Source: Methyloversatilis discipulorum
GTDB lineage: Bacteria > Pseudomonadota > Gammaproteobacteria > Burkholderiales > Rhodocyclaceae
Assembly: GCF_018780585.1 (NCBI RefSeq)
Contig: NZ_JADMJL010000009.1
Span: 1-64,000 of the forward strand
DNA: 64,000 nucleotides
Direction of reading: 5' to 3'
The notes below the pieces were generated by a model. It worked only from the letters and a program-made list of their open reading frames with translations, was not told where the DNA came from and did no database searches. The translations under genes were made by a program, and so were the position numbers. Below, one piece after another: positions 1 to 64,000 of this stretch (its first letter is position 1; each line of letters begins with the position of its first letter).

Positions 1-221
1 AGCTATTCCTACGCTTGCCAGGGCAGAACATACAAGCGAGCTTGCTCGCGATTGCAGCGTGAAGCGAAGCCCGTGGTCTATGTTCGCCGAGCAACGGCCA
101 AGATCTCTCCTACCGCAGACGTGCTCCTCGCGCTCAGAGAAGCCCACCCGCGTCGTATCGCTGAAATATCCCGTCGCTACCCTCGACCGTCCTACAACAC
201 ACCAACAATCAGGGGGTCTTC
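1..221. other. Leader and upstream non-coding stretch of the PEP-CTERM gene
   Basis: No gene is supported here. Positions 32-54 hold a degenerate REP-like hairpin (GCGAGC followed by GCTCGC with an ATTG tail on this strand). It resembles the REP family found elsewhere in the window. A purine-rich Shine-Dalgarno (AGGGGG, about 210-215) lies seven bases before the ATG at 222. I see no convincing -35/-10 pair and no -24/-12 sigma-54 site. Confidence 0.5.
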
Positions 222-1637
222 ATGAAACTCACATCGCTCGCCGCGGCGCTGCTGCTCGCGGCTGTCGCTGCACCGGCATCCGCCGTGTCCTTCGTCAATG
301 GCATCGCCATTCCGGGCTCCACCGGTGATCTGTTCGGCAGCAGCGTGAACGACGGCCGGCTCGGCATGTTCTCCGACATCTACTACGACTCCAACCGCAA
401 CGAATGGTGGGGTCTGTCGGACCGTGGCCCGGGCGGCGGCACGCTGCCCTACGACGTGCGCGTCCAGCGCTTCACGCTCGACGTCAATCGCAGCACCGGT
501 GCGATCTCCAACTTCCAGGTGGTCGATACGATCAAGTTCCGTAACGGCGCCGGCACTGTGCTCGGCGGCCAGTTCCCGAGCACGCTCGGTGGTTCTGCCA
601 GCAATCTGGGCACCGCCTTCGACCCGGAAGGCATCGTGATCAACCCGCTGACCGGCCACCTGCTGGTGTCTGACGAATACGGTCCGTCGCTGTATGAATT
701 CGACCGCAGCGGCACGATGATCCGCGCCTTCAACACGCCGCAGGCACTGCGCCCGGCGCTGACGGCCGGCGGCTACAACTATGACGGCGACGGCAATGTC
801 GGCCGTCGCACCAACCGCGGCTTCGAAGGCCTCGCGATCTCGCCGGACGGCCAATACACCTTCGCCATGCTGCAAAGCGCGATGGTGGACGAGGGCGGCG
901 CCAACGGCGTCTACAACCGCATCGTCAAGTTCGACAACGCCAGCGGTGAGGCCGTTGCCCAGTACGCCTACCGGATGGAAACCGCCGCTCAGGGGCGCGG
1001 CATCTCCGCGCTGGTGGCGATCAACGAGCACGAGTTCATGGTCCTGGAGCGCAACAACCGCGGCCTCGGCGCCGACGCCACCTTCGCCGGCACTGCCGGC
1101 AACAAGAACGTCTATCTGATCGATCTCGCTGGCGCGACCGACGTGACCGGCATCGACCTCGACGCAGCCGGCGTCAGCTTTACCGCCGTCAGCAAGAACC
1201 CGACGCCCTTCATCGACCTCGCCGCCAACAGTCTCCCGGAAACCGGCGGCGTGTCACCCGAAAAGTGGGAAGGCCTGGCCATCGGCCCGCAGCTCGACGA
1301 CGGCTCGTGGCTCATCGTCGCCGGCAACGACAACGACTATTCGGTCACCCAGAACGGCAGCGCGGTGCAGTTCGACGTGCTGTTCAACCCGCTCACGCAA
1401 CAGCGCATCCAGTGCCCGCTGGGCTCGACCGAAGGTTGCACGCTACACGCCAGCACCACGCCCTACAGCGGCAGCACCGACGGCTTCGAACTGATCCCCG
1501 GCGTGCTGCACGCCTACCGCGCCAGCCCGGCAGAACTCGCCGGCTACACCGCCCCGGTGCCCGAGCCCACCACCTGGGCCATGCTGGGCGCGGGTCTGGC
1601 GCTGATCGACGCTGTTGCACGTCGCCGGGTCGGCTGA
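222..1637 (+). CDS. PEP-CTERM sorted esterase-like activity of phytase family protein
   Basis: This 471-residue secreted protein starts with an Sec signal peptide (MKLTSLAAALLLAAVAAPASA, cleavage near residue 21). It ends with a PEP-CTERM sorting signal: VPEPTTWAM, a short hydrophobic stretch, then the basic cluster ARRR. The body carries motifs I associate with the esterase-like phytase domain (PF13449): DRGPGG near residue 68, DPEGIV near 137, SDEYGP near 150, FEGLAISPDG near 202, and KWEGLAIG near 350. Family members are predicted phosphoesterases or lactonase-like beta-propellers; the substrate is unknown. The exosortase encoded 0.8 kb downstream is the expected processing enzyme. An aspartate inside the hydrophobic C-terminal segment (ALIDAVA) is unusual. 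A clean intrinsic terminator follows, so it is probably monocistronic. Confidence 0.85.
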   Translation: MKLTSLAAALLLAAVAAPASAVSFVNGIAIPGSTGDLFGSSVNDGRLGMFSDIYYDSNRNEWWGLSDRGPGGGTLPYDVRVQRFTLDVNRSTGAISNFQVVDTIKFRNGAGTVLGGQFPSTLGGSASNLGTAFDPEGIVINPLTGHLLVSDEYGPSLYEFDRSGTMIRAFNTPQALRPALTAGGYNYDGDGNVGRRTNRGFEGLAISPDGQYTFAMLQSAMVDEGGANGVYNRIVKFDNASGEAVAQYAYRMETAAQGRGISALVAINEHEFMVLERNNRGLGADATFAGTAGNKNVYLIDLAGATDVTGIDLDAAGVSFTAVSKNPTPFIDLAANSLPETGGVSPEKWEGLAIGPQLDDGSWLIVAGNDNDYSVTQNGSAVQFDVLFNPLTQQRIQCPLGSTEGCTLHASTTPYSGSTDGFELIPGVLHAYRASPAELAGYTAPVPEPTTWAMLGAGLALIDAVARRRVG

Positions 1638-1648
1638 TGTCGGTTGCG

Positions 1649-1680
1649 AAGGAATGCCGCATAAGCGGCATTCCTTCCTT
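1649..1680 (+). terminator. Intrinsic terminator after the PEP-CTERM gene
   Basis: Perfect 10-bp stem GGAATGCCGC (1651-1660) and GCGGCATTCC (1665-1674) with an ATAA loop, extended by flanking AA/TT to 12 bp and followed by TTCCTT. It starts 12 bases after the stop codon at 1637. Confidence 0.85.
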
Positions 1681-2408
1681 GAATGTAAATAGCCTTCATG
1701 GGTTTGTACGTACTCTCATCGGAACAGGCTGCGGACAAAGCCGGGTCATGACGGTAAACCGCACACTGTTCAGAGTGCCGGATTCGGTACATGTGCGAGC
1801 TTCATCGGGGCCGACGTGACGTCCTTTCATCCCGTCGTAGCTGTCCGCATATGGGCAAGGAGCATGGGAGCGCATCAGTGGCGGTCCATTGCCCGCTTGT
1901 CGAGCCGCGCCAGGCAATCCCGAAGAACCCAGAACGATTTCGGGGCGCGGAATTGCCAGTATCGTCGCTGTTCGCAACGTGAGCCACGAAGTGCCCCGAC
2001 GCACCCCCAATCCCCCTGAAGCCCTTTTTCCGAACCGTGAGCACTTTCGCCGCTCGTTAGGCGCTAGTGCGATCTTGCGGGTTCCACGGCCTACTGAGTT
2101 CGGGAACGACGACGTCCCCTGTCAGTCCATCGACCGAGATGCCTGAAGGTCACTTGGCTGCAATCGTGACGTAGTACTCTCAGGCAAGTTGCGGTGCCGC
2201 ATACCTTTAGGCTACTTTCAGAGCCTCTCTCTGCTGCTAAACCCAATGGTCACGTGCTTTCAAGTTGTTTTTGGCATGCGTGACGTGTCGATCGGTTGGG
2301 CTCGGATCCGTCGTAGGGAAGACGGCATCAACTCCAAACATCACAAAGCACGTGCTCTCTTGCGTTGTCGTTGCGAGCTCCTTTTTTCATTCTTATTCTG
2401 ACTTTTAC
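1681..2408. other. 728-bp stretch without a recognisable gene
   Basis: Reading frames here are short, overlap on both strands and resemble no family I know. The base composition lies between the G+C-rich host style and the A+T-richer operon downstream. It could be a decayed gene or element, or simply the long leader/promoter region of the exosortase operon. I found no good sigma-70 or sigma-54 promoter by eye and no terminal inverted repeats. Confidence 0.4.
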
Positions 2409-3323
2409 ATGCGCATGAGCGACCCCAGTCAATCCGAGTCGGTAGTGAAATCTGGAAATCTGTCACTGAATCTTAATGATCTGATCCCTTGGCTTGTTTT
2501 GCTACTGGGTCTCAGCGCGTTGTACGTGCCCACGTTTAAAGAGCTCTTCGATACGTTGTGGTCGACCGATCAGAATGCACATGGCCCCATAGTACTTGCA
2601 GTTTCCATGTGGTTTCTCTGGTTCAAGTCCCGTGAAATCGGAGAGAAAGGTGACGTTGTGGTGAAGCCGGCTCCATTAGCTGGATGGGCTCTTCTGCTGC
2701 TCGGGCTGTTGTTTTACGTGGTGGGGCGATCGCAAGACTTCTATCTATTTGAGGTTGGCTCACTACTGCCAGTAATTGCCGGTGGGATTGTTATTTTTTT
2801 TGGCGTCTCTGTTCTGAAAAGGCTTTGGTTCGCCTTCTTCTTTATGTTTTTCATGATCCCGCTTCCCGGTGCGGTGATCGATACACTGACGCAGCCAATG
2901 AAGATCGCAGTTTCATGGGGTGCTGAGCACATTCTTTACGAGTTTGGCTATCCCGTCGCCAGGAATGGTGTGGTTCTAATGGTCGGACAGTATCAACTGC
3001 TAGTCGCCGATGCGTGTGCGGGATTGAATTCTCTATTCACTCTTGAAGCGCTCGGTCTCCTCTACATGAATCTCATGCGGCACGAATCCCCATTTCGGAA
3101 TATTGTGCTCGCAATTCTGATCGTTCCTATCAGCTTTACGTCGAATCTTGTTCGGGTGATCACGCTATCTTTGATCACGTTTCACATGGGTGACGAGGCA
3201 GGTCAGGGGTTCTTGCATGCATTCTCCGGAATGGTCCTCTTTTTAACTGCCCTGCTGCTTATTATCGCCCTTGATGGACTGCTGCGGAAGGTGTCGATTA
3301 AGTTTCGCGATGTTGCTGTTTGA
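2409..3323 (+). CDS. xrtB: Exosortase, probably type B (XrtB)
   Basis: This is a polytopic inner-membrane cysteine protease/transpeptidase that recognises PEP-CTERM tails. The frame is open from 2265, but the first residues of that extension are not membrane-like, so I place the start at 2409 (MRMSDPSQ, 304 residues) or 2415. No good Shine-Dalgarno decides between them. The catalytic triad of the family is present: Cys203 in DACAGLNS, Arg249 in SNLVRV, His270 in LHAFSGM. About eight hydrophobic helices are visible. The text around the cysteine ([20 protein letters not shown]) matches my memory of the XrtB subfamily, and an EpsI gene follows directly, as usual for that subfamily. It is the first gene of an A+T-richer exopolysaccharide operon. 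The only candidate substrate visible in the window is the PEP-CTERM protein at 222-1637. Confidence 0.88.
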
Positions 3324-3346
3324 TTTTTTGATAGGATTCCGGGTGT

Positions 3347-4069
3347 ATGTTTTCAATTAGACTTCCGAAGATAGGGTTGAAGTCCGCCATTTCTGTTGCG
3401 CTAGCGCTGGGGGTGGCCGCCATGGCAGCAATCGCCGCGACCCCGGCCTTGGATATGTCCAGAGCGTTGCCAGAATTTGAGAAGATTGTTCCCGGAAGAA
3501 TTGGGGGCTGGAGAGAGGTAAAGAGTCCGTATGTGCAAATTGCTGTCGCAACTGACGATCGTGGTCAAGCAGTGGCGGCTACCTACGATGAAACCTTGAT
3601 GCGGACCTACGTTGATGACGCTGGCCATGCAGTAATGCTTGCATTGGCATACGGGTTGAATCAGCGACAGGAGGCGAAGATTCATCGACCAGAATTATGC
3701 TATGTCGCGCAGGGGTTCAAAGTACTCGCCATTGAGTCCTCACTCGCGCACGTACCAGGTGTTCCAGACGAAAAAGTAGTAATCAAACGCATGCTGGTCG
3801 AGGGTAGGGATAGAAAAGAAGCTGTCAGCTATTGGATTCGCGTAGGTAAGCTTTTTAGTGAAAGCGCTTTCGATACGCGCGTCTACATACTGGGCCAAGG
3901 TCTCAAAGGGGAAGTACCCGACGGGATACTGGTGCGTGCTTCGCAAATAGTCCCGCGTTCGATTGAAGGCGAAGAGCTTGAACGCATTTACGCCGTGCAG
4001 GAGAAATTTCTTTCAGATCTTGTTAAGGCCGTACCGGAAACCAGCCGAGCTTCGCTGACAGGGTGGTGA
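3347..4069 (+). CDS. epsI: EpsI family protein (exosortase-associated)
   Basis: A 240-residue protein with one N-terminal hydrophobic segment (about residues 12-32) serving as signal or anchor, then a periplasmic EpsI domain. The hallmark is the H-x-P-E-x-C-Y motif (HRPELCY) near residue 107, preceded by QRQEAKI. EpsI proteins accompany exosortases and are sometimes fused to them. Their biochemical role is not established, but they are tied to exopolysaccharide production (named for Methylobacillus Eps). The gene starts 23 bases after xrtB. Its TGA (4067-4069) overlaps the start region of the glycoside hydrolase gene, so translation is probably coupled. Confidence 0.85.
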   Translation: MFSIRLPKIGLKSAISVALALGVAAMAAIAATPALDMSRALPEFEKIVPGRIGGWREVKSPYVQIAVATDDRGQAVAATYDETLMRTYVDDAGHAVMLALAYGLNQRQEAKIHRPELCYVAQGFKVLAIESSLAHVPGVPDEKVVIKRMLVEGRDRKEAVSYWIRVGKLFSESAFDTRVYILGQGLKGEVPDGILVRASQIVPRSIEGEELERIYAVQEKFLSDLVKAVPETSRASLTGW

Positions 4070-5277
4070 ATCTCTTTATGCACATTTCAGTTGATTTTAA
4101 ACGGCGAATAAAAAGTCTATTTATTGTGGTTTTAACGGCCGGCTGCGCATCACTGGTCGTGACTCCGTTGAGGGCGGAAGATTCATCATTCATGCTCGGT
4201 ATTGCTGGGTCGATCAACGATCCGTCTGCCGCGTGGATCGCCGCTAAAGGCATAGGCGCAATGAGTGTGCGCCTTGATGCTCCATGGGCTCAAATCGAAC
4301 GTCGCAAAGGGGAATATCAGATCCCCCCCAGGTTAATGCGTGCTATCGACGATATTAAGTCGAACGGGCAGGAACCTTTACTTATTCTTGCTTATGGCAA
4401 TCCACTGTACGGTGGTGACAAGCCAAAGGCACGAGAAGCAATTGAAGCGTTTGCGAAGTACTCAGAGTGGCTGGTGAAGGCGCTTGACGGAAAGGTCAGG
4501 TATTTCCAGCTGTGGAACGAATGGGAAACAAAGGTGGGCGGTACCACCCCAGGAAGCGCGGACGATTATGTTTCCTTCGCGAAGGTCGTTGTTCCTGTGA
4601 TTCGTAAAGCGAGTCCTCAGGTTGTGCTGCTTTCCAATGGAATATCATACCCAGGGTTTAAGGACGGCTGGATAGAACGCTTCTTGCAACTGGGCGGCGC
4701 TGCACTATTCGACGGCATCGCATTACATCCATATGTGTGGCATGTCCGGGCCGACTGGAGACCTGAGGCCAGTATCCAAATGGTAGATGCCATTCACGAG
4801 AAAGCAGTTGCCGCTGGAGGCGGAGCGCCCGTAAATATATTCATAACAGAGATTGGGTATCCGACCTTTGAGGGAGAGCTTGGGACCAGTGAGCAGTCAG
4901 CCGCATGGTACCTCACTCGTTTCGTTCTGCTCTCCTACTCCAGGCCATGGATCAAAGGCATATGGTGGTACGGGATACGTGACCAGGGCTCAGACTCGAG
5001 AGAGAAGGAACATCGGTTCGGTGTATTTAGTCATGACATGCAACCCAAGCCGGCATCTTTCGCTTTCAGGAAAGCAGCGGAGCTTGTGTCCTCGGATGTA
5101 AGAGGAAAAATTGAGAACGTCGAAGACCTCTATACTTACAAATCCACGAACGGTCTTTATGAGGTGACTTGGAAATCATCCAAGCCGACGTTGGGAAAGC
5201 TATCGTCATTCATCCAGAGGTCCTCGGACGACTCTTCCGGTCGCCCCGTTGTCATCGAACGAAAGTCACCTAAATGA
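4063..5277 (+). CDS. Secreted glycoside hydrolase, clan GH-A (GH39/PslG-like)
   Basis: A 404-residue exported (beta/alpha)8-type glycosidase. The start may be GTG 4063, GTG 4066 or ATG 4078. A hydrophobic signal at about residues 17-38 could be cleaved after LRA; the LTAGC stretch also weakly resembles a lipobox. Candidate acid/base Glu153 sits in FQLWNEW and candidate nucleophile Glu263 in IFITEIGYP, spaced as in retaining GH-A enzymes. The context is an exopolysaccharide operon, where PslG-type enzymes cut the polymer during synthesis; that role is inferred. It lacks a PEP-CTERM tail. It overlaps epsI at its 5' end, and its stop (ATGA) overlaps the start of the polymerase gene. The catalytic domain of the large protein at 14517-19676 has the same fold signature. 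Confidence 0.78.
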   Translation: MVNLFMHISVDFKRRIKSLFIVVLTAGCASLVVTPLRAEDSSFMLGIAGSINDPSAAWIAAKGIGAMSVRLDAPWAQIERRKGEYQIPPRLMRAIDDIKSNGQEPLLILAYGNPLYGGDKPKAREAIEAFAKYSEWLVKALDGKVRYFQLWNEWETKVGGTTPGSADDYVSFAKVVVPVIRKASPQVVLLSNGISYPGFKDGWIERFLQLGGAALFDGIALHPYVWHVRADWRPEASIQMVDAIHEKAVAAGGGAPVNIFITEIGYPTFEGELGTSEQSAAWYLTRFVLLSYSRPWIKGIWWYGIRDQGSDSREKEHRFGVFSHDMQPKPASFAFRKAAELVSSDVRGKIENVEDLYTYKSTNGLYEVTWKSSKPTLGKLSSFIQRSSDDSSGRPVVIERKSPK

Positions 5278-6596
5278 CATTCACTCTTGGCCTGTTACTC
5301 GCAACAGGCGTTCTTGCTGGGTTGCTCATCAGTCTTGTTTTTCCTCTGCGCCTTCTTACATTTCTTGCAGGTGGCCTTTCGACGCTGCAAATATATACAT
5401 TGCCGATTGGCAACGTCTTCTTTTCAGCCTCTCATCTCGGCGGACTCGGTGCATGGAGAGTACTCGGGAAACAGGATGTGTGGAGCTTTGGCTGGTACCG
5501 CGCAATTGCAGCTTTGGTGTTGATCCAAGCACTTGCGATGTTGTGGTCACCGGAACCTTTCCTGGCCTTCCGTCAGGTGATCTATTGGCTGCCCTTCCTC
5601 TTCGTTGTGCCTGCGGTAATCGAGATGTCCGTTCGAGACAGAGCGTTCGTTGAGAAGATCATCCGAATCGCACTGATAACCAGTGCGATTGAAGCAATGC
5701 TTGTGATTGCATTTCGAGTTTCGCCTGAGTTGGAAGGGATGTTCCTTTCTTCTCCAATCTCTCGGCTATTCATATCAGCCAAGCTTCTGTCCGAAGTTGG
5801 AAATGGAGCTTATACGGTTTTTGATCCAGGCAAGGCTGGTGGGGTTTTTATCAACGCGAATGTCGCGTCAGCGTTTTTGGGCTTTTCTGCGATGGTGGCT
5901 TGGGGCGTTGCTCGTGCATTCAAGTCGAAGCTTCTTTTGTGGATCGGTGTGCTCGACATAGCCGCAGTGTTCTTCACCGGTTCGAAGGCGGGCATGGCAC
6001 TCGCTGTTTTTTTTCCTGCATTGATATTCTCAAGACATGTCATTCGCTCAGGGCAAGTCAATATAAAGTTTGCCGCCGCAGCATGTTTCTTGTCGGCAGC
6101 GATCGGTCTCGCCTTATATTTGGGTTATGAGTACTTTCTCGAAAGTCGCTACGTCGCAAATTCTGAAAAGACACTTTCCTATCGGCTTGCTATCTGGGAA
6201 TTTGCATGGATCGTTCTGCAAAAGAACCCGTTCATTGGCATCGGTTTTGGCGGTTGGGAACTTGATTGGCCTGTTTTCGCGCGAAGCAGAGGGCTGAATC
6301 CGTTCTTTCCGCCACATAATTCATTCATTGCCATCTACGCACAGAGCGGTTTGATTGCGGTCACCCTTGGTTTTATTTACTGTTTCAGTATTCTTAGATA
6401 CTTGTGGCGGACTCTGAAAGTCAATGATCCTGAGGTCAAGCGCCTTGGGGAGGGGTTGCTGTGCGCTGTGCTATGGATGCTCATACAAAGCCAGGCCGAG
6501 AATTACGGATTGATTGGTGAGGTACACCTGACGCCCCTATTGGCGACGGTACTGGGTTACATGGTTTTTCGGTTCCGAGAATTGAATGAGAAATGA
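5274..6596 (+). CDS. O-antigen ligase/polymerase-like membrane protein (Wzy/WaaL family)
   Basis: A 440-residue integral membrane protein with about 11-12 hydrophobic helices. A large extracytoplasmic loop at about residues 290-350 contains the PF04932-type pattern: RLAIWEFAWIVLQKNPFIGIGFGGWE, followed by PHNSFIAIYAQSGLI. The conserved Arg and His in these two motifs are typical of Wzy/WaaL enzymes, which join undecaprenyl-linked repeat units or ligate glycans. In this operon, next to a flippase and four glycosyltransferases, polymerisation of the exopolysaccharide (Wzy role) is the likelier function. ATG 5274 overlaps the preceding stop by four bases, and the end overlaps the next gene by 11 bases. 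Confidence 0.8.
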   Translation: MTFTLGLLLATGVLAGLLISLVFPLRLLTFLAGGLSTLQIYTLPIGNVFFSASHLGGLGAWRVLGKQDVWSFGWYRAIAALVLIQALAMLWSPEPFLAFRQVIYWLPFLFVVPAVIEMSVRDRAFVEKIIRIALITSAIEAMLVIAFRVSPELEGMFLSSPISRLFISAKLLSEVGNGAYTVFDPGKAGGVFINANVASAFLGFSAMVAWGVARAFKSKLLLWIGVLDIAAVFFTGSKAGMALAVFFPALIFSRHVIRSGQVNIKFAAAACFLSAAIGLALYLGYEYFLESRYVANSEKTLSYRLAIWEFAWIVLQKNPFIGIGFGGWELDWPVFARSRGLNPFFPPHNSFIAIYAQSGLIAVTLGFIYCFSILRYLWRTLKVNDPEVKRLGEGLLCAVLWMLIQSQAENYGLIGEVHLTPLLATVLGYMVFRFRELNEK

Positions 6597-7737
6597 CACA
6601 GAAGTGACAAGCGCTCCGGTAGCCGCAATCGTAAGGCTTCAGCTCTTCAAAGCATCCGAGGTCTTTATTTCCGAGCAAGTCAATGCGTTGACGAGGTTCC
6701 GCCCAGTTTTAATCGGACGGGACTGCGTCGGCTCTCCAAAGAACGATTTCGAGTACCGCGTTATGGCGCCTGCGAGCCGCCCGCTTCGAGCGATACGAGC
6801 AGGATTTGGGACAGATTCTTTTTTTCGATCTGCACTTGCGGATTACAAACCTTCAGTTGTTCACGCGCATTTCGGCATTGATGCAGTTGCTGTAATGAAC
6901 TCAGCACAATCCTTGGATTTGCCTCTAGCAACGACTTTCCACGGTTTTGATGCGACAACGCGTTTTGATCGTCTATTAAGGTCCGGAAGTCCTTCCCTGA
7001 TTCGTTATGCGCTTGGACGTAATCGATTGTCAAGGCAAGGCGATCTCTTTATTTGCGTTTCGGATTTCATAAGGAAAAAAGTACTGGAACTGGGCTTTCC
7101 GGAAAACAAGGTTGTGCGACATTATATTGGCACCGATGTAGCTCGTTTCGATGCTGTTTCCGCAGAACGCAACGAAGGGGTGCCGATAGTCCTCCATGTT
7201 GCGCGTCTGGTGGAAAAAAAGGGAACCGCTTACCTCTTGGCCGCGTTCGCGCGCGTCCGGCGCCAATGTCCGGATTCACGCCTTGTCATTATCGGTGAAG
7301 GCCCTCTTCGTGCGCAGCTCGAGGCCCAGATTGACGACTTGGGGTTGGGTGATTCAGTAGAGATGCTTGGTGCGTGCTCTCACGATGAAGTCCTGCAATG
7401 GCTTAAGCGCGCCTCGATATTTGCGTTGCCGAGTGTTACCGCTTCAGATGGCGATACCGAGGGGCTGCCTATTTCCATAATTGAGGCTGCCGCAGCGGGG
7501 TTGCCGATCATTTCTACATGGCACAGTGGGATTCCCGAGGCCATACAGGATGGCGTAGGAGGTGTTCTCGTAGCAGAACGGGACACCGCCGCATTGGCAG
7601 ATGCTCTTCGGCTGCTGCTGTTAGATCCTCAAACAAGAACTCGTATGGGTACGTCTGCACAGCAGTTCATACGCGAGAACTTCGATATACGTACTCAGAC
7701 GAAAAAGCTTGAAGAGCTCTACGCCCGGATTAGATGA
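6586..7737 (+). CDS. Glycosyltransferase family 4 (WcaL/AmsK-like)
   Basis: A 383-residue cytoplasmic GT-B enzyme. The N-terminal domain has VVHAHFGIDAV and TTFHGFDATT. The C-terminal nucleotide-sugar domain has HVARLVEKKGTAYLLAAF near residue 205 and VIIGEGPLR. The E-x7-E region reads ASDGDTEGLPISIIEAAAAGLP, a signature shared with colanic-acid/amylovoran-type transferases. It should add one sugar to the lipid-linked repeat unit at the inner membrane; donor and linkage cannot be read from sequence. It starts within the last codons of the polymerase gene and ends in an ATGA overlap with the next glycosyltransferase, which indicates strict operon organisation. Confidence 0.85.
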   Translation: MRNDTEVTSAPVAAIVRLQLFKASEVFISEQVNALTRFRPVLIGRDCVGSPKNDFEYRVMAPASRPLRAIRAGFGTDSFFRSALADYKPSVVHAHFGIDAVAVMNSAQSLDLPLATTFHGFDATTRFDRLLRSGSPSLIRYALGRNRLSRQGDLFICVSDFIRKKVLELGFPENKVVRHYIGTDVARFDAVSAERNEGVPIVLHVARLVEKKGTAYLLAAFARVRRQCPDSRLVIIGEGPLRAQLEAQIDDLGLGDSVEMLGACSHDEVLQWLKRASIFALPSVTASDGDTEGLPISIIEAAAAGLPIISTWHSGIPEAIQDGVGGVLVAERDTAALADALRLLLLDPQTRTRMGTSAQQFIRENFDIRTQTKKLEELYARIR

Positions 7738-8906
7738 CCATGCATATTCTTGGTGTAAGTCGCACTTTGCCCTTTCACAGCATCGGTGGAATGCAGGCGA
7801 TCGCGTGGGATCTGTTCAAAGAGTTTGTTCAACTTGGGCATAGAGTGACTGTGGTTACAACACGTATTCCAGGCTACCCTGAAAAATTCGTGGAAGATGG
7901 GGTTGAGGTTGTTGCCTTGCAAAAGGCTGCTCCAGAACGCTACACGAGAGCGTGGTGGATTGAATCACGACGAGAAGTCTCGAAAATGTCGGGCGGTATT
8001 GACGCTGTTCTTAGTATTAGCGCTGCGGCAGCTGGATTACTTCCAATACGGACGAGGTTGAAGGGGGTGCCCTTTCTTTTTCAAGCACACGGTACTTCAT
8101 GGGGTGAAATTCTCTCGAAATGGAGTTCCGGAAGGCCTCTGCAATATCTTAAGTCAATAAAGAACTTATATTGGTTGTTCAAAGATATATTAATTTACCG
8201 AGGTTTTGATGAGGTAATTTTGGTCGGTGATGTGTTGGAGAAACAGTTTGCGTCTTGGCCGCTAACTGTGTTAACCACCCACGTCTCTAAGATGGTTATT
8301 AGAAATGGTGTAAATACATCTGTTTTTGCGCCTGACTCTGAAGCAAGGAGGCAAGAGCGCGCTCGACTGGGTTTGAATGATTTTAATCGATTGGTTGTCT
8401 TTGCTGCCCGAATGCATCCGCAGAAAGGTGGGCGTCAAGTATTGCTGGCATTTAGTAAACTGAATCGGGTTTCCCCTGAGTCACATCTTCTTATGATAGG
8501 CGGGGGGGAGGACGAAAAGAATCTTCGCCTAATGGTTGTTAAACTTGGCCTGTCATCTAGGGTTCATTTTACTGGGGCGGTCTCGCGCGATAAGGTTCCA
8601 AAGTTGCTTGCTGCTGGCGATGCGTTTGTTTTTCCAACGTTGCGTCAAGAAGGATTGCCGATGAATGTTTTGGAGGCGCTCGCAACTGGGCTGCCAACTA
8701 TTTGTTCGGACTCTATGCGTGGTGTTTTTGATGCAGACTTGCCTATTCAATATGTGAAGCCTGAGGATATAGATGGTTTGTCGGATGCCATGAAAGATGG
8801 GGTGATGCGCGGTGCTGAAAACAGATCTTTACTTTCAGAGGATTACACCCTCCGCCTTTGTGCAAAATCCTACATTGATCGCCTAGAGTTTTGGATGAAG
8901 CGGTAA
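7734..8906 (+). CDS. Glycosyltransferase family 4
   Basis: A 390-residue GT-B glycosyltransferase. It has the N-terminal glycine-rich acceptor motif SIGGMQAIAWDL, the donor-domain entry FAARMHPQKGGRQVLLAFSKL, MIGGGEDEKNLR, and the EX7E region FPTLRQEGLPMNVLEALATGLP. The start is ATG 7734 (ATGA overlap) or the second ATG two codons later. This is among the most A+T-rich parts of the window: 8161-8220 has only 16 G or C of 60. It should build the same repeat unit as its neighbours. Sugar specificity is unknown. Confidence 0.83.
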   Translation: MTMHILGVSRTLPFHSIGGMQAIAWDLFKEFVQLGHRVTVVTTRIPGYPEKFVEDGVEVVALQKAAPERYTRAWWIESRREVSKMSGGIDAVLSISAAAAGLLPIRTRLKGVPFLFQAHGTSWGEILSKWSSGRPLQYLKSIKNLYWLFKDILIYRGFDEVILVGDVLEKQFASWPLTVLTTHVSKMVIRNGVNTSVFAPDSEARRQERARLGLNDFNRLVVFAARMHPQKGGRQVLLAFSKLNRVSPESHLLMIGGGEDEKNLRLMVVKLGLSSRVHFTGAVSRDKVPKLLAAGDAFVFPTLRQEGLPMNVLEALATGLPTICSDSMRGVFDADLPIQYVKPEDIDGLSDAMKDGVMRGAENRSLLSEDYTLRLCAKSYIDRLEFWMKR

Positions 8907-8909
8907 ATT

Positions 8910-10382
8910 ATGTTCTCGGTTGTGCGTGTTCTTGTCTTGGGTGGGTTGGTGGGGAAGATGCTTGGCGTACTCCGCGAGCTTCTATCTGCCTGGCTTTTTG
9001 GGACAGGTCTTGTCGCCAATTCGTATAGACTTTCCCAGTCTGCGTATCTAATACCTCTTCATGGTTTTGTCTCGGATGCCGTAAATGGGGGCTTTTCGCC
9101 TCGTTTTTCAGTGTTGAAATCAACGGATCCGATCAAAGCGCGTGCTTTGTTTGCATGGCTCCATTTAATACTGCTTGTATTGTCGATTGTCGTTGCGGCT
9201 TTTTTGGTTGTTTTTTCAACTCAGTGGGCGAGGTTCTTGGCACCGGGGTTCGGCCCCTCAGCAATTGCTCTTTCGTCCGATTTCATTCGGGTTTTGGCAA
9301 TATCGCTCCCGTCATATGCGGTTGTCTCTCTTTATTCGGCCGTTGATCTTTCGGCGGGCTCTGGTGCTATATCTGCTGCAAGGGCTTCGATTCAAAGTTT
9401 AGGTTTGATAATCGGTACCCTGCTTGCTTGGTTAATGGGGCAACCACTTTTTATTGCTGGCGGCTTTGTGGTGGCCTATTTTTTGCTGAGCTTTTGGGGC
9501 GCCCGTGTTGCGCTCGGCCACGGGATGAGTTTCTCCGTTTTTGATTGCTTTAATAATGCGCGAAGTGAACTTATCGATGTCTGGAGATCGTTCAGGACAT
9601 TGATTTGGATCCCTGTTTTGCTGCAGGTCCATCAAACTATTGAGAGACAAGTCGCGTCTATTGTTCATCCCGATGCAATATCGGCGTTAGATTACGCACG
9701 GTTTGTTAGTGATACCCTTGTCGTTCTCGTGGCGGTGCCATTTGCGACAGCCGGTTTGTCAACAATGGCAAGGATGAGTGATGCAGAGTTTATTGCCGGT
9801 GCATCTAGATCTTTTCGGGTTCTGTTGCTGATTGGCGTTCCAGTTTCCGCTATTTTTTTTCAGGGTAGCGAGTTTATTGTTCGCTTGCTTTTTCAGCGAG
9901 GTGCTTTTGGCGAAGGTTCTGTACTAATCACTAGTGATTTGATGGCGGCACTGTCGGTTGGGGTGTGGGGTCAGCTGATTGGATACGCAGGAGGGCGCTT
10001 TCTCAGCGCAAGAGCACGGAACGCTGAGGTGCTCGTAATAACTGCGATTAGTGTTTTCGCAAATATTGCGGTCAACCTTAGTTTGGCGCGCGAGTTCGGC
10101 GTCGCCACGATGGGTGTTGCAGCAGCCGTAAACGGTATCTTGTTTGGAGGACTTGCTCTCTGGCGAGTAGGTTTAGATAAGTCCTGTTTTAAATTTCTTC
10201 TGCAGGTTATTTTCTTCGCGGTTCTTTATTGCCTTCTTGTTCAGCTTTTATTTTCTTTTTCTGATGGGGTGTTTTCGTTCTTCGGTGTCACGGCTCTCTT
10301 CTGGCTGTTTGTTTTATTTTCCTCTCGGCGAATGAAAGACGTATTCCTTGATTTGCTTGCGATATTGCGCCGTGGGCAGTAA
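8910..10382 (+). CDS. MurJ/MVF-family lipid-linked oligosaccharide flippase (Wzx role)
   Basis: A 490-residue polytopic membrane protein with about 12-14 helices. The N-terminus (GGLVGKMLGVLRELLSAWLFG) and the segment NSYRLSQSAYLIP match the MurJ/MviN branch of the MOP exporter superfamily (PF03023); the host MurJ would be encoded elsewhere. In an exopolysaccharide operon such a protein most likely flips the undecaprenyl-diphosphate repeat unit across the inner membrane. A conserved Arg in the first helix (VLREL) and the later RGAFGEGS stretch fit the family. It starts three bases after the preceding stop and is followed closely by another glycosyltransferase gene. Confidence 0.78.
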   Translation: MFSVVRVLVLGGLVGKMLGVLRELLSAWLFGTGLVANSYRLSQSAYLIPLHGFVSDAVNGGFSPRFSVLKSTDPIKARALFAWLHLILLVLSIVVAAFLVVFSTQWARFLAPGFGPSAIALSSDFIRVLAISLPSYAVVSLYSAVDLSAGSGAISAARASIQSLGLIIGTLLAWLMGQPLFIAGGFVVAYFLLSFWGARVALGHGMSFSVFDCFNNARSELIDVWRSFRTLIWIPVLLQVHQTIERQVASIVHPDAISALDYARFVSDTLVVLVAVPFATAGLSTMARMSDAEFIAGASRSFRVLLLIGVPVSAIFFQGSEFIVRLLFQRGAFGEGSVLITSDLMAALSVGVWGQLIGYAGGRFLSARARNAEVLVITAISVFANIAVNLSLAREFGVATMGVAAAVNGILFGGLALWRVGLDKSCFKFLLQVIFFAVLYCLLVQLLFSFSDGVFSFFGVTALFWLFVLFSSRRMKDVFLDLLAILRRGQ

Positions 10383-10408
10383 TTGCATTGATTTTAGGGT
10401 TTTTGTTT

Positions 10409-11569
10409 ATGCGAGATATAGTGCTTCTTTCTACTGCTGACTGGGATAATCCGTTTTGGACAAATAAGCAACATGTAGCATGCGAGCTCGCGAGGCGAGG
10501 TCACAGGGTTCTCTATGTTGACTCTCTCGGGTTGCGCCGCCCTTCGGCTAGCACGCAGGATTTGACGCGAATTCTAAGGCGCCTCAGAAAGGCGCTCCGT
10601 GCGCCCCGCGAAGTACGGGCCGGCGTATGGGTGTGGTCGCCCCTTGTTATTCCATTTCAGCGTTTCGGCTGGATACGGACCTTGAACAGACTTCTGCTGC
10701 GGCTGGGGCTTCAGTTCAATCTGTGGTGGTTAAGAATGAACAGAGATCTGTTCTGGACCTATAATCCGATGACAGTGCGATTTTTCGATCACAAGCGATT
10801 CAAGCAGACGATCTATCACTGTGTGGATGAAATTAAGGCTCAACCCGGAATGCCCGTTGATGAGATTGAGCGGGCCGAAGATGAGCTTGTTCGTGCCGCA
10901 GACCTGTGTTTTGTAACGGCGGAGCATTTGTTGGAAACAAGGCGCAGACTCAACCCTAATACGCATTACTTTTCGAATGTCGCAGATTTTGAGCACTTCT
11001 CCAGAGCGATGGATTGTTCTGTTGACATTCCGAATGATTTGACGGTTCTTCCACCTCCGCGAATAGGCTTCATTGGCGCAATCAGTGGTTATAAGGTTGA
11101 TTTCTCATTGTTGCGCGCGATGGCTGAGGCACATCCCGATTGGTCTATTGTGCTTATCGGGAAGGTCGGTGAGGGCGATCCGTGGACTGACGTATCTTCG
11201 CTCAAGGATCTCGAGAATATTCATTTCATCGGTCCAAGAAGCTACGAATCCCTTCCTGCATATCTCAAGGGATTTGATGTTGCGATCCTTCCCAGCATGA
11301 TCAACGAGTATACGCGAGGTATGTTTCCAATGAAGTTCTTTGAGTACCTTGCTGCGGGTTGCCCTGTCGTGTCCACACGTCTTCATGCAATTTCTGGGTA
11401 TGCAGGTGTGGCTTACCTCGCGGATGATCGGTCGGATTTTATTAGAGGTGTCGAACAGGCGCTTTCAGGTCATTGTGCACGATTGCCCGAACGCCTTGAT
11501 GCGGCGAGAGATCAGACATATGAACGCCGGACGGAAAGGATGATGCAGCTGGTTGGCGAATCGACATGA
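10409..11569 (+). CDS. Glycosyltransferase, TuaH/GT1-like
   Basis: The frame opens at a TTG (10388), but ATG 10409 gives a better N-terminus (MRDIVLLSTADWDNPFWTN), so I predict 386 residues. The protein has the GT-B layout with DLFWTYNPMT, a YHCVDEIKAQPG motif near residue 140, and the donor-site region VAILPSMINEYTRGMFPMKFFEYLAAGCPVV, where the EYLAAGCPV text is characteristic of the family. It resembles the TuaH-like transferases of teichuronic acid and exopolysaccharide loci. The precise sugar is not known. It ends in an ATGA overlap with the next gene. Confidence 0.78.
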   Translation: MRDIVLLSTADWDNPFWTNKQHVACELARRGHRVLYVDSLGLRRPSASTQDLTRILRRLRKALRAPREVRAGVWVWSPLVIPFQRFGWIRTLNRLLLRLGLQFNLWWLRMNRDLFWTYNPMTVRFFDHKRFKQTIYHCVDEIKAQPGMPVDEIERAEDELVRAADLCFVTAEHLLETRRRLNPNTHYFSNVADFEHFSRAMDCSVDIPNDLTVLPPPRIGFIGAISGYKVDFSLLRAMAEAHPDWSIVLIGKVGEGDPWTDVSSLKDLENIHFIGPRSYESLPAYLKGFDVAILPSMINEYTRGMFPMKFFEYLAAGCPVVSTRLHAISGYAGVAYLADDRSDFIRGVEQALSGHCARLPERLDAARDQTYERRTERMMQLVGEST

Positions 11570-12735
11570 GTTCCTCACCTATGCGAGTTGCAATCATTCA
11601 TGACTGGTTGACTGTGTATGCCGGCGGCGAGAAGGTTCTCGAACAGATGCTTCATGTTTGGCCGGACGCGGATCTTTATTCCGTCGTTGATTTTCTGAGA
11701 GATGATCAACGTGGTTTCATTCGTGGAAAACGAGCGTGCACAACTTTCATTCAGAGATTGCCAAAGGCGAAAGATAAGTATCGGAGTTATCTTCCGCTGA
11801 TGCCGCTGGCAATTGAGCAGCACGATCTTTCTGGTTATGACCTCGTTCTTTCTTCGAGCCATGCGGTTGCCAAAGGAGTGTTAACTGGCCCCGATCAAGT
11901 GCATGTGAGCTACGTTCACTCTCCTATCCGTTATGCGTGGGATCTTCAAAGTCAGTATTTGCGTGAGGCGGGGCTTCTCAGTGGGTTAAAGTCCTGGATT
12001 GCTCGGTCTATTTTGCATTACATCCGTCTATGGGACTATCGTACTGCAAATGGCGTTGATCAGTTTCTCGCAAATTCTGAGTTTATCGCGCGTCGTATTC
12101 GTAAGGTGTACGGGAGAGACTCAGCAGTTCTTTACCCTCCTGTAGATGTCGATCGATTTACAGTCGGAGTTGAGAAAGATTCATTTTATTTGACGGCGTC
12201 TAGGATGGTGCCTTACAAAATGATTCCGTTAATCGTTGAGGCTTTCTCGAGGATGCCCGAGAAGACTTTGATAGTTATCGGAGATGGCCCCGAGTTTGGG
12301 CGCGCGAAGGCTGCCGCGGGATCCAATGTCCAATTACTTGGATTCCAGTCGACCGATGTAATGGTGGAGTACATGCAAAAGGCTCGCGCTTTTGTTTTTG
12401 CAGCCGAAGAGGATTTTGGCATCACTCCGGTCGAGGCGCAGGCTTGTGGGACTCCTGTAATCGCTTACGGTAAGGGCGGTGCTCTTGAAACCGTCGTCGG
12501 CGCGGAGGGTGGAAGCTCAAGAACAGGGGTGTTTTTCGGCGCGCAGACGGTGGAACAGATCTGTGAGGCAGTCCGCACATTTGAGTGCTTGCCGATTCCG
12601 ATCTCGGCGGATGCATGTCGCCGCAATGCGGAGAGATTCTCTGTGGAGGCTTTTCGTTCAGGACTCCGCGAGCTTGTGGATGGCGCTATACGGGCACACC
12701 ACTCGAACTACCGATCTTGTTCTGAACAGCGTTGA
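11566..12735 (+). CDS. Glycosyltransferase family 4 (WbaZ-like)
   Basis: A 389-residue GT-B glycosyltransferase. The N-terminal motif IIHDWLTVYAGGEKVLEQML and the HSPIRYAWDL motif near residue 122 are typical of the WbaZ/mannosyltransferase-like GT4 group. In the donor domain I see TASRMVPYKMIPLIVEAF, VIGDGPEF and AEEDFGITPVEAQACGTPVIAYGKGG. It starts by ATGA overlap with its predecessor and is followed after 42 bases by ugd copy 1. G+C rises abruptly at the ugd start, so this is the last A+T-rich gene of the operon. Confidence 0.83.
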   Translation: MSSSPMRVAIIHDWLTVYAGGEKVLEQMLHVWPDADLYSVVDFLRDDQRGFIRGKRACTTFIQRLPKAKDKYRSYLPLMPLAIEQHDLSGYDLVLSSSHAVAKGVLTGPDQVHVSYVHSPIRYAWDLQSQYLREAGLLSGLKSWIARSILHYIRLWDYRTANGVDQFLANSEFIARRIRKVYGRDSAVLYPPVDVDRFTVGVEKDSFYLTASRMVPYKMIPLIVEAFSRMPEKTLIVIGDGPEFGRAKAAAGSNVQLLGFQSTDVMVEYMQKARAFVFAAEEDFGITPVEAQACGTPVIAYGKGGALETVVGAEGGSSRTGVFFGAQTVEQICEAVRTFECLPIPISADACRRNAERFSVEAFRSGLRELVDGAIRAHHSNYRSCSEQR

Positions 12736-12777
12736 GTAGCTGTCTTCCATTGGCTTCGATGTTTTTTCGGGAAAATT

Positions 12778-14100
12778 ATGAAGATCACCGTAATCGGCAC
12801 CGGGTACGTAGGCCTGGTCTCCGGGGCCTGCATGGCCGAGATGGGCAACGACGTGCTGTGTCTGGACCTTGATCCGGAGAAGATCCGCATCCTGAAGGAA
12901 GGCGGCATTCCGATCCACGAGCCGGGCCTGGACGCGGTGGTTGCGCGCAACGTCGAGGCAGGGCGGCTGCACTTCACGACGGACGTGGCCGAGGCGGTGC
13001 GCTTCGGCACCATCCAGTTCATCGCCGTGGGCACGCCGCCGGACGAGGACGGCTCGGCCGACCTGCAATACGTGCTGTCGGCCGCGCGCAACATCGGCCG
13101 GCTGATGACCGACTACAAGGTGGTGGTCGACAAGAGCACGGTGCCGGTGGGCACGGCCGACAAGGTGAAGGCGGCGATTGCCGACGAACTGGCCAAGCGC
13201 GGTCAGGAGATGGAATTCGCCGTGGTGTCGAACCCGGAATTCCTGAAGGAAGGTGCGGCCGTTGAAGACTTCATGCGTCCGGACCGCATCGTGGTGGGTG
13301 CCGACGACGAGCGAGCCATCCACCTGATGCGCGCGCTGTACGCCCCGTTCCAGCGCAACCGCGACAAGCTGGTGGTGATGGACGTGCGCAGCGCGGAACT
13401 CACGAAGTACGCGGCCAACGCGATGCTTGCCACGCGGATCAGCTTCATGAACGAACTGGCACTGCTGGCCGACCGGATGGGTGCCGACATCGAAATGGTG
13501 CGCCAGGGCATCGGCTCGGACCCGCGCATCGGCTACCACTTCCTGTACGCCGGCTGCGGCTACGGCGGCAGCTGCTTCCCGAAGGACGTGAAGGCGCTGA
13601 TCCGCACCGCACGCGAGAACGGTCAGGACCTGAAAGTGCTGCAGGCGGTGGAAGACGCCAACGACGTGCAGAAGATGGTGCTGGTGGACAAGATCGTCGC
13701 GAAGTTCGGAGAAGATCTGTCGGGCCGCCGCTTCGCGCTGTGGGGCCTGGCGTTCAAGCCCAACACCGACGACATGCGCGAGGCGCCGAGCCGGGTCATC
13801 ATCAACGAACTGTTCCGTCGCGGCGCGACGGTGACGGCCTACGACCCGGTGGCGATGACGGAAACGAAGCGCATCTACGGCGACGAGCCGCGGCTGACGC
13901 TGGCCGACAAGCCGATGGACGCGCTTGAAGGCGCGGACGCGCTGCTGATCGTGACGGAGTGGAAGGAATTCCGCAGCCCGGACTTCGAGCGGATCAAGTC
14001 GGCGCTGAAGCAACCGGTGATCTTCGACGGACGCAATCTGTACGAGCCGGAGGTGCCGCGCGCCGCCGGCATCGAGTACTCGGCCATCGGCCGGCGCTGA
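12778..14100 (+). CDS. ugd: UDP-glucose 6-dehydrogenase, copy 1
   Basis: A 440-residue cytoplasmic enzyme oxidising UDP-glucose to UDP-glucuronate with two NAD+. It has the Rossmann glycine motif [13 protein letters not shown] at the N-terminus, [23 protein letters not shown], and catalytic Cys261 in the GGSCFPKD motif, then the C-terminal UDP-binding domain ([17 protein letters not shown]). The protein is identical to the copy at 25536-26858. At DNA level I count about 20 differences, all synonymous, with 15 of them inside 13257-13482. The similarity begins after codon 3 and ends at the stop codon; flanks are unrelated. Its host-like G+C-rich codons contrast with the preceding genes. It supplies UDP-GlcA for the exopolysaccharide. 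Confidence 0.95.
12787..14097 (+). repeat. Long direct repeat, ugd copy A (pairs with 25545-26855)
   Basis: About 1.31 kb that is nearly identical to 25545-26855 at an offset of 12758 bases and in the same orientation. Stretches 12787-13256 and 13483-14012 read as identical in both copies. The repeat is confined to coding sequence. Homologous recombination between the copies would delete or duplicate the intervening 12.8 kb. Confidence 0.9.
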
Positions 14101-14333
14101 AGTAAGCCAGCAAGTTGCGGCGCAGACCAATTACGGACGTCAACGATGTTCGCAGAACGGCTACAGCTGATGGCAGAGGCGGCCTGCGGCTTTGCCTCTC
14201 GCACGGCGCGAAGGGTGATGTCTGATGAGAATAAGGGGCACTTCCTTCTTCTGTTGTTTTCCGTAACACATCTTTCGCTAAAGTAGAGTGCGTGCTTGAC
14301 GTTGATTGCGTCAGTTCACGTTTTTTAACTGAA
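14101..14333 (+). promoter_or_regulatory. Upstream region and candidate promoter of the riboswitch-controlled gene
   Basis: No gene is supported. A weak sigma-70-like pair TTGTTT (14254-14259) and TAAAGT (14279-14284), with a long 19-base spacer, would start transcription near 14291, about 40 bases before the riboswitch. A loose GAGGC/GCCTC hairpin at about 14176-14200 may end the ugd transcript. Both are only plausible by eye. Confidence 0.3.
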
Positions 14334-14416
14334 AAGGGCAAGCCCAGCTGAAAGGTTGGGTACGCAAAGTCTCCGGTCTAAGGGAAGCTCCGTCTTCTAC
14401 GATAGCGGGATTGCCA
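14334..14416 (+). ncRNA. Cyclic di-GMP-I riboswitch (GEMM-I)
   Basis: The stretch has the GEMM-I landmarks in order. AGGGCAA (14335-14341) is followed by a stem CCCAGCT/GGTTGGG closed by a GAAA tetraloop (14343-14360). Next come the invariant ACGCAAAG (14362-14369) and the tetraloop-receptor segment CTCCGGTCTAAG (14371-14382). After a small hairpin, TAGCGGGATTGCC (14403-14415) closes the P1 helix through pairing of GGCAA with TTGCC. This matches the Vibrio cholerae Vc2 layout almost position by position. It lies in the leader of the large secreted hydrolase gene that starts at 14517, so c-di-GMP very probably controls that gene. The direction of control (on or off) cannot be read with confidence. 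Confidence 0.92.
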
Positions 14417-14432
14417 GTGGTTCTCCTCTTGT

Positions 14433-14515
14433 CGCTCGTCCTGAGCGCGGGGTACGTCCTCCTTGCCCGGCAGCATTGAATTTTTCTGATGCTGTGTTCA
14501 TATCGGGAGTTCCCG
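14433..14515 (+). promoter_or_regulatory. Candidate riboswitch expression platform
   Basis: Three hairpins lie between the riboswitch and the start codon: CGCTC/GAGCG (14433-14447), CAGCAT/ATGCTG (14471-14494, with TTTTT in its loop), and CGGG/CCCG with loop AGTT (14504-14515). The last one contains the GGGAG Shine-Dalgarno of the 14517 ATG, so translation could be gated by opening it. No strong intrinsic terminator with a trailing T tract is present, which favours translational over transcriptional control. Confidence 0.4.
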
Positions 14516-14516
14516 G

Positions 14517-17500
14517 ATGCATACCCCCAAATCGCTTGTCGTCCAGTTCTTTCGTTCTCTGTTGAGAACGCAGTTGTTTCACACTCGTGGATCGCGCAAT
14601 TTCTTGGCAAGGGTGCGGGTATGCATGATGGCGCTGCTGATGTCGGTTCTGGCATCTGGCGCACAGGCAGGAACGATACTGGATCAGTTTGAGGACCCGG
14701 ATCTCACCGGCTGGAGCATCTATCGGATACCGGCGACCAGCGATGTTGGCTCGATCAGTCCTGTCGCCGGATATCTCGGATCCGGCGGTCTTGCTCTTAA
14801 CTACAACTTTACTTGCACAACGGTAGATACGACTTGCGGCCAGGCTGCAGCAGCGGTCTTCACGTTGCCGCAAGCGATGACGCCGGGAGTTGGCATTGGT
14901 TTCATGACGCGTTCGTCACCGGAGGTGACGTTGTACGTGCGCGTACTGGACGAGAGCGGACAGACGTTGCAGTACCGGGCACCGAGGCCGCTGCAGGGGT
15001 TTGATCCGCAGGCGTGGTACTCGGTGGCGATAGACCTGAGCAAACCTACGAGTTACTGGGGAGGCGCGAACAGCGGGGCGATCCAGGGCAAGGTGAAGGC
15101 TATCTGGGTGCTGGGCGAGAGCCGAATTGGACGCTCGATCAGCGGAGTCGTGTCGATCGATGATCTGGTGATGCTGACCGCATTGCCGGCAGAGCGCGTG
15201 CTGACGTATGTGAATGGCAAGGCGTTGCTGGATGGATTCGACAACCGGACGATGGTGGAGCCGTGGTCGTTTGCCAAGAGCTCCGTGGCGGGTACGGCAG
15301 GCAGTGTTGTATCGGGAGCAGGGCATTCAAGCACGCGAGGGCTCGCGCTGAACTACGGCTTCACGTGTGCAACGGTCGGCGCGAACTGCGGGCAGTACGT
15401 GATGGCGCAGCTGGAGTTGTCGGAGCCGTTGGTCGCCGGACTTGGGCTGCGTTTCATGACCCGTTCGTCGCCGGAGATCACGCTGTTTGCGCGCGTGGTG
15501 GATGAGAGCGGTCAGACGCTGCAGTACCGCGTTGCACGGACGGTTGAGGGCATTGATCCGGCGGTGTGGTACGAGGCAGCAATCGACTTTGCGTTGCCCA
15601 TGGGTCACTGGGGCGGCGCGAACAGCGGGCGTATCCAGGGGAAGTTGAAGGCGATCCAGATTGTTGCGGAGAGCCGCGTGGGCAGGGCGATAAGCGGAGC
15701 GGTGTTGATTGACACGGTATCGATGTCGTCGGAACTGCCCGCGGCGCGCACGCTGAGTTACACGAACGGTCGCTTTCTGCTGGATGGACTGGACACGCGA
15801 GCCATCTATGAGCCGTGGTCATTCGGTAAATCGGGAACGGGCACAAGCGGCGGATTGAGCCTGGTTACAGGGCATGCGAGCACGCGCGCACTGGGTCTGA
15901 ACTACGGTTTCACCTGCACGACGGCGGGAAGCAGTTGTGGTCAGAGCGTGACCGCGACACTGAATCTGGAGCAGGCCCTGCCGGCGGGGGGCGGCATCAG
16001 TTTGATGACCCGTTCTCCGGCTTCGGTGCGATTGGTATTGCGCGTGCTGGATACGAGTGGCCAGACGCTGCAGTACGCGTTGGCACGTCCGTCGGAAGGT
16101 AGCGACGGTATGACCTGGTACGAAGCGAGCGCTGATCTGAGCAAGCCGTCTAGCTATTGGGGCGGAGCGAACTCGGGCTCAATCAGTGGCTACGTCCGTG
16201 CGATCACTGTGCTTGTGGAGAGCACCGGAGGCGTTGCGACATCGGGCAGCGTTTCGATTGATAGCCTGAGCATGCTCCAGTTGGCGCCCTTGCCCTCCTT
16301 TGTCGCGGGTAAGGCTGTTCTTGACTCTGCTGAGTCGCCCAACCTTCCTGGGTGGAGCTTCACTAGCCTGGGTAACGGAGTAGGAGGGGCGATAGAAGGG
16401 GCGGCGGGTTACGCGAGCACCCAATCGATCGGACTGAACTACGCGTTCACATGCATAGCGGGCGAAGCGACCTGCAACCGTGCTGCAGCAGCGGTCTTCA
16501 CGTTGCCGCAAGCGATGACGCCGGGAGTTGGCATTGGTTTCATGACGCGTTCGTCACCGGAGGTGACGTTGTACGTGCGCGTACTGGACGAGAGCGGACA
16601 GACGTTGCAGTACCGGGCACCGAGGCCGCTGCAGGGGTTTGATCCGCAGGCGTGGTACTCGGTGGCGATAGACCTGAGCAAACCTACGAGTTACTGGGGA
16701 GGCGCGAACAGCGGGGCGATCCAGGGCAAGGTGAAGGCTATCTGGGTGCTGGGCGAGAGCCGAATTGGACGCTCGATCAGCGGAGTCGTGTCGATCGATG
16801 ATCTGGTGATGCTGACCGCATTGCCGGCAGAGCGCGTGCTGACGTATGTGAATGGCAAGGCGTTGCTGGATGGATTCGACAACCGGACGATGGTGGAGCC
16901 GTGGTCGTTTGCCAAGAGCTCCGTGGCGGGTACGGCAGGCAGTGTTGTATCGGGAGCAGGGCATTCAAGCACGCGAGGGCTCGCGCTGAACTACGGCTTC
17001 ACGTGTGCAACGGTCGGCGCGAACTGCGGGCAGTACGTGATGGCGCAGCTGGAGTTGTCGGAGCCGTTGGTCGCCGGACTTGGGCTGCGTTTCATGACCC
17101 GTTCGTCGCCGGAGATCACGCTGTTTGCGCGCGTGGTGGATGAGAGCGGTCAGACGCTGCAGTACCGCGTTGCACGGACGGTTGAGGGCATTGATCCGGC
17201 GGTGTGGTACGAGGCAGCAATCGACTTTGCGTTGCCCATGGGTCACTGGGGCGGCGCGAACAGCGGGCGTATCCAGGGGAAGTTGAAGGCGATCCAGATT
17301 GTTGCGGAGAGCCGCGTGGGCAGGGCGATAAGCGGAGCGGTGTTGATTGACACGGTATCGATGTCGTCGGAACTGCCCGCGGCGCGCACGCTGAGTTACA
17401 CGAACGGTCGCTTTCTGCTGGATGGACTGGACACGCGAGCCATCTATGAGCCGTGGTCATTCGGTAAATCGGGAACGGGCACAAGCGGCGGATTGAGCCT

Positions 17501-19676
17501 GGTTACAGGGCATGCGAGCACGCGCGCACTGGGTCTGAACTACGGTTTCACCTGCACGACGGCGGGAAGCAGTTGTGGTCAGAGCGTGACCGCGACACTG
17601 AATCTGGAGCAGGCCCTGCCGGCAGGTGCAGTTATCAGCTTCATGACGCGATCGCCTGTACATACCCAATTGAGCTTACGCGTAATAGATGAGAGCGGCC
17701 AGACTCTGCAGTATCGATTGATTCGACCGTTGGAGGGGTACGACCCCGTAGTTTGGTATCAAGTGCATGTCGACTTGGCTAAACCGAGCACCTATTGGGG
17801 CGGGGCGAATAGCGGGGTAATTTTTGGGCGACTGATTGCTATTTCCGTTTTGGTTGAAAGCGGGGTGGACCAGCAGGTTAGTGGGACCGTGTCACTTGAT
17901 GCAATAACCATGCTATCAACTGCCCCTGAGTTACAAGAGAAAGCGTTTTCAGACGGCGCACTCAGCATCGACACATTCGACAGTCGAGAAGTAGCAGCAC
18001 CATGGGTATCGGGTACATCCGACGCTCGGACAACAGCCAGTGTTGCGATTGCGGAAGGTTATTCAAGCAGAAACGCCTTGTCGCTAGCCTATAGTTTTTC
18101 TTGTGAATCATCGAACTCATGTGGCACATATGCAGTGGCTGACTTCAGTCTTCCATTTCCGCATCAAGCGGGGGCTGCGTTCCAAATGAGGGTGAAGCAT
18201 GCAGCTGATGTTAAATTGAAACTGAGAGTTCGAGATCAAACTGGGCAAACGCTTCAATATGAGGTTGAGAGAACGCTTGAAGGGCAATACCCTGATCGGT
18301 GGTATCTCGCAAACGTTCGCCTCGACACTCCCGAGACCTATTGGGGCGGAAGCCAGACGGGCAGGATCGGTGGAAGCGTCGTGGGAGTCTCTTTGATAGT
18401 CGAGAATACGCTTCAAATACCCGGCGCAGGTACGGCTCTGTTCGATGATCTAAGAGTCGTTGAGATGCCAATTGATAGCCATTTCATTGATTTGCAGGCT
18501 GTTTCGCTTATTGCCCCTCCCACTACTGCTCGCTTGGTGGGCAACCGTTTCGGAGTGGCAAACCACACTAGAACAATTTCAACTCCTTACGAAAAGGCCA
18601 GCTCCGCCGGATTGTCATTCGTTCGAATGGACTTGAAGTGGGAAGCTATCGAGGTGGACGGCTTCTTTAACTTTTCTCATTTTGATACGGCTTTGTCGCT
18701 GGCTGAAGCAAACGGACTGGGGATGCTTTTTATTATCGACTATGGACACCCTTCGTACGATCTATCCACAGTTGATGGAATGAAGGGGTTCGGACGGTTT
18801 GCCGAGGAGGCTGCGCGGCGCTATGCTGGACGCAATGTCCGATTTGAAATATGGAATGAACCGGATCATCCTCAGTTCTGGTTTGGCAATCCGAATCCGA
18901 TCGAATACGCCAATCTGTGCAAAATTGCCGTGGCGGCCATAAGAAAAGTCAACCCATCTGCGATAGTCTCCACTGGAGGGCTGACGAAATTCAATTTCAG
19001 TTATCTTAAGGCTATGCTGAATTCAGGGGGCGCGACAAACTTCGACGCGATTTCCGTTCATAGTTACGAAGAGGATACGCCGGAACTGATTGTCGATGGA
19101 GTGGTAATGTCTAGAGAGCTGATCGAGAGAGCCACGGGGAGAGAATACCCTCTGTGGATGACAGAATCAGGCTTTTCGAATGGCCGGGTTCCCGGACTCG
19201 CATCGTCAATCGAATTTCAGGAGATTCAGGCTCAGTACTTGACACGGAAGATGCTGACTTTCTGGGCGTTGGATCTTCCTCTTGCGGTGTGGTACAGCTT
19301 GGTTGACCGTGGCATCGATCCCATTGAGAGGGAAGATAATTTTGGGATGCTTTTTAACGATTTTTCTGACAAGCCGTCCATCAATGCAATGCGAGTTTTC
19401 TCGGATAACCTCGGGTCACAGACATACATGGGTTTGCATGATCATTTGCCTCCAAACATGCATGCGATGTCTTTTGAAAATTCTACGGATCGCACCCTTG
19501 TTGTTTGGCAAGATGGTCTGGGAAAGACTGGCCGGATTTCTATCTCCTCAAACAAATTAATCGACGCTCAAGACTATCTGGGCAGAACGATTACAGGGGA
19601 CTGGGGTTCAGATGGGTTGGTTTCATTCGAGCTGACAGATCTCGGAGGCCCGGTTTACATAAAATTTAGAAAATAA
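14517..19676 (+). CDS. Large secreted multi-module protein with C-terminal glycoside hydrolase domain
   Basis: A 1719-residue exported protein. A basic N-terminus leads into a hydrophobic signal at about residues 31-51, with cleavage near GAQA. Seven related modules of about 182 residues follow, starting near 54, 237, 421, 601, 783, 967 and 1150. Each has an LDxF/D-W opening, an FTC...CG cysteine pair (likely disulfide), SGQTLQY, WY, and a YWGGANSG-like motif (GHWGGANSG in modules 2 and 5, TYWGGSQTG in module 7), then ESG..SGxVSID. They look like beta-sandwich carbohydrate-binding modules; that is inference. From about 1342 a GH-A hydrolase domain carries candidate acid/base Glu1448 (IWNEP) and nucleophile Glu1550 (WMTESGF). 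Modules 1-3 and 4-6 share a 1142-bp repeat. There is no PEP-CTERM tail. The last module and hydrolase domain are A+T-richer than modules 1-6. Expression is under a GEMM-I riboswitch. Confidence 0.85.
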   Translation: MHTPKSLVVQFFRSLLRTQLFHTRGSRNFLARVRVCMMALLMSVLASGAQAGTILDQFEDPDLTGWSIYRIPATSDVGSISPVAGYLGSGGLALNYNFTCTTVDTTCGQAAAAVFTLPQAMTPGVGIGFMTRSSPEVTLYVRVLDESGQTLQYRAPRPLQGFDPQAWYSVAIDLSKPTSYWGGANSGAIQGKVKAIWVLGESRIGRSISGVVSIDDLVMLTALPAERVLTYVNGKALLDGFDNRTMVEPWSFAKSSVAGTAGSVVSGAGHSSTRGLALNYGFTCATVGANCGQYVMAQLELSEPLVAGLGLRFMTRSSPEITLFARVVDESGQTLQYRVARTVEGIDPAVWYEAAIDFALPMGHWGGANSGRIQGKLKAIQIVAESRVGRAISGAVLIDTVSMSSELPAARTLSYTNGRFLLDGLDTRAIYEPWSFGKSGTGTSGGLSLVTGHASTRALGLNYGFTCTTAGSSCGQSVTATLNLEQALPAGGGISLMTRSPASVRLVLRVLDTSGQTLQYALARPSEGSDGMTWYEASADLSKPSSYWGGANSGSISGYVRAITVLVESTGGVATSGSVSIDSLSMLQLAPLPSFVAGKAVLDSAESPNLPGWSFTSLGNGVGGAIEGAAGYASTQSIGLNYAFTCIAGEATCNRAAAAVFTLPQAMTPGVGIGFMTRSSPEVTLYVRVLDESGQTLQYRAPRPLQGFDPQAWYSVAIDLSKPTSYWGGANSGAIQGKVKAIWVLGESRIGRSISGVVSIDDLVMLTALPAERVLTYVNGKALLDGFDNRTMVEPWSFAKSSVAGTAGSVVSGAGHSSTRGLALNYGFTCATVGANCGQYVMAQLELSEPLVAGLGLRFMTRSSPEITLFARVVDESGQTLQYRVARTVEGIDPAVWYEAAIDFALPMGHWGGANSGRIQGKLKAIQIVAESRVGRAISGAVLIDTVSMSSELPAARTLSYTNGRFLLDGLDTRAIYEPWSFGKSGTGTSGGLSLVTGHASTRALGLNYGFTCTTAGSSCGQSVTATLNLEQALPAGAVISFMTRSPVHTQLSLRVIDESGQTLQYRLIRPLEGYDPVVWYQVHVDLAKPSTYWGGANSGVIFGRLIAISVLVESGVDQQVSGTVSLDAITMLSTAPELQEKAFSDGALSIDTFDSREVAAPWVSGTSDARTTASVAIAEGYSSRNALSLAYSFSCESSNSCGTYAVADFSLPFPHQAGAAFQMRVKHAADVKLKLRVRDQTGQTLQYEVERTLEGQYPDRWYLANVRLDTPETYWGGSQTGRIGGSVVGVSLIVENTLQIPGAGTALFDDLRVVEMPIDSHFIDLQAVSLIAPPTTARLVGNRFGVANHTRTISTPYEKASSAGLSFVRMDLKWEAIEVDGFFNFSHFDTALSLAEANGLGMLFIIDYGHPSYDLSTVDGMKGFGRFAEEAARRYAGRNVRFEIWNEPDHPQFWFGNPNPIEYANLCKIAVAAIRKVNPSAIVSTGGLTKFNFSYLKAMLNSGGATNFDAISVHSYEEDTPELIVDGVVMSRELIERATGREYPLWMTESGFSNGRVPGLASSIEFQEIQAQYLTRKMLTFWALDLPLAVWYSLVDRGIDPIEREDNFGMLFNDFSDKPSINAMRVFSDNLGSQTYMGLHDHLPPNMHAMSFENSTDRTLVVWQDGLGKTGRISISSNKLIDAQDYLGRTITGDWGSDGLVSFELTDLGGPVYIKFRK
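14844..15985 (+). repeat. 1142-bp direct repeat inside the modular gene, copy 1
   Basis: Reads as identical to 16482-17623 at an offset of 1638 bases (546 codons, three modules), from GCTGCAGCAG to the GCCGGC before the copies diverge. It covers most of modules 1 and 2 and the first part of module 3. Frame is preserved, so recombination between copies would add or remove exactly three modules. Confidence 0.92.
16482..17623 (+). repeat. 1142-bp direct repeat inside the modular gene, copy 2
   Basis: Second copy of the repeat at 14844-15985, separated from it by a 496-bp stretch encoding the end of module 3 and start of module 4. It covers most of modules 4 and 5 and the first part of module 6. 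The absence of even synonymous changes points to recent duplication, ongoing gene conversion, or an assembly artefact. Confidence 0.92.
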
Positions 19677-19700
19677 TTGATACGCAAATCAGGAAGGCGC

Positions 19701-20090
19701 TCAGTAAAATGTATCCCCCCTTAGCGGCGGGCCGAGCTTTTCGAGTTCGGCCTCCTCAACCGGCTCATACAGCCGCGAACGGGTCAGGAAGCGGATGCCC
19801 TCCGGCGATTCGATCGAGAAGCCGCTTCCACGGCCCGGAACGACGTCGATGATGAGGTGGGTGTGCTGCCAGTACTCGAACTGCGACGCGCTCATGCAGA
19901 AGGGCATGCCGCCGATTTCGCCGAGGAGCACGTCGGAGCTGCCGAGTATGAATTCATTGCGCGGGTAGCACATCGGGGCGCTGCCGTCGCAGCAGCCGCC
20001 GGATTGATGGAAGAGCAGGGCGCCGTGTTTGGCGGCGAGTCTGGCGATCCATTCGAGCGCCGCGGGGGTGGCGCTGACGCGGGTGACCAT
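19701..20090 (-). CDS. DUF779 family protein (aldehyde dehydrogenase partner)
   Basis: A 129-residue protein matching the DUF779 family, which is habitually encoded beside NAD-dependent acetaldehyde dehydrogenases of the ExaC/AldA type. Visible motifs are HQSGGCCDGSAPMCYP near residue 28, with several cysteines that could bind a metal, and HLIIDVVPGRGSGFSIE near residue 78. Its biochemical function is not established. A strong Shine-Dalgarno (GGAGGAG) precedes the ATG at 20090. It lies downstream of the dehydrogenase on the same strand, but REP hairpins and a terminator lie between the two, so it may have its own promoter. It converges on the large modular gene with a 24-base gap. Confidence 0.85.
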   Translation of the reverse strand: MVTRVSATPAALEWIARLAAKHGALLFHQSGGCCDGSAPMCYPRNEFILGSSDVLLGEIGGMPFCMSASQFEYWQHTHLIIDVVPGRGSGFSIESPEGIRFLTRSRLYEPVEEAELEKLGPPLRGDTFY

Positions 20091-20186
20091 GGGTTCTCCT
20101 CCTGCGTGGGTTCTAGTGTAAGTGACGACCGTGCTGTGCCGGGGATGGTTGCCGGCGCAGGGGCGGTTGGACGGATGCTGATCGTC

Positions 20187-20277
20187 GTAGGAGCGGTCTT
20201 CTGACCGCGACCGCGGCGGTAAGGGAAGCGTCGGTGCATCATTACCGGCCCTGTCGCGGTCAGAAGACCGCTCCTAC
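20187..20277. repeat. Perfect 25-bp inverted repeat of REP type
   Basis: Positions 20187-20211 and 20253-20277 are exact reverse complements, each itself a hairpin with stem GCGGTC/GACCGC and the conserved GTC and CTCC flanks of the local REP family. It forms a BIME-like pair between the DUF779 and dehydrogenase genes and may act as a transcript-end or mRNA-stability structure. Confidence 0.8.
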
Positions 20278-20296
20278 ATGGTCAGCGCTGTCGACG

Positions 20297-20325
20297 AAAA
20301 AAAAGGGGCGCCCGAGCGCCCCTTT
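20297..20325 (-). terminator. Intrinsic terminator of the aldehyde dehydrogenase gene
   Basis: Stem GGGGCGC (20305-20311) and GCGCCCC (20316-20322) with loop CCGA. Read on the minus strand it is followed by a run of eight or more T (the A run at 20297-20304). It lies 13 bases beyond the dehydrogenase stop codon. Confidence 0.9.
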
Positions 20326-20337
20326 CTCATTGCTGCC

Positions 20338-21852
20338 TCAGAAGAAGCCCAGCGCCTTCGGCGAGTAGCTCACCAGCAGGTTCTTGGTCTGCTGGTAGTG
20401 GTCCAGCATCATCTTGTGCGTTTCGCGGCCGATGCCTGACTGCTTGTAGCCACCGAACGCGGCGTGTGCCGGGTAGAGGTGGTAGCAGTTGGTCCATACG
20501 CGGCCGGCCTGGATGTTGCGGCCGAAGCGGTAGGTGCGATGCACCGAGCGCGACCACACGCCGGCGCCGAGACCGTACAGCGTGTCATTGGCGATCTGCA
20601 GCGCGTCGGCTTCGTCCTTGAAGGTGGTCAGGGCGAGCACCGGGCCGAAGATTTCTTCCTGGAACACGCGCATCTTGTTGTGGCCCTTCAGCACGGTCGG
20701 CTGGATGTAGTAGCCGCCGGTTTCCGATTCCTGACGCTTGGCGCCACCGATCAGCACTTGCGCGCCTTCCTGGCGGCCGATGTCGATGTAGGACATGATC
20801 TTTTCGGCCTGGTCGGAGCTGGCCTGGGCGCCGATCATCGTTTCGGTGTCGAGCGGGTGGCCGCCGCGCACCTTGGCAACACGGGCGATGGCGCGCTCGA
20901 TGAACTGGTCGGCGATCGATTCCTGCACCATGGCGCGGCTCGGGCAGGTGCACACTTCACCCTGGTTCAGCGAGAACATGGCGAAGCCTTCGAGGCACTT
21001 GTCGAAGAAGTCGTCGTCCTTGTCCATCACGTCGTCGAAGAAGATGTTGGGCGACTTGCCGCCCAGTTCGACGGTCGACGGGATTATGTTCTGGGACGCA
21101 TATTGCAGGATGAGGCGGCCGGTCGTAGTTTCGCCGGTGAAGGCGATCTTGGCGATGCGCGGGCTGGTGGCCAGCGGCTTGCCGGCTTCGATGCCGAAAC
21201 CATTGACGATGTTCAGCACGCCCGGCGGCAGGATGTCGGCGATCAGTTCGGCCAGCACCATGATGGAAACCGGGGTCTGCTCGGCCGGCTTCAGGATGAT
21301 GCAGTTACCGGCGGCCAGCGCCGGAGCGAGCTTCCACGCGGCCATCAGGATGGGGAAGTTCCACGGGATGATCTGGCCGACGACGCCCAGCGGCTCGTGG
21401 AAGTGGTAGGCGACGGTGTCGTCGTCGATTTCCGACAGGGAACCTTCCTGAGCGCGGATGCATCCAGCGTAGTAGCGGAAGTGGTCGATGGCCAGCGGGA
21501 TGTCGGCAGCCAGCGTTTCGCGGATCGGCTTGCCGTTGTCCCAGGTTTCGGCGACGGCCAGCATTTCGAGGTTGGCTTCGAGGCGGTCGGCGATCTTCAG
21601 CAGCACGGCGGCACGGCCGGCCGGCGAGGTGCGGCCCCAGGCGTCGCGCGCCTTGTGGGCGGCGTCAAGCGCGAGTTCGATGTCGGCGGCCTGCGAGCGC
21701 GCGGCCTGGCAGAAGACCTTGCCCGTGACGGGAGAGACGTTGTCGAAGTATTGACCCTCGACAGGCGCCACCCACTTGCCGCCGATGAAGTTGTCGTAAC
21801 GGGGCTTGAAGGTGATTTTCGAACCGGGTTGGCCGGGGTCGGCGTAACGCAT
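20338..21852 (-). CDS. NAD-dependent aldehyde dehydrogenase (ExaC/AldA type)
   Basis: The start at 21852 ([10 protein letters not shown]) has an AGGAGA Shine-Dalgarno and gives 504 residues, the usual length; the frame extends further upstream without support. Family landmarks are the NAD-binding GETTTGRL, catalytic Glu in [14 protein letters not shown], catalytic Cys in [12 protein letters not shown], and [16 protein letters not shown] near the C-terminus. The product oxidises acetaldehyde or similar aldehydes to acids in the cytoplasm. The DUF779 neighbour and the divergent GAF regulator are the typical context of the ethanol/acetaldehyde-responsive enzyme. C-terminal [17 protein letters not shown] is characteristic of this subgroup. 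Confidence 0.93.
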
Positions 21853-21993
21853 GTACTTTCTCCTCGTGTTGTCGATTGCCCCTGCGGTCGGCCACAATGC
21901 ATGACAGAACAACACAGGGTCACCGCGCACGCTAATACGGCGCAGGTAGGTATCCGGTAGGTAGCTTGCAGGTTGAGTGGTGGAGCGAGACCA
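21853..21993. promoter_or_regulatory. Divergent promoter region with GGTAGGTA direct repeat
   Basis: A 141-bp region between the dehydrogenase and its probable regulator. The octamer GGTAGGTA occurs at 21945-21952 and again at 21956-21963, 11 bases apart (about one helical turn), which suits a dimeric activator. I found no -24/-12 sigma-54 promoter on either strand. Confidence 0.4.
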
Positions 21994-23181
21994 ATGACAG
22001 CTTCTAGTGCAAGTCTGGCGGCACGCCGGCGGCGCATCGAATCGATCCGGCGCGGCGAGCGCACGGTCGGCGAGCGCATCGTGGTGGTCGGCATGGACAT
22101 CGCCGGCTCGTGGCAGCGCTCGCGCGAGGCCGTGTCGGAAACCTGCTCGGCAGCGCCGATCGACGCTGACGCGCCGGACTGGACGACGACCCCGTACGGC
22201 GAGGCGGTCAATTCATGCGTCGACGAACTGGAAACCGTGGCCCGCGAGAGCGGCATGGTGGCGGCGGTCAGCGATGCCGACGGCCGCCTGCTCTGGACCG
22301 GTTGCAGCCGCAGCATGCGCACCCGCGCCGAACGCGTGCATTTCGTGCCCGGCGGGCGCTGGGACGAGCGCTCGGTCGGCACCAATGCGCTGGCGCTGGC
22401 GCTGCGCTACCGTCGCCCGGCCAGCGTGTTTTCGGCAGAACATTTCATTCCGGCCGTGCAGGACTGGGTATGCTACGCCGCACCGGTGCGCGACGCCGGC
22501 AGTGGCGAGGTGATGGGCGTGGTCGATCTGTCGACCACCTGGAACCGTCATTCACCGCTGGCGCTGCACGCGGTCGAGCGCTTTGCGCAGCGCGTGTCGC
22601 AGGCGCTGCAGTCGTTGAGCCACGCACCGGTGCTGCGCCTGCGCATGCTGGGCACACCGCAGGCTTTCCTGCAGGGCAGGGCACTGGCGCTGTCGCCGCG
22701 CCAGCTCGAAATCCTGTGCCTGCTGACACTGCATCCCGAAGGGCTGGATCTGGAAAGGCTGCACGCCGCGCTGTACGGTGATCGCCCGGTCGGTGTGGCG
22801 ACGCTGAAGACCGAGGTGTCGCAGCTGCGCGACCGCCTGGGTGGTGCCATCGGCTCGCGTCCTTACCGGCTGCTCGTCAACTGGCAGGCGGATTTCCGCG
22901 ACCTTGAGCAGGCACTGGACGCCGGCCGTATCGAAACCGCGCTCGCCTGCTACCGCGGCGCCTTCCTGCCGCGCACCGAAAGCCCGCTGCTGCGCGCTTG
23001 GCGCGACTGCCTCGAATTCCGTCTGTCGGACGTCATCTTCCGTGTCGACGATCCCGATGTACTGCTGAATCACCTCGGCCAGTCACCCGAGGCGGTCGAC
23101 GCACTGCAGCGCCTGGGCGAACTGCTGCCACCGGATCACCCTGGTCGGCAACTGCTGGCAAGGACTTTCGGCGAGGTCTGA
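21994..23181 (+). CDS. GAF-domain transcriptional regulator with SARP-like winged helix
   Basis: Starting at ATG 21994 (GGAG seven bases upstream; the upstream TTG is less likely), the protein has 395 residues. The N-terminal half resembles the sensory part of AcoR-type regulators: RIVVVGMD, then a GAF domain at about 60-210 with [26 protein letters not shown] and the ending [11 protein letters not shown]. It has neither the AAA+ sigma-54-activating domain nor the Fis helix-turn-helix that usually follow. Instead, residues 225-300 look like the OmpR/SARP-type winged helix ([40 protein letters not shown]). It is divergent from the aldehyde dehydrogenase gene and is its likely regulator. The combination implies a sigma-70-type mechanism. 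Confidence 0.75.
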
Positions 23182-23244
23182 CGGACGCCGCGCCGGCTCT
23201 TCCCCGCAGGGTCGGCGTTGATCCAATCGTGTGGTGTGCAAGTG

Positions 23245-23534
23245 CCGTGTCGCGGCCAAGGCCGCTCCCACAGGAAATGCGCCCGATTTGCCGTCGGAGC
23301 ATGGGCTGGGTTTCTGTGGAAGGGGTGTTCTGACCCCGACAGTGGCCTGTACCGGAGCTTGCGGCCTGTCATCGCCGCGTAGCGGCCAAGGGCGCTCCCA
23401 CAGGAAACGAGTCCGATCTGCCGTCGGAGCATGGGCGGGGTTTCTGTGGGAGGGGTCTTATGACCCCGACAGCGGCCCGTATCGAAGCCTGCGGCCTGTC
23501 ATCGCCGCGCCGCGGCCAAGGGCGCTCGCACAGG
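23245..23534. repeat. REP/BIME cluster left of the RAYT gene (five units)
   Basis: Hairpins alternate in orientation: GCGGCC/GGCCGC type at about 23248-23273, 23378-23403 and 23508-23533, and GGGGT/ACCCC type at about 23314-23340 and 23444-23470. The larger unit repeats with a period of 130 bases. Each hairpin has a conserved GTC- or GC-rich 5' flank and a CTCCCACAG 3' flank. The sequence from 23182 to 23568 holds no gene. Confidence 0.85.
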
Positions 23535-23568
23535 GGGCGCCTTCGTGCTTCCGCCTGTCTGCCGGGCC

Positions 23569-24015
23569 TCAGTCAAGCCAGACCGCGTCCCAGTGCGGAT
23601 AGTCGCCTATTCGAGTGACGAGCCCGGCGCGCAGCGGGTTGGCGACGATGTAACGTGCGACCGCTCTCACGTCGTCGTCTTCTCGGATCGCCCGGTCATG
23701 ATAGCCAGCCTGCCAGATCGGGCGCCCTACTTGATGTGCGCTGATGCTCTTCATCGTGCGCATCAGGGTGGGCAATGTGCCGCCCTCTCCAAGCTGGATA
23801 AGCCAATGCAGATGATCAGGCATCAGCGCGAAACACAAGCTTCTGGAAAGAGTGCGCTCGGCGGCGCGATACATGACCCGGATGACTGTTCTCGCATGGC
23901 CGAGGTCGATGAATACAGGCTGGCGGTACTGGGTATTTACGGTCACGTGATAGATCTGACCGGATAAGGACACCCGTCCGTCGCGCAGCCGATGATATCC
24001 ATGGTTCTGATCCAT
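23569..24015 (-). CDS. REP-associated tyrosine transposase (RAYT, TnpA-REP)
   Basis: A 148-residue Y1 transposase of the PF01797 type. The HUH metal site is His68-x-His70 in LMPDHLHWLI. Typical RAYT text follows: PIWQAGYHDRAIREDDDVRAVARYIVANPLRAGLV. The catalytic tyrosine is Tyr105 or Tyr122. RAYTs are single-copy domesticated relatives of IS200/IS605 enzymes that nick REP hairpins, and they are normally flanked by REP copies. That is exactly the layout here, with clusters at 23245-23534 and 24105-24199. Length is slightly short but complete for the family. It is the probable source of the REP elements spread over the window. Confidence 0.9.
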   Translation of the reverse strand: MDQNHGYHRLRDGRVSLSGQIYHVTVNTQYRQPVFIDLGHARTVIRVMYRAAERTLSRSLCFALMPDHLHWLIQLGEGGTLPTLMRTMKSISAHQVGRPIWQAGYHDRAIREDDDVRAVARYIVANPLRAGLVTRIGDYPHWDAVWLD

Positions 24016-24104
24016 GCTTTCATCATATATCGGGTCCGCTGATTGTGTGGTTGTGAAAGCAGCCTTCTGCCGGGAATGGGGCTATGAAGGATGATCACCG
24101 GCCG

Positions 24105-24199
24105 TGTCGGGGTCAGAAGACCCCTCCCACAGAAGCCCTGCCCGGGCCCAGGCCGCGGTCTGGCGCCCCTCTCCTGTGGGAGCGGCCTTGGCCGCGACG
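24105..24199. repeat. REP pair right of the RAYT gene
   Basis: Two hairpins in opposite orientation: a GGGGTC/GACCCC unit at 24105-24132 and a GCGGCC/GGCCGC unit at 24172-24199. Both carry the CTCCCACAG-type flank. The gap from 24016 to 24331 contains no gene. Confidence 0.85.
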
Positions 24200-24331
24200 C
24201 GGCTTCTGCGGACCGTTGACCTCGATCCATGCTGGCACGGCAAGAAGAGCGCGATGCGGTCGGCTTCCTCACTGCGAGCGGTCGACAGGTGAGCGGTATA
24301 CTTCGGCCGACTTCACGCTAGGAGCCCTGAT

Positions 24332-25462
24332 TTGATCCGTATCAGCAGCCAGTTCGACAGTGGTGCCATCGAGGTGCTGGACTGTTCGGACGCGTCGAAC
24401 ATCCGTCTAGCTCTGCCGGCCGACAATGCGGCGGATTTCCGGCAATGGTTTCACTTCCGCCTGCAGGGGGCGCGCGGTCAGGCTTGCGTGCTGAGCTTCG
24501 AGAACGCCGGGCAGTCGGCGTATCCGAGTGGCTGGGACGGCTACCGCGTGGTGGCGTCCTACGACCGGCGCAACTGGTTCCGGCTGTCCGCCGGCCAGTA
24601 CGATGGACAGCGTTACAGCTTCCGCATCACGCCGGACTACGACAGCGTCTATTTCGCCTATTTCGAGCCCTATGGCTGGGATCGTCACCTCGATCTGCTC
24701 GGCGCGGCGGACGCGGCGCCGGTGGCTTCGGTCGACGACCTCGGGGCAACACACGACGGACGCGACCTCAACCTGATCACCGTCGGCCGCCCGGCTCCGG
24801 GCAAGCGCAAGGTGTGGATCACCGCCCGCCAGCACCCGGGCGAGACGATGGCGGAGTTCTATGTCGAGGGGCTGCTGGAAAGGCTTTACGACACGTCCGA
24901 CCCGGTGTCGCGCCGGCTGCTCGAACGCGCCTGCTTCCATATCGTGCCGAACATGAATCCGGACGGTTCGGTGCGCGGCAATCTGCGCACCAATGCGCGC
25001 GGCTGCAATCTGAACCGCGCCTGGCGCGAGCCGGACATGGATTTCAGCCGCGAAGTGGCGCTGGTGCGTGATCGCATGTTGGCGACGGGTGTGGATGTTT
25101 TCCTCGACATCCACGGCGACGAGACACTACCGTTCGTGTTCATCGACGGTAACGGCATGGTGCCGGGCTTCACCGAGGCGCAGGGTGCGCAGGAGAAGCG
25201 TTTCTGCGATGCGCTGCTGGCCGCCAGCCCCGATTTTCAGGTGGGCGAGGGCTATGCGCCGGACCGCTTTACCGACGAGTTGCTGACGCTGGCGTCGAAA
25301 TGGGTGTTCAACCACTTCGGCTGCCTTTCACTGACGCTGGAAATGCCTTTCAAGGACAACGCCCATCTGCCCGACGGACTGTTCGGCTGGAGTGCCGCCC
25401 GCAGCCGGCGCCTCGGCGCCGCGACGCTGCAGGCGCTGCTGGCCGTGCTCGACCGCGACTGA
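24332..25462 (+). CDS. M14 family zinc carboxypeptidase (cytosolic CCP-like)
   Basis: This 376-residue protein begins with TTG at 24332, chosen because AGGAG lies seven bases upstream and no in-frame ATG or GTG lies between there and the folded domain. An N-terminal beta-sandwich (about 1-115) precedes the peptidase domain. Zinc ligands are in HPGE (near 168) and DIHGDE (near 262). The substrate-binding NPDGSVRGNLRTNARGCNLNR region is complete, and the catalytic Glu lies in LTLEMPFKD near 346. There is no signal peptide, so it is probably cytoplasmic. This layout is that of bacterial cytosolic carboxypeptidase-like proteins; the natural substrate is unknown. It lies 73 bases before ugd copy 2, on the same strand. 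Confidence 0.87.
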   Translation: MIRISSQFDSGAIEVLDCSDASNIRLALPADNAADFRQWFHFRLQGARGQACVLSFENAGQSAYPSGWDGYRVVASYDRRNWFRLSAGQYDGQRYSFRITPDYDSVYFAYFEPYGWDRHLDLLGAADAAPVASVDDLGATHDGRDLNLITVGRPAPGKRKVWITARQHPGETMAEFYVEGLLERLYDTSDPVSRRLLERACFHIVPNMNPDGSVRGNLRTNARGCNLNRAWREPDMDFSREVALVRDRMLATGVDVFLDIHGDETLPFVFIDGNGMVPGFTEAQGAQEKRFCDALLAASPDFQVGEGYAPDRFTDELLTLASKWVFNHFGCLSLTLEMPFKDNAHLPDGLFGWSAARSRRLGAATLQALLAVLDRD

Positions 25463-25535
25463 CCCGTCTGCGTCCTCCTTGCTTTTCTCACCGCAGCGTT
25501 CACCTCAGATTTCACTTTTCGCCGGAAACTCCTGA

Positions 25536-26858
25536 ATGAAAATAACCGTAATCGGCACCGGGTACGTAGGCCTGGTCTCCGGGGCCTGCATGGCCGAGAT
25601 GGGCAACGACGTGCTGTGTCTGGACCTTGATCCGGAGAAGATCCGCATCCTGAAGGAAGGCGGCATTCCGATCCACGAGCCGGGCCTGGACGCGGTGGTT
25701 GCGCGCAACGTCGAGGCAGGGCGGCTGCACTTCACGACGGACGTGGCCGAGGCGGTGCGCTTCGGCACCATCCAGTTCATCGCCGTGGGCACGCCGCCGG
25801 ACGAGGACGGCTCGGCCGACCTGCAATACGTGCTGTCGGCCGCGCGCAACATCGGCCGGCTGATGACCGACTACAAGGTGGTGGTCGACAAGAGCACGGT
25901 GCCGGTGGGCACGGCCGACAAGGTGAAGGCGGCGATTGCCGACGAACTGGCCAAGCGCGGTCAGGAGATGGAATTCGCCGTGGTGTCGAACCCGGAATTC
26001 CTGAAGGAAGGTGCTGCGGTGGAGGACTTCATGCGTCCGGACCGCATCGTGGTCGGGGCCGACGACGAACGCGCCATCCACCTGATGCGCGCGCTGTACG
26101 CGCCGTTCCAGCGCAACCGCGACAAGCTGGTGGTGATGGACGTGCGCAGCGCGGAGCTGACGAAGTACGCGGCCAACGCGATGCTGGCCACGCGCATCAG
26201 CTTCATGAACGAACTGGCGCTGCTGGCCGACCGGATGGGGGCCGACATCGAAATGGTGCGCCAGGGCATCGGCTCGGACCCGCGCATCGGCTACCACTTC
26301 CTGTACGCCGGCTGCGGCTACGGCGGCAGCTGCTTCCCGAAGGACGTGAAGGCGCTGATCCGCACCGCACGCGAGAACGGTCAGGACCTGAAAGTGCTGC
26401 AGGCGGTGGAAGACGCCAACGACGTGCAGAAGATGGTGCTGGTGGACAAGATCGTCGCGAAGTTCGGAGAAGATCTGTCGGGCCGCCGCTTCGCGCTGTG
26501 GGGCCTGGCGTTCAAGCCCAACACCGACGACATGCGCGAGGCGCCGAGCCGGGTCATCATCAACGAACTGTTCCGTCGCGGCGCGACGGTGACGGCCTAC
26601 GACCCGGTGGCGATGACGGAAACGAAGCGCATCTACGGCGACGAGCCGCGGCTGACGCTGGCCGACAAGCCGATGGACGCGCTTGAAGGCGCGGACGCGC
26701 TGCTGATCGTGACGGAGTGGAAGGAATTCCGCAGCCCGGACTTCGAGCGGATCAAGTCGGCGCTGAAGCAGCCGGTGATCTTCGACGGACGCAATCTGTA
26801 CGAACCGGAGGTGCCGCGCGCCGCCGGCATCGAGTACTCGGCCATCGGCCGGCGTTGA
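25536..26858 (+). CDS. ugd: UDP-glucose 6-dehydrogenase, copy 2
   Basis: A 440-residue enzyme with a protein sequence identical to copy 1 (12778-14100), including [16 protein letters not shown] and the catalytic cysteine in GGSCFPKD. It makes UDP-glucuronate from UDP-glucose. Here it is followed after 10 bases by a UDP-glucuronate 4-epimerase gene, so this locus supplies UDP-GlcA and UDP-GalA. Codon use matches the surrounding G+C-rich genome, which makes this the more likely ancestral or resident copy. DNA differences from copy 1 are synonymous and concentrated in 26015-26240. Confidence 0.95.
25545..26855 (+). repeat. Long direct repeat, ugd copy B (pairs with 12787-14097)
   Basis: Nearly identical, same-orientation partner of 12787-14097. 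Outside the cluster at 26015-26240, only three further differences lie within the repeat (in the last 90 bases). Codons 2 and 3, just upstream of the repeat, differ as well. Confidence 0.9.
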
Positions 26859-26868
26859 ACCTCGCGCG

Positions 26869-27876
<1,008 letters not shown>

Positions 27877-27894
27877 ACGACCCGCGTCACGCAG

Positions 27895-27917
27895 AAAAGG
27901 GCGCCGCTGGCGCCCTT
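27895..27917. terminator. Bidirectional terminator between epimerase and TonB-like genes
   Basis: Stem GGGCGCC/GGCGCCC around a short GCTG loop with AAAA before it and TT after it. It lies in the 42-bp gap between two convergent genes and can serve both. Confidence 0.8.
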
Positions 27918-27918
27918 G

Positions 27919-28695
27919 TCACTTCTTCAGCTTGTAGTCGATCGGCAGCAGGAATTCGAGCCGCTGGCCGGCGAGCGCTGCCGGTACCGGTGGCAGCTTC
28001 GTCTTCTTCACCAGCGCCAGCGCCGCTTCGTCCAGCACCGACTGGCCGGATTCGTCGACCAGGGTGGCCGATACGAGCTGGCCGTTCTCGATGACGATGA
28101 GCACCTTGGGCGTACCTTCCAGCCCGCGCATCGCCGCCAGTCGCGGATAGGTCTGCCCTTTCTTGATCTCTGCCGACAGCGCCTGGCCGTAACCCGCCTT
28201 CAGCGACTGGAAATCGACGCTCGGCGCGGCAGGTGCCGGCGCGGGCGCGGGGACCGGCGCCGGTGCGGGTGGCGGTGGCGGCGCATCGATCGGCGGCAGC
28301 GGCGCCGGCGGCGGTTGTACCGGCACCACGCGTTCCTCGGGCGCCGGCGATGGCGCCGGCGGTGCGGCCAGCACCGGCAGCGGCGCCTGCTGCGGCACCG
28401 GCTTGGGCGGTTTGGGTACCGGCTTCGGCGGTGGCGGCGGGGGCGGCGGCTCGACCGGCTTCGGCGGCGGAGGAGGCGGTGGGGGAGGCGGCGGAGGCTC
28501 TTCCTTGATCATCCGCACATCGACGCGGATCTCGGTCGGCGCCACGCGCGGCACATACACGGACGCCCGCCAGACGACGAAGCTGTGCACCAGGATGGAC
28601 GCGACGAAGGCGGCAGCCCAGAGCCAGGAGCGGAATCGCGTGAAGTCGCTGAAGTAGGCGACGTAAGGCGGACGGAGGACGGAAGTCGGATTCAT
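27919..28695 (-). CDS. TonB family energy transducer
   Basis: A 258-residue protein with a short cytoplasmic N-terminus and one membrane anchor at about residues 25-45. A very long proline-rich periplasmic linker follows (about 65-175, including a run of twelve prolines), then a C-terminal TonB domain at about 180-258 (YPRLAAMRGLEG, VLIVIENGQL, ALALVKKTKLPPVP). It would couple proton-motive force from ExbB/ExbD to outer-membrane receptors. No exbB, exbD or receptor gene is near, so its partner is not known. The anchor lacks a clear canonical SxxxH arrangement, though LVHSF contains a histidine. It probably has its own promoter in the 130-bp gap to the MATE gene. Confidence 0.85.
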   Translation of the reverse strand: MNPTSVLRPPYVAYFSDFTRFRSWLWAAAFVASILVHSFVVWRASVYVPRVAPTEIRVDVRMIKEEPPPPPPPPPPPPKPVEPPPPPPPPKPVPKPPKPVPQQAPLPVLAAPPAPSPAPEERVVPVQPPPAPLPPIDAPPPPPAPAPVPAPAPAPAAPSVDFQSLKAGYGQALSAEIKKGQTYPRLAAMRGLEGTPKVLIVIENGQLVSATLVDESGQSVLDEAALALVKKTKLPPVPAALAGQRLEFLLPIDYKLKK

Positions 28696-28825
28696 CGGCG
28701 AGGCGGTGGCAAGCCCGGACGAGTGGTTTGTTCTGTTCCGGGCGGGGCAGCCGCGGACTTTACTTCAATTGCCGCGTGCGGTGCACCGTCGGGAAAACAT
28801 CCCGCTCGCTGTTGCTGCGCAGCAA

Positions 28826-30205
28826 TCATGCGATGGCGCGTGGATGTCGACGTATCACCCGCAACAGGATGACGCCGATCATCAAGCCGGCCAGCACGGT
28901 CGACAGCAGCGTTGCCAGCCAGAAACCGGCCGCCCCCATGGGCTGCGCGATCAGCGCGATGCCGGCCCCGGGCAGGCCGTGAAAGGCGAGCAGGTAACCG
29001 CTGCCTAGGCCGACGCCCCAGAAGCAGACGGTGTGCACGATCATCGGCGCCACCGTCACCTTGTAGCCGCGCAGCGCGAACGAAGCCAGCGTGTGCGCGG
29101 CGTCGATCAGCACGAACAGCGCGACATAGGGCAGCAGGCTGCGGGCGACGCCCAGCACCGCCGGGTCCTTGCTGTAGAAGGCCAGCACCGACTCGCGCGA
29201 CAGCCACAGCAGCAGGCCGACGAATACCGCGAGCACGCTGGCCATCGCCAGTCCGGTCAGCGCGGTGTGGCGGGCACGCAGCCAGTCGTGTGCGCCGGCT
29301 GCCTGACCGACCAGCACCAGCGTGCCGCTGCCCAGCGCCAGCGGCAGCATGAAGCAGACGCCGTTGATGTTGGCGATCACGCGGTGTCCTGCGACCACGT
29401 CGGGGCCGAGCCGGGCGACGAACAGCGCGATCAGCGTGAAACTGGTGATCTCGACGAAATTCGATACGCCCATCGGTCCGCCCAGCCGCAGCATTTCGCG
29501 CTGTGCCCAGGCTCTGGGCGCCTGCCAGTCGTGAAAGGGGCGCAGCGCGCGCAGTTGCGGCGAGTACTTGAGCCACAGCAGTGCGCAGACCACCGACAGC
29601 CAGTTCACCACCAGCGTGGACAGCCCGCAGCCGAGCGCACCGAGCGGCGGGCCGAAAGCGCCTGTGGTGAGTGCCCACGCCAGCGGCACATGCACCGCCA
29701 GGCAGGCCAGCATGATCACCATCACCGGCCGCGGCTGGCCGATGCCGTTCATCAGCGCCTGAAAGGCGCGGAACAGCAGCGCGCCGGGTACCGCGAAGGC
29801 GAGGGCGAGCAGGTAGTCGCGCGTCTTCGCCTCGACCACCGGATCGAGCTGCGACAGTGCGAGCAGCGGGTCGGGCAGGGCGAGCAGCAAGGCGCCGGGC
29901 AGTGACAGGAAGAGCGCCATCCACACCGCCTGCTGGAAGGCGGGTGCGATGTCCTCGCGCCGGCCGGCGCCGACGTGGTGCGCGATAATGGGCGCGGCGG
30001 CATACAGGATGCCGATCAGCGCGATCACCACCGAAATGAACAGTCCGCCACCGACCGCGACGGCAGCCAGATCGGCGGTCGCGTGATGGCCGGCGATCAG
30101 CGTGTCGGCGACATTGGTGCCTATGCTCGCCAGCTGCGACACCAGCATCGGTGCGGCCAGCGCGAAGATGCCCGCAGCGGTGCCGCGGCGGGCGTCGGCG
30201 GTCAC
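28826..30205 (-). CDS. MATE family multidrug efflux transporter (NorM-like)
   Basis: A 459-residue, 12-helix inner-membrane antiporter. The MATE signatures are [26 protein letters not shown] at the N-terminus and the matching motif in the second half ([29 protein letters not shown]). It would export cationic drugs or metabolites in exchange for Na+ or H+. The start is a GTG at 30205 whose GTGA overlaps the pyrD stop, so it is translated as the last gene of the aat-bpt-pyrD string. Substrate is unknown. Confidence 0.88.
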
Positions 30206-31218
30206 GATTCCGCCAGTGCGCGCGCCGCGTCGGCGACCAGCGCCGGGCCGCGGTAGATCAGGCCGCTGTACAGCTGCACCAGTTGCGCGCCGGCGTCGAC
30301 CTTATCCTTCGCGTGATGGCCTTCGGTGATGCCGCCGACGCCGATCAGCGCGACCTTGCCGTCGAGCTTCTGCGCCAGGGCGCGCAGCACGGCCGTCGAT
30401 TTCTCGCGCACCGGCGCACCCGACAGACCACCCGCTTCGCCGCCGTGCGGCAGGTTTTCGACACCGGTGCGCGACAGCGTGGTGTTGGTCGCGATCAGCG
30501 CGTCGATGTGGTGGCGCACCGTCGCGTCAGCGATGGCATCGATCTGCTCGGCGTCGAGGTCGGGTGCGATCTTCAGGGCGATCGGCACGGTACGGCCGGC
30601 GGCGGCGTCGAGCTTCTGCCGTTCGGCGTCGAGCGCGCCCAGCAGCTGGTTCAATTCGTCCGCGCCCTGCAGCTGGCGCAGGTTCTTCGTGTTCGGGCTG
30701 GAAATGTTGACGGTGATGTAGCGCGCGTAGGGGTGGGCGCCGCGCAGGCCGATCAGGTAATCGTCGGTCGCGCGTTCGATCGGCGTGTCGGCGTTCTTGC
30801 CGATATTGATGCCGAGAATGCCGCCCTCGCGGACCCAGCGTGAGCGCTTCACGTTTTCGATCAGCGCATCCAGGCCCAGGTTGTTGAAACCCATGCGGTT
30901 GATGATGCCCTGCGCCGCCGGCAGCCGGAACATGCGCGGCTTCGGATTGCCCGGCTGCGGACGCGGCGTGATGGTGCCGATCTCGATGAAGCCGAAGCCG
31001 AGCCGCGCTAGACCGTCGATCGCCGCACCGTTCTTGTCGAGACCTGCGGCGAGGCCGACCCGGTTCGGAAAGTCCAGACCCATACAGCGCACCGGATCGG
31101 GCGCGATGCGTTGCAGTGGCACCAGCCCCGGATGTTTCGCCAGCGTGCCCAGCGTCAGGTCATGGGCTCGTTCGGCGTCGAGCGAAAACAGCAGCGGGCG
31201 CAGCAGCGGGTAGAGCAT
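30202..31218 (-). CDS. pyrD: Dihydroorotate dehydrogenase, quinone-dependent (class 2)
   Basis: Start at ATG 31218 ([21 protein letters not shown]), giving 338 residues, the normal class 2 length; the open frame continues upstream only as non-coding text. The enzyme oxidises dihydroorotate to orotate with ubiquinone in pyrimidine synthesis and is peripheral to the inner membrane. FMN and substrate motifs are visible: [45 protein letters not shown] (with the catalytic Ser region) and GVGGI near the C-terminus. It is followed by the MATE gene through a GTGA overlap. Confidence 0.95.
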
Positions 31219-31523
31219 GGGTGGAATCCGGTTCGCGGGTCGCAGGGGTGCGACGCAAAGGCGCGGATTATCGGCCGGGCAGCGAGGGCAGGCAACCCGC
31301 GGGGCGGTGGCAAGAGCCTGGGTTGCGTGGAAAGGGCTTCTGACATCGACGGGGGTCTGCTGAAGCCGCATCGCGACCAGAGGTCGCTCCCACGAAAGTA
31401 CCCCCTGACGTCGGACGGAGCCGGGGTCTTGTGGGAGAGAGCTTGCTCGCGATTGTGGCCTCAATCGAAGCCGGCGGTCTGCCGAAGCCGCATCGCGACC
31501 GCAGGTCGCCCACACGAGCGGCG
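31219..31523. repeat. Intergenic region with three REP-like hairpins
   Basis: Hairpins at 31368-31393 (GCGACC/GGTCGC), 31430-31454 (a GAGC/GCTC type on the opposite strand) and 31491-31516 (GCGACC/GGTCGC) keep the local REP layout: ATCGCGA before the stem and CTCCCAC after it. No gene is supported in these 305 bases. Confidence 0.7.
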
Positions 31524-32276
31524 CTACAGCCCCAGTTCGCCGTCGCCCAGTTCGCGCCAGACGCTGTCGATCCGGCCCTCGAGTGGGCGGAAGCGGGCCT
31601 TGTAGGCCATCTTGGCGCTGTCGCGTATCCAGTAGCCAAGATAGACGTAGGGCAGACCGAGCAGGCGGGCCAGGCTGACCTGCCACAGGATGTTGTAGGT
31701 GCCGTAGCTGGCGCCTTCGACATCAGGGTCGTAATAGGTGTAGACCGACGACAGGCCGTCGTCGAGGATGTCGATGATGCTGACGATGCGCAGCGGCGCG
31801 TCCGGCTCGCTGCCTTCGCGGAATTCGATCAGTCGGGTATCGACGTGGCTCTGCAGCAGGAAGTGCGAATACTGTTCGCGCGAGTCCTGGTCCATGCCCC
31901 CGCCGCTGTGCCGGCTCGACTGGTAGCGCTGGTACAGCGCGTAATGCTCCTCGCGGAAGGATAGCGGCGCCTCGCGGGCGACCAGATTCTCGTGTCTTCT
32001 TTCCGAGCGGCGCTGCGTGCGCGAGGCGGTGAAACGGTTGACCGGCAGACGGACCGGCGTGCAGGCGCGGCAGGCGTCGCAATAGGGGCGGTAGGTGAAC
32101 ACGCCGCTGCGGCGAAAACCGGCGCGCACCAGATCACTGTAGAGCCGGGCGTCGATCAGGTTGGACGGCGTGGCAACCTGCGAGCGCGCGGTGCGGCCCT
32201 GCAGGTAGGAGCAGGCATAGGGTGCCGTTGCATAGAACTGCAGCGTGGTGAAGGGCAGGTCCTTGAGCAGCGCCAT
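31524..32276 (-). CDS. bpt: Aspartate/glutamate leucyltransferase (arginyltransferase family)
   Basis: I choose ATG 32276 (MALLKDLPF, 250 residues) because the family begins here; the frame upstream overlaps the aat region without similarity. The enzyme transfers Leu from Leu-tRNA to N-terminal Asp or Glu, making bacterial N-degrons recognised by ClpS/ClpAP. The cysteine pairs in [18 protein letters not shown] near residue 60 and the PYVYLGYWI motif near 205 are typical. It lies 25 bases after aat, the other N-end rule transferase. Confidence 0.93.
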
Positions 32277-32301
32277 GGCGTCAGCGGAATCGGTGTCCGT
32301 T

Positions 32302-33006
32302 TCAGAGTCTGAAGTAAGCCGGTATTTCGTCGGGCCGCCAGCGCCGCGGATGGGCCGACTGCACCGACTGTGACAGCACGCGGCAGAATTCGCTGCGTGC
32401 AATTTCACGTCCGCCCATGGACGCCAGGTGCGCGGTGTTCATCTGGCAGTCGATCAGCGCATAGCCCTGCGATTCAAGATAGCGTGCGAGATGCACCAGC
32501 GCAATCTTCGAGGTGTCGCGGGTGCGCGAGAACATCGATTCGCCGTAGAACATCCGCCCCAGCGCCAGACCGTAGAGACCGCCCGCAAGTTCGCCATCGA
32601 CCCAGGTTTCGACGCTGTGCGCCCAGCCCTGTGTGTGCAGCGCGCCGTAGGCGGCGATCATGTGGTCGCTGATCCAGGTGCCGGCCTGGCCATCGCGCGG
32701 TTCGGCACAGGCGCGCATGACAGCCTCGAAGGCGGTGTCGCAGCGGATTTCGTACGGCCGGTTGCGCAGTACCTTGCGCATCGACGGCGTGATGCGGATT
32801 TCGGCCGGCACCAGCACCATGCGCGGGTCCGGGCTCCACCACAGCACCGGCTGACCCTCGGAGAACCACGGGAAGATGCCTTGCCGGTAGGCGTCGAGGA
32901 TGCGCTGCGGCGTCAGTTCGAGACCGGCCGCCAGCAGCCCGTCCGGGTCGCGCAGCGCCGTATCGACCGGCGGAAACGGGTCGCCGGGTTCCAGCCAGGG
33001 AATCAC
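32302..33006 (-). CDS. aat: Leucyl/phenylalanyl-tRNA--protein transferase
   Basis: A 234-residue enzyme adding Leu or Phe to N-terminal Lys or Arg of proteins, feeding the ClpS/ClpAP N-end rule pathway. It starts with GTG at 33006, overlapping the stop of the upstream ABC ATPase gene (GTGA). Family motifs are [65 protein letters not shown] and [15 protein letters not shown]. Being next to bpt, it forms a two-enzyme N-degron tagging unit. Confidence 0.95.
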
Positions 33007-34100
33007 GCCGCGCTGGACAGCGGTTCGGCTGCGGTCTCGGGGTGGCGGAAGGCCACCACGTGGTCGGCATCGAGACGGATGCCGATGAATTCGCCGATCG
33101 CGTGGTTGTGGTGCGACGGCACCAGCGACAGCACACGGCGGCCCGAACCCAGGCGCAGGGTGTACAGGAATTCGGCGCCGCGGAAAGACTTGCACAGCAC
33201 TTCGGCGCGCAGCGGTGCGGCGTCGTCGTGCACCACGTCGTCCGGACGCAGCAGCACGTCGACCCGGTTGTCGGCGGCGCAGTGCGGACAACCGTCGTCG
33301 CAGCGGAAGGGGAATTCGCTGCGCAGCACGCCCAGTTCCATTTCGACCTCGTGGTCGCCGCGCAGCGTGCCCGGCAGGAATACGCCCTGACCGACGAAAT
33401 CGGCGACGAAGCGACTCTCCGGCTTGTGATAGAGGTTGTACGCACTGTCCCACTGCAGCAGCCGACCGCCCTGCATGACGCCGATCTCGTCGGCGATGGC
33501 GAAGGCTTCCTGCTGGTCGTGCGTAACCAGGATGGCGGTGATGCCGCGCGCCTTCAGGATGTCGCGCAGTTCCGTGGCGAGCCGGGTGCGCAGTTCGACG
33601 TCGAGGCTGGAGAAGGGCTCGTCGAGCAGCAGCAGTTCCGGGTCCGGTGCCAACGCGCGGGCCAGTGCCACGCGCTGCTGCTGGCCGCCCGACAGCTGGT
33701 GCGGGTACTTGTCGGCGTGATCGGTCAGCCCGACCACCGCCAGCATTTCGTTGGCGCGCACCCGCTTTTCGTCACGCGAACCGCTGCGCAGGCCGAAGGC
33801 GACGTTGTCGGCGACGCTCAGATGCGGGAACAGTGCGAAGTCCTGGAACACCATGCCGACGCGCCGCTGTTCCGGCGCCAGGTGCTGGCGGCTGGACGAC
33901 ACCGTGACACCGTTGATGTCGATGTGTCCCTCGCGCAGCCGCTCGAAGCCGGCGATGGCACGCAGCACCGTCGTCTTGCCGCAGCCCGAAGGGCCGAGCA
34001 GGCAGCCGATCTGGCCGCGTTCGAGACGCAGCGACAGGTCGCGGACCACTTCGGTGGTGCCGTACGCGATGCGCACGGATTCAAGCAGCAACTGTGACAT
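33003..34100 (-). CDS. fbpC: Iron(III) ABC transporter ATP-binding protein (FbpC type)
   Basis: A 365-residue ATPase. It has Walker A GPSGCGKTT near residue 37, the Q-loop FQDFALFPHL, signature LSGGQQQRVALARAL, Walker B LLLLDEPFSSLD, and the H-loop VTHDQQEAF. A C-terminal TOBE-like domain (about 240-350) includes a CPHC pair. It should energise the divergently encoded FbpB permease. The first gene of a minus-strand string running into aat, it starts 132 bp from fbpB on the other strand. Related spermidine or thiamine importers share this architecture, but the duplicated permease next door fits Fe3+ transporters best. Confidence 0.83.
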   Translation of the reverse strand: MSQLLLESVRIAYGTTEVVRDLSLRLERGQIGCLLGPSGCGKTTVLRAIAGFERLREGHIDINGVTVSSSRQHLAPEQRRVGMVFQDFALFPHLSVADNVAFGLRSGSRDEKRVRANEMLAVVGLTDHADKYPHQLSGGQQQRVALARALAPDPELLLLDEPFSSLDVELRTRLATELRDILKARGITAILVTHDQQEAFAIADEIGVMQGGRLLQWDSAYNLYHKPESRFVADFVGQGVFLPGTLRGDHEVEMELGVLRSEFPFRCDDGCPHCAADNRVDVLLRPDDVVHDDAAPLRAEVLCKSFRGAEFLYTLRLGSGRRVLSLVPSHHNHAIGEFIGIRLDADHVVAFRHPETAAEPLSSAA

Positions 34101-34153
34101 GGACCGAAGTGTGACGAAGGGGACCGTACAAAAGAGTGATCAGGATCAAGATC

Positions 34154-34174
34154 GATAATCGCTCTCAATTATAA
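34154..34174. promoter_or_regulatory. Possible Fur box between fbpC and fbpB
   Basis: The stretch GATAATCGCTCTCAATTAT, read on the minus strand, contains TGAGAGCGATTATC, two mismatches from the common Fur-site core TGAGAATGATTATC. It lies between divergent iron-transport genes, where a Fur operator is expected. Suggestive only. Confidence 0.4.
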
Positions 34175-34232
34175 TGCGCTTGCCGCTGCGTGAGCGTAAC
34201 GGCCACCGATAACTCAAGCCGGGACAGCCGGC

Positions 34233-35879
34233 ATGCCCCACTTGTCTGCCCGCCGTCTTCATCCCCTGTCGCTGATCGCTCTGCTGCTGGCGCTGCTGGT
34301 GGCTGCGCCGGTGCTGTCGGTGCTGTTCAACCTGTTCAGTGGCGGCACCGCAGACACCTGGGCGCACCTGGCGTCGACCGTGCTGCCGGACTACGTCGCC
34401 AGCACGCTGTGGCTGTGCCTTTGGGTCGGGCTGGGCACCGCAGTGATCGGCGTGTCGACCGCTTGGGCCACAGTAATGTGGGAGTTCCCCGGCCGCCGCG
34501 TGCTGGAATGGGCCATGGTGTTGCCGCTGGCGACGCCGGCCTACGTGATGGCCTATACCTACACCGACCTGCTGCAGTTCGTCGGCCCGGTGCAGACGGC
34601 CTTGCGCGACACCTTCGGCTGGGAGCGCGGCGACTACTGGTTTCCGGATGTGCGCACCGTCGGCGGTGCCGCCTGCATGTTCATCGCCGTGCTCTATCCC
34701 TATGTATACCTGCTGACGCGGCAATCGCTGATCGAGCGCGCAGCCGGGCTGAACGAGGCGGCCCGCATGCTGGGGCAGGGCGCCTGGGAAGCCTTCTTCC
34801 GCGTGACGTTGCCGCTGGCCCGCCCGGCCATCGCGGCCGGCGTGTCGCTGGCGCTGATGGAAACGCTGGCCGATTACGGTGCGGTGAGCTATTTCGGCGT
34901 GCAGACCTTCACCACCGGCATCTACCGCGCCTGGTTCTCGCTCGGCGACCGCGTTGCCGCGGCACAGCTGGCCGCGTTGCTGCTCGGTTTCGTCACCCTG
35001 CTGCTGCTGGCCGAACGGCTGAGCCGCGGCGGTGCGCGTTTCCATGACAGCGGTCGCGCCGGTGGCAGTGCGCGCCGCCATGCGCTGTCGCGCGCCGCCG
35101 GCTGGGGCGTCACCGTCGCCTGTGTGCTGCCGCTGGCCGCCGGCTTCATCGTGCCGGCAGCGGTGCTGCTGAAATGGGCGTTTTCGGAGGGCGATGCGCA
35201 GTTCGGCGAGCGTTTCGTCGGGCTGGCGATCAACAGCTTCACGCTGGCCGCCGTCGCCAGTGTCTGTGCGGTGGCGCTCGCGCTGTTGCTCGCCTACGCG
35301 GTCCGCACCAGCCGCTCTCGTCTGGTGGCGCTGGCGCGCTCGGCCGTCGGTCTGGGCTACGCAGTGCCGGGTGCGGTGATCGCGGTCGGTATCCTGATTC
35401 CGGTCACCCGCCTCGACCACCTGCTGTCCGGGCTGTGGCAGCAGTGGACCGGCAGCAACCCGGGCCTGTTGCTGACCGGCGGCATCGCCGCGCTGGTGTA
35501 TGCGTATCTGGCGCGCTTCCTGACGGTGTCGCTGCAGTCGGTGGAATCGGGTCTGGCGCGCATCACGCCGAGCATGGACGAAGCGGCGCGCAGCCTCGGC
35601 CTCGGTGTCGGCGCGACCCTGCGCCGCGTGCACTGGCCGATGCTGCGCGGCAGCCTGCTGACCGCATCGCTGCTGGTATTCGTCGATGTGATGAAGGAAC
35701 TGCCGGCGACGTTGGTGATGCGGCCGTTCAACTTCGACACCCTCGCCACCCAGGCCTACACGCTGGCCAGCGATGAAAGACTGCAGGAAGCATCGACCGC
35801 AGCGCTGGCCATCGTCGCCGTCGGCCTGCTGCCGCTGATCGCGCTGTCGAGACAGATCGCACGATCGCGGCGGGATTGA
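34233..35879 (+). CDS. fbpB: Iron(III) ABC transporter permease (FbpB type, two fused permease halves)
   Basis: A 548-residue inner-membrane protein with about 12 helices formed by two homologous halves. Each half carries an EAA loop that docks the ATPase: EAARMLGQGAWEAFFRV near residue 175 and EAARSLGLGVGATLRRV near residue 450. This duplicated layout is typical of FbpB/SfuB ferric iron permeases. No periplasmic iron-binding protein (FbpA) gene is present in the window, so it must be encoded elsewhere. REP hairpins follow the stop codon. Confidence 0.88.
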   Translation: MPHLSARRLHPLSLIALLLALLVAAPVLSVLFNLFSGGTADTWAHLASTVLPDYVASTLWLCLWVGLGTAVIGVSTAWATVMWEFPGRRVLEWAMVLPLATPAYVMAYTYTDLLQFVGPVQTALRDTFGWERGDYWFPDVRTVGGAACMFIAVLYPYVYLLTRQSLIERAAGLNEAARMLGQGAWEAFFRVTLPLARPAIAAGVSLALMETLADYGAVSYFGVQTFTTGIYRAWFSLGDRVAAAQLAALLLGFVTLLLLAERLSRGGARFHDSGRAGGSARRHALSRAAGWGVTVACVLPLAAGFIVPAAVLLKWAFSEGDAQFGERFVGLAINSFTLAAVASVCAVALALLLAYAVRTSRSRLVALARSAVGLGYAVPGAVIAVGILIPVTRLDHLLSGLWQQWTGSNPGLLLTGGIAALVYAYLARFLTVSLQSVESGLARITPSMDEAARSLGLGVGATLRRVHWPMLRGSLLTASLLVFVDVMKELPATLVMRPFNFDTLATQAYTLASDERLQEASTAALAIVAVGLLPLIALSRQIARSRRD

Positions 35880-35893
35880 GCAGGCATACCACC

Positions 35894-36122
35894 CCTGTGG
35901 GAGTGGTCTTCTGACCGCGACGCGGCCGTTGATGTACGCAGGCTTCGATACAGGTTGCTGTCGGGGTCAGAAGACCCCTCCCACAGAACCTCGGCTCAGG
36001 TACAAGTCGTGGAGCTAGCGCATCGTTCCTGTGGGAGCGGCCTTGGCCGCGACACGGCCTGTGCATGTCGCAAGCTTCGATCACTCACGGCCGCCGTCGG
36101 GGTCAGAAGACCCCTCCCACAG
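35894..36122. repeat. REP/BIME cluster of four units
   Basis: Four hairpins between convergent genes: GTGGTC/GACCGC at about 35895-35921, GGGGTC/GACCCC at 35960-35986, GCGGCC/GGCCGC at about 36029-36055, and GGGGTC/GACCCC at 36096-36122. Orientation alternates and CTCCCACAG-type flanks are conserved. It is likely also the transcript end for fbpB and the response-regulator gene. Confidence 0.85.
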
Positions 36123-36135
36123 AATCCTGGCGCGC

Positions 36136-36585
36136 TCAGTTCGAGGGGGGATCGACCGGCTCGTTCAGCACCAGCCAGTACAGACCGAGCTGGCCGACGG
36201 CGTAGATGAACTTCTCGAAATCCACCGGCTTGCGGATGTAGCTGTTGGCGCCGAGCTGGTAGGCCTCGTAGATGTCCTGCTGTTCGCGCGAGGTGGTCAG
36301 GATGACGACCGGCAGCAGATTGGTGCGCGCATCGGCACGCACCCGGCGCAGCACTTCCAGGCCGTCTACACGCGGCAGTTTCAGGTCGAGCAGGATGACT
36401 GCCGGTGCGACCGACAGGTCGCGACCGGCGTGGTGGCCGGTGCCGAAGAGATAGTCGAGCGCTTCTACGCCGTCGCGGGCCACGACGACTTCGTTGGCGA
36501 TGCGGTTCTTGTGAAAGGCTCGAAGCGTCAGCGCCTCGTCGTCGGGATTGTCTTCAACCAGCAGTATCGGGCGTTCGCTTGCCAT
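36136..36585 (-). CDS. Single-domain response regulator (Rcp1/CheY-like)
   Basis: A 149-residue stand-alone receiver domain. The acidic pair is in LLVEDNPDDEAL, the phospho-acceptor Asp in ILLDLKLPRVDGLEVL near residue 68, and the conserved Lys in YIRKPVDFEKF near 121. The long NPDDEALTLRAFHKN text is typical of Rcp1-type regulators paired with phytochrome-like or PAS kinases. It has no output domain. The gene follows the histidine kinase by 27 bases, so the two are almost surely partners in a phosphorelay. Confidence 0.9.
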   Translation of the reverse strand: MASERPILLVEDNPDDEALTLRAFHKNRIANEVVVARDGVEALDYLFGTGHHAGRDLSVAPAVILLDLKLPRVDGLEVLRRVRADARTNLLPVVILTTSREQQDIYEAYQLGANSYIRKPVDFEKFIYAVGQLGLYWLVLNEPVDPPSN

Positions 36586-36612
36586 AAAACCAGCCTGTCC
36601 AGGTCACCCGCA

Positions 36613-39533
36613 TCACTGCGATGGGGGTTCCAGCGTGAAGAAGAAACTTGCTCCGCGTTCCACCTCGGCTTCGGCCCAGATCCGCCCGCCGTGCCGTTGC
36701 ACGATGCGGTGGACGATGGCCAGACCGATGCCGCTGCCTGAAAACTCACCGACCGAGTGGAGTCGCTGGAAGGGGCCGAAGAGCTTTGTTGCGTATCGCA
36801 TGTCAAAGCCCGCGCCGTCGTCCTTCACAAAATACACGAGCTCTCGTCCACGCTGCAAGCAGCCGATTTCGATGCGCGCGGCGTCATGGCGGCTGGTGAA
36901 CTTCCATGCATTGCGCAACAGATTGTCGATCGCGATGCGCAAGAGGTTGGCGTCAGCATACACGCGCATCGACGGCTGGATGAGGAATTCTGCCCTGCGC
37001 TCGGGCTCGGTCCGGGCGAGGTCGGCAACCAGTTCCGAGGCCATCGCGCTGAGATCCACGACCTGCCGGTTCATTTCGTTGCGCGTGATGCGGGCGAGGC
37101 CGAGCAGGTCGTCGATCAGCCGGTGCATGCGCTGCGTGCCGGCGCGGATGCGCTGCAGGTAGTCGCGGCCGCGTTCGTCGAGCCGGTCGGCGTAATCCTC
37201 CTCGATCATCCGCGAAAAACCGTCGATGCCGCGCAACGGTGCCGCGAGATCGTGCGATACCGAGTAACTGAAGCTCTCAAGTTCGCGCATCGCGGTGACC
37301 AGTTCGGCCGTGCGCTCGCGCACGCGCGTTTCCAGCTGCTGGTTCAGCGCCAGCACGCTGCGTTCGGCGTCCTTCTGCGCGCGGATGTCGAGGCCGGTAC
37401 CGAGCAGGTGCGGCAGACCGTCGAGGTCGATGCGGTAGAGGCTGAACGCGTGCGCCAGGTGTTCGCCACCGGCCGACAGCAGCTCCGCCTCGAAGGTGGC
37501 GTCGCGGTGTGTCAGGGCGCGCCGGGCCTGACGCCGCAGCAGCGGGTGGAACTCCGGCGGGAAGAGGTCGAGCGCCGGCTTGCCGATCAGATCGAGAGCG
37601 CGGTGGCCGGTGACCGCCTGCAGGTTCTCGTTCCAGCGACGCAGCGCGCCGCGTGCGTCGAGCAGGAAGAAGGCGCCCGGCATGCTGCGCACCAGCGCGG
37701 CCGAAAAATTCTCCTCGCGGCGCGCGGTGTCAAGCGCACGGCGACGGGCGGTGTCGTCGGAGAAGATCCAGATGGTTTCGCCCGCTTCATCGGCGTCGCT
37801 GGCCAGCTGGCGCACCGAAACGTAGGCATGAAGCGGACTGCCGTCGCGCCGCTGCAGCGTGGTTTCCTGTGCGTAGGGCTGCGGCTTCACGCGCGCAGCG
37901 CCTTCGAGCAGGCGCGACAGTTCCATCTCGTCGCGGAAGAAGGGTTCCATCGTCTGCCCGATCAGCGCCCGGCGGTCGTGGCCGAAGATTTCCTGACAGC
38001 GCCGGTTGCAGTCGGCGATACGGTCGTCGCGCACATAGACGATGGCCACCGGCACGTCGTCGAGCAGGGCCTGCTTCTCGGTCACCAGCGTGCGCACCGC
38101 CTGTTCGGCCAGCTTGCGCTCGGTGATGTCGGTGATCGAGCCGGAGAAACGCAGCACCTTGCCGACCGTGTTGCGCGTCGCCAGACCGCGGTCGCGCACC
38201 CACAGGTAGTGACCGTCCTCGTGCCGCATGCGGTATTCGATATCGAACGATTCACGCCGCAGGAAGTGCTCGTCGATTGCGTGCTGCAGCCGCGACAGGT
38301 CGTCCGGATGCACGCGTTCGAGCAGCTGTTCGTGCGTCTGCGGTTGCATGGACTGAGGCAGGCCGAGGATCTCGCTCAGTCGTGGCGACAGGAAGTAGCG
38401 GCCGGCGCCGATGTCCCAGTCCCAGGCCCCGTCGAAGGAACCCCGCACCGCGTGGAACAGCCGTGCCTCGCTTTCGCGCAGCGCGTCCAGCGTCATGCGA
38501 TCGCGTGTCACGTCCTCTATCGTGCCGGACACGTAGAGCGGCTTGCCCACGGCGTCGTGATGGGCGCTCGCGCGCAGCCGGAACCAGCGGTAGGTGCCGT
38601 CGCGCACGCGCAGCCGGATCTGGTCGTCGCTGTGCGTCATTTCGCGCCCGAACAGCCGTTCGCGCGCGCGCCGGACGGTGCCAGCGTCGTCCGGGTGGGT
38701 GGCGGCGCCCCAGTTGAACTGCTGCGCGAACGAGGCGTCGCCGCCGTAGCCGAGCAGGTCGGGAAAGCGATCGCTGTACCAGATCTGACCGGTCTGCAGA
38801 TTCCATTCCCACTGCGCTTCGTCGTGCGCGCTGGCCACCCGCGCCAGACGCTCGGCCTCGGCGACGGCGTCGCGACGGCGCTGTTCGAGGGCCGCGCAGG
38901 CGGCTTCCAGCGCCTGTGCCAGCGCGCTCAGCGGATGCCCGGCCGGGAGGGCGACACGCCCCACCGGTTCGCCGCGCACCAGCGCCGTCGCCGCCGCCTC
39001 GACCGGACCGATGGCGTTGGCGACGCGCCGTCGCTCGGCGGTACGCGCGCCCCAGGCGACCAGCACGCAGAAGACGGCCAGCGCACAGGCCGGCAGCAGC
39101 GTGGTCAGCAGCACCGGCAGCCCGGTGTCGCGCGCGGCGCCTATCGTCAGCGTACCGACCAGCACGTCGTCGACGCGCAGACTGCCTTCGGCGCGCAGCG
39201 TGAGCGCGCTGTCGTCGGTGGCAGAGGGGGGCAGATCGACCAGAAGTTCCCCCTTCGCGTCGCGCAGGCTGGCTTCGGTCAGCAGACCGCGGTCGTGCGC
39301 GTCGGACAGGATGCGGCGCAGTTCGGGCGTCTGCCGCGCCTGCAGCGGCGCCATCAATGTGTGCGCAAGTTCCGCGTGAACAGCACGCAGATCGCCGCGT
39401 GCCGACAGGCTGGCCAGGCCGAGCGAAATCATCAGCACGAAGATGCCGAGCGCGATCGCCTGCCAGCTCGTGGCGGACAGGCGGTGCGAACGGCGATGCG
39501 GTGTGGTGTCGGCCGGAGGCGTTTCGCTGCTGC

Positions 39534-39537
<4 letters not shown>
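36613..39537 (-). CDS. Membrane-bound histidine kinase with four PAS domains
   Basis: A 974-residue sensor kinase. Helices at about 24-46 and 141-165 enclose a periplasmic domain of roughly 95 residues. Four PAS domains follow, at about 235-350, 358-475, 485-600 and 610-725 (the first two end in the PAC-type GTIEDVTRDR and GSITDITERK). A short coiled coil then leads to the dimerisation domain with phospho-acceptor His762 (SYSVSHDLAAPLRG). The HATPase domain has Asn876 (NLLRNAWKF), DDGAGFDMRY and GSGIGLAI. The SHDLAAPLRGIDGFS H-box is of the phytochrome-like type. The signal sensed is unknown. The start overlaps the prmB stop (ATGA), so it is co-transcribed with prmB and the response regulator. 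Confidence 0.9.
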
Positions 39538-41638
<2,101 letters not shown>

Positions 41639-42820
41639 TCAGCGGCCGCCCTCGTCGAGATTGAGCGAGAATTCGGCGAACGAAGCGCCGCTCGGCTCGG
41701 TCGATTCGAGGTCGCGCAGTTCCGGACTGGGCGTATCGACCTTGGGTGTATCGGTCACGCCGAACTGCGAATTGTTGATGAGCCAGGACAGATTGGTCGG
41801 CGAGTCGGAATTCGACAGCGCTTCGTCGAGCGTGATTTCGCCCTCGCGATAGAGGCGGAACAGATCCTGTTCGAAGGTCTGAGAGCCGGGCGCCATGCTG
41901 CGCTCCATCGCTTCCTTCACGCTGTTGATTTCGCCGCGCTCGACCAGTTCGGAAATATGGCGCGTGTTCAGCAGCACTTCGACCGCCGGCATGCGGCGCC
42001 CATCCGGCTTGCGCACCAGACGTTGTGAAATGATGCCCTTCAGTGTGACCGACAGGTCGAGGAAGAGCAGCGGACGGCTGTCCAGCGGGAAGAAATTGAC
42101 GATGCGGTTCAGCGCGTGGTGGGCGTTGTTGGCGTGCAGCGTCGCCAGGCAGAGGTGGCCGGTCTGCGCGTAGGCGAGCGCGGCCTGCATCGTTTCGACG
42201 TCGCGGATCTCACCGATCAGGATGCAGTCCGGCGCCTGGCGCATTGCGTTCTTCAGCGCCGGCGCCCAGCCCTCGGTGTCCATGCCGATCTCGCGCTGGT
42301 TCACGATCGATTTCTTGTGCTTGAACAGGTACTCGATCGGGTCTTCGACCGTCAGGATGTGGCCCGACTTGTTGGCGTTGCGATGGTCGATCATCGCCGC
42401 CATCGTCGTCGACTTGCCGGAACCGGTGGCGCCGACGACCAGGATGAGCCCGCGCTTTTCCATGATCAGCTCGGTCAGCACCGGCGGCAGGCCCAGCGTG
42501 TCGAGCGGCGGAATGTCGCCGAGGATGTAGCGCACCACCATGGCGATGCTGCCACGCTGCCAGAACATGTTGACCCGGAAGTTGCCGAGGTCGCGCCGGC
42601 CGAAGGACAGGTTCAGTTCGCGCGTCTTCTCGAACCTCTGCTGCTGCTCGTCGCTGAGCATTTCGTAGGCCATGCGCTGGATCGTTTCCGGATCCATCAC
42701 ACGCTGGTTGATCGGCACCGTGGTGCCCTGGATCTTGATCGCGATCGGCGCGCCGGCCGAAATGAAGATGTCGGAGGCGTTCTTGTCCGCCATGACCTGG
42801 AACAGCTTGTCGAGAATCAC
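41639..42820 (-). CDS. pilU: Type IV pilus retraction ATPase, PilT/PilU family (probably PilU)
   Basis: A 393-residue hexameric secretion ATPase. It has Walker A GATGSGKSTT near residue 134, the Asp box TVEDPIEYLFKHKKS, Walker B ILIGEIRDVETM and the His box GHLCLATLHANNAHHAL. The N-terminal domain begins with ADKNASDIFISAGAP. The length and the acidic C-terminal tail of about 45 residues favour PilU over PilT. No pilT lies adjacent. Its place between dapD and dapE is unexpected by function and suggests simple co-transcription. Confidence 0.87.
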   Translation of the reverse strand: MILDKLFQVMADKNASDIFISAGAPIAIKIQGTTVPINQRVMDPETIQRMAYEMLSDEQQQRFEKTRELNLSFGRRDLGNFRVNMFWQRGSIAMVVRYILGDIPPLDTLGLPPVLTELIMEKRGLILVVGATGSGKSTTMAAMIDHRNANKSGHILTVEDPIEYLFKHKKSIVNQREIGMDTEGWAPALKNAMRQAPDCILIGEIRDVETMQAALAYAQTGHLCLATLHANNAHHALNRIVNFFPLDSRPLLFLDLSVTLKGIISQRLVRKPDGRRMPAVEVLLNTRHISELVERGEINSVKEAMERSMAPGSQTFEQDLFRLYREGEITLDEALSNSDSPTNLSWLINNSQFGVTDTPKVDTPSPELRDLESTEPSGASFAEFSLNLDEGGR

Positions 42821-42863
42821 GGCGGGCCTCCGACGGCAGCGACTTCAGTGGATCAGTAAGGGC

Positions 42864-43682
<819 letters not shown>

Positions 43683-43731
43683 GGAGGGTGTCCCGTAAGT
43701 TTTATGGTGTGGAGGGTAGTGGCGCCGCGGC

Positions 43732-44946
43732 TCAGAGCGCGCGGCAGAACTGCACGATGCGTTCGGCGGCCTCGATGCACTCGCCGGCGGGTGCCACCAG
43801 CGCGATGCGGACAAAGCCAGCCCCCGGATTGATGCCGTGGGCGTTGCGGGCAAGGTAGCTGCCCGGCAAGACTGCAACATTATATTCGGCGAGCAGGCGG
43901 CGGGCGAATTCGGCGTCATCGATCGGCGTGCGCGCCCACAGGTAGAAGCTGGCGTCCGGCAGCGGCGCGTCCATGACAGACGCAATCAGCGGTTGCACCG
44001 CGTCGAACTTCGCCCGGTACTGGTCCCGGTTGTCGCGCACGTGCGCCTCGTCCTGCCAGGCCGCGATGCTGGCACGCTGAACCGCCAGCCCCATCGCACT
44101 GCCGTGGTAGGTGCGGTAGAGCAGGAAGCGCTTGAGCAGGCGGGCGTCGCCAGCGACGAAGCCGGAGCGCAGACCGGGCACGTTGGAACGCTTGGACAGG
44201 CTCGAAAACACCACCAGCCGTTCGAAACCGCTGCGGCCCAGGGCCTGCGCGGCCTGAAGGCCGCCGAGCGGCGGTGCTGCCTCGTCGAAATAGATTTCCG
44301 AATAGCACTCGTCCGAGGCGATCACGAAGTTGTGGCGGTCGGCCAGTTCGAACAGCGTGCGCCATTCGTCCAGCGTCATCACTTTGCCGCAGGGATTGGC
44401 CGGCGAGCACACATAGACCAGCTGCACGCCCCGCCAGTCGGCCTCCGGGATGCGGTCGAAATTGCAGGCGAAACGGTCGTCCGGCAGCTGGTTGTAGAAG
44501 GCGATCCGGGCGCCGGCCAGCAGGGCCGCGCCTTCGTAGATCTGGTAGAAAGGGTTGGGCGCCAGCACCTTGGCGTCCGGCCGGCTGGCGTCGATCACGC
44601 ACTGCGCGAACGAGAACAGCGCCTCGCGCGAACCATTCACCGGCAGCACCTGGGTCGCCGCATTCACGGCAGGCAGACCGTAGCGGCGCTGCAGCCAGGC
44701 CGCGATACACTCGCGCAGCGCATCGATGCCAGCCGTCGTCGGATAGACCGCGAGGCCGTCCAATGCGCCGGTCAGTGCGTCCTTGATCAGCTGAGGCGTG
44801 GCATGCTGCGGCTCGCCGATCGACAGGCGCACCAGCGGCAGATCGGCTGGGCCGGTCACGCCGGCGGTCAATTCCTTCAGTCTTTCAAAGGGATAGGGTT
44901 GAAGCAGAGACAGATGGGGCGTGACGGGCAGGGTGTCGTTCAGCAT
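43732..44946 (-). CDS. dapC: Succinyldiaminopimelate transaminase
   Basis: A 404-residue PLP-dependent class I aminotransferase (a start four codons upstream at 44958 is also possible). The cofactor lysine is in [16 protein letters not shown] near residue 235, with [12 protein letters not shown] and [13 protein letters not shown] before it and VRIALVAP at the C-terminus. With dapD and dapE it completes the succinylase branch from tetrahydrodipicolinate to LL-diaminopimelate. It is the first gene of the minus-strand dap operon and is divergent from an EamA transporter gene. Confidence 0.92.
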
Positions 44947-45021
44947 GAAAGTCAGCAATTTCGGTTCTTGAAGCCGTTGGCGTCGATGGTGGCGCCCGGA
45001 AACGCATAAGTATACGTCCCG

Positions 45022-45939
45022 ATGCTCACTTCCCGCCGGCCGTCTTCACGGCTGCTGCCCTCGGTCGCGCTGCTCGCCGGCGCCGTCATCTGGGGCCTAA
45101 TCTGGTACCCCTACCGCGTCATCGACGCCGCCGGCATGGGCGGTGTGACCGCCACCTTCATCACCTACGGCCTTGCCTTCATGTTCGGCCTGATCCCGCT
45201 GTGGCCGGTACTGCGCCGCACCCGGCCCAGCTTCTGGCTGGTCGCGCTGGCGCTGGCGGCCGCCGGCACCAATCTCGGTTATGTGCTCGGCACCCTGGAC
45301 GGCGTGGTGATGCGCGTGCTGCTGCTGTTCTACCTGTCGCCGCTATGGACTGTGCTGCTGTCGCGCCTGCTGCTGGGCGAACGGCTGAGCCGGGCCGGCA
45401 CCGGTGTGATCGCGCTGTCGCTGGCCGGTGCCTTCGTCATGCTGTGGCGGCCGGAACTGGGTCTGCCCTGGCCGCAGGGCTCGGCCGAGTGGATGGGCCT
45501 GGGCGCCGGCGTCTGCTTCGCGCTCGCCAACGTGCTCATCCGCCGCACCGCCCACATCGAGATCGAACAGAAGGTGATGGCCGTCTTCCTCGGCGTCATC
45601 GCCGTAGCACCCGTCGCTGCCTGGCTGCGTGGCGAAGCCCCGCTGCAGCAGTTCGCCGCCATCGGCGTCGACACCTGGCTACTGCTGGCGCTGATCGGCG
45701 GCGTGCTGCTGCTGGTCAATCTGGTGGTGCAGTACGGCATCACCTTCCTCAGCGCCAACGCCGCGATCGCGCTCTTCCTGTTCGAACTGGTGGTCGCCGC
45801 GATTTCGTCCTTGTGGCTGGCGGGTGAGGTGATGGGGCTGAAGGAGTGGATAGGCGGCGCGATGATCATCGCGGCCAGTCTGTTTTCGGGGCACTTGGAG
45901 GCGCCGGCGCCGGAGAGCGAAACCGCTCCTCGCGCGTAG
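45022..45939 (+). CDS. EamA/DMT family transporter
   Basis: A 305-residue inner-membrane protein with ten predicted helices in two EamA repeats. The N-terminal motif AGAVIWGLIWYPYR and the end-of-repeat FYLSPLWTVLLSRLLLGERLSRAG are characteristic; the second repeat ends in LFLFELVVAAISSLWLAGEVMGLKEWIGGAMIIAAS. Such proteins export metabolites or amino acids; the substrate is not predictable. It stands alone on the + strand, divergent from dapC, and converges on the GNAT-Rnk gene. Confidence 0.88.
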   Translation: MLTSRRPSSRLLPSVALLAGAVIWGLIWYPYRVIDAAGMGGVTATFITYGLAFMFGLIPLWPVLRRTRPSFWLVALALAAAGTNLGYVLGTLDGVVMRVLLLFYLSPLWTVLLSRLLLGERLSRAGTGVIALSLAGAFVMLWRPELGLPWPQGSAEWMGLGAGVCFALANVLIRRTAHIEIEQKVMAVFLGVIAVAPVAAWLRGEAPLQQFAAIGVDTWLLLALIGGVLLLVNLVVQYGITFLSANAAIALFLFELVVAAISSLWLAGEVMGLKEWIGGAMIIAASLFSGHLEAPAPESETAPRA

Positions 45940-46037
45940 CGGCGGATCAGTATCCGGCAGACGCACTCCACGAGGCGCCACTGCGTGCTGGTCGCTGTAA
46001 TGATGTGCAACCTGCCGCGGAGGCGCGGCCTGCGATC

Positions 46038-46949
46038 CTACAGATGGAAATCGCCCGCCGCCTCCGGCTGGTAAAGCACGCGCTCGATCCGGATGCGCCG
46101 GGTCCGGTGCGGCATACGCCAGTCGATGCAATCGCCCTCCCGGTAACCGAGGATCGCGGTGCCGACACTCGAGCACACCGACAGTTTCCCGGCACTGCCG
46201 TCCGCGTCCTGCGGGTAGACCAGAGCCACTTCCATTTTCTCGTCGTCCAGATGCAGCACGGCCCGCGAGTTCATCGTGACCACGTCCCGCGCCACCTTGC
46301 GCGAATCGACGACGATGGCGCGCTCGACCTCGTGTTCGAGATCGACCACATCCGCGTCGTCCTCCAGCGCGATCAGGTTCCGGAGCCGGGCCTGGTCGAT
46401 TTCGGTGACGTAGATCCCGGAGGGGTCATCGACCGTATCCTCGCGCAGACGCTGCAGATAGCGCTCCGAACTCATCGCGAATGACTTCAGCGTCGGTGTC
46501 TCGCTTTCGAGCACGAAGCCACAGCGCAGGAAGGCCTTCAGCGAGCGCGTGTTGTCGGCGTGAATCCTGGCGATCAGCTTCTCGGCCCGCATGTCGAAGA
46601 AGGCGAGCTTCATGCCTTCGCGCAGCGCACTGGCGCCTAGCCTGCGGCCCCAGTTGTCGCGGTCTCCGATGACCAGCACGATTTCGCAGTCTGCGCCGTT
46701 CTTGACGAGGCGGACGAAGCCCACCGGCCGATCATGCCGGTCGCAGGCCATGAAGAAGCGGCCGCCCTGGTTGAACAGATGGGTCAGGACGGGTAGCTGG
46801 ACCCGGTTGACGACCTGTTCGATGTGGCGGGAGACATGACGCGAATCGCTCAGGTAGCGGACGACGTTCTCGTCCTCCAGCCAGTCCATCAGATTCAGCG
46901 CGTTGGCCCGGGTGATTTCCGGGCACAGAGAAATGAAAGGCTTGCTCAT
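46038..46949 (-). CDS. GNAT acetyltransferase fused to a Rnk/GreA-like nucleoside diphosphate kinase regulator
   Basis: ATG 46949 (MSKPFISLCPEIT, GGGGTG upstream) gives 303 residues; the open frame upstream has no support. Residues 1-165 form a GNAT N-acetyltransferase domain with acetyl-CoA-binding text IGDRDNWGRRLGASALREGMKLAF and a typical DNTRSLKAFLRCGF helix. Residues 178-303 match the Rnk family: IYVTEIDQARLRNLIA, a short coil, then the GreA/GreB C-terminal fold (AVLHLDDEKMEVALVYPQDAD, SVGTAILGYREGDCIDW). Rnk binds RNA polymerase in the secondary channel. I recall the same two-domain fusion in other betaproteobacteria, so it is a real architecture. The acetylation target is unknown. Confidence 0.85.
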   Translation of the reverse strand: MSKPFISLCPEITRANALNLMDWLEDENVVRYLSDSRHVSRHIEQVVNRVQLPVLTHLFNQGGRFFMACDRHDRPVGFVRLVKNGADCEIVLVIGDRDNWGRRLGASALREGMKLAFFDMRAEKLIARIHADNTRSLKAFLRCGFVLESETPTLKSFAMSSERYLQRLREDTVDDPSGIYVTEIDQARLRNLIALEDDADVVDLEHEVERAIVVDSRKVARDVVTMNSRAVLHLDDEKMEVALVYPQDADGSAGKLSVCSSVGTAILGYREGDCIDWRMPHRTRRIRIERVLYQPEAAGDFHL

Positions 46950-47258
46950 TTTCACCCCATTCGATTTCAAGGATGAAAGCCTTCCATGGTCAGTGCCATG
47001 ACGGTTCTTTCGACTGAGGCGGCATTTTAAGGCAGTGGGCACGAACGGGCCAGTTCGCGCGCCGCAGCAGACACAGCTTGCCTCAGGCAGAAGGACCGAT
47101 GCCCGTGCTTTCGCGTCATGCGCGGCGAGGGAGCCGTAAGGTCGCTTTTCACGCGTTCGCAAGAATGCGTGACTTGGTACGGATGTGACAGGTGTTGCAC
47201 TGCACAAGATACGACTTTTGGCCTAGCATGAAATCGTTACCTTCGTGTGGATCGAACG
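46950..47258. other. Divergent intergenic region
   Basis: About 310 bases between the GNAT-Rnk gene and the unknown gene on the other strand. It should hold both promoters. I see a TTGCAC (about 47195) and TAGCAT (about 47224) that are too far apart to be a normal pair. No hairpin terminator or RNA gene was recognised. Confidence 0.35.
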
Positions 47259-48173
47259 ATGCAACGCGATACCGAAGAAATCTACCCACTCGGCTGCAAG
47301 CGCAAGGTGGCGGGCGAGTACCGGGTGCATTACTACGGCTACTGGATCAAGATCTATGAGCCGCCCGCTGACTCGCTGTCGGCGAAGAAGAAGCTGATCG
47401 AGGCCTTGACCCGGCGCCTGTTCAACCATGTCGAGCACGGCATCAACATTCCGGGCTCCCGCCTGAACGAGGCACGCGCTGCCTACGATGCCGAGCAGGA
47501 TCCCGCGCTCAAGCGGGTCAAGGGCGGCATGCTCGCGGGGGCGCTGTTCAACCGTGCGACGGACATATTCACGAGGCTGGTCGAACTGCAGGCGGCGGGC
47601 GTCGAGATCGACAGCGACAACGGCCTGATGCGCGAGTGCGGCCACTGTCTTCAGGAAGCGCTGGAACTCGGGCGCTCGGTGCGGCACCGCAGCGGCGAAG
47701 AAGGCATCGACGAAATGTGGGGCGAGCCGTTCAAGGCATTTTCAGTGCCGGTCGAGTCGTTCTACGAAAGCCGCTACATCAAGATCGCGCTCACCATGCG
47801 CGATATCGATCTGATCGCCGGCGAACTGTGCGACACCTTCGGCAATCGCCCGCGCTTCAAGGGGATTTCCGACCTTGTCGTGAGCTTCGCCGATGCGGCC
47901 AAGATCAAGACGGAAACCTTGCGCACGGACAAGTCCATCTTTGATGTCTGGGCCAGCTTCGCGGTGTCGGCTGAAGAACTGCTCGCCTTCGTGCCGGACG
48001 ATGCGGACTGTACGGATGCCGAACGGCGCGATCTCGATCTGGGTGTGCGCCTGATCCGTCAGGGCACGGAACTGCTGAGCGACATCACACGGGCACGGGT
48101 GCCGATGCCCAAGAGCACGCGCGACTTCGTCACGCGCTGCGCCGATTACCGCTTGCGTGCGCCGTCCTGTTGA
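47259..48173 (+). CDS. Conserved-looking protein of unknown function
   Basis: I do not recognise this family. The probable start is ATG 47259 (304 residues); a GTG at 47247 is the alternative. The protein looks soluble and cytoplasmic, with no signal peptide or membrane helix and mainly alpha-helical composition. Notable stretches are YRVHYYGYWIKIYEPP near residue 25, FNHVEHGINIPGSRLNEAR, a CGHC pair near residue 130, WGEPFKAFSVPVESFYESRYIKIAL, and a C-terminal helical part beginning SDLVVSFADAAKIKTETLRTD. The codon use is host-like. It stands alone between a divergent GNAT-Rnk gene and smc, so the context gives no function. Confidence 0.75.
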   Translation: MQRDTEEIYPLGCKRKVAGEYRVHYYGYWIKIYEPPADSLSAKKKLIEALTRRLFNHVEHGINIPGSRLNEARAAYDAEQDPALKRVKGGMLAGALFNRATDIFTRLVELQAAGVEIDSDNGLMRECGHCLQEALELGRSVRHRSGEEGIDEMWGEPFKAFSVPVESFYESRYIKIALTMRDIDLIAGELCDTFGNRPRFKGISDLVVSFADAAKIKTETLRTDKSIFDVWASFAVSAEELLAFVPDDADCTDAERRDLDLGVRLIRQGTELLSDITRARVPMPKSTRDFVTRCADYRLRAPSC

Positions 48174-48457
48174 TGCGATCGCCAAGGCAGGCACGGGCGT
48201 GATCGCCGCAGTACTGCCGCGAAACCGTCGCCGTGCCCGGTGTGGTGTCCGATCATGCAATGAGCCACAACGGACGGGCTGAAACCGCCCGGCGGCTGAA
48301 GGACTGACCGACCGTATCGATGTGGGCGGCATGGCGTTTGCCGCCCGGCCGTGCCCACCCGGTCAAAGCCGGAGAGCGGGGGGCGATGCTATCATTCGCG
48401 CCAATCCGGCCATTCCCGGCCTCATCTGCCCGACTCTGCCCCTCCCGCCGCCGACCC
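48174..48457. other. Leader region of smc
   Basis: Contains a perfect 8-bp hairpin GGGCGGCA/TGCCGCCC (48324-48346) without a T tract, which could be a weak terminator for the unknown gene. A TATCAT (48390-48395) could be a -10 for smc, but no -35 matches. The open frame upstream of 48458 is not part of smc. Confidence 0.4.
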
Positions 48458-51400
48458 GTGCGACTGTCCAAGCTCAAACTCGCCGGTTTCAAGACCTTCG
48501 TCGATCCGACCACCATACAGATGCCTGGCCAGCTGGTCGGCGTGGTGGGGCCGAACGGCTGCGGCAAATCCAACATCATCGACGCGGTGCGCTGGGTGCT
48601 CGGCGAGTCGCGTGCGTCCGCCTTGCGCGGCGACGCGATGACCGACGTCATCTTCAATGGTTCGGGTACGCGCAAGCCGGTGGGCCGGGCCAGCGTCGAA
48701 CTGGTGTTCGACAACGCGCAGGGCAGGGCGGCCGGGCAGTGGTCGCAGTACGCCGAAATCGCGGTCAAGCGGGTGCTCGAGCGCGATGGTCAGTCGGATT
48801 ACTTCATCAACAACACCCGCGTGCGCCGGCGCGACGTGATCGACGTGTTCCTCGGCACCGGCCTGGGCCCGCGCGCCTACGCCATCATCGAGCAGGGCAT
48901 GATCACCCGCATCATCGAGGCGCGCCCGGAAGAGCTGCGCGCCTTCCTCGAAGAGGCGGCGGGCATCACCAAGTACCGCGAGCGGCGCAAGGAAACACAG
49001 GGCCGGCTCGACGACGCGCGCGACAACCTGGTGCGGCTGGACGATATCGTCGGCGAACTGGGCACGCGTATCGAACGGCTGCAGAAGCAGGCCGAGATCG
49101 CCGCCCGCTACACCGACATGAACCGCCGCCTGTCCGAGCGGCAGGCGCTGCTGTGGGCGATGAAGCAGCGTTCGGCAGCGGCCGAGGCCGACGCGCTGAC
49201 GCTGGAAGCCGGCCGCATCGAGAACGACATCGAGCGTGAGACCGCGGCGCTGCGCCACCACGAGGCGGCGCTGGAGCGCATCCGCACCGAACATTTCGCC
49301 AGTTCCGAGGCGGTGCACGCGGCACAGGCGGAACTGCTGACCGCCAATGCCGAAGCCAGTCGCCTCGAAGACGACCTGAAGCGCGCCGCCGAGAACCGGC
49401 ACAAGCTGGAAGCGCGCATCGCCCAGCTCGAGGGCGAAGTGGCGAACTGGCGCGCGCGCATCGAGGCGATCGAGACCGACACCGGCCGCTGGACCGAACT
49501 GGCCGAGCACGCGGCGCACCGCATCGAACAGGCGGAAGCGCGTCACGAAACGACCAGCGCGCTGCTGCCCGAAGCGGAAGCCGCTTTCCAGGAAGCGGAA
49601 CAGCAGGCCAGCCTCGCGCGGCGCGAACTCGCCGCGGTCGAGCAGCAGCTCAAGGTCGAGGAAACCCACCGCGCCAACGCCGGCCGCACGCTCAATTCAC
49701 TGGCCGGACGGCGCGAGCGCATCGCGCACGACGAGGCGCAGCTGATCGAGCCCGACCGCGAGGCGCTGGCGCAGGCGCAGGACAAGCTCGAATCGCTGCA
49801 GATGGCGCAGGAGGCGGCGCAGCAGCGTCTGCAGGCCGCACAGAACGCGGTGCCGCAACTGCAGGCGCAGGTGCGCAACGCGCAGGACGCCGAGCGCGCC
49901 GCCACGCGGACGCTGACCGAAACCCGCGCCCGTCGCGACGCGCTGGTCGAGCTGCAGCGCAAGACGCAGACCGACGGCAAGCTCGCCCCCTGGCTGGCCG
50001 CGCTCGGCCTGCAGGACGCGAAGCCGCTGTGGCAGTCGCTGCAGGTCGATGCCGGCTGGGAACTGGCGGTCGAGGCGGTGCTGCGCGAACGGCTGGGCGC
50101 GCTCGAAGCGGCGTCGGCCGATACGCTGGCGTCTGCCTGCGCGGCCGGTGCGGCACCGCAGAACCTGACGCTCGCACTCCCCGGCAGCGACGCGCGCGCG
50201 GACGTCGGTGCCGACAGCCTGCGCCACCGCGTGCGCGCCCACGACGCGCGCTGGGACGCACTGCTCGATCTGTGGCTGGGTCCGGTCGCCGCCGTCGAGT
50301 CGCTGGATTTCGCCGCCAGCGGTCTGCGCGTCGACCAGGAAGGCCGTGTCGCGCAGGGCGCGTCGCTGACGCTGTATGCGCCGGACGCCCGCACGCACGG
50401 CGTGCTCGAGCGCGCGCGCGACATCGACCGTCTCGCCGAGGAGATCGAACTCGCCGACGCCCAGCTCGCCGAATCGCGCGAGGCGCTGCGCGAAGCCGAG
50501 TCGGCACTGGCCGGCGCACACGAGGAACAGGCCGCCGCGCGGCGCGAACAGCAGTCGCTGACCCAGGCTGCGCACAGCGCCCAGGTCGAGCAGATCAAGC
50601 TGGCACAGGCGGTGTCGCGCTACGACGAACAGCGCGCGGGGCTGGCGCGCGATCGCGCCGAAGTCGATCAGGCCGAGCAGACCGAGCGTGCCCACCTTGA
50701 ACGCGCCGACGCCGAGATCGAGCGCGCGCGCGAACTGATCGAGGTGCAGCGCATGCGACTCGACGCCGCGACCGAGGCGCAGAAGAACGCCGACAGCCAG
50801 CTGCGCGAGGCGCGCTTCGCCGATCAGGCGGCGGCGCGCGAACTGCAGGAGGCGAACTTCTCGCAGCGTGAATGCACGAGCCGCCTGACCGATCTGGCGA
50901 ACAACCTCGCGGTGGCCCGGACCCAGCTCGAGAACGCCGAACTGGAGTGCGCGCTGCGCCGCGACGAATTCGCGCAGATCGACGAAGGCAGCATAGACAG
51001 CCGGCTGCAGCAGGTGCTGGACAACCGCCGGGCGCGCGAACAGGTGCTGGCCACCTGCCGCGACGCGCAGGAAGTGCTCGCCGCCCAGCTGCGCGAACTG
51101 GAATCGCAGCGCGCCAATACCGAACACCTGCTGGCGCCGGCGCGCGAGCGGTTGGCCGAACTGAAGCTGAAACAGCAGGCGGCCGCGCTGAATGCCGAAC
51201 AGTACGCGCAGCGCCTGGGCGAGATCGAACTGCCGGACGGCCGGCTCGATGCGCTGCTGGCCGAGGGCGAGGCGGAGAAGGTGCGCGAGGGCGCACTGAC
51301 TGCAGAGATCAGCCGCCTGACGCGGGAAATCGCGGCACTCGGCGCGGTGAACCTCGCCGCGCTGGAAGAGTTGGCGCAAGCCAGCGAGCGCAAGGGTTAT

Positions 51401-51964
51401 CTCGATGCGCAATCGACCGATCTGCGCGATGCCATCGCCACGCTGGAAGACGCCATCCGCCGCATGGACCGCGACACGCGCGCCCTGCTCAAGGAGACGT
51501 ATGATCGCGTCAATACCGAGTTCGGCCGCATCTTCCCGGAACTGTTCGGTGGCGGTGAGGCCCGACTGGTCATGACCGGCGACGAGATTCTGGATGCGGG
51601 CCTGCAGGTGTTCGCGCAGCCGCCGGGCAAGCGCAACGCGTCGATCCAGCTGCTGTCCGGCGGCGAGAAGGCGCTGACCGCGACGGCGCTGGTGTTTGCC
51701 TTCTTCCAGCTCAACCCGGCACCGTTCTGCATGCTGGACGAGGTCGATGCGCCGCTGGACGACACGAATACCGAACGCTTCTGCGAAATGGTGAAGCGCA
51801 TGTCCGCTTCGACGCAGTTCGTGTTCATCAGTCACAACAAGATCACGATGGAAATGGCGCAACAGCTGGTTGGCGTCACCATGCAGGAGCGCGGGTGTTC
51901 GCGCGTGGTCGAGGTCGATATGGAAGCGGCGCTGAAACTGCGCGACGAAGCGCTCAGCGTCTGA
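48458..51964 (+). CDS. smc: Chromosome segregation ATPase SMC
   Basis: GTG 48458 (MRLSKLKLAGFKTFVDP) gives 1168 residues, the family length; the upstream in-frame ATG at 48320 adds only unrelated residues. Walker A is VGPNGCGKSNIID near residue 33. Long coiled coils follow (about 165-490 and 660-1000) around a hinge at about 510-640 that is rich in alanine and degenerate. The C-terminal lobe carries the signature LLSGGEKALTATAL near 1065 and Walker B FCMLDEVDAPLDD near 1088. It organises and segregates the chromosome with ScpA and ScpB, which are not in this window. zipA follows after 20 bases. Confidence 0.95.
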   Translation: MRLSKLKLAGFKTFVDPTTIQMPGQLVGVVGPNGCGKSNIIDAVRWVLGESRASALRGDAMTDVIFNGSGTRKPVGRASVELVFDNAQGRAAGQWSQYAEIAVKRVLERDGQSDYFINNTRVRRRDVIDVFLGTGLGPRAYAIIEQGMITRIIEARPEELRAFLEEAAGITKYRERRKETQGRLDDARDNLVRLDDIVGELGTRIERLQKQAEIAARYTDMNRRLSERQALLWAMKQRSAAAEADALTLEAGRIENDIERETAALRHHEAALERIRTEHFASSEAVHAAQAELLTANAEASRLEDDLKRAAENRHKLEARIAQLEGEVANWRARIEAIETDTGRWTELAEHAAHRIEQAEARHETTSALLPEAEAAFQEAEQQASLARRELAAVEQQLKVEETHRANAGRTLNSLAGRRERIAHDEAQLIEPDREALAQAQDKLESLQMAQEAAQQRLQAAQNAVPQLQAQVRNAQDAERAATRTLTETRARRDALVELQRKTQTDGKLAPWLAALGLQDAKPLWQSLQVDAGWELAVEAVLRERLGALEAASADTLASACAAGAAPQNLTLALPGSDARADVGADSLRHRVRAHDARWDALLDLWLGPVAAVESLDFAASGLRVDQEGRVAQGASLTLYAPDARTHGVLERARDIDRLAEEIELADAQLAESREALREAESALAGAHEEQAAARREQQSLTQAAHSAQVEQIKLAQAVSRYDEQRAGLARDRAEVDQAEQTERAHLERADAEIERARELIEVQRMRLDAATEAQKNADSQLREARFADQAAARELQEANFSQRECTSRLTDLANNLAVARTQLENAELECALRRDEFAQIDEGSIDSRLQQVLDNRRAREQVLATCRDAQEVLAAQLRELESQRANTEHLLAPARERLAELKLKQQAAALNAEQYAQRLGEIELPDGRLDALLAEGEAEKVREGALTAEISRLTREIAALGAVNLAALEELAQASERKGYLDAQSTDLRDAIATLEDAIRRMDRDTRALLKETYDRVNTEFGRIFPELFGGGEARLVMTGDEILDAGLQVFAQPPGKRNASIQLLSGGEKALTATALVFAFFQLNPAPFCMLDEVDAPLDDTNTERFCEMVKRMSASTQFVFISHNKITMEMAQQLVGVTMQERGCSRVVEVDMEAALKLRDEALSV

Positions 51965-51984
51965 ACAAAAAGGGATACGGATTC

Positions 51985-55232
<3,248 letters not shown>

Positions 55233-55236
55233 AACG

Positions 55237-56139
55237 ATGAAATCCGTACGCAAAGCAGTCTTTCCCGTCGCCGGTCTGGGCAGCCGTTTCCTGCCCGCCA
55301 CCAAGGCCAACCCGAAGGAAATGCTGCCGGTGGTCGACAAGCCGCTGATCCAGTACGCCGTCGAGGAAGCCGTGGCCGCCGGCTGCACCGACCTCATCTT
55401 CATCACCGGTCGCACCAAGCGCTCGATCGCCGACCACTTCGACAAGGCCTACGAGCTCGAGCACGAGCTCGAGATGAAGAAGAAACATGACCTGCTGGCG
55501 CTGTGCAACACGGTGCCCAAGCACGTGAACTGCATCTACATCCGCCAGTCGGAACCGCTCGGCCTGGGCCACGCCGTGCTGTGCGCGGCGCCGGTCGTCG
55601 GTGACGAGCCGTTCGCCGTGCTGCTGGCCGACGACCTGATCGACGGCGAGCCGCCGATCCTGAAGCAGATGACCGACATCTTCGACCGCTTCGGCCGCTC
55701 CATCCTCGGCGTGCAGCAGGTGCCGCGCAGCCAGACCGGCAGCTACGGCATCGTCAGCACCGACGCCGACGTCGGCGGCCTGTACGGCGTGACCGGCATC
55801 GTCGAGAAGCCGAAGCCCGAAGTGGCGCCGTCTACGCTGGCCGTGGTCGGCCGTTACGTGCTGACGCCGCGCATTTTCGATCACCTGCGCGCGATCACGC
55901 CGGGTGCCGGCGGCGAGCTGCAGCTGACCGACGCGATCGCCGCGCTGCTGAAGGAAGAGGCGGTGCTGGCCTATCCGTTCAAGGGCACGCGCTACGACTG
56001 CGGTTCCAAGCTGGGCTATCTGCAGGCGACCGTCGCACTGGCGCGCAAGCATCCTGAAGTCGGCGCAGCATTCACCGCCTGGATGGACGCGCAGGAAGTG
56101 TCGCGCGAAGAGATTTCGCGCGAAGCCGACGCAGCGTGA
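55237..56139 (+). CDS. galU: UTP--glucose-1-phosphate uridylyltransferase
   Basis: ATG 55237 with AGGGAG upstream, four bases after ligA, gives 300 residues, the usual GalU length; the earlier open frame lies within ligA. The nucleotide-binding signature is [30 protein letters not shown]. Further motifs are [29 protein letters not shown], and [11 protein letters not shown]. The enzyme makes UDP-glucose, the substrate of both Ugd copies in this window, and so supplies the exopolysaccharide pathway. Its GTGA stop overlaps hpt. Confidence 0.95.
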
Positions 56140-56681
56140 GTCGTCTGGCCGACGCGCAGGCACTGCTTGCAGGTGCCGACCTGATCTGTTCCGCCGCTGA
56201 AGTCGAGGCGGCGGTCGATCGGGTCGCGCGGGAGATCACGGCGGCGGTCGGCGACAGCTACCCGCTGCTGCTGTCGGTGATGGGCGGCGCTGTCGTGTTC
56301 ACCGGCAACCTGCTGCCCAAGCTCGCGTTTCCGCTCGACTTCGACTACCTGCATGTCACCCGCTACGGCGACGAGACCTCGGGCGGCGAACTGCGCTGGA
56401 TCAACGAGCCGCGCACGCCGCTGGTCGGGCGCACCGTGCTCGTGCTCGACGACATCCTCGACGAGGGCATCACGCTGGCGGCGATCCGCCAGCACATCCT
56501 GTCCAAGGGCGCGACGCGTTGCCTGACCGCTGTGTTCTCGGACAAGCAGATCGGTCGCGCCAAGCCGATCACCGCCGACTTCACCGGGCTGGAACTGCCC
56601 AACCGCTACGTGTTCGGCTACGGCATGGACGTGCGCGGTGCGTGGCGCAATCTGCCGGCCATTTACGCGCTGAAGGAGTAG
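56136..56681 (+). CDS. hpt: Hypoxanthine-guanine phosphoribosyltransferase
   Basis: A 181-residue purine salvage enzyme that joins hypoxanthine or guanine to PRPP. It begins with GTG 56136 within the galU stop. The PRPP-binding loop [17 protein letters not shown] is near residue 103. Flexible-loop and base-contact text [13 protein letters not shown] and [32 protein letters not shown] agree with the HPRT family. It may use hypoxanthine released by the methylthioinosine phosphorylase encoded at 59231-59980. Confidence 0.9.
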
Positions 56682-56684
56682 GGC

Positions 56685-57209
56685 GTGACAGACGCCGGAA
56701 CCGACGCGCTGCCGGTCTTCCTCGACATCGAGGCGTCCGGCTTCGGTGCCGGCAGCTATCCGATCGAAGTGGGCTGCGTGCTGCCGGACGGGCGCACGCT
56801 GTGCTGTCTGGTGCGTCCGCCGGAGCAGTGGCGGCACTGGGATGCCAGCGCCGAGTCCATCCACCACATCACGCGCGACGTGCTGATGCAGCACGGTCTG
56901 CCGGTCGAGGAGGTCGTGTGCCGGCTCGACGAGGCGCTGCGCGGGCGCGAGGTGTACAGCGATGCCTGGGGCAACGATTACGCCTGGCTGTCGCGCCTCT
57001 ACGACGAGGCGGATCGCGTGCCGCGCTTTCATCTGCGCAGCCTGCGCGAACTGCTGAACGAAGACCAGGCGGCGCGCTGGCATGGGGTCAAGCAGGCGGT
57101 GGCGGAAGAGCTGCACACCACGCGCCATCGCGCCAGCAACGACGCGCGCGTGCTGCAGACCACCTACGCACGGCTGCGTGCACAGGCGGCGATCGAGCGC
57201 CGCACCTGA
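56685..57209 (+). CDS. DEDDh 3'-5' exonuclease-like protein
   Basis: A 174-residue RNase T/DnaQ-like nuclease starting at GTG 56685, three bases after hpt. The metal-binding residues of the DEDDh type are present: Asp14 and Glu16 in FLDIEASGFG, Asp93 or Asp98 in YSDAWGND, His148 and the last Asp153 in RHRASNDARVL. HHITRDVLMQHGLPVEEV fits the family. It is shorter than the DNA polymerase III epsilon subunit and has no extra domain. Its nucleic-acid substrate is unknown. A bidirectional terminator follows. Confidence 0.82.
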   Translation: MTDAGTDALPVFLDIEASGFGAGSYPIEVGCVLPDGRTLCCLVRPPEQWRHWDASAESIHHITRDVLMQHGLPVEEVVCRLDEALRGREVYSDAWGNDYAWLSRLYDEADRVPRFHLRSLRELLNEDQAARWHGVKQAVAEELHTTRHRASNDARVLQTTYARLRAQAAIERRT

Positions 57210-57236
57210 AGCCAGGCTCCGGACGAGGCACACATG

Positions 57237-57262
57237 AAAAGAGCGCCCTTGGGCGCTCTTTT
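57237..57262. terminator. Bidirectional terminator between exonuclease and typA genes
   Basis: Near-perfect hairpin AAAAGAGCGCCC/GGGCGCTCTTTT (57237-57248 and 57251-57262) with a TT centre. The A and T runs make it functional on both strands. Confidence 0.92.
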
Positions 57263-57287
57263 CATTTCATTCGACGCTGCCCGGATA

Positions 57288-59102
<1,815 letters not shown>

Positions 59103-59230
59103 GGGAATGGTGCGGCGCAAAAGATAAACACACGAGTTTAGCACGCCAAGTTCGCAAGACGTCAGGTGCCCGGACGGAGGGCGTTCCGGCTGCTAGACTC
59201 GCCGGTCATCCAATCAGGAGTTCCGGAACG

Positions 59231-59980
59231 ATGCTGGCCATCATTGGCGGAAGCGGGCTGACCCAGCTTGCCAACCTCGACGTCACGCGGCGCGAGGTCG
59301 TGCGTACCCCTTACGGCGAACCGTCCGGTCCGCTCACCTTCGGCCGTCTCGGTGGGCACGAACTGGTGTTCATCGCCCGCCATGGCTACGGCCACACGAT
59401 TCCGCCGCATCGCGTCAATTACCGCGCGAACATCTCGGCGCTGAAGAGCGTCGGGGTAGACAAGGTCGTATCGGTGGCGTCCGTCGGCGGCATCCGGCCC
59501 GACCTGGCGCCGGGCAGCCTGGTCGTGCCGGATCAGATCATCGACTACACCTGGGGCCGCCATTCGACCTTTTTCGACGGCCACGACGGACAGGTGAAGC
59601 ATGTCGATTTCACCGAACCCTACGACAGCGCCCTGCGTGCTCGGCTGCTTGCCGCCGCGACGCTGGCCGGCGAGGCGGTGATCGACGGGGCCGTCTATGC
59701 AGCCACCCAGGGACCGCGCCTCGAAACCGCGGCCGAGATCAACCGTTTCGAGCGCGACGGCGCCGACGTCGTCGGCATGACCGGCATGCCCGAGGCGGTG
59801 CTGGCGCGCGAAGCCGGTTTGGCTTACGCGGCGCTCAATGTGGTGGTGAATCACGCGGCCGGTCGCGGCGATTCCGCGCACGGCATCCAGATGTCGGCCA
59901 TCGAAGCCATGCTGCAGGAGGCGATGATGCGCGTGCGTCACCTGCTCGAGCGCTTGTGCCAGGAAGGAGTGTGCCCGTGA
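59231..59980 (+). CDS. S-methyl-5'-thioinosine phosphorylase
   Basis: A 249-residue nucleoside phosphorylase of the MTAP/PNP family. Motifs are [10 protein letters not shown] at the N-terminus, [22 protein letters not shown] near residue 48, and the substrate-site text [24 protein letters not shown] near 180. The MTGMPEA form and the short length favour the bacterial methylthioinosine enzyme over methylthioadenosine phosphorylase. It would release hypoxanthine and methylthioribose-1-phosphate from deaminated methylthioadenosine, a by-product of polyamine and quorum-signal synthesis. Its stop overlaps the GTG of the deformylase gene. Confidence 0.85.
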
Positions 59981-60507
59981 TCCGCGACATCCTGCGTATG
60001 GGCGACCCGCGCCTGCTGCGTGTTTCGCGGCCGGTCGAGCGTTTCGATACGGCGGAGCTCGACGCACTGGTGACCGACCTGATGGACACCATGCAGGCGG
60101 CCAACGGCGCCGGCCTCGCGGCACCACAGATCGGCGTCGACCTGCGCGTCGTCATCTTCGGCGGCTCGCCGTCCGTGCGCTATCCGGACGCGCCGGTCGT
60201 GCCTTTCACCGTGCTTGTCAATCCAGTGCTGACGCCGCTCGGCCACGACATGGAGGAGGGCTGGGAGGGCTGTCTGTCCGTGCCTGGTCTCCGCGGCGTC
60301 GTGCCGCGTTACAGCCGGCTGCAATACAGCGGTTTCGATCCGGCGGGCAAGCCGATCTCGCGCGAGGCCGAAGGTTTTCACGCGCGCGTCGTGCAGCACG
60401 AATGCGACCATCTGGATGGCATCCTCTATCCAATGCGGGTGCGTGACTTCAGTCGCTTCGGCTATACCGACGTGCTGTTCCCGGGCGTCGAGGATGGTGA
60501 CGACTGA
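59977..60507 (+). CDS. def: Peptide deformylase
   Basis: GTG 59977 with AGGAAGGAG upstream gives 176 residues; the start overlaps the preceding stop (GTGA). The enzyme removes the formyl group from nascent N-terminal methionine. All three family motifs are present: [10 protein letters not shown] near residue 45, [11 protein letters not shown] with the metal Cys near 97, and QHECDHLDG with the catalytic Glu near 139. It lies away from fmt, so the genome may carry a second def beside fmt. Confidence 0.93.
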
Positions 60508-60880
60508 CGGGGTCTGAGCGGGCACTGCTATCGTGAACCGAGGGCCCTTCTCGCCCCGGCAAAAGCCCGTATCGAAGTCTGTAGATGGCCATCGCCGTGT
60601 CGCGGCCAAGGCCGTTCCCACAGGAGATGCGCCCGACCCACAGTCTGAGTCCGGGCCGGGGTTCTGTGGGAGGGGTCTTGACCCCGATAGCCGCCTGCAT
60701 CGAAGTCTGCGGATGGCCGCCGCCGTGTCGCGGCCAAGGCCGCTCCCACAGGGGTGCGCCCGACCCACGGCCTGAGCCGGGGCCGGGGTTCTGTGGGAGG
60801 GGTCTCCTGACCCCGACGGGGCCGGCGATCGACAACGACCGGTCATTCGAAGGCCGAAGTCGCGGTCGGACGATCCTTGT
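60508..60880. repeat. Intergenic REP/BIME cluster of four units
   Basis: Hairpins at about 60599-60623 and 60727-60751 (GCGGCC/GGCCGC) alternate with opposite-strand GGGGTC/GACCCC hairpins at about 60663-60687 and 60790-60816. The region 60575-60830 is a tandem of two units of about 128 bases, each one BIME with its spacer. No gene is supported between def and the c-di-GMP enzyme gene. Confidence 0.85.
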
Positions 60881-63451
60881 TTACAGGCTGCTGGTGACGG
60901 AGGCCGTGGCTGCGCGCGCCGCGATCCAGGCTTCCAGTTCGGCCGCCGGCAGCGGTTTGCTGAACAGGAAGCCCTGTACGCATTCACAGCCCAGGTTGCC
61001 GAGGAATGCGTACTGCGCGTCGGTTTCCACCCCTTCGGCGATCACCGTCAGACCGAGGTTGTGCGCCAGACTGATGGTGGCTGCACAGATCGCGGCGTCG
61101 TCTGGATCGTTCTCGATGTCCTTGACGAAGGAACGATCGATCTTCAGCCGCTGCAAGGGCATGAGCTTCAGGTGGCTCAGCGACGAATAGCCGGTGCCGA
61201 AGTCGTCGATCGCCAGTTCGAGGCCCAGTTCGCGCAGCTGGGCCAGCATGCGCAGCGTGTTGTCGGCGTCCTCCATGGCGACGCTCTCGGTAATCTCCAG
61301 TTCGAGGTCGCCCGGCTTCAGGTCGTACTTCAGTACGACGTCCTTCACCTGCCGCAGCAGATTCTTCGAGCGCAGCTGTCGCGCCGACAGGTTGACGGCG
61401 ATCCGCATCTGCAGGCCCATGGCGCGCCAGACACTGAGCTGGCGACAGGCTTCCTGCAGTATCCATTCGCCAAGGCGGATGATGAGATCGCTTTCCTCGG
61501 CAATCGGAATGAACTTGTTCGGCGGCACCAGACCGCGCTCCGGGTGCTCCCAGCGCACCAGCACCTCGACCCCCATCAGCCGACCGCTGCCGGTTTCGAT
61601 CTGCGGCTGGTAGTGCAGCACGAACTGCCGCTTGGCGATCGCCTGGTGCAGGCTGCTCTGCAGCGTCAGCCGTTCGCTGGCGTTGGCCGACATGCTGTCG
61701 TTGAAGAACTGGTAGTTATTCCGGCCGGCAGCCTTGGCGTGATACATCGCGCTGTCGACATTGCGCAGCAGGTCATCCACCGTTTCGCCGTCGTTCGGAA
61801 AGACGCCGATGCCGACGCTGGGCGTCGAGTGCAGCTGGTAGGCCTCGACCGCGTAGGGCGCGGACAGGGCGGCGACGATCTTCTCGGCCACGGCAGCCGC
61901 GGTCAGTGTGGTCACCATGTCGGTCACCAGGACGACGAATTCGTCGCCACCGAGGCGTGCCACGACGTCGCTCTGTCGCACGCAGCGCTGCAGACGCTTG
62001 CCCACCTCGACCAGCAACGCGTCGCCGACATGATGGCCCAGCGTGTCGTTGATGTCCTTGAAGTGGTCCATGTCTATCATCAGCACCGCAAACAGCGTGC
62101 TGTGTCGGCGCGCATGTGCCATCACCTGTTCCATGCGCAGCTGCAGCGACAGACGGTTGGGCAGACCGGTCAGCATGTCGTGGTGCGCGAGGTGGTGGAT
62201 CTTCCTTTCCGCCTCCCTGCGCTCGCTGATGTCGGCAAAGGAATGCACGTAGTGAGCGATGCGCCCGCCCGGTTCGCGGACCGGATAGATGCTGAGCGAC
62301 TTCGGATAGCTTTCGCCGCTGGCGCGCTGGTCGTCGAGTTCGCCCCGCCAGTAGCCGTCGCGTTCGAGCTGATCGGCGAATTCTCTGCGCGATTCCTCGC
62401 TGTACGGACAGCTGACCACCGCCGACGCGGGTCGTCCGCTGGCCGCGCTCTCGTCGATGCCGGTCAGTGCGCTGAACGCCGGATTCACGGTGACGACGCG
62501 TCCGCGCGCATCGGTGACCATGATGGCTTCGTTCAGACTGTCGATCACGCTGGCTGCGAGCGACAGTTCGGCGTCGCGCATCTGCAACCGGCGCAACTGC
62601 AGCTGTCGAAGATAGAGCAGGGCGGCAATGGCCAGCGACACGGCGGCGCCGGCCCCCCAGATGCCGAGCACGCGCGCGCTGCCGTAGCCGTTCTGCCAGC
62701 CGCCTGCCGGGACGGCGGCCAGTTGCCAGCGCGCGTTGTCGGGCAGTACGACGTCGACCAGTACCGGTGTCTGGTCGAACAACGCCGCGTCGCCATGGAA
62801 GACCTCGCCCGCCGCGCCCAGCCCGTCGCGACCGCGCAGCGCGTAACGCAGGTCGCCGCGCTCAGGCAGGAGACCGCTGGCTTCGAGCAGTGAATCGAAG
62901 CGCAGCACGACGGCAACCAGGCCCCAGTAACGTTCGGGCTGTCCGTTTCGCGCCGGAAGATAGACCGGAAAGCGGTTGATCAGCCCGACGCCCCCCTGCA
63001 CCAGTTCGAGCGGGCCGGCGAGTACGAAGCGACGGGACTTCATCATCTGCACGACGGCGTCACGTTGCGACGGCGTATCGAGATAGTTCAGACCGATTGC
63101 GCGTTCGTTGCCGGCGAGCGGATAGACCTCGCGCACCACGTTGTCCGGCGCCACCGAAATGTTCCGCAGATGGCGGCCGTAGGCCAGCATGCGTTCGGCG
63201 ACGCGATCGAAGGAAGCGCGGTCGAAGTCCGGATTGGCGGCGATGAAACTGACCAGACCGAGCGACAGGTGGGCGGCGCTGTTGACCTCGCTCTCCAGCC
63301 GCGCCCGCACCTGTCCGGCCTGCGCCGTCACGGCGCTGCGCTCTCGCTGATGCAGTTCCGCCGCCTCGTTCCCTGCGATGTAGGCGGTGAGTGCCAGACC
63401 CGCCAGCAGCGCCACCAGTGCAACGATCAGTGGTCGCGCGCGGTCGGTCAT
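60881..63451 (-). CDS. CHASE-PAS-GGDEF-EAL cyclic di-GMP enzyme
   Basis: I choose ATG 63451 (MTDRARPLIVAL), giving 856 residues; a TTG twelve codons upstream also opens the frame. An N-terminal helix (about 7-27), a periplasmic CHASE sensor (about 30-245) and a second helix (about 263-283) precede a PAS domain (about 295-410). The GGDEF domain has an intact active site (RLGGDEFVVLV). The EAL domain has EVL in place of EAL (GVEVLVRWEHP), but retains NLSARQL, ITESVAMED, IDDFGTGYSSL, the catalytic-base lysine in RLKIDRSFV, and VIAEGVET. It is probably a phosphodiesterase, perhaps with cyclase activity. It can influence the c-di-GMP pool read by the riboswitch at 14334. Confidence 0.93.
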   Translation of the reverse strand: MTDRARPLIVALVALLAGLALTAYIAGNEAAELHQRERSAVTAQAGQVRARLESEVNSAAHLSLGLVSFIAANPDFDRASFDRVAERMLAYGRHLRNISVAPDNVVREVYPLAGNERAIGLNYLDTPSQRDAVVQMMKSRRFVLAGPLELVQGGVGLINRFPVYLPARNGQPERYWGLVAVVLRFDSLLEASGLLPERGDLRYALRGRDGLGAAGEVFHGDAALFDQTPVLVDVVLPDNARWQLAAVPAGGWQNGYGSARVLGIWGAGAAVSLAIAALLYLRQLQLRRLQMRDAELSLAASVIDSLNEAIMVTDARGRVVTVNPAFSALTGIDESAASGRPASAVVSCPYSEESRREFADQLERDGYWRGELDDQRASGESYPKSLSIYPVREPGGRIAHYVHSFADISERREAERKIHHLAHHDMLTGLPNRLSLQLRMEQVMAHARRHSTLFAVLMIDMDHFKDINDTLGHHVGDALLVEVGKRLQRCVRQSDVVARLGGDEFVVLVTDMVTTLTAAAVAEKIVAALSAPYAVEAYQLHSTPSVGIGVFPNDGETVDDLLRNVDSAMYHAKAAGRNNYQFFNDSMSANASERLTLQSSLHQAIAKRQFVLHYQPQIETGSGRLMGVEVLVRWEHPERGLVPPNKFIPIAEESDLIIRLGEWILQEACRQLSVWRAMGLQMRIAVNLSARQLRSKNLLRQVKDVVLKYDLKPGDLELEITESVAMEDADNTLRMLAQLRELGLELAIDDFGTGYSSLSHLKLMPLQRLKIDRSFVKDIENDPDDAAICAATISLAHNLGLTVIAEGVETDAQYAFLGNLGCECVQGFLFSKPLPAAELEAWIAARAATASVTSSL

Positions 63452-63594
63452 CGTGAAGGGTGCGGGTTCGTCGCGGGTCAGGCTCAAGGCAGGGTTCCGT
63501 CCTCGTCGGGGATGCCCGGGTGCGTCGGCATCGACAGTATGTCCGGAAACCTGCGCGGCGCAGCGGGCACTGCGTCGCGCCCGTCATACCGTGC

Positions 63595-64000
63595 TCAGGA
63601 AACGGCCAGTTCTCCCAGCAGTTCCTGCTCCAGCCGGATCAGGGTCGTACTGTTGTCCAGTTCCTCGCCCGAGATCAGGAACACGTCCTCGGCGCGCTCA
63701 CCGAGCGTCGTGATCTTGGCGGTGTGCAGGCGGATCGCGTGTGCCGCCAGCACGCGCGCCACCGAGTAGAGCAGGCCGGGTCGGTCGGCCGCAGTGACGT
63801 GCATGATGTGGTGCTGCTTGCGCTCGTCCGGCTTGATGACGATTTCCGGCGTGATCGGGAAATGCTTCACCTCGCGCGACAGCCGTCCGGCGATCGGCTG
63901 TTCCGCCGGAAGCTGCGCCTGCAGCCGCTCGACCAGGCCGGTTTCGATCAGCGCGATCATGTCGCGCGAATTGAGGTGGCCGTTCGGGTCGAGCAGCACG
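63595..64000 (-). CDS. glnD: Bifunctional uridylyltransferase/uridylyl-removing enzyme GlnD, C-terminal part
   Basis: The gene enters from the right edge; only the last 134 codons are present and the start lies outside the window. The stretch holds the end of the first and all of the second C-terminal ACT domain (TAADRPGLLYSVARVLAAHAIRLHTAKITTLGERAEDVFLISG), the glutamine-sensing part of GlnD. GlnD modifies PII proteins (GlnB/GlnK) according to nitrogen status. The final ELAVS and stop at 63595 look like a normal end. The catalytic domains cannot be judged here. Confidence 0.9.
   Translation of the reverse strand, partial: VLLDPNGHLNSRDMIALIETGLVERLQAQLPAEQPIAGRLSREVKHFPITPEIVIKPDERKQHHIMHVTAADRPGLLYSVARVLAAHAIRLHTAKITTLGERAEDVFLISGEELDNSTTLIRLEQELLGELAVS

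Follow-up and report, generated by a model that had tools for sequence, protein, structure and literature searches.

A probable c-di-GMP-I riboswitch in the leader of a modular PslG-type glycosidase gene of Methyloversatilis discipulorum

The influence of c-di-GMP on matrix polysaccharides is usually exerted via transcription factors or via binding to the synthase. In Methyloversatilis discipulorum, a c-di-GMP-I (GEMM-I) aptamer had been noted in front of the gene for a large modular hydrolase, which raises the question of whether the amount of a polysaccharide-cutting enzyme is set by c-di-GMP directly at the RNA level, and in which direction. The locus was here analysed in a window of 64,000 nucleotides (contig NZ_JADMJL010000009.1, positions 1 to 64,000, forward strand) as well as in the genome of the strain and in genomes of relatives. 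The leader is very probably a c-di-GMP-I riboswitch by which the amount of a large PslG-type endoglycosidase, probably exported and rich in CBM-like modules, is coupled to cellular c-di-GMP.

Comparison of both strands of the 64-kb window with all Rfam families gave a match of RF01051 (c-di-GMP-I) at 14327-14418 on the plus strand, which covers positions 1-87 of the 87 model positions with 61.9 bits (gathering score 35) and an E-value of 1.1e-9. No other Rfam match was obtained in the window at the gathering thresholds, and RF01051 was the sole match listed for 14100-14700 at E<=1, two lower-scoring overlapping matches of its clan having been left out. The 3′ end of this complete aptamer is located 98 nt upstream of the ATG at 14517, in the 5′ leader and on the same strand. 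The covariance-model test with RF01051 proposed in the initial annotation was thus carried out, with a score well over the threshold and the full model length, which confirms the GEMM-I aptamer claimed for this leader. All landmarks named there were found as well (the GAAA loop, ACGCAAAG, CTCCGG-CTAAG and TAGCGGG-TTGCC); of the span that it had assigned, 14334-14516, the end is the last base before the ATG and the start was placed 7 nt within the aptamer. A possible outer P1 stem, recognised by eye and lying beyond the columns paired in the Rfam model, is formed by ACUG at 14328-14331 and CAGU at 14415-14418. The ligand-contact letters are kept, namely G14337 (Vc2 G20), A14366 (A47) and CC at 14414-14415, which spans C92; the register of the Vc2 positions on the window follows the cmscan alignment and what we take to be the Vc2 numbering, the choice of C92 between the two Cs being presumed in the same way. 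For Vc2, G20, A47 and C92 are described as the ligand contacts in the part of PMC4744006 concerned with this aptamer. By covariance match the leader RNA belongs to the c-di-GMP-I riboswitches and would be expected to bind c-di-GMP.

The gene behind the aptamer (14517-19676, plus strand) has the 1719 codons that had been claimed for it. The protein is composed of a signal-peptide-like segment (residues 1-51, as read by eye), seven CBM-like modules (52-1324) and a PslG-type catalytic domain (about 1325-1719). Initiation further downstream, at codon 37 (ATG 14625), was rejected by reading, as the signal peptide would then have 15 residues and lack a basic start. The catalytic domain matched PslG (5bx9) by sequence with an E-value of 6.6e-14 and, as a predicted fold with a pLDDT of 83.7, by Foldseek with an E-value of 3.6e-23 and a TM score of 0.79; Pfam Cellulase and Glyco_hydro_39 both passed the cut-off. 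E1448 (WNEP) and E1550 (TE) are invariant in 9/9 aligned domains and, by alignment, are the likely counterparts of the catalytic pair E165 and E276 that is given for PslG in the relevant part of PMC9075953.

The module of approximately 180 aa is present in seven copies (14670-18488) with an invariant W, a WGG and two Cys, and across genomes the copy number is 1, 3, 5, 6 or 7. AlphaFold predicted a beta-sandwich (pLDDT 93), for which Foldseek listed CBM11, CBM28, CBM61, CBM22 and CBM4 chains (TM 0.44-0.62, identity mostly 9-17%), the CBM11 chains reaching E-values of 7e-6 to 1.4e-5 and a TM score of 0.62. Agarases, viral turret, flagellar sheath and NDUFAF1-type chains were matched too, and because the top TM score (0.71) belonged to an NDUFAF1-type chain, the fold alone is no proof of sugar binding. 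Among 37 modules, none matched a Pfam CBM family at E<=0.01 and one gave a weak PAS_PdeA match. The modules are therefore called CBM-like, with sugar binding as a prediction from the fold. Together with the catalytic domain and the signal-peptide-like N-terminus, they lend support to the earlier description of the product as a polysaccharide-active secreted protein, as far as sequence can indicate.

Within the gene, repeat search and shift comparison detected a perfect direct repeat of 1142 bp (14844-15985 and 16482-17623, plus strand, period 1638), in which the stretch from the latter half of module 1 through the initial part of module 3 corresponds to modules 4-6. It begins 327 bp into the gene and lies outside the leader. 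Tandem Repeats Finder, with periods up to 500, reported no array. The repeat is a recent duplication, the product of gene conversion, or an assembly matter.

In other genomes, the pair of aptamer and hydrolase gene was traced by several searches. A scan of named genomes with the whole protein as query gave 98 loci, 80 of which were kept. Modular homologues with 37-39% identity were found in the Rhodocyclaceae MAGs HKST-UBA161, HKST-UBA162 and HKST-UBA163; the leader was present in two of the three loci, and in both RF01051 was found ahead of the start codon, with 76.3 and 65.9 bits. HKST-UBA162 and HKST-UBA163 are G138 and G225 in the following. When a module profile was applied to the 80 loci, clear modules were seen in these three MAGs, and a single module in L048 from an alphaproteobacterial MAG. 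Among 395 genomes drawn from the family, nine had profile matches at E<=1e-20, namely the genome of the strain itself, five of genus g73 (including the three HKST-UBA MAGs), G207, G186 and G195, the match in G195 being confined to the catalytic domain. The module profile added G451, a member of another family, from 399 genomes drawn from the order, and no further genome with modules was found among 369 drawn from the class. The modules were absent from the 12 other genomes of the window's genus; conservation of the pair within the genus was thus rejected, the module search having returned the own genome alone (1/61).

An intact leader aptamer was present in 6/8 genomes with at least three modules, these six belonging to three genera of two families. 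The distance from the intact aptamer to the ATG is 98 nt in the own genome, 80 nt in G138 and in G225, 84 nt in G202, 83 nt in G245 and 146 nt in G451. In G245 the aptamer, the start codon and the first codons are located at a contig end and the remainder of the gene opens another contig. G451 has a 5.2-Mb genome, and the aptamer 146 nt before its hydrolase gene is the sole one found there. The outer P1 stem, as judged by eye, reads UCGAG/CUCGA in G138, G225 and G245 and CGAG/CUCG in G202, and is unformed in G451. The four g73 cases represent one lineage and are not independent, so that three lineages were counted. From position alone, the chance that an aptamer falls within the 250 nt 5′ of a given gene, on the right strand, was estimated at about 2-5e-5 per genome. 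Since the pair recurs across three genera, with proteins about 37-40% identical, the link to the downstream gene is strengthened, which supports the assignment of the aptamer to this gene in the initial annotation.

In G173 the start region and the gene are intact and the aptamer core is changed (GCGCAAGCC, GACGCAGTGACC; L223, about 7030-7115); no RF01051 match was obtained in this leader at E<=10, and G173 is by appearance a natural loss of the switch. G207 has no aptamer in the hydrolase leader and carries an RF01051 aptamer elsewhere only. For the one-module genes of G186 and L048 (locus of 17.7 kb), no aptamer was found near the gene. Remote module-like matches in L049, L060 and L065 (E-values from 5e-4 to 3e-8) showed no aptamer on the scan and are outside the tally. 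The pair thus seems to go with the many-module form of the gene. Because the switch is absent in G207, G186 and L048 and decayed in G173, it is not essential to the gene.

Upstream of the hydrolase gene, an exopolysaccharide/exosortase cluster extends over 2265-14100 on the plus strand with genes for an exosortase, EpsI (DUF3485), a second PslG-like hydrolase, a Wzy_C protein, glycosyltransferases, a MurJ-like flippase and a UDP-glucose dehydrogenase. The second PslG-like hydrolase (4063-5277) is 25% identical to the riboswitch-linked one and keeps both catalytic glutamates in the alignment; it gave no Pfam match. A PEP-CTERM-like protein with matches below the curated cut-offs is encoded 5′ of the cluster at 222-1637. 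UDP-glucose dehydrogenase-type genes of 440 aa each are found twice in the window, at 12778-14100 and 25536-26858, and a CHASE-PAS-GGDEF-EAL protein, possibly a c-di-GMP turnover enzyme, is encoded at 60881-63487, about 46 kb from the riboswitch. The separation of the hydrolase gene from the upstream operon, as stated in the initial annotation, is plausible at most: 416 nt separate the upstream stop from the ATG, and a simple scan found no promoter 5′ of the hydrolase gene.

The genomic surroundings were compared in the relatives. In G186 the cluster is present in the same order, with glycosyltransferases 46-72% and the dehydrogenase 84% identical, and the one-module hydrolase gene stands at its end. 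In G207 the hydrolase gene adjoins glycosyltransferase (67% identical) and acyltransferase genes. Its neighbours in G451 are a further PslG-like gene (32%) and a gene for UDP-glucose dehydrogenase (72%), and a glycosyltransferase is encoded about 4.6 kb upstream. For g73, the few annotated neighbours at L045 encode a gamma-glutamyltranspeptidase, a nucleotidyl transferase and a redoxin and do not form an EPS operon. The polysaccharide of the adjacent cluster would be the expected substrate of the enzyme in the window.

The own genome (81 contigs, 4.56 Mb) contains two c-di-GMP-I aptamers, the one in the hydrolase leader and a second before a DUF1631 gene (L188 501-589, which is contig C46 126905-126993). 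In 61 genomes (own and 60 relatives), RF01051 was matched at E<=0.001 in 36 and above the cut-off in 35; relatives' scores reach 88.2 bits and many exceed the 61.9 bits of the window. For the other 64 of the 65 aptamer places, up to 4 kb of downstream sequence was used and the longest ORF starting within 700 nt was taken as a crude target. These 64 proteins and three hydrolases were clustered by BLAST, and one representative each of the DUF1631 and M12-like clusters was checked by Pfam. The DUF1631 cluster comprised 20 of the 67 proteins. In the window's genus the aptamer-DUF1631 pairing is found in 13/13 genomes and, as judged by this pairing, DUF1631 appears to be a core c-di-GMP target there. 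M12-like metalloproteases accounted for 10 of the 67 (L125 and nine similar loci) and came from 8/13 genomes of the genus as well as from one further genus; 21 of the 67 were singletons. The pairing of an aptamer with an M12-like metalloprotease is reminiscent of the PPEP-1 switch of C. difficile; no aptamer of this type was found in the own genome. At one place in a relative (L147 and L148, G015 C18), two divergent, near-identical aptamers on opposite strands are about 350 bp apart.

The 98 nt between the aptamer and the start codon (14419-14516) are presumed to be the expression platform. A Shine-Dalgarno-like GGGAG is located at 14505-14509, 7 nt 5′ of the ATG, and folding predicted a start-codon hairpin at 14449-14527, in which GGGGUACGUCC pairs with GGAUG..UACCCC. 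The predicted fold of 14446-14535 has -30.5 kcal/mol compared with -23.3 (sd 3.3) kcal/mol in shuffles, 9 of 300 shuffles being equally stable. No intrinsic terminator was found between the aptamer and the start codon, and control would for this reason be expected at translation, by Rho-dependent termination or through mRNA stability. A terminator-like site at 14553-14570 was discarded; it lies within the coding frame, and one such site was found against 1.2 expected in shuffles. CTTGCCC at 14462-14468 is the exact complement of GGGCAAG in the aptamer core (14336-14342). As a switch pairing it was dropped, since a complement of 7 nt also arises in 7% of shuffled platforms; a 6-nt version occurs in the own-genome DUF1631 leader and is absent from most DUF1631 leaders of the genus.

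Free and aptamer-forced ensembles were compared for five leaders (window, G138, G225, G202 and G245), each at four 3′ ends; as a control, 60 mononucleotide-shuffled platforms per leader were used at a single 3′ end. The G451 leader was outside this set. The predicted access of the ribosome site did not change consistently on binding across the five leaders. In the window leader, predicted Shine-Dalgarno access differed by -0.02 to 0.00 (bound minus free) and the AUG was buried in both states. Over the four 3′ ends the predicted differences were +0.11, +0.01, -0.06 and -0.14 for G138 and -0.37, -0.54, -0.50 and -0.08 for G225, whereas they ranged from -0.11 to 0.00 for G202 and were -0.44 at one 3′ end and 0 at three for G245. 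At one 3′ end of G225, access is predicted to fall from 0.66 to 0.12 on binding, compared with -0.07 (sd 0.16) for the shuffled platforms, and at 2/4 3′ ends of this leader the AUG is predicted to open while the Shine-Dalgarno closes. A run with three leaders and other 3′ ends gave different values for G138 and G225. The strong predicted Shine-Dalgarno changes in g73 are losses on binding and lean toward OFF, and they vary with the chosen 3′ end.

Direct c-di-GMP control of the hydrolase of the EPS cluster is the best reading of these data, and from the position of the aptamer we infer that it acts on this gene. According to this reading, c-di-GMP would bind the aptamer in the hydrolase leader and thereby set the enzyme level. 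At high c-di-GMP the matrix would be built and the hydrolase turned down, leaving the matrix uncut; on a fall in c-di-GMP, the hydrolase would rise and cut the matrix. This OFF direction, on which the initial annotation rightly took no position, is the weakest step of the explanation and is mildly favoured, mainly because of the logic of the arrangement and the precedent of a C. difficile protease. Class I switches are described 5′ of motility, adherence and surface genes, and those of C. difficile that function are OFF switches, one of which governs a secreted protease that releases surface proteins (passages of PMC6366702 on this species). The class I switches of V. cholerae act in opposite directions and not via termination, as far as the same source treats them, and the direction is for this reason not transferable between species. 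ON, as the complement of the OFF reading, is the somewhat less probable direction. A fuller form of it, in which the hydrolase rises with c-di-GMP alongside the polysaccharide and, being CBM-rich, remodels or anchors the matrix during biofilm growth rather than in dispersal, is doubtful and yet has to be taken seriously. The array of seven CBM-like modules, with five or six in the g73 relatives, suggests strong matrix binding, Vc1 before gbpA, the gene of a secreted chitin-recognising protein of V. cholerae, is described as an ON switch in the section of PMC4744006 on it, and the PslG activity of P. aeruginosa plays an important part in Psl production and in normal development of the biofilm in the account of PMC9075953. 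If an active hydrolase were produced at the same time as its likely substrate, however, further control would be needed, and the predicted RNA folding gives no evidence for the ON direction.

The remaining explanations concern the aptamer itself. That it is a relic or poorly functional, the gene being in practice free of c-di-GMP control, would fit the decayed aptamer before the intact gene in G173, the score below those of many relatives, and the non-functional class I switches reported for C. difficile in the corresponding passages of PMC6366702; it is nevertheless improbable, as the contact letters are intact, the model is matched over its full length, the outer P1 pairing is maintained by other letters in four leaders of g73 (G451 being the exception), and the pair is retained across three genera. 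Chance similarity or misassembly of the leader deserves hardly any weight. The perfect repeat of 1142 bp in the gene may give rise to assembly errors, but it starts 327 bp into the gene and not in the leader; the E-value and the coverage of the whole model speak against chance, and the same pair in other genomes against both. It is also very improbable that the ligand is 3′,3′-cGAMP, as for Geobacter GEMM-Ib switches, since these cGAMP switches carry G20A and a G occupies the G20 position here (14337). In favour of such a ligand, natural variation of the binding pocket can shift GEMM-I specificity, as the pertinent part of PMC8835794 describes.

If c-di-GMP control of the hydrolase holds, an RNA switch sets the level of a polymer-cutting enzyme and provides a one-step link from the signal to matrix turnover. 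Relatives whose aptamer has decayed or is missing provide a natural control, in which the same enzyme can be compared in the presence and in the absence of the switch. The wider proposal, which is evenly balanced, is a conserved RNA-level coupling of c-di-GMP to an enzyme dedicated to matrix cutting in Burkholderiales-type bacteria, where a riboswitch on a CBM-array PslG-type endoglycosidase, whose CBM-like modules form a family that has no Pfam name, would directly switch dispersal or remodelling of the exosortase-linked exopolysaccharide from the adjacent cluster. Beyond that, the case is an ordinary extension of the GEMM theme, the control of surface and exported proteins. This riboswitch class is an established one, and a target of this kind fits it; the PslG-type CBM-array hydrolase of an exosortase-linked EPS cluster would be a new target. 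Among the titles and abstract openings listed by searches of open-access literature, none pointed to a c-di-GMP riboswitch ahead of a PslG-like gene.

Several known systems share parts of this arrangement. With CBM11, CBM28, CBM4 and CBM22 the module has the predicted beta-sandwich in common, and it differs from these named families in that 37/37 modules are without a Pfam CBM family and the Foldseek identity is mostly 9-17%. The V. cholerae switches Vc1 (gbpA) and Vc2 (RF01051) share the covariance match, the contact letters and a leader position before a gene whose product acts on or binds carbohydrates, whereas the target here is a PslG-type glycosidase with CBM-like modules. The class I switch of C. 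difficile zmpI (PPEP-1) follows a similar logic, as it is placed on an exported enzyme that undoes surface attachment; in the description of PMC6366702 it is an OFF switch that acts by transcription termination on a protease, in contrast to the glycosidase leader analysed here, in which no terminator was seen. PslG of P. aeruginosa shares the catalytic domain in sequence and fold, the Glu pair and a gene position beside a polysaccharide cluster. It is without modules (solved chain of 416 aa, compared with 1719 aa here), and its gene is co-transcribed with psl in the account given in PMC9075953, whereas the hydrolase gene of M. discipulorum has its own leader with a probable riboswitch.
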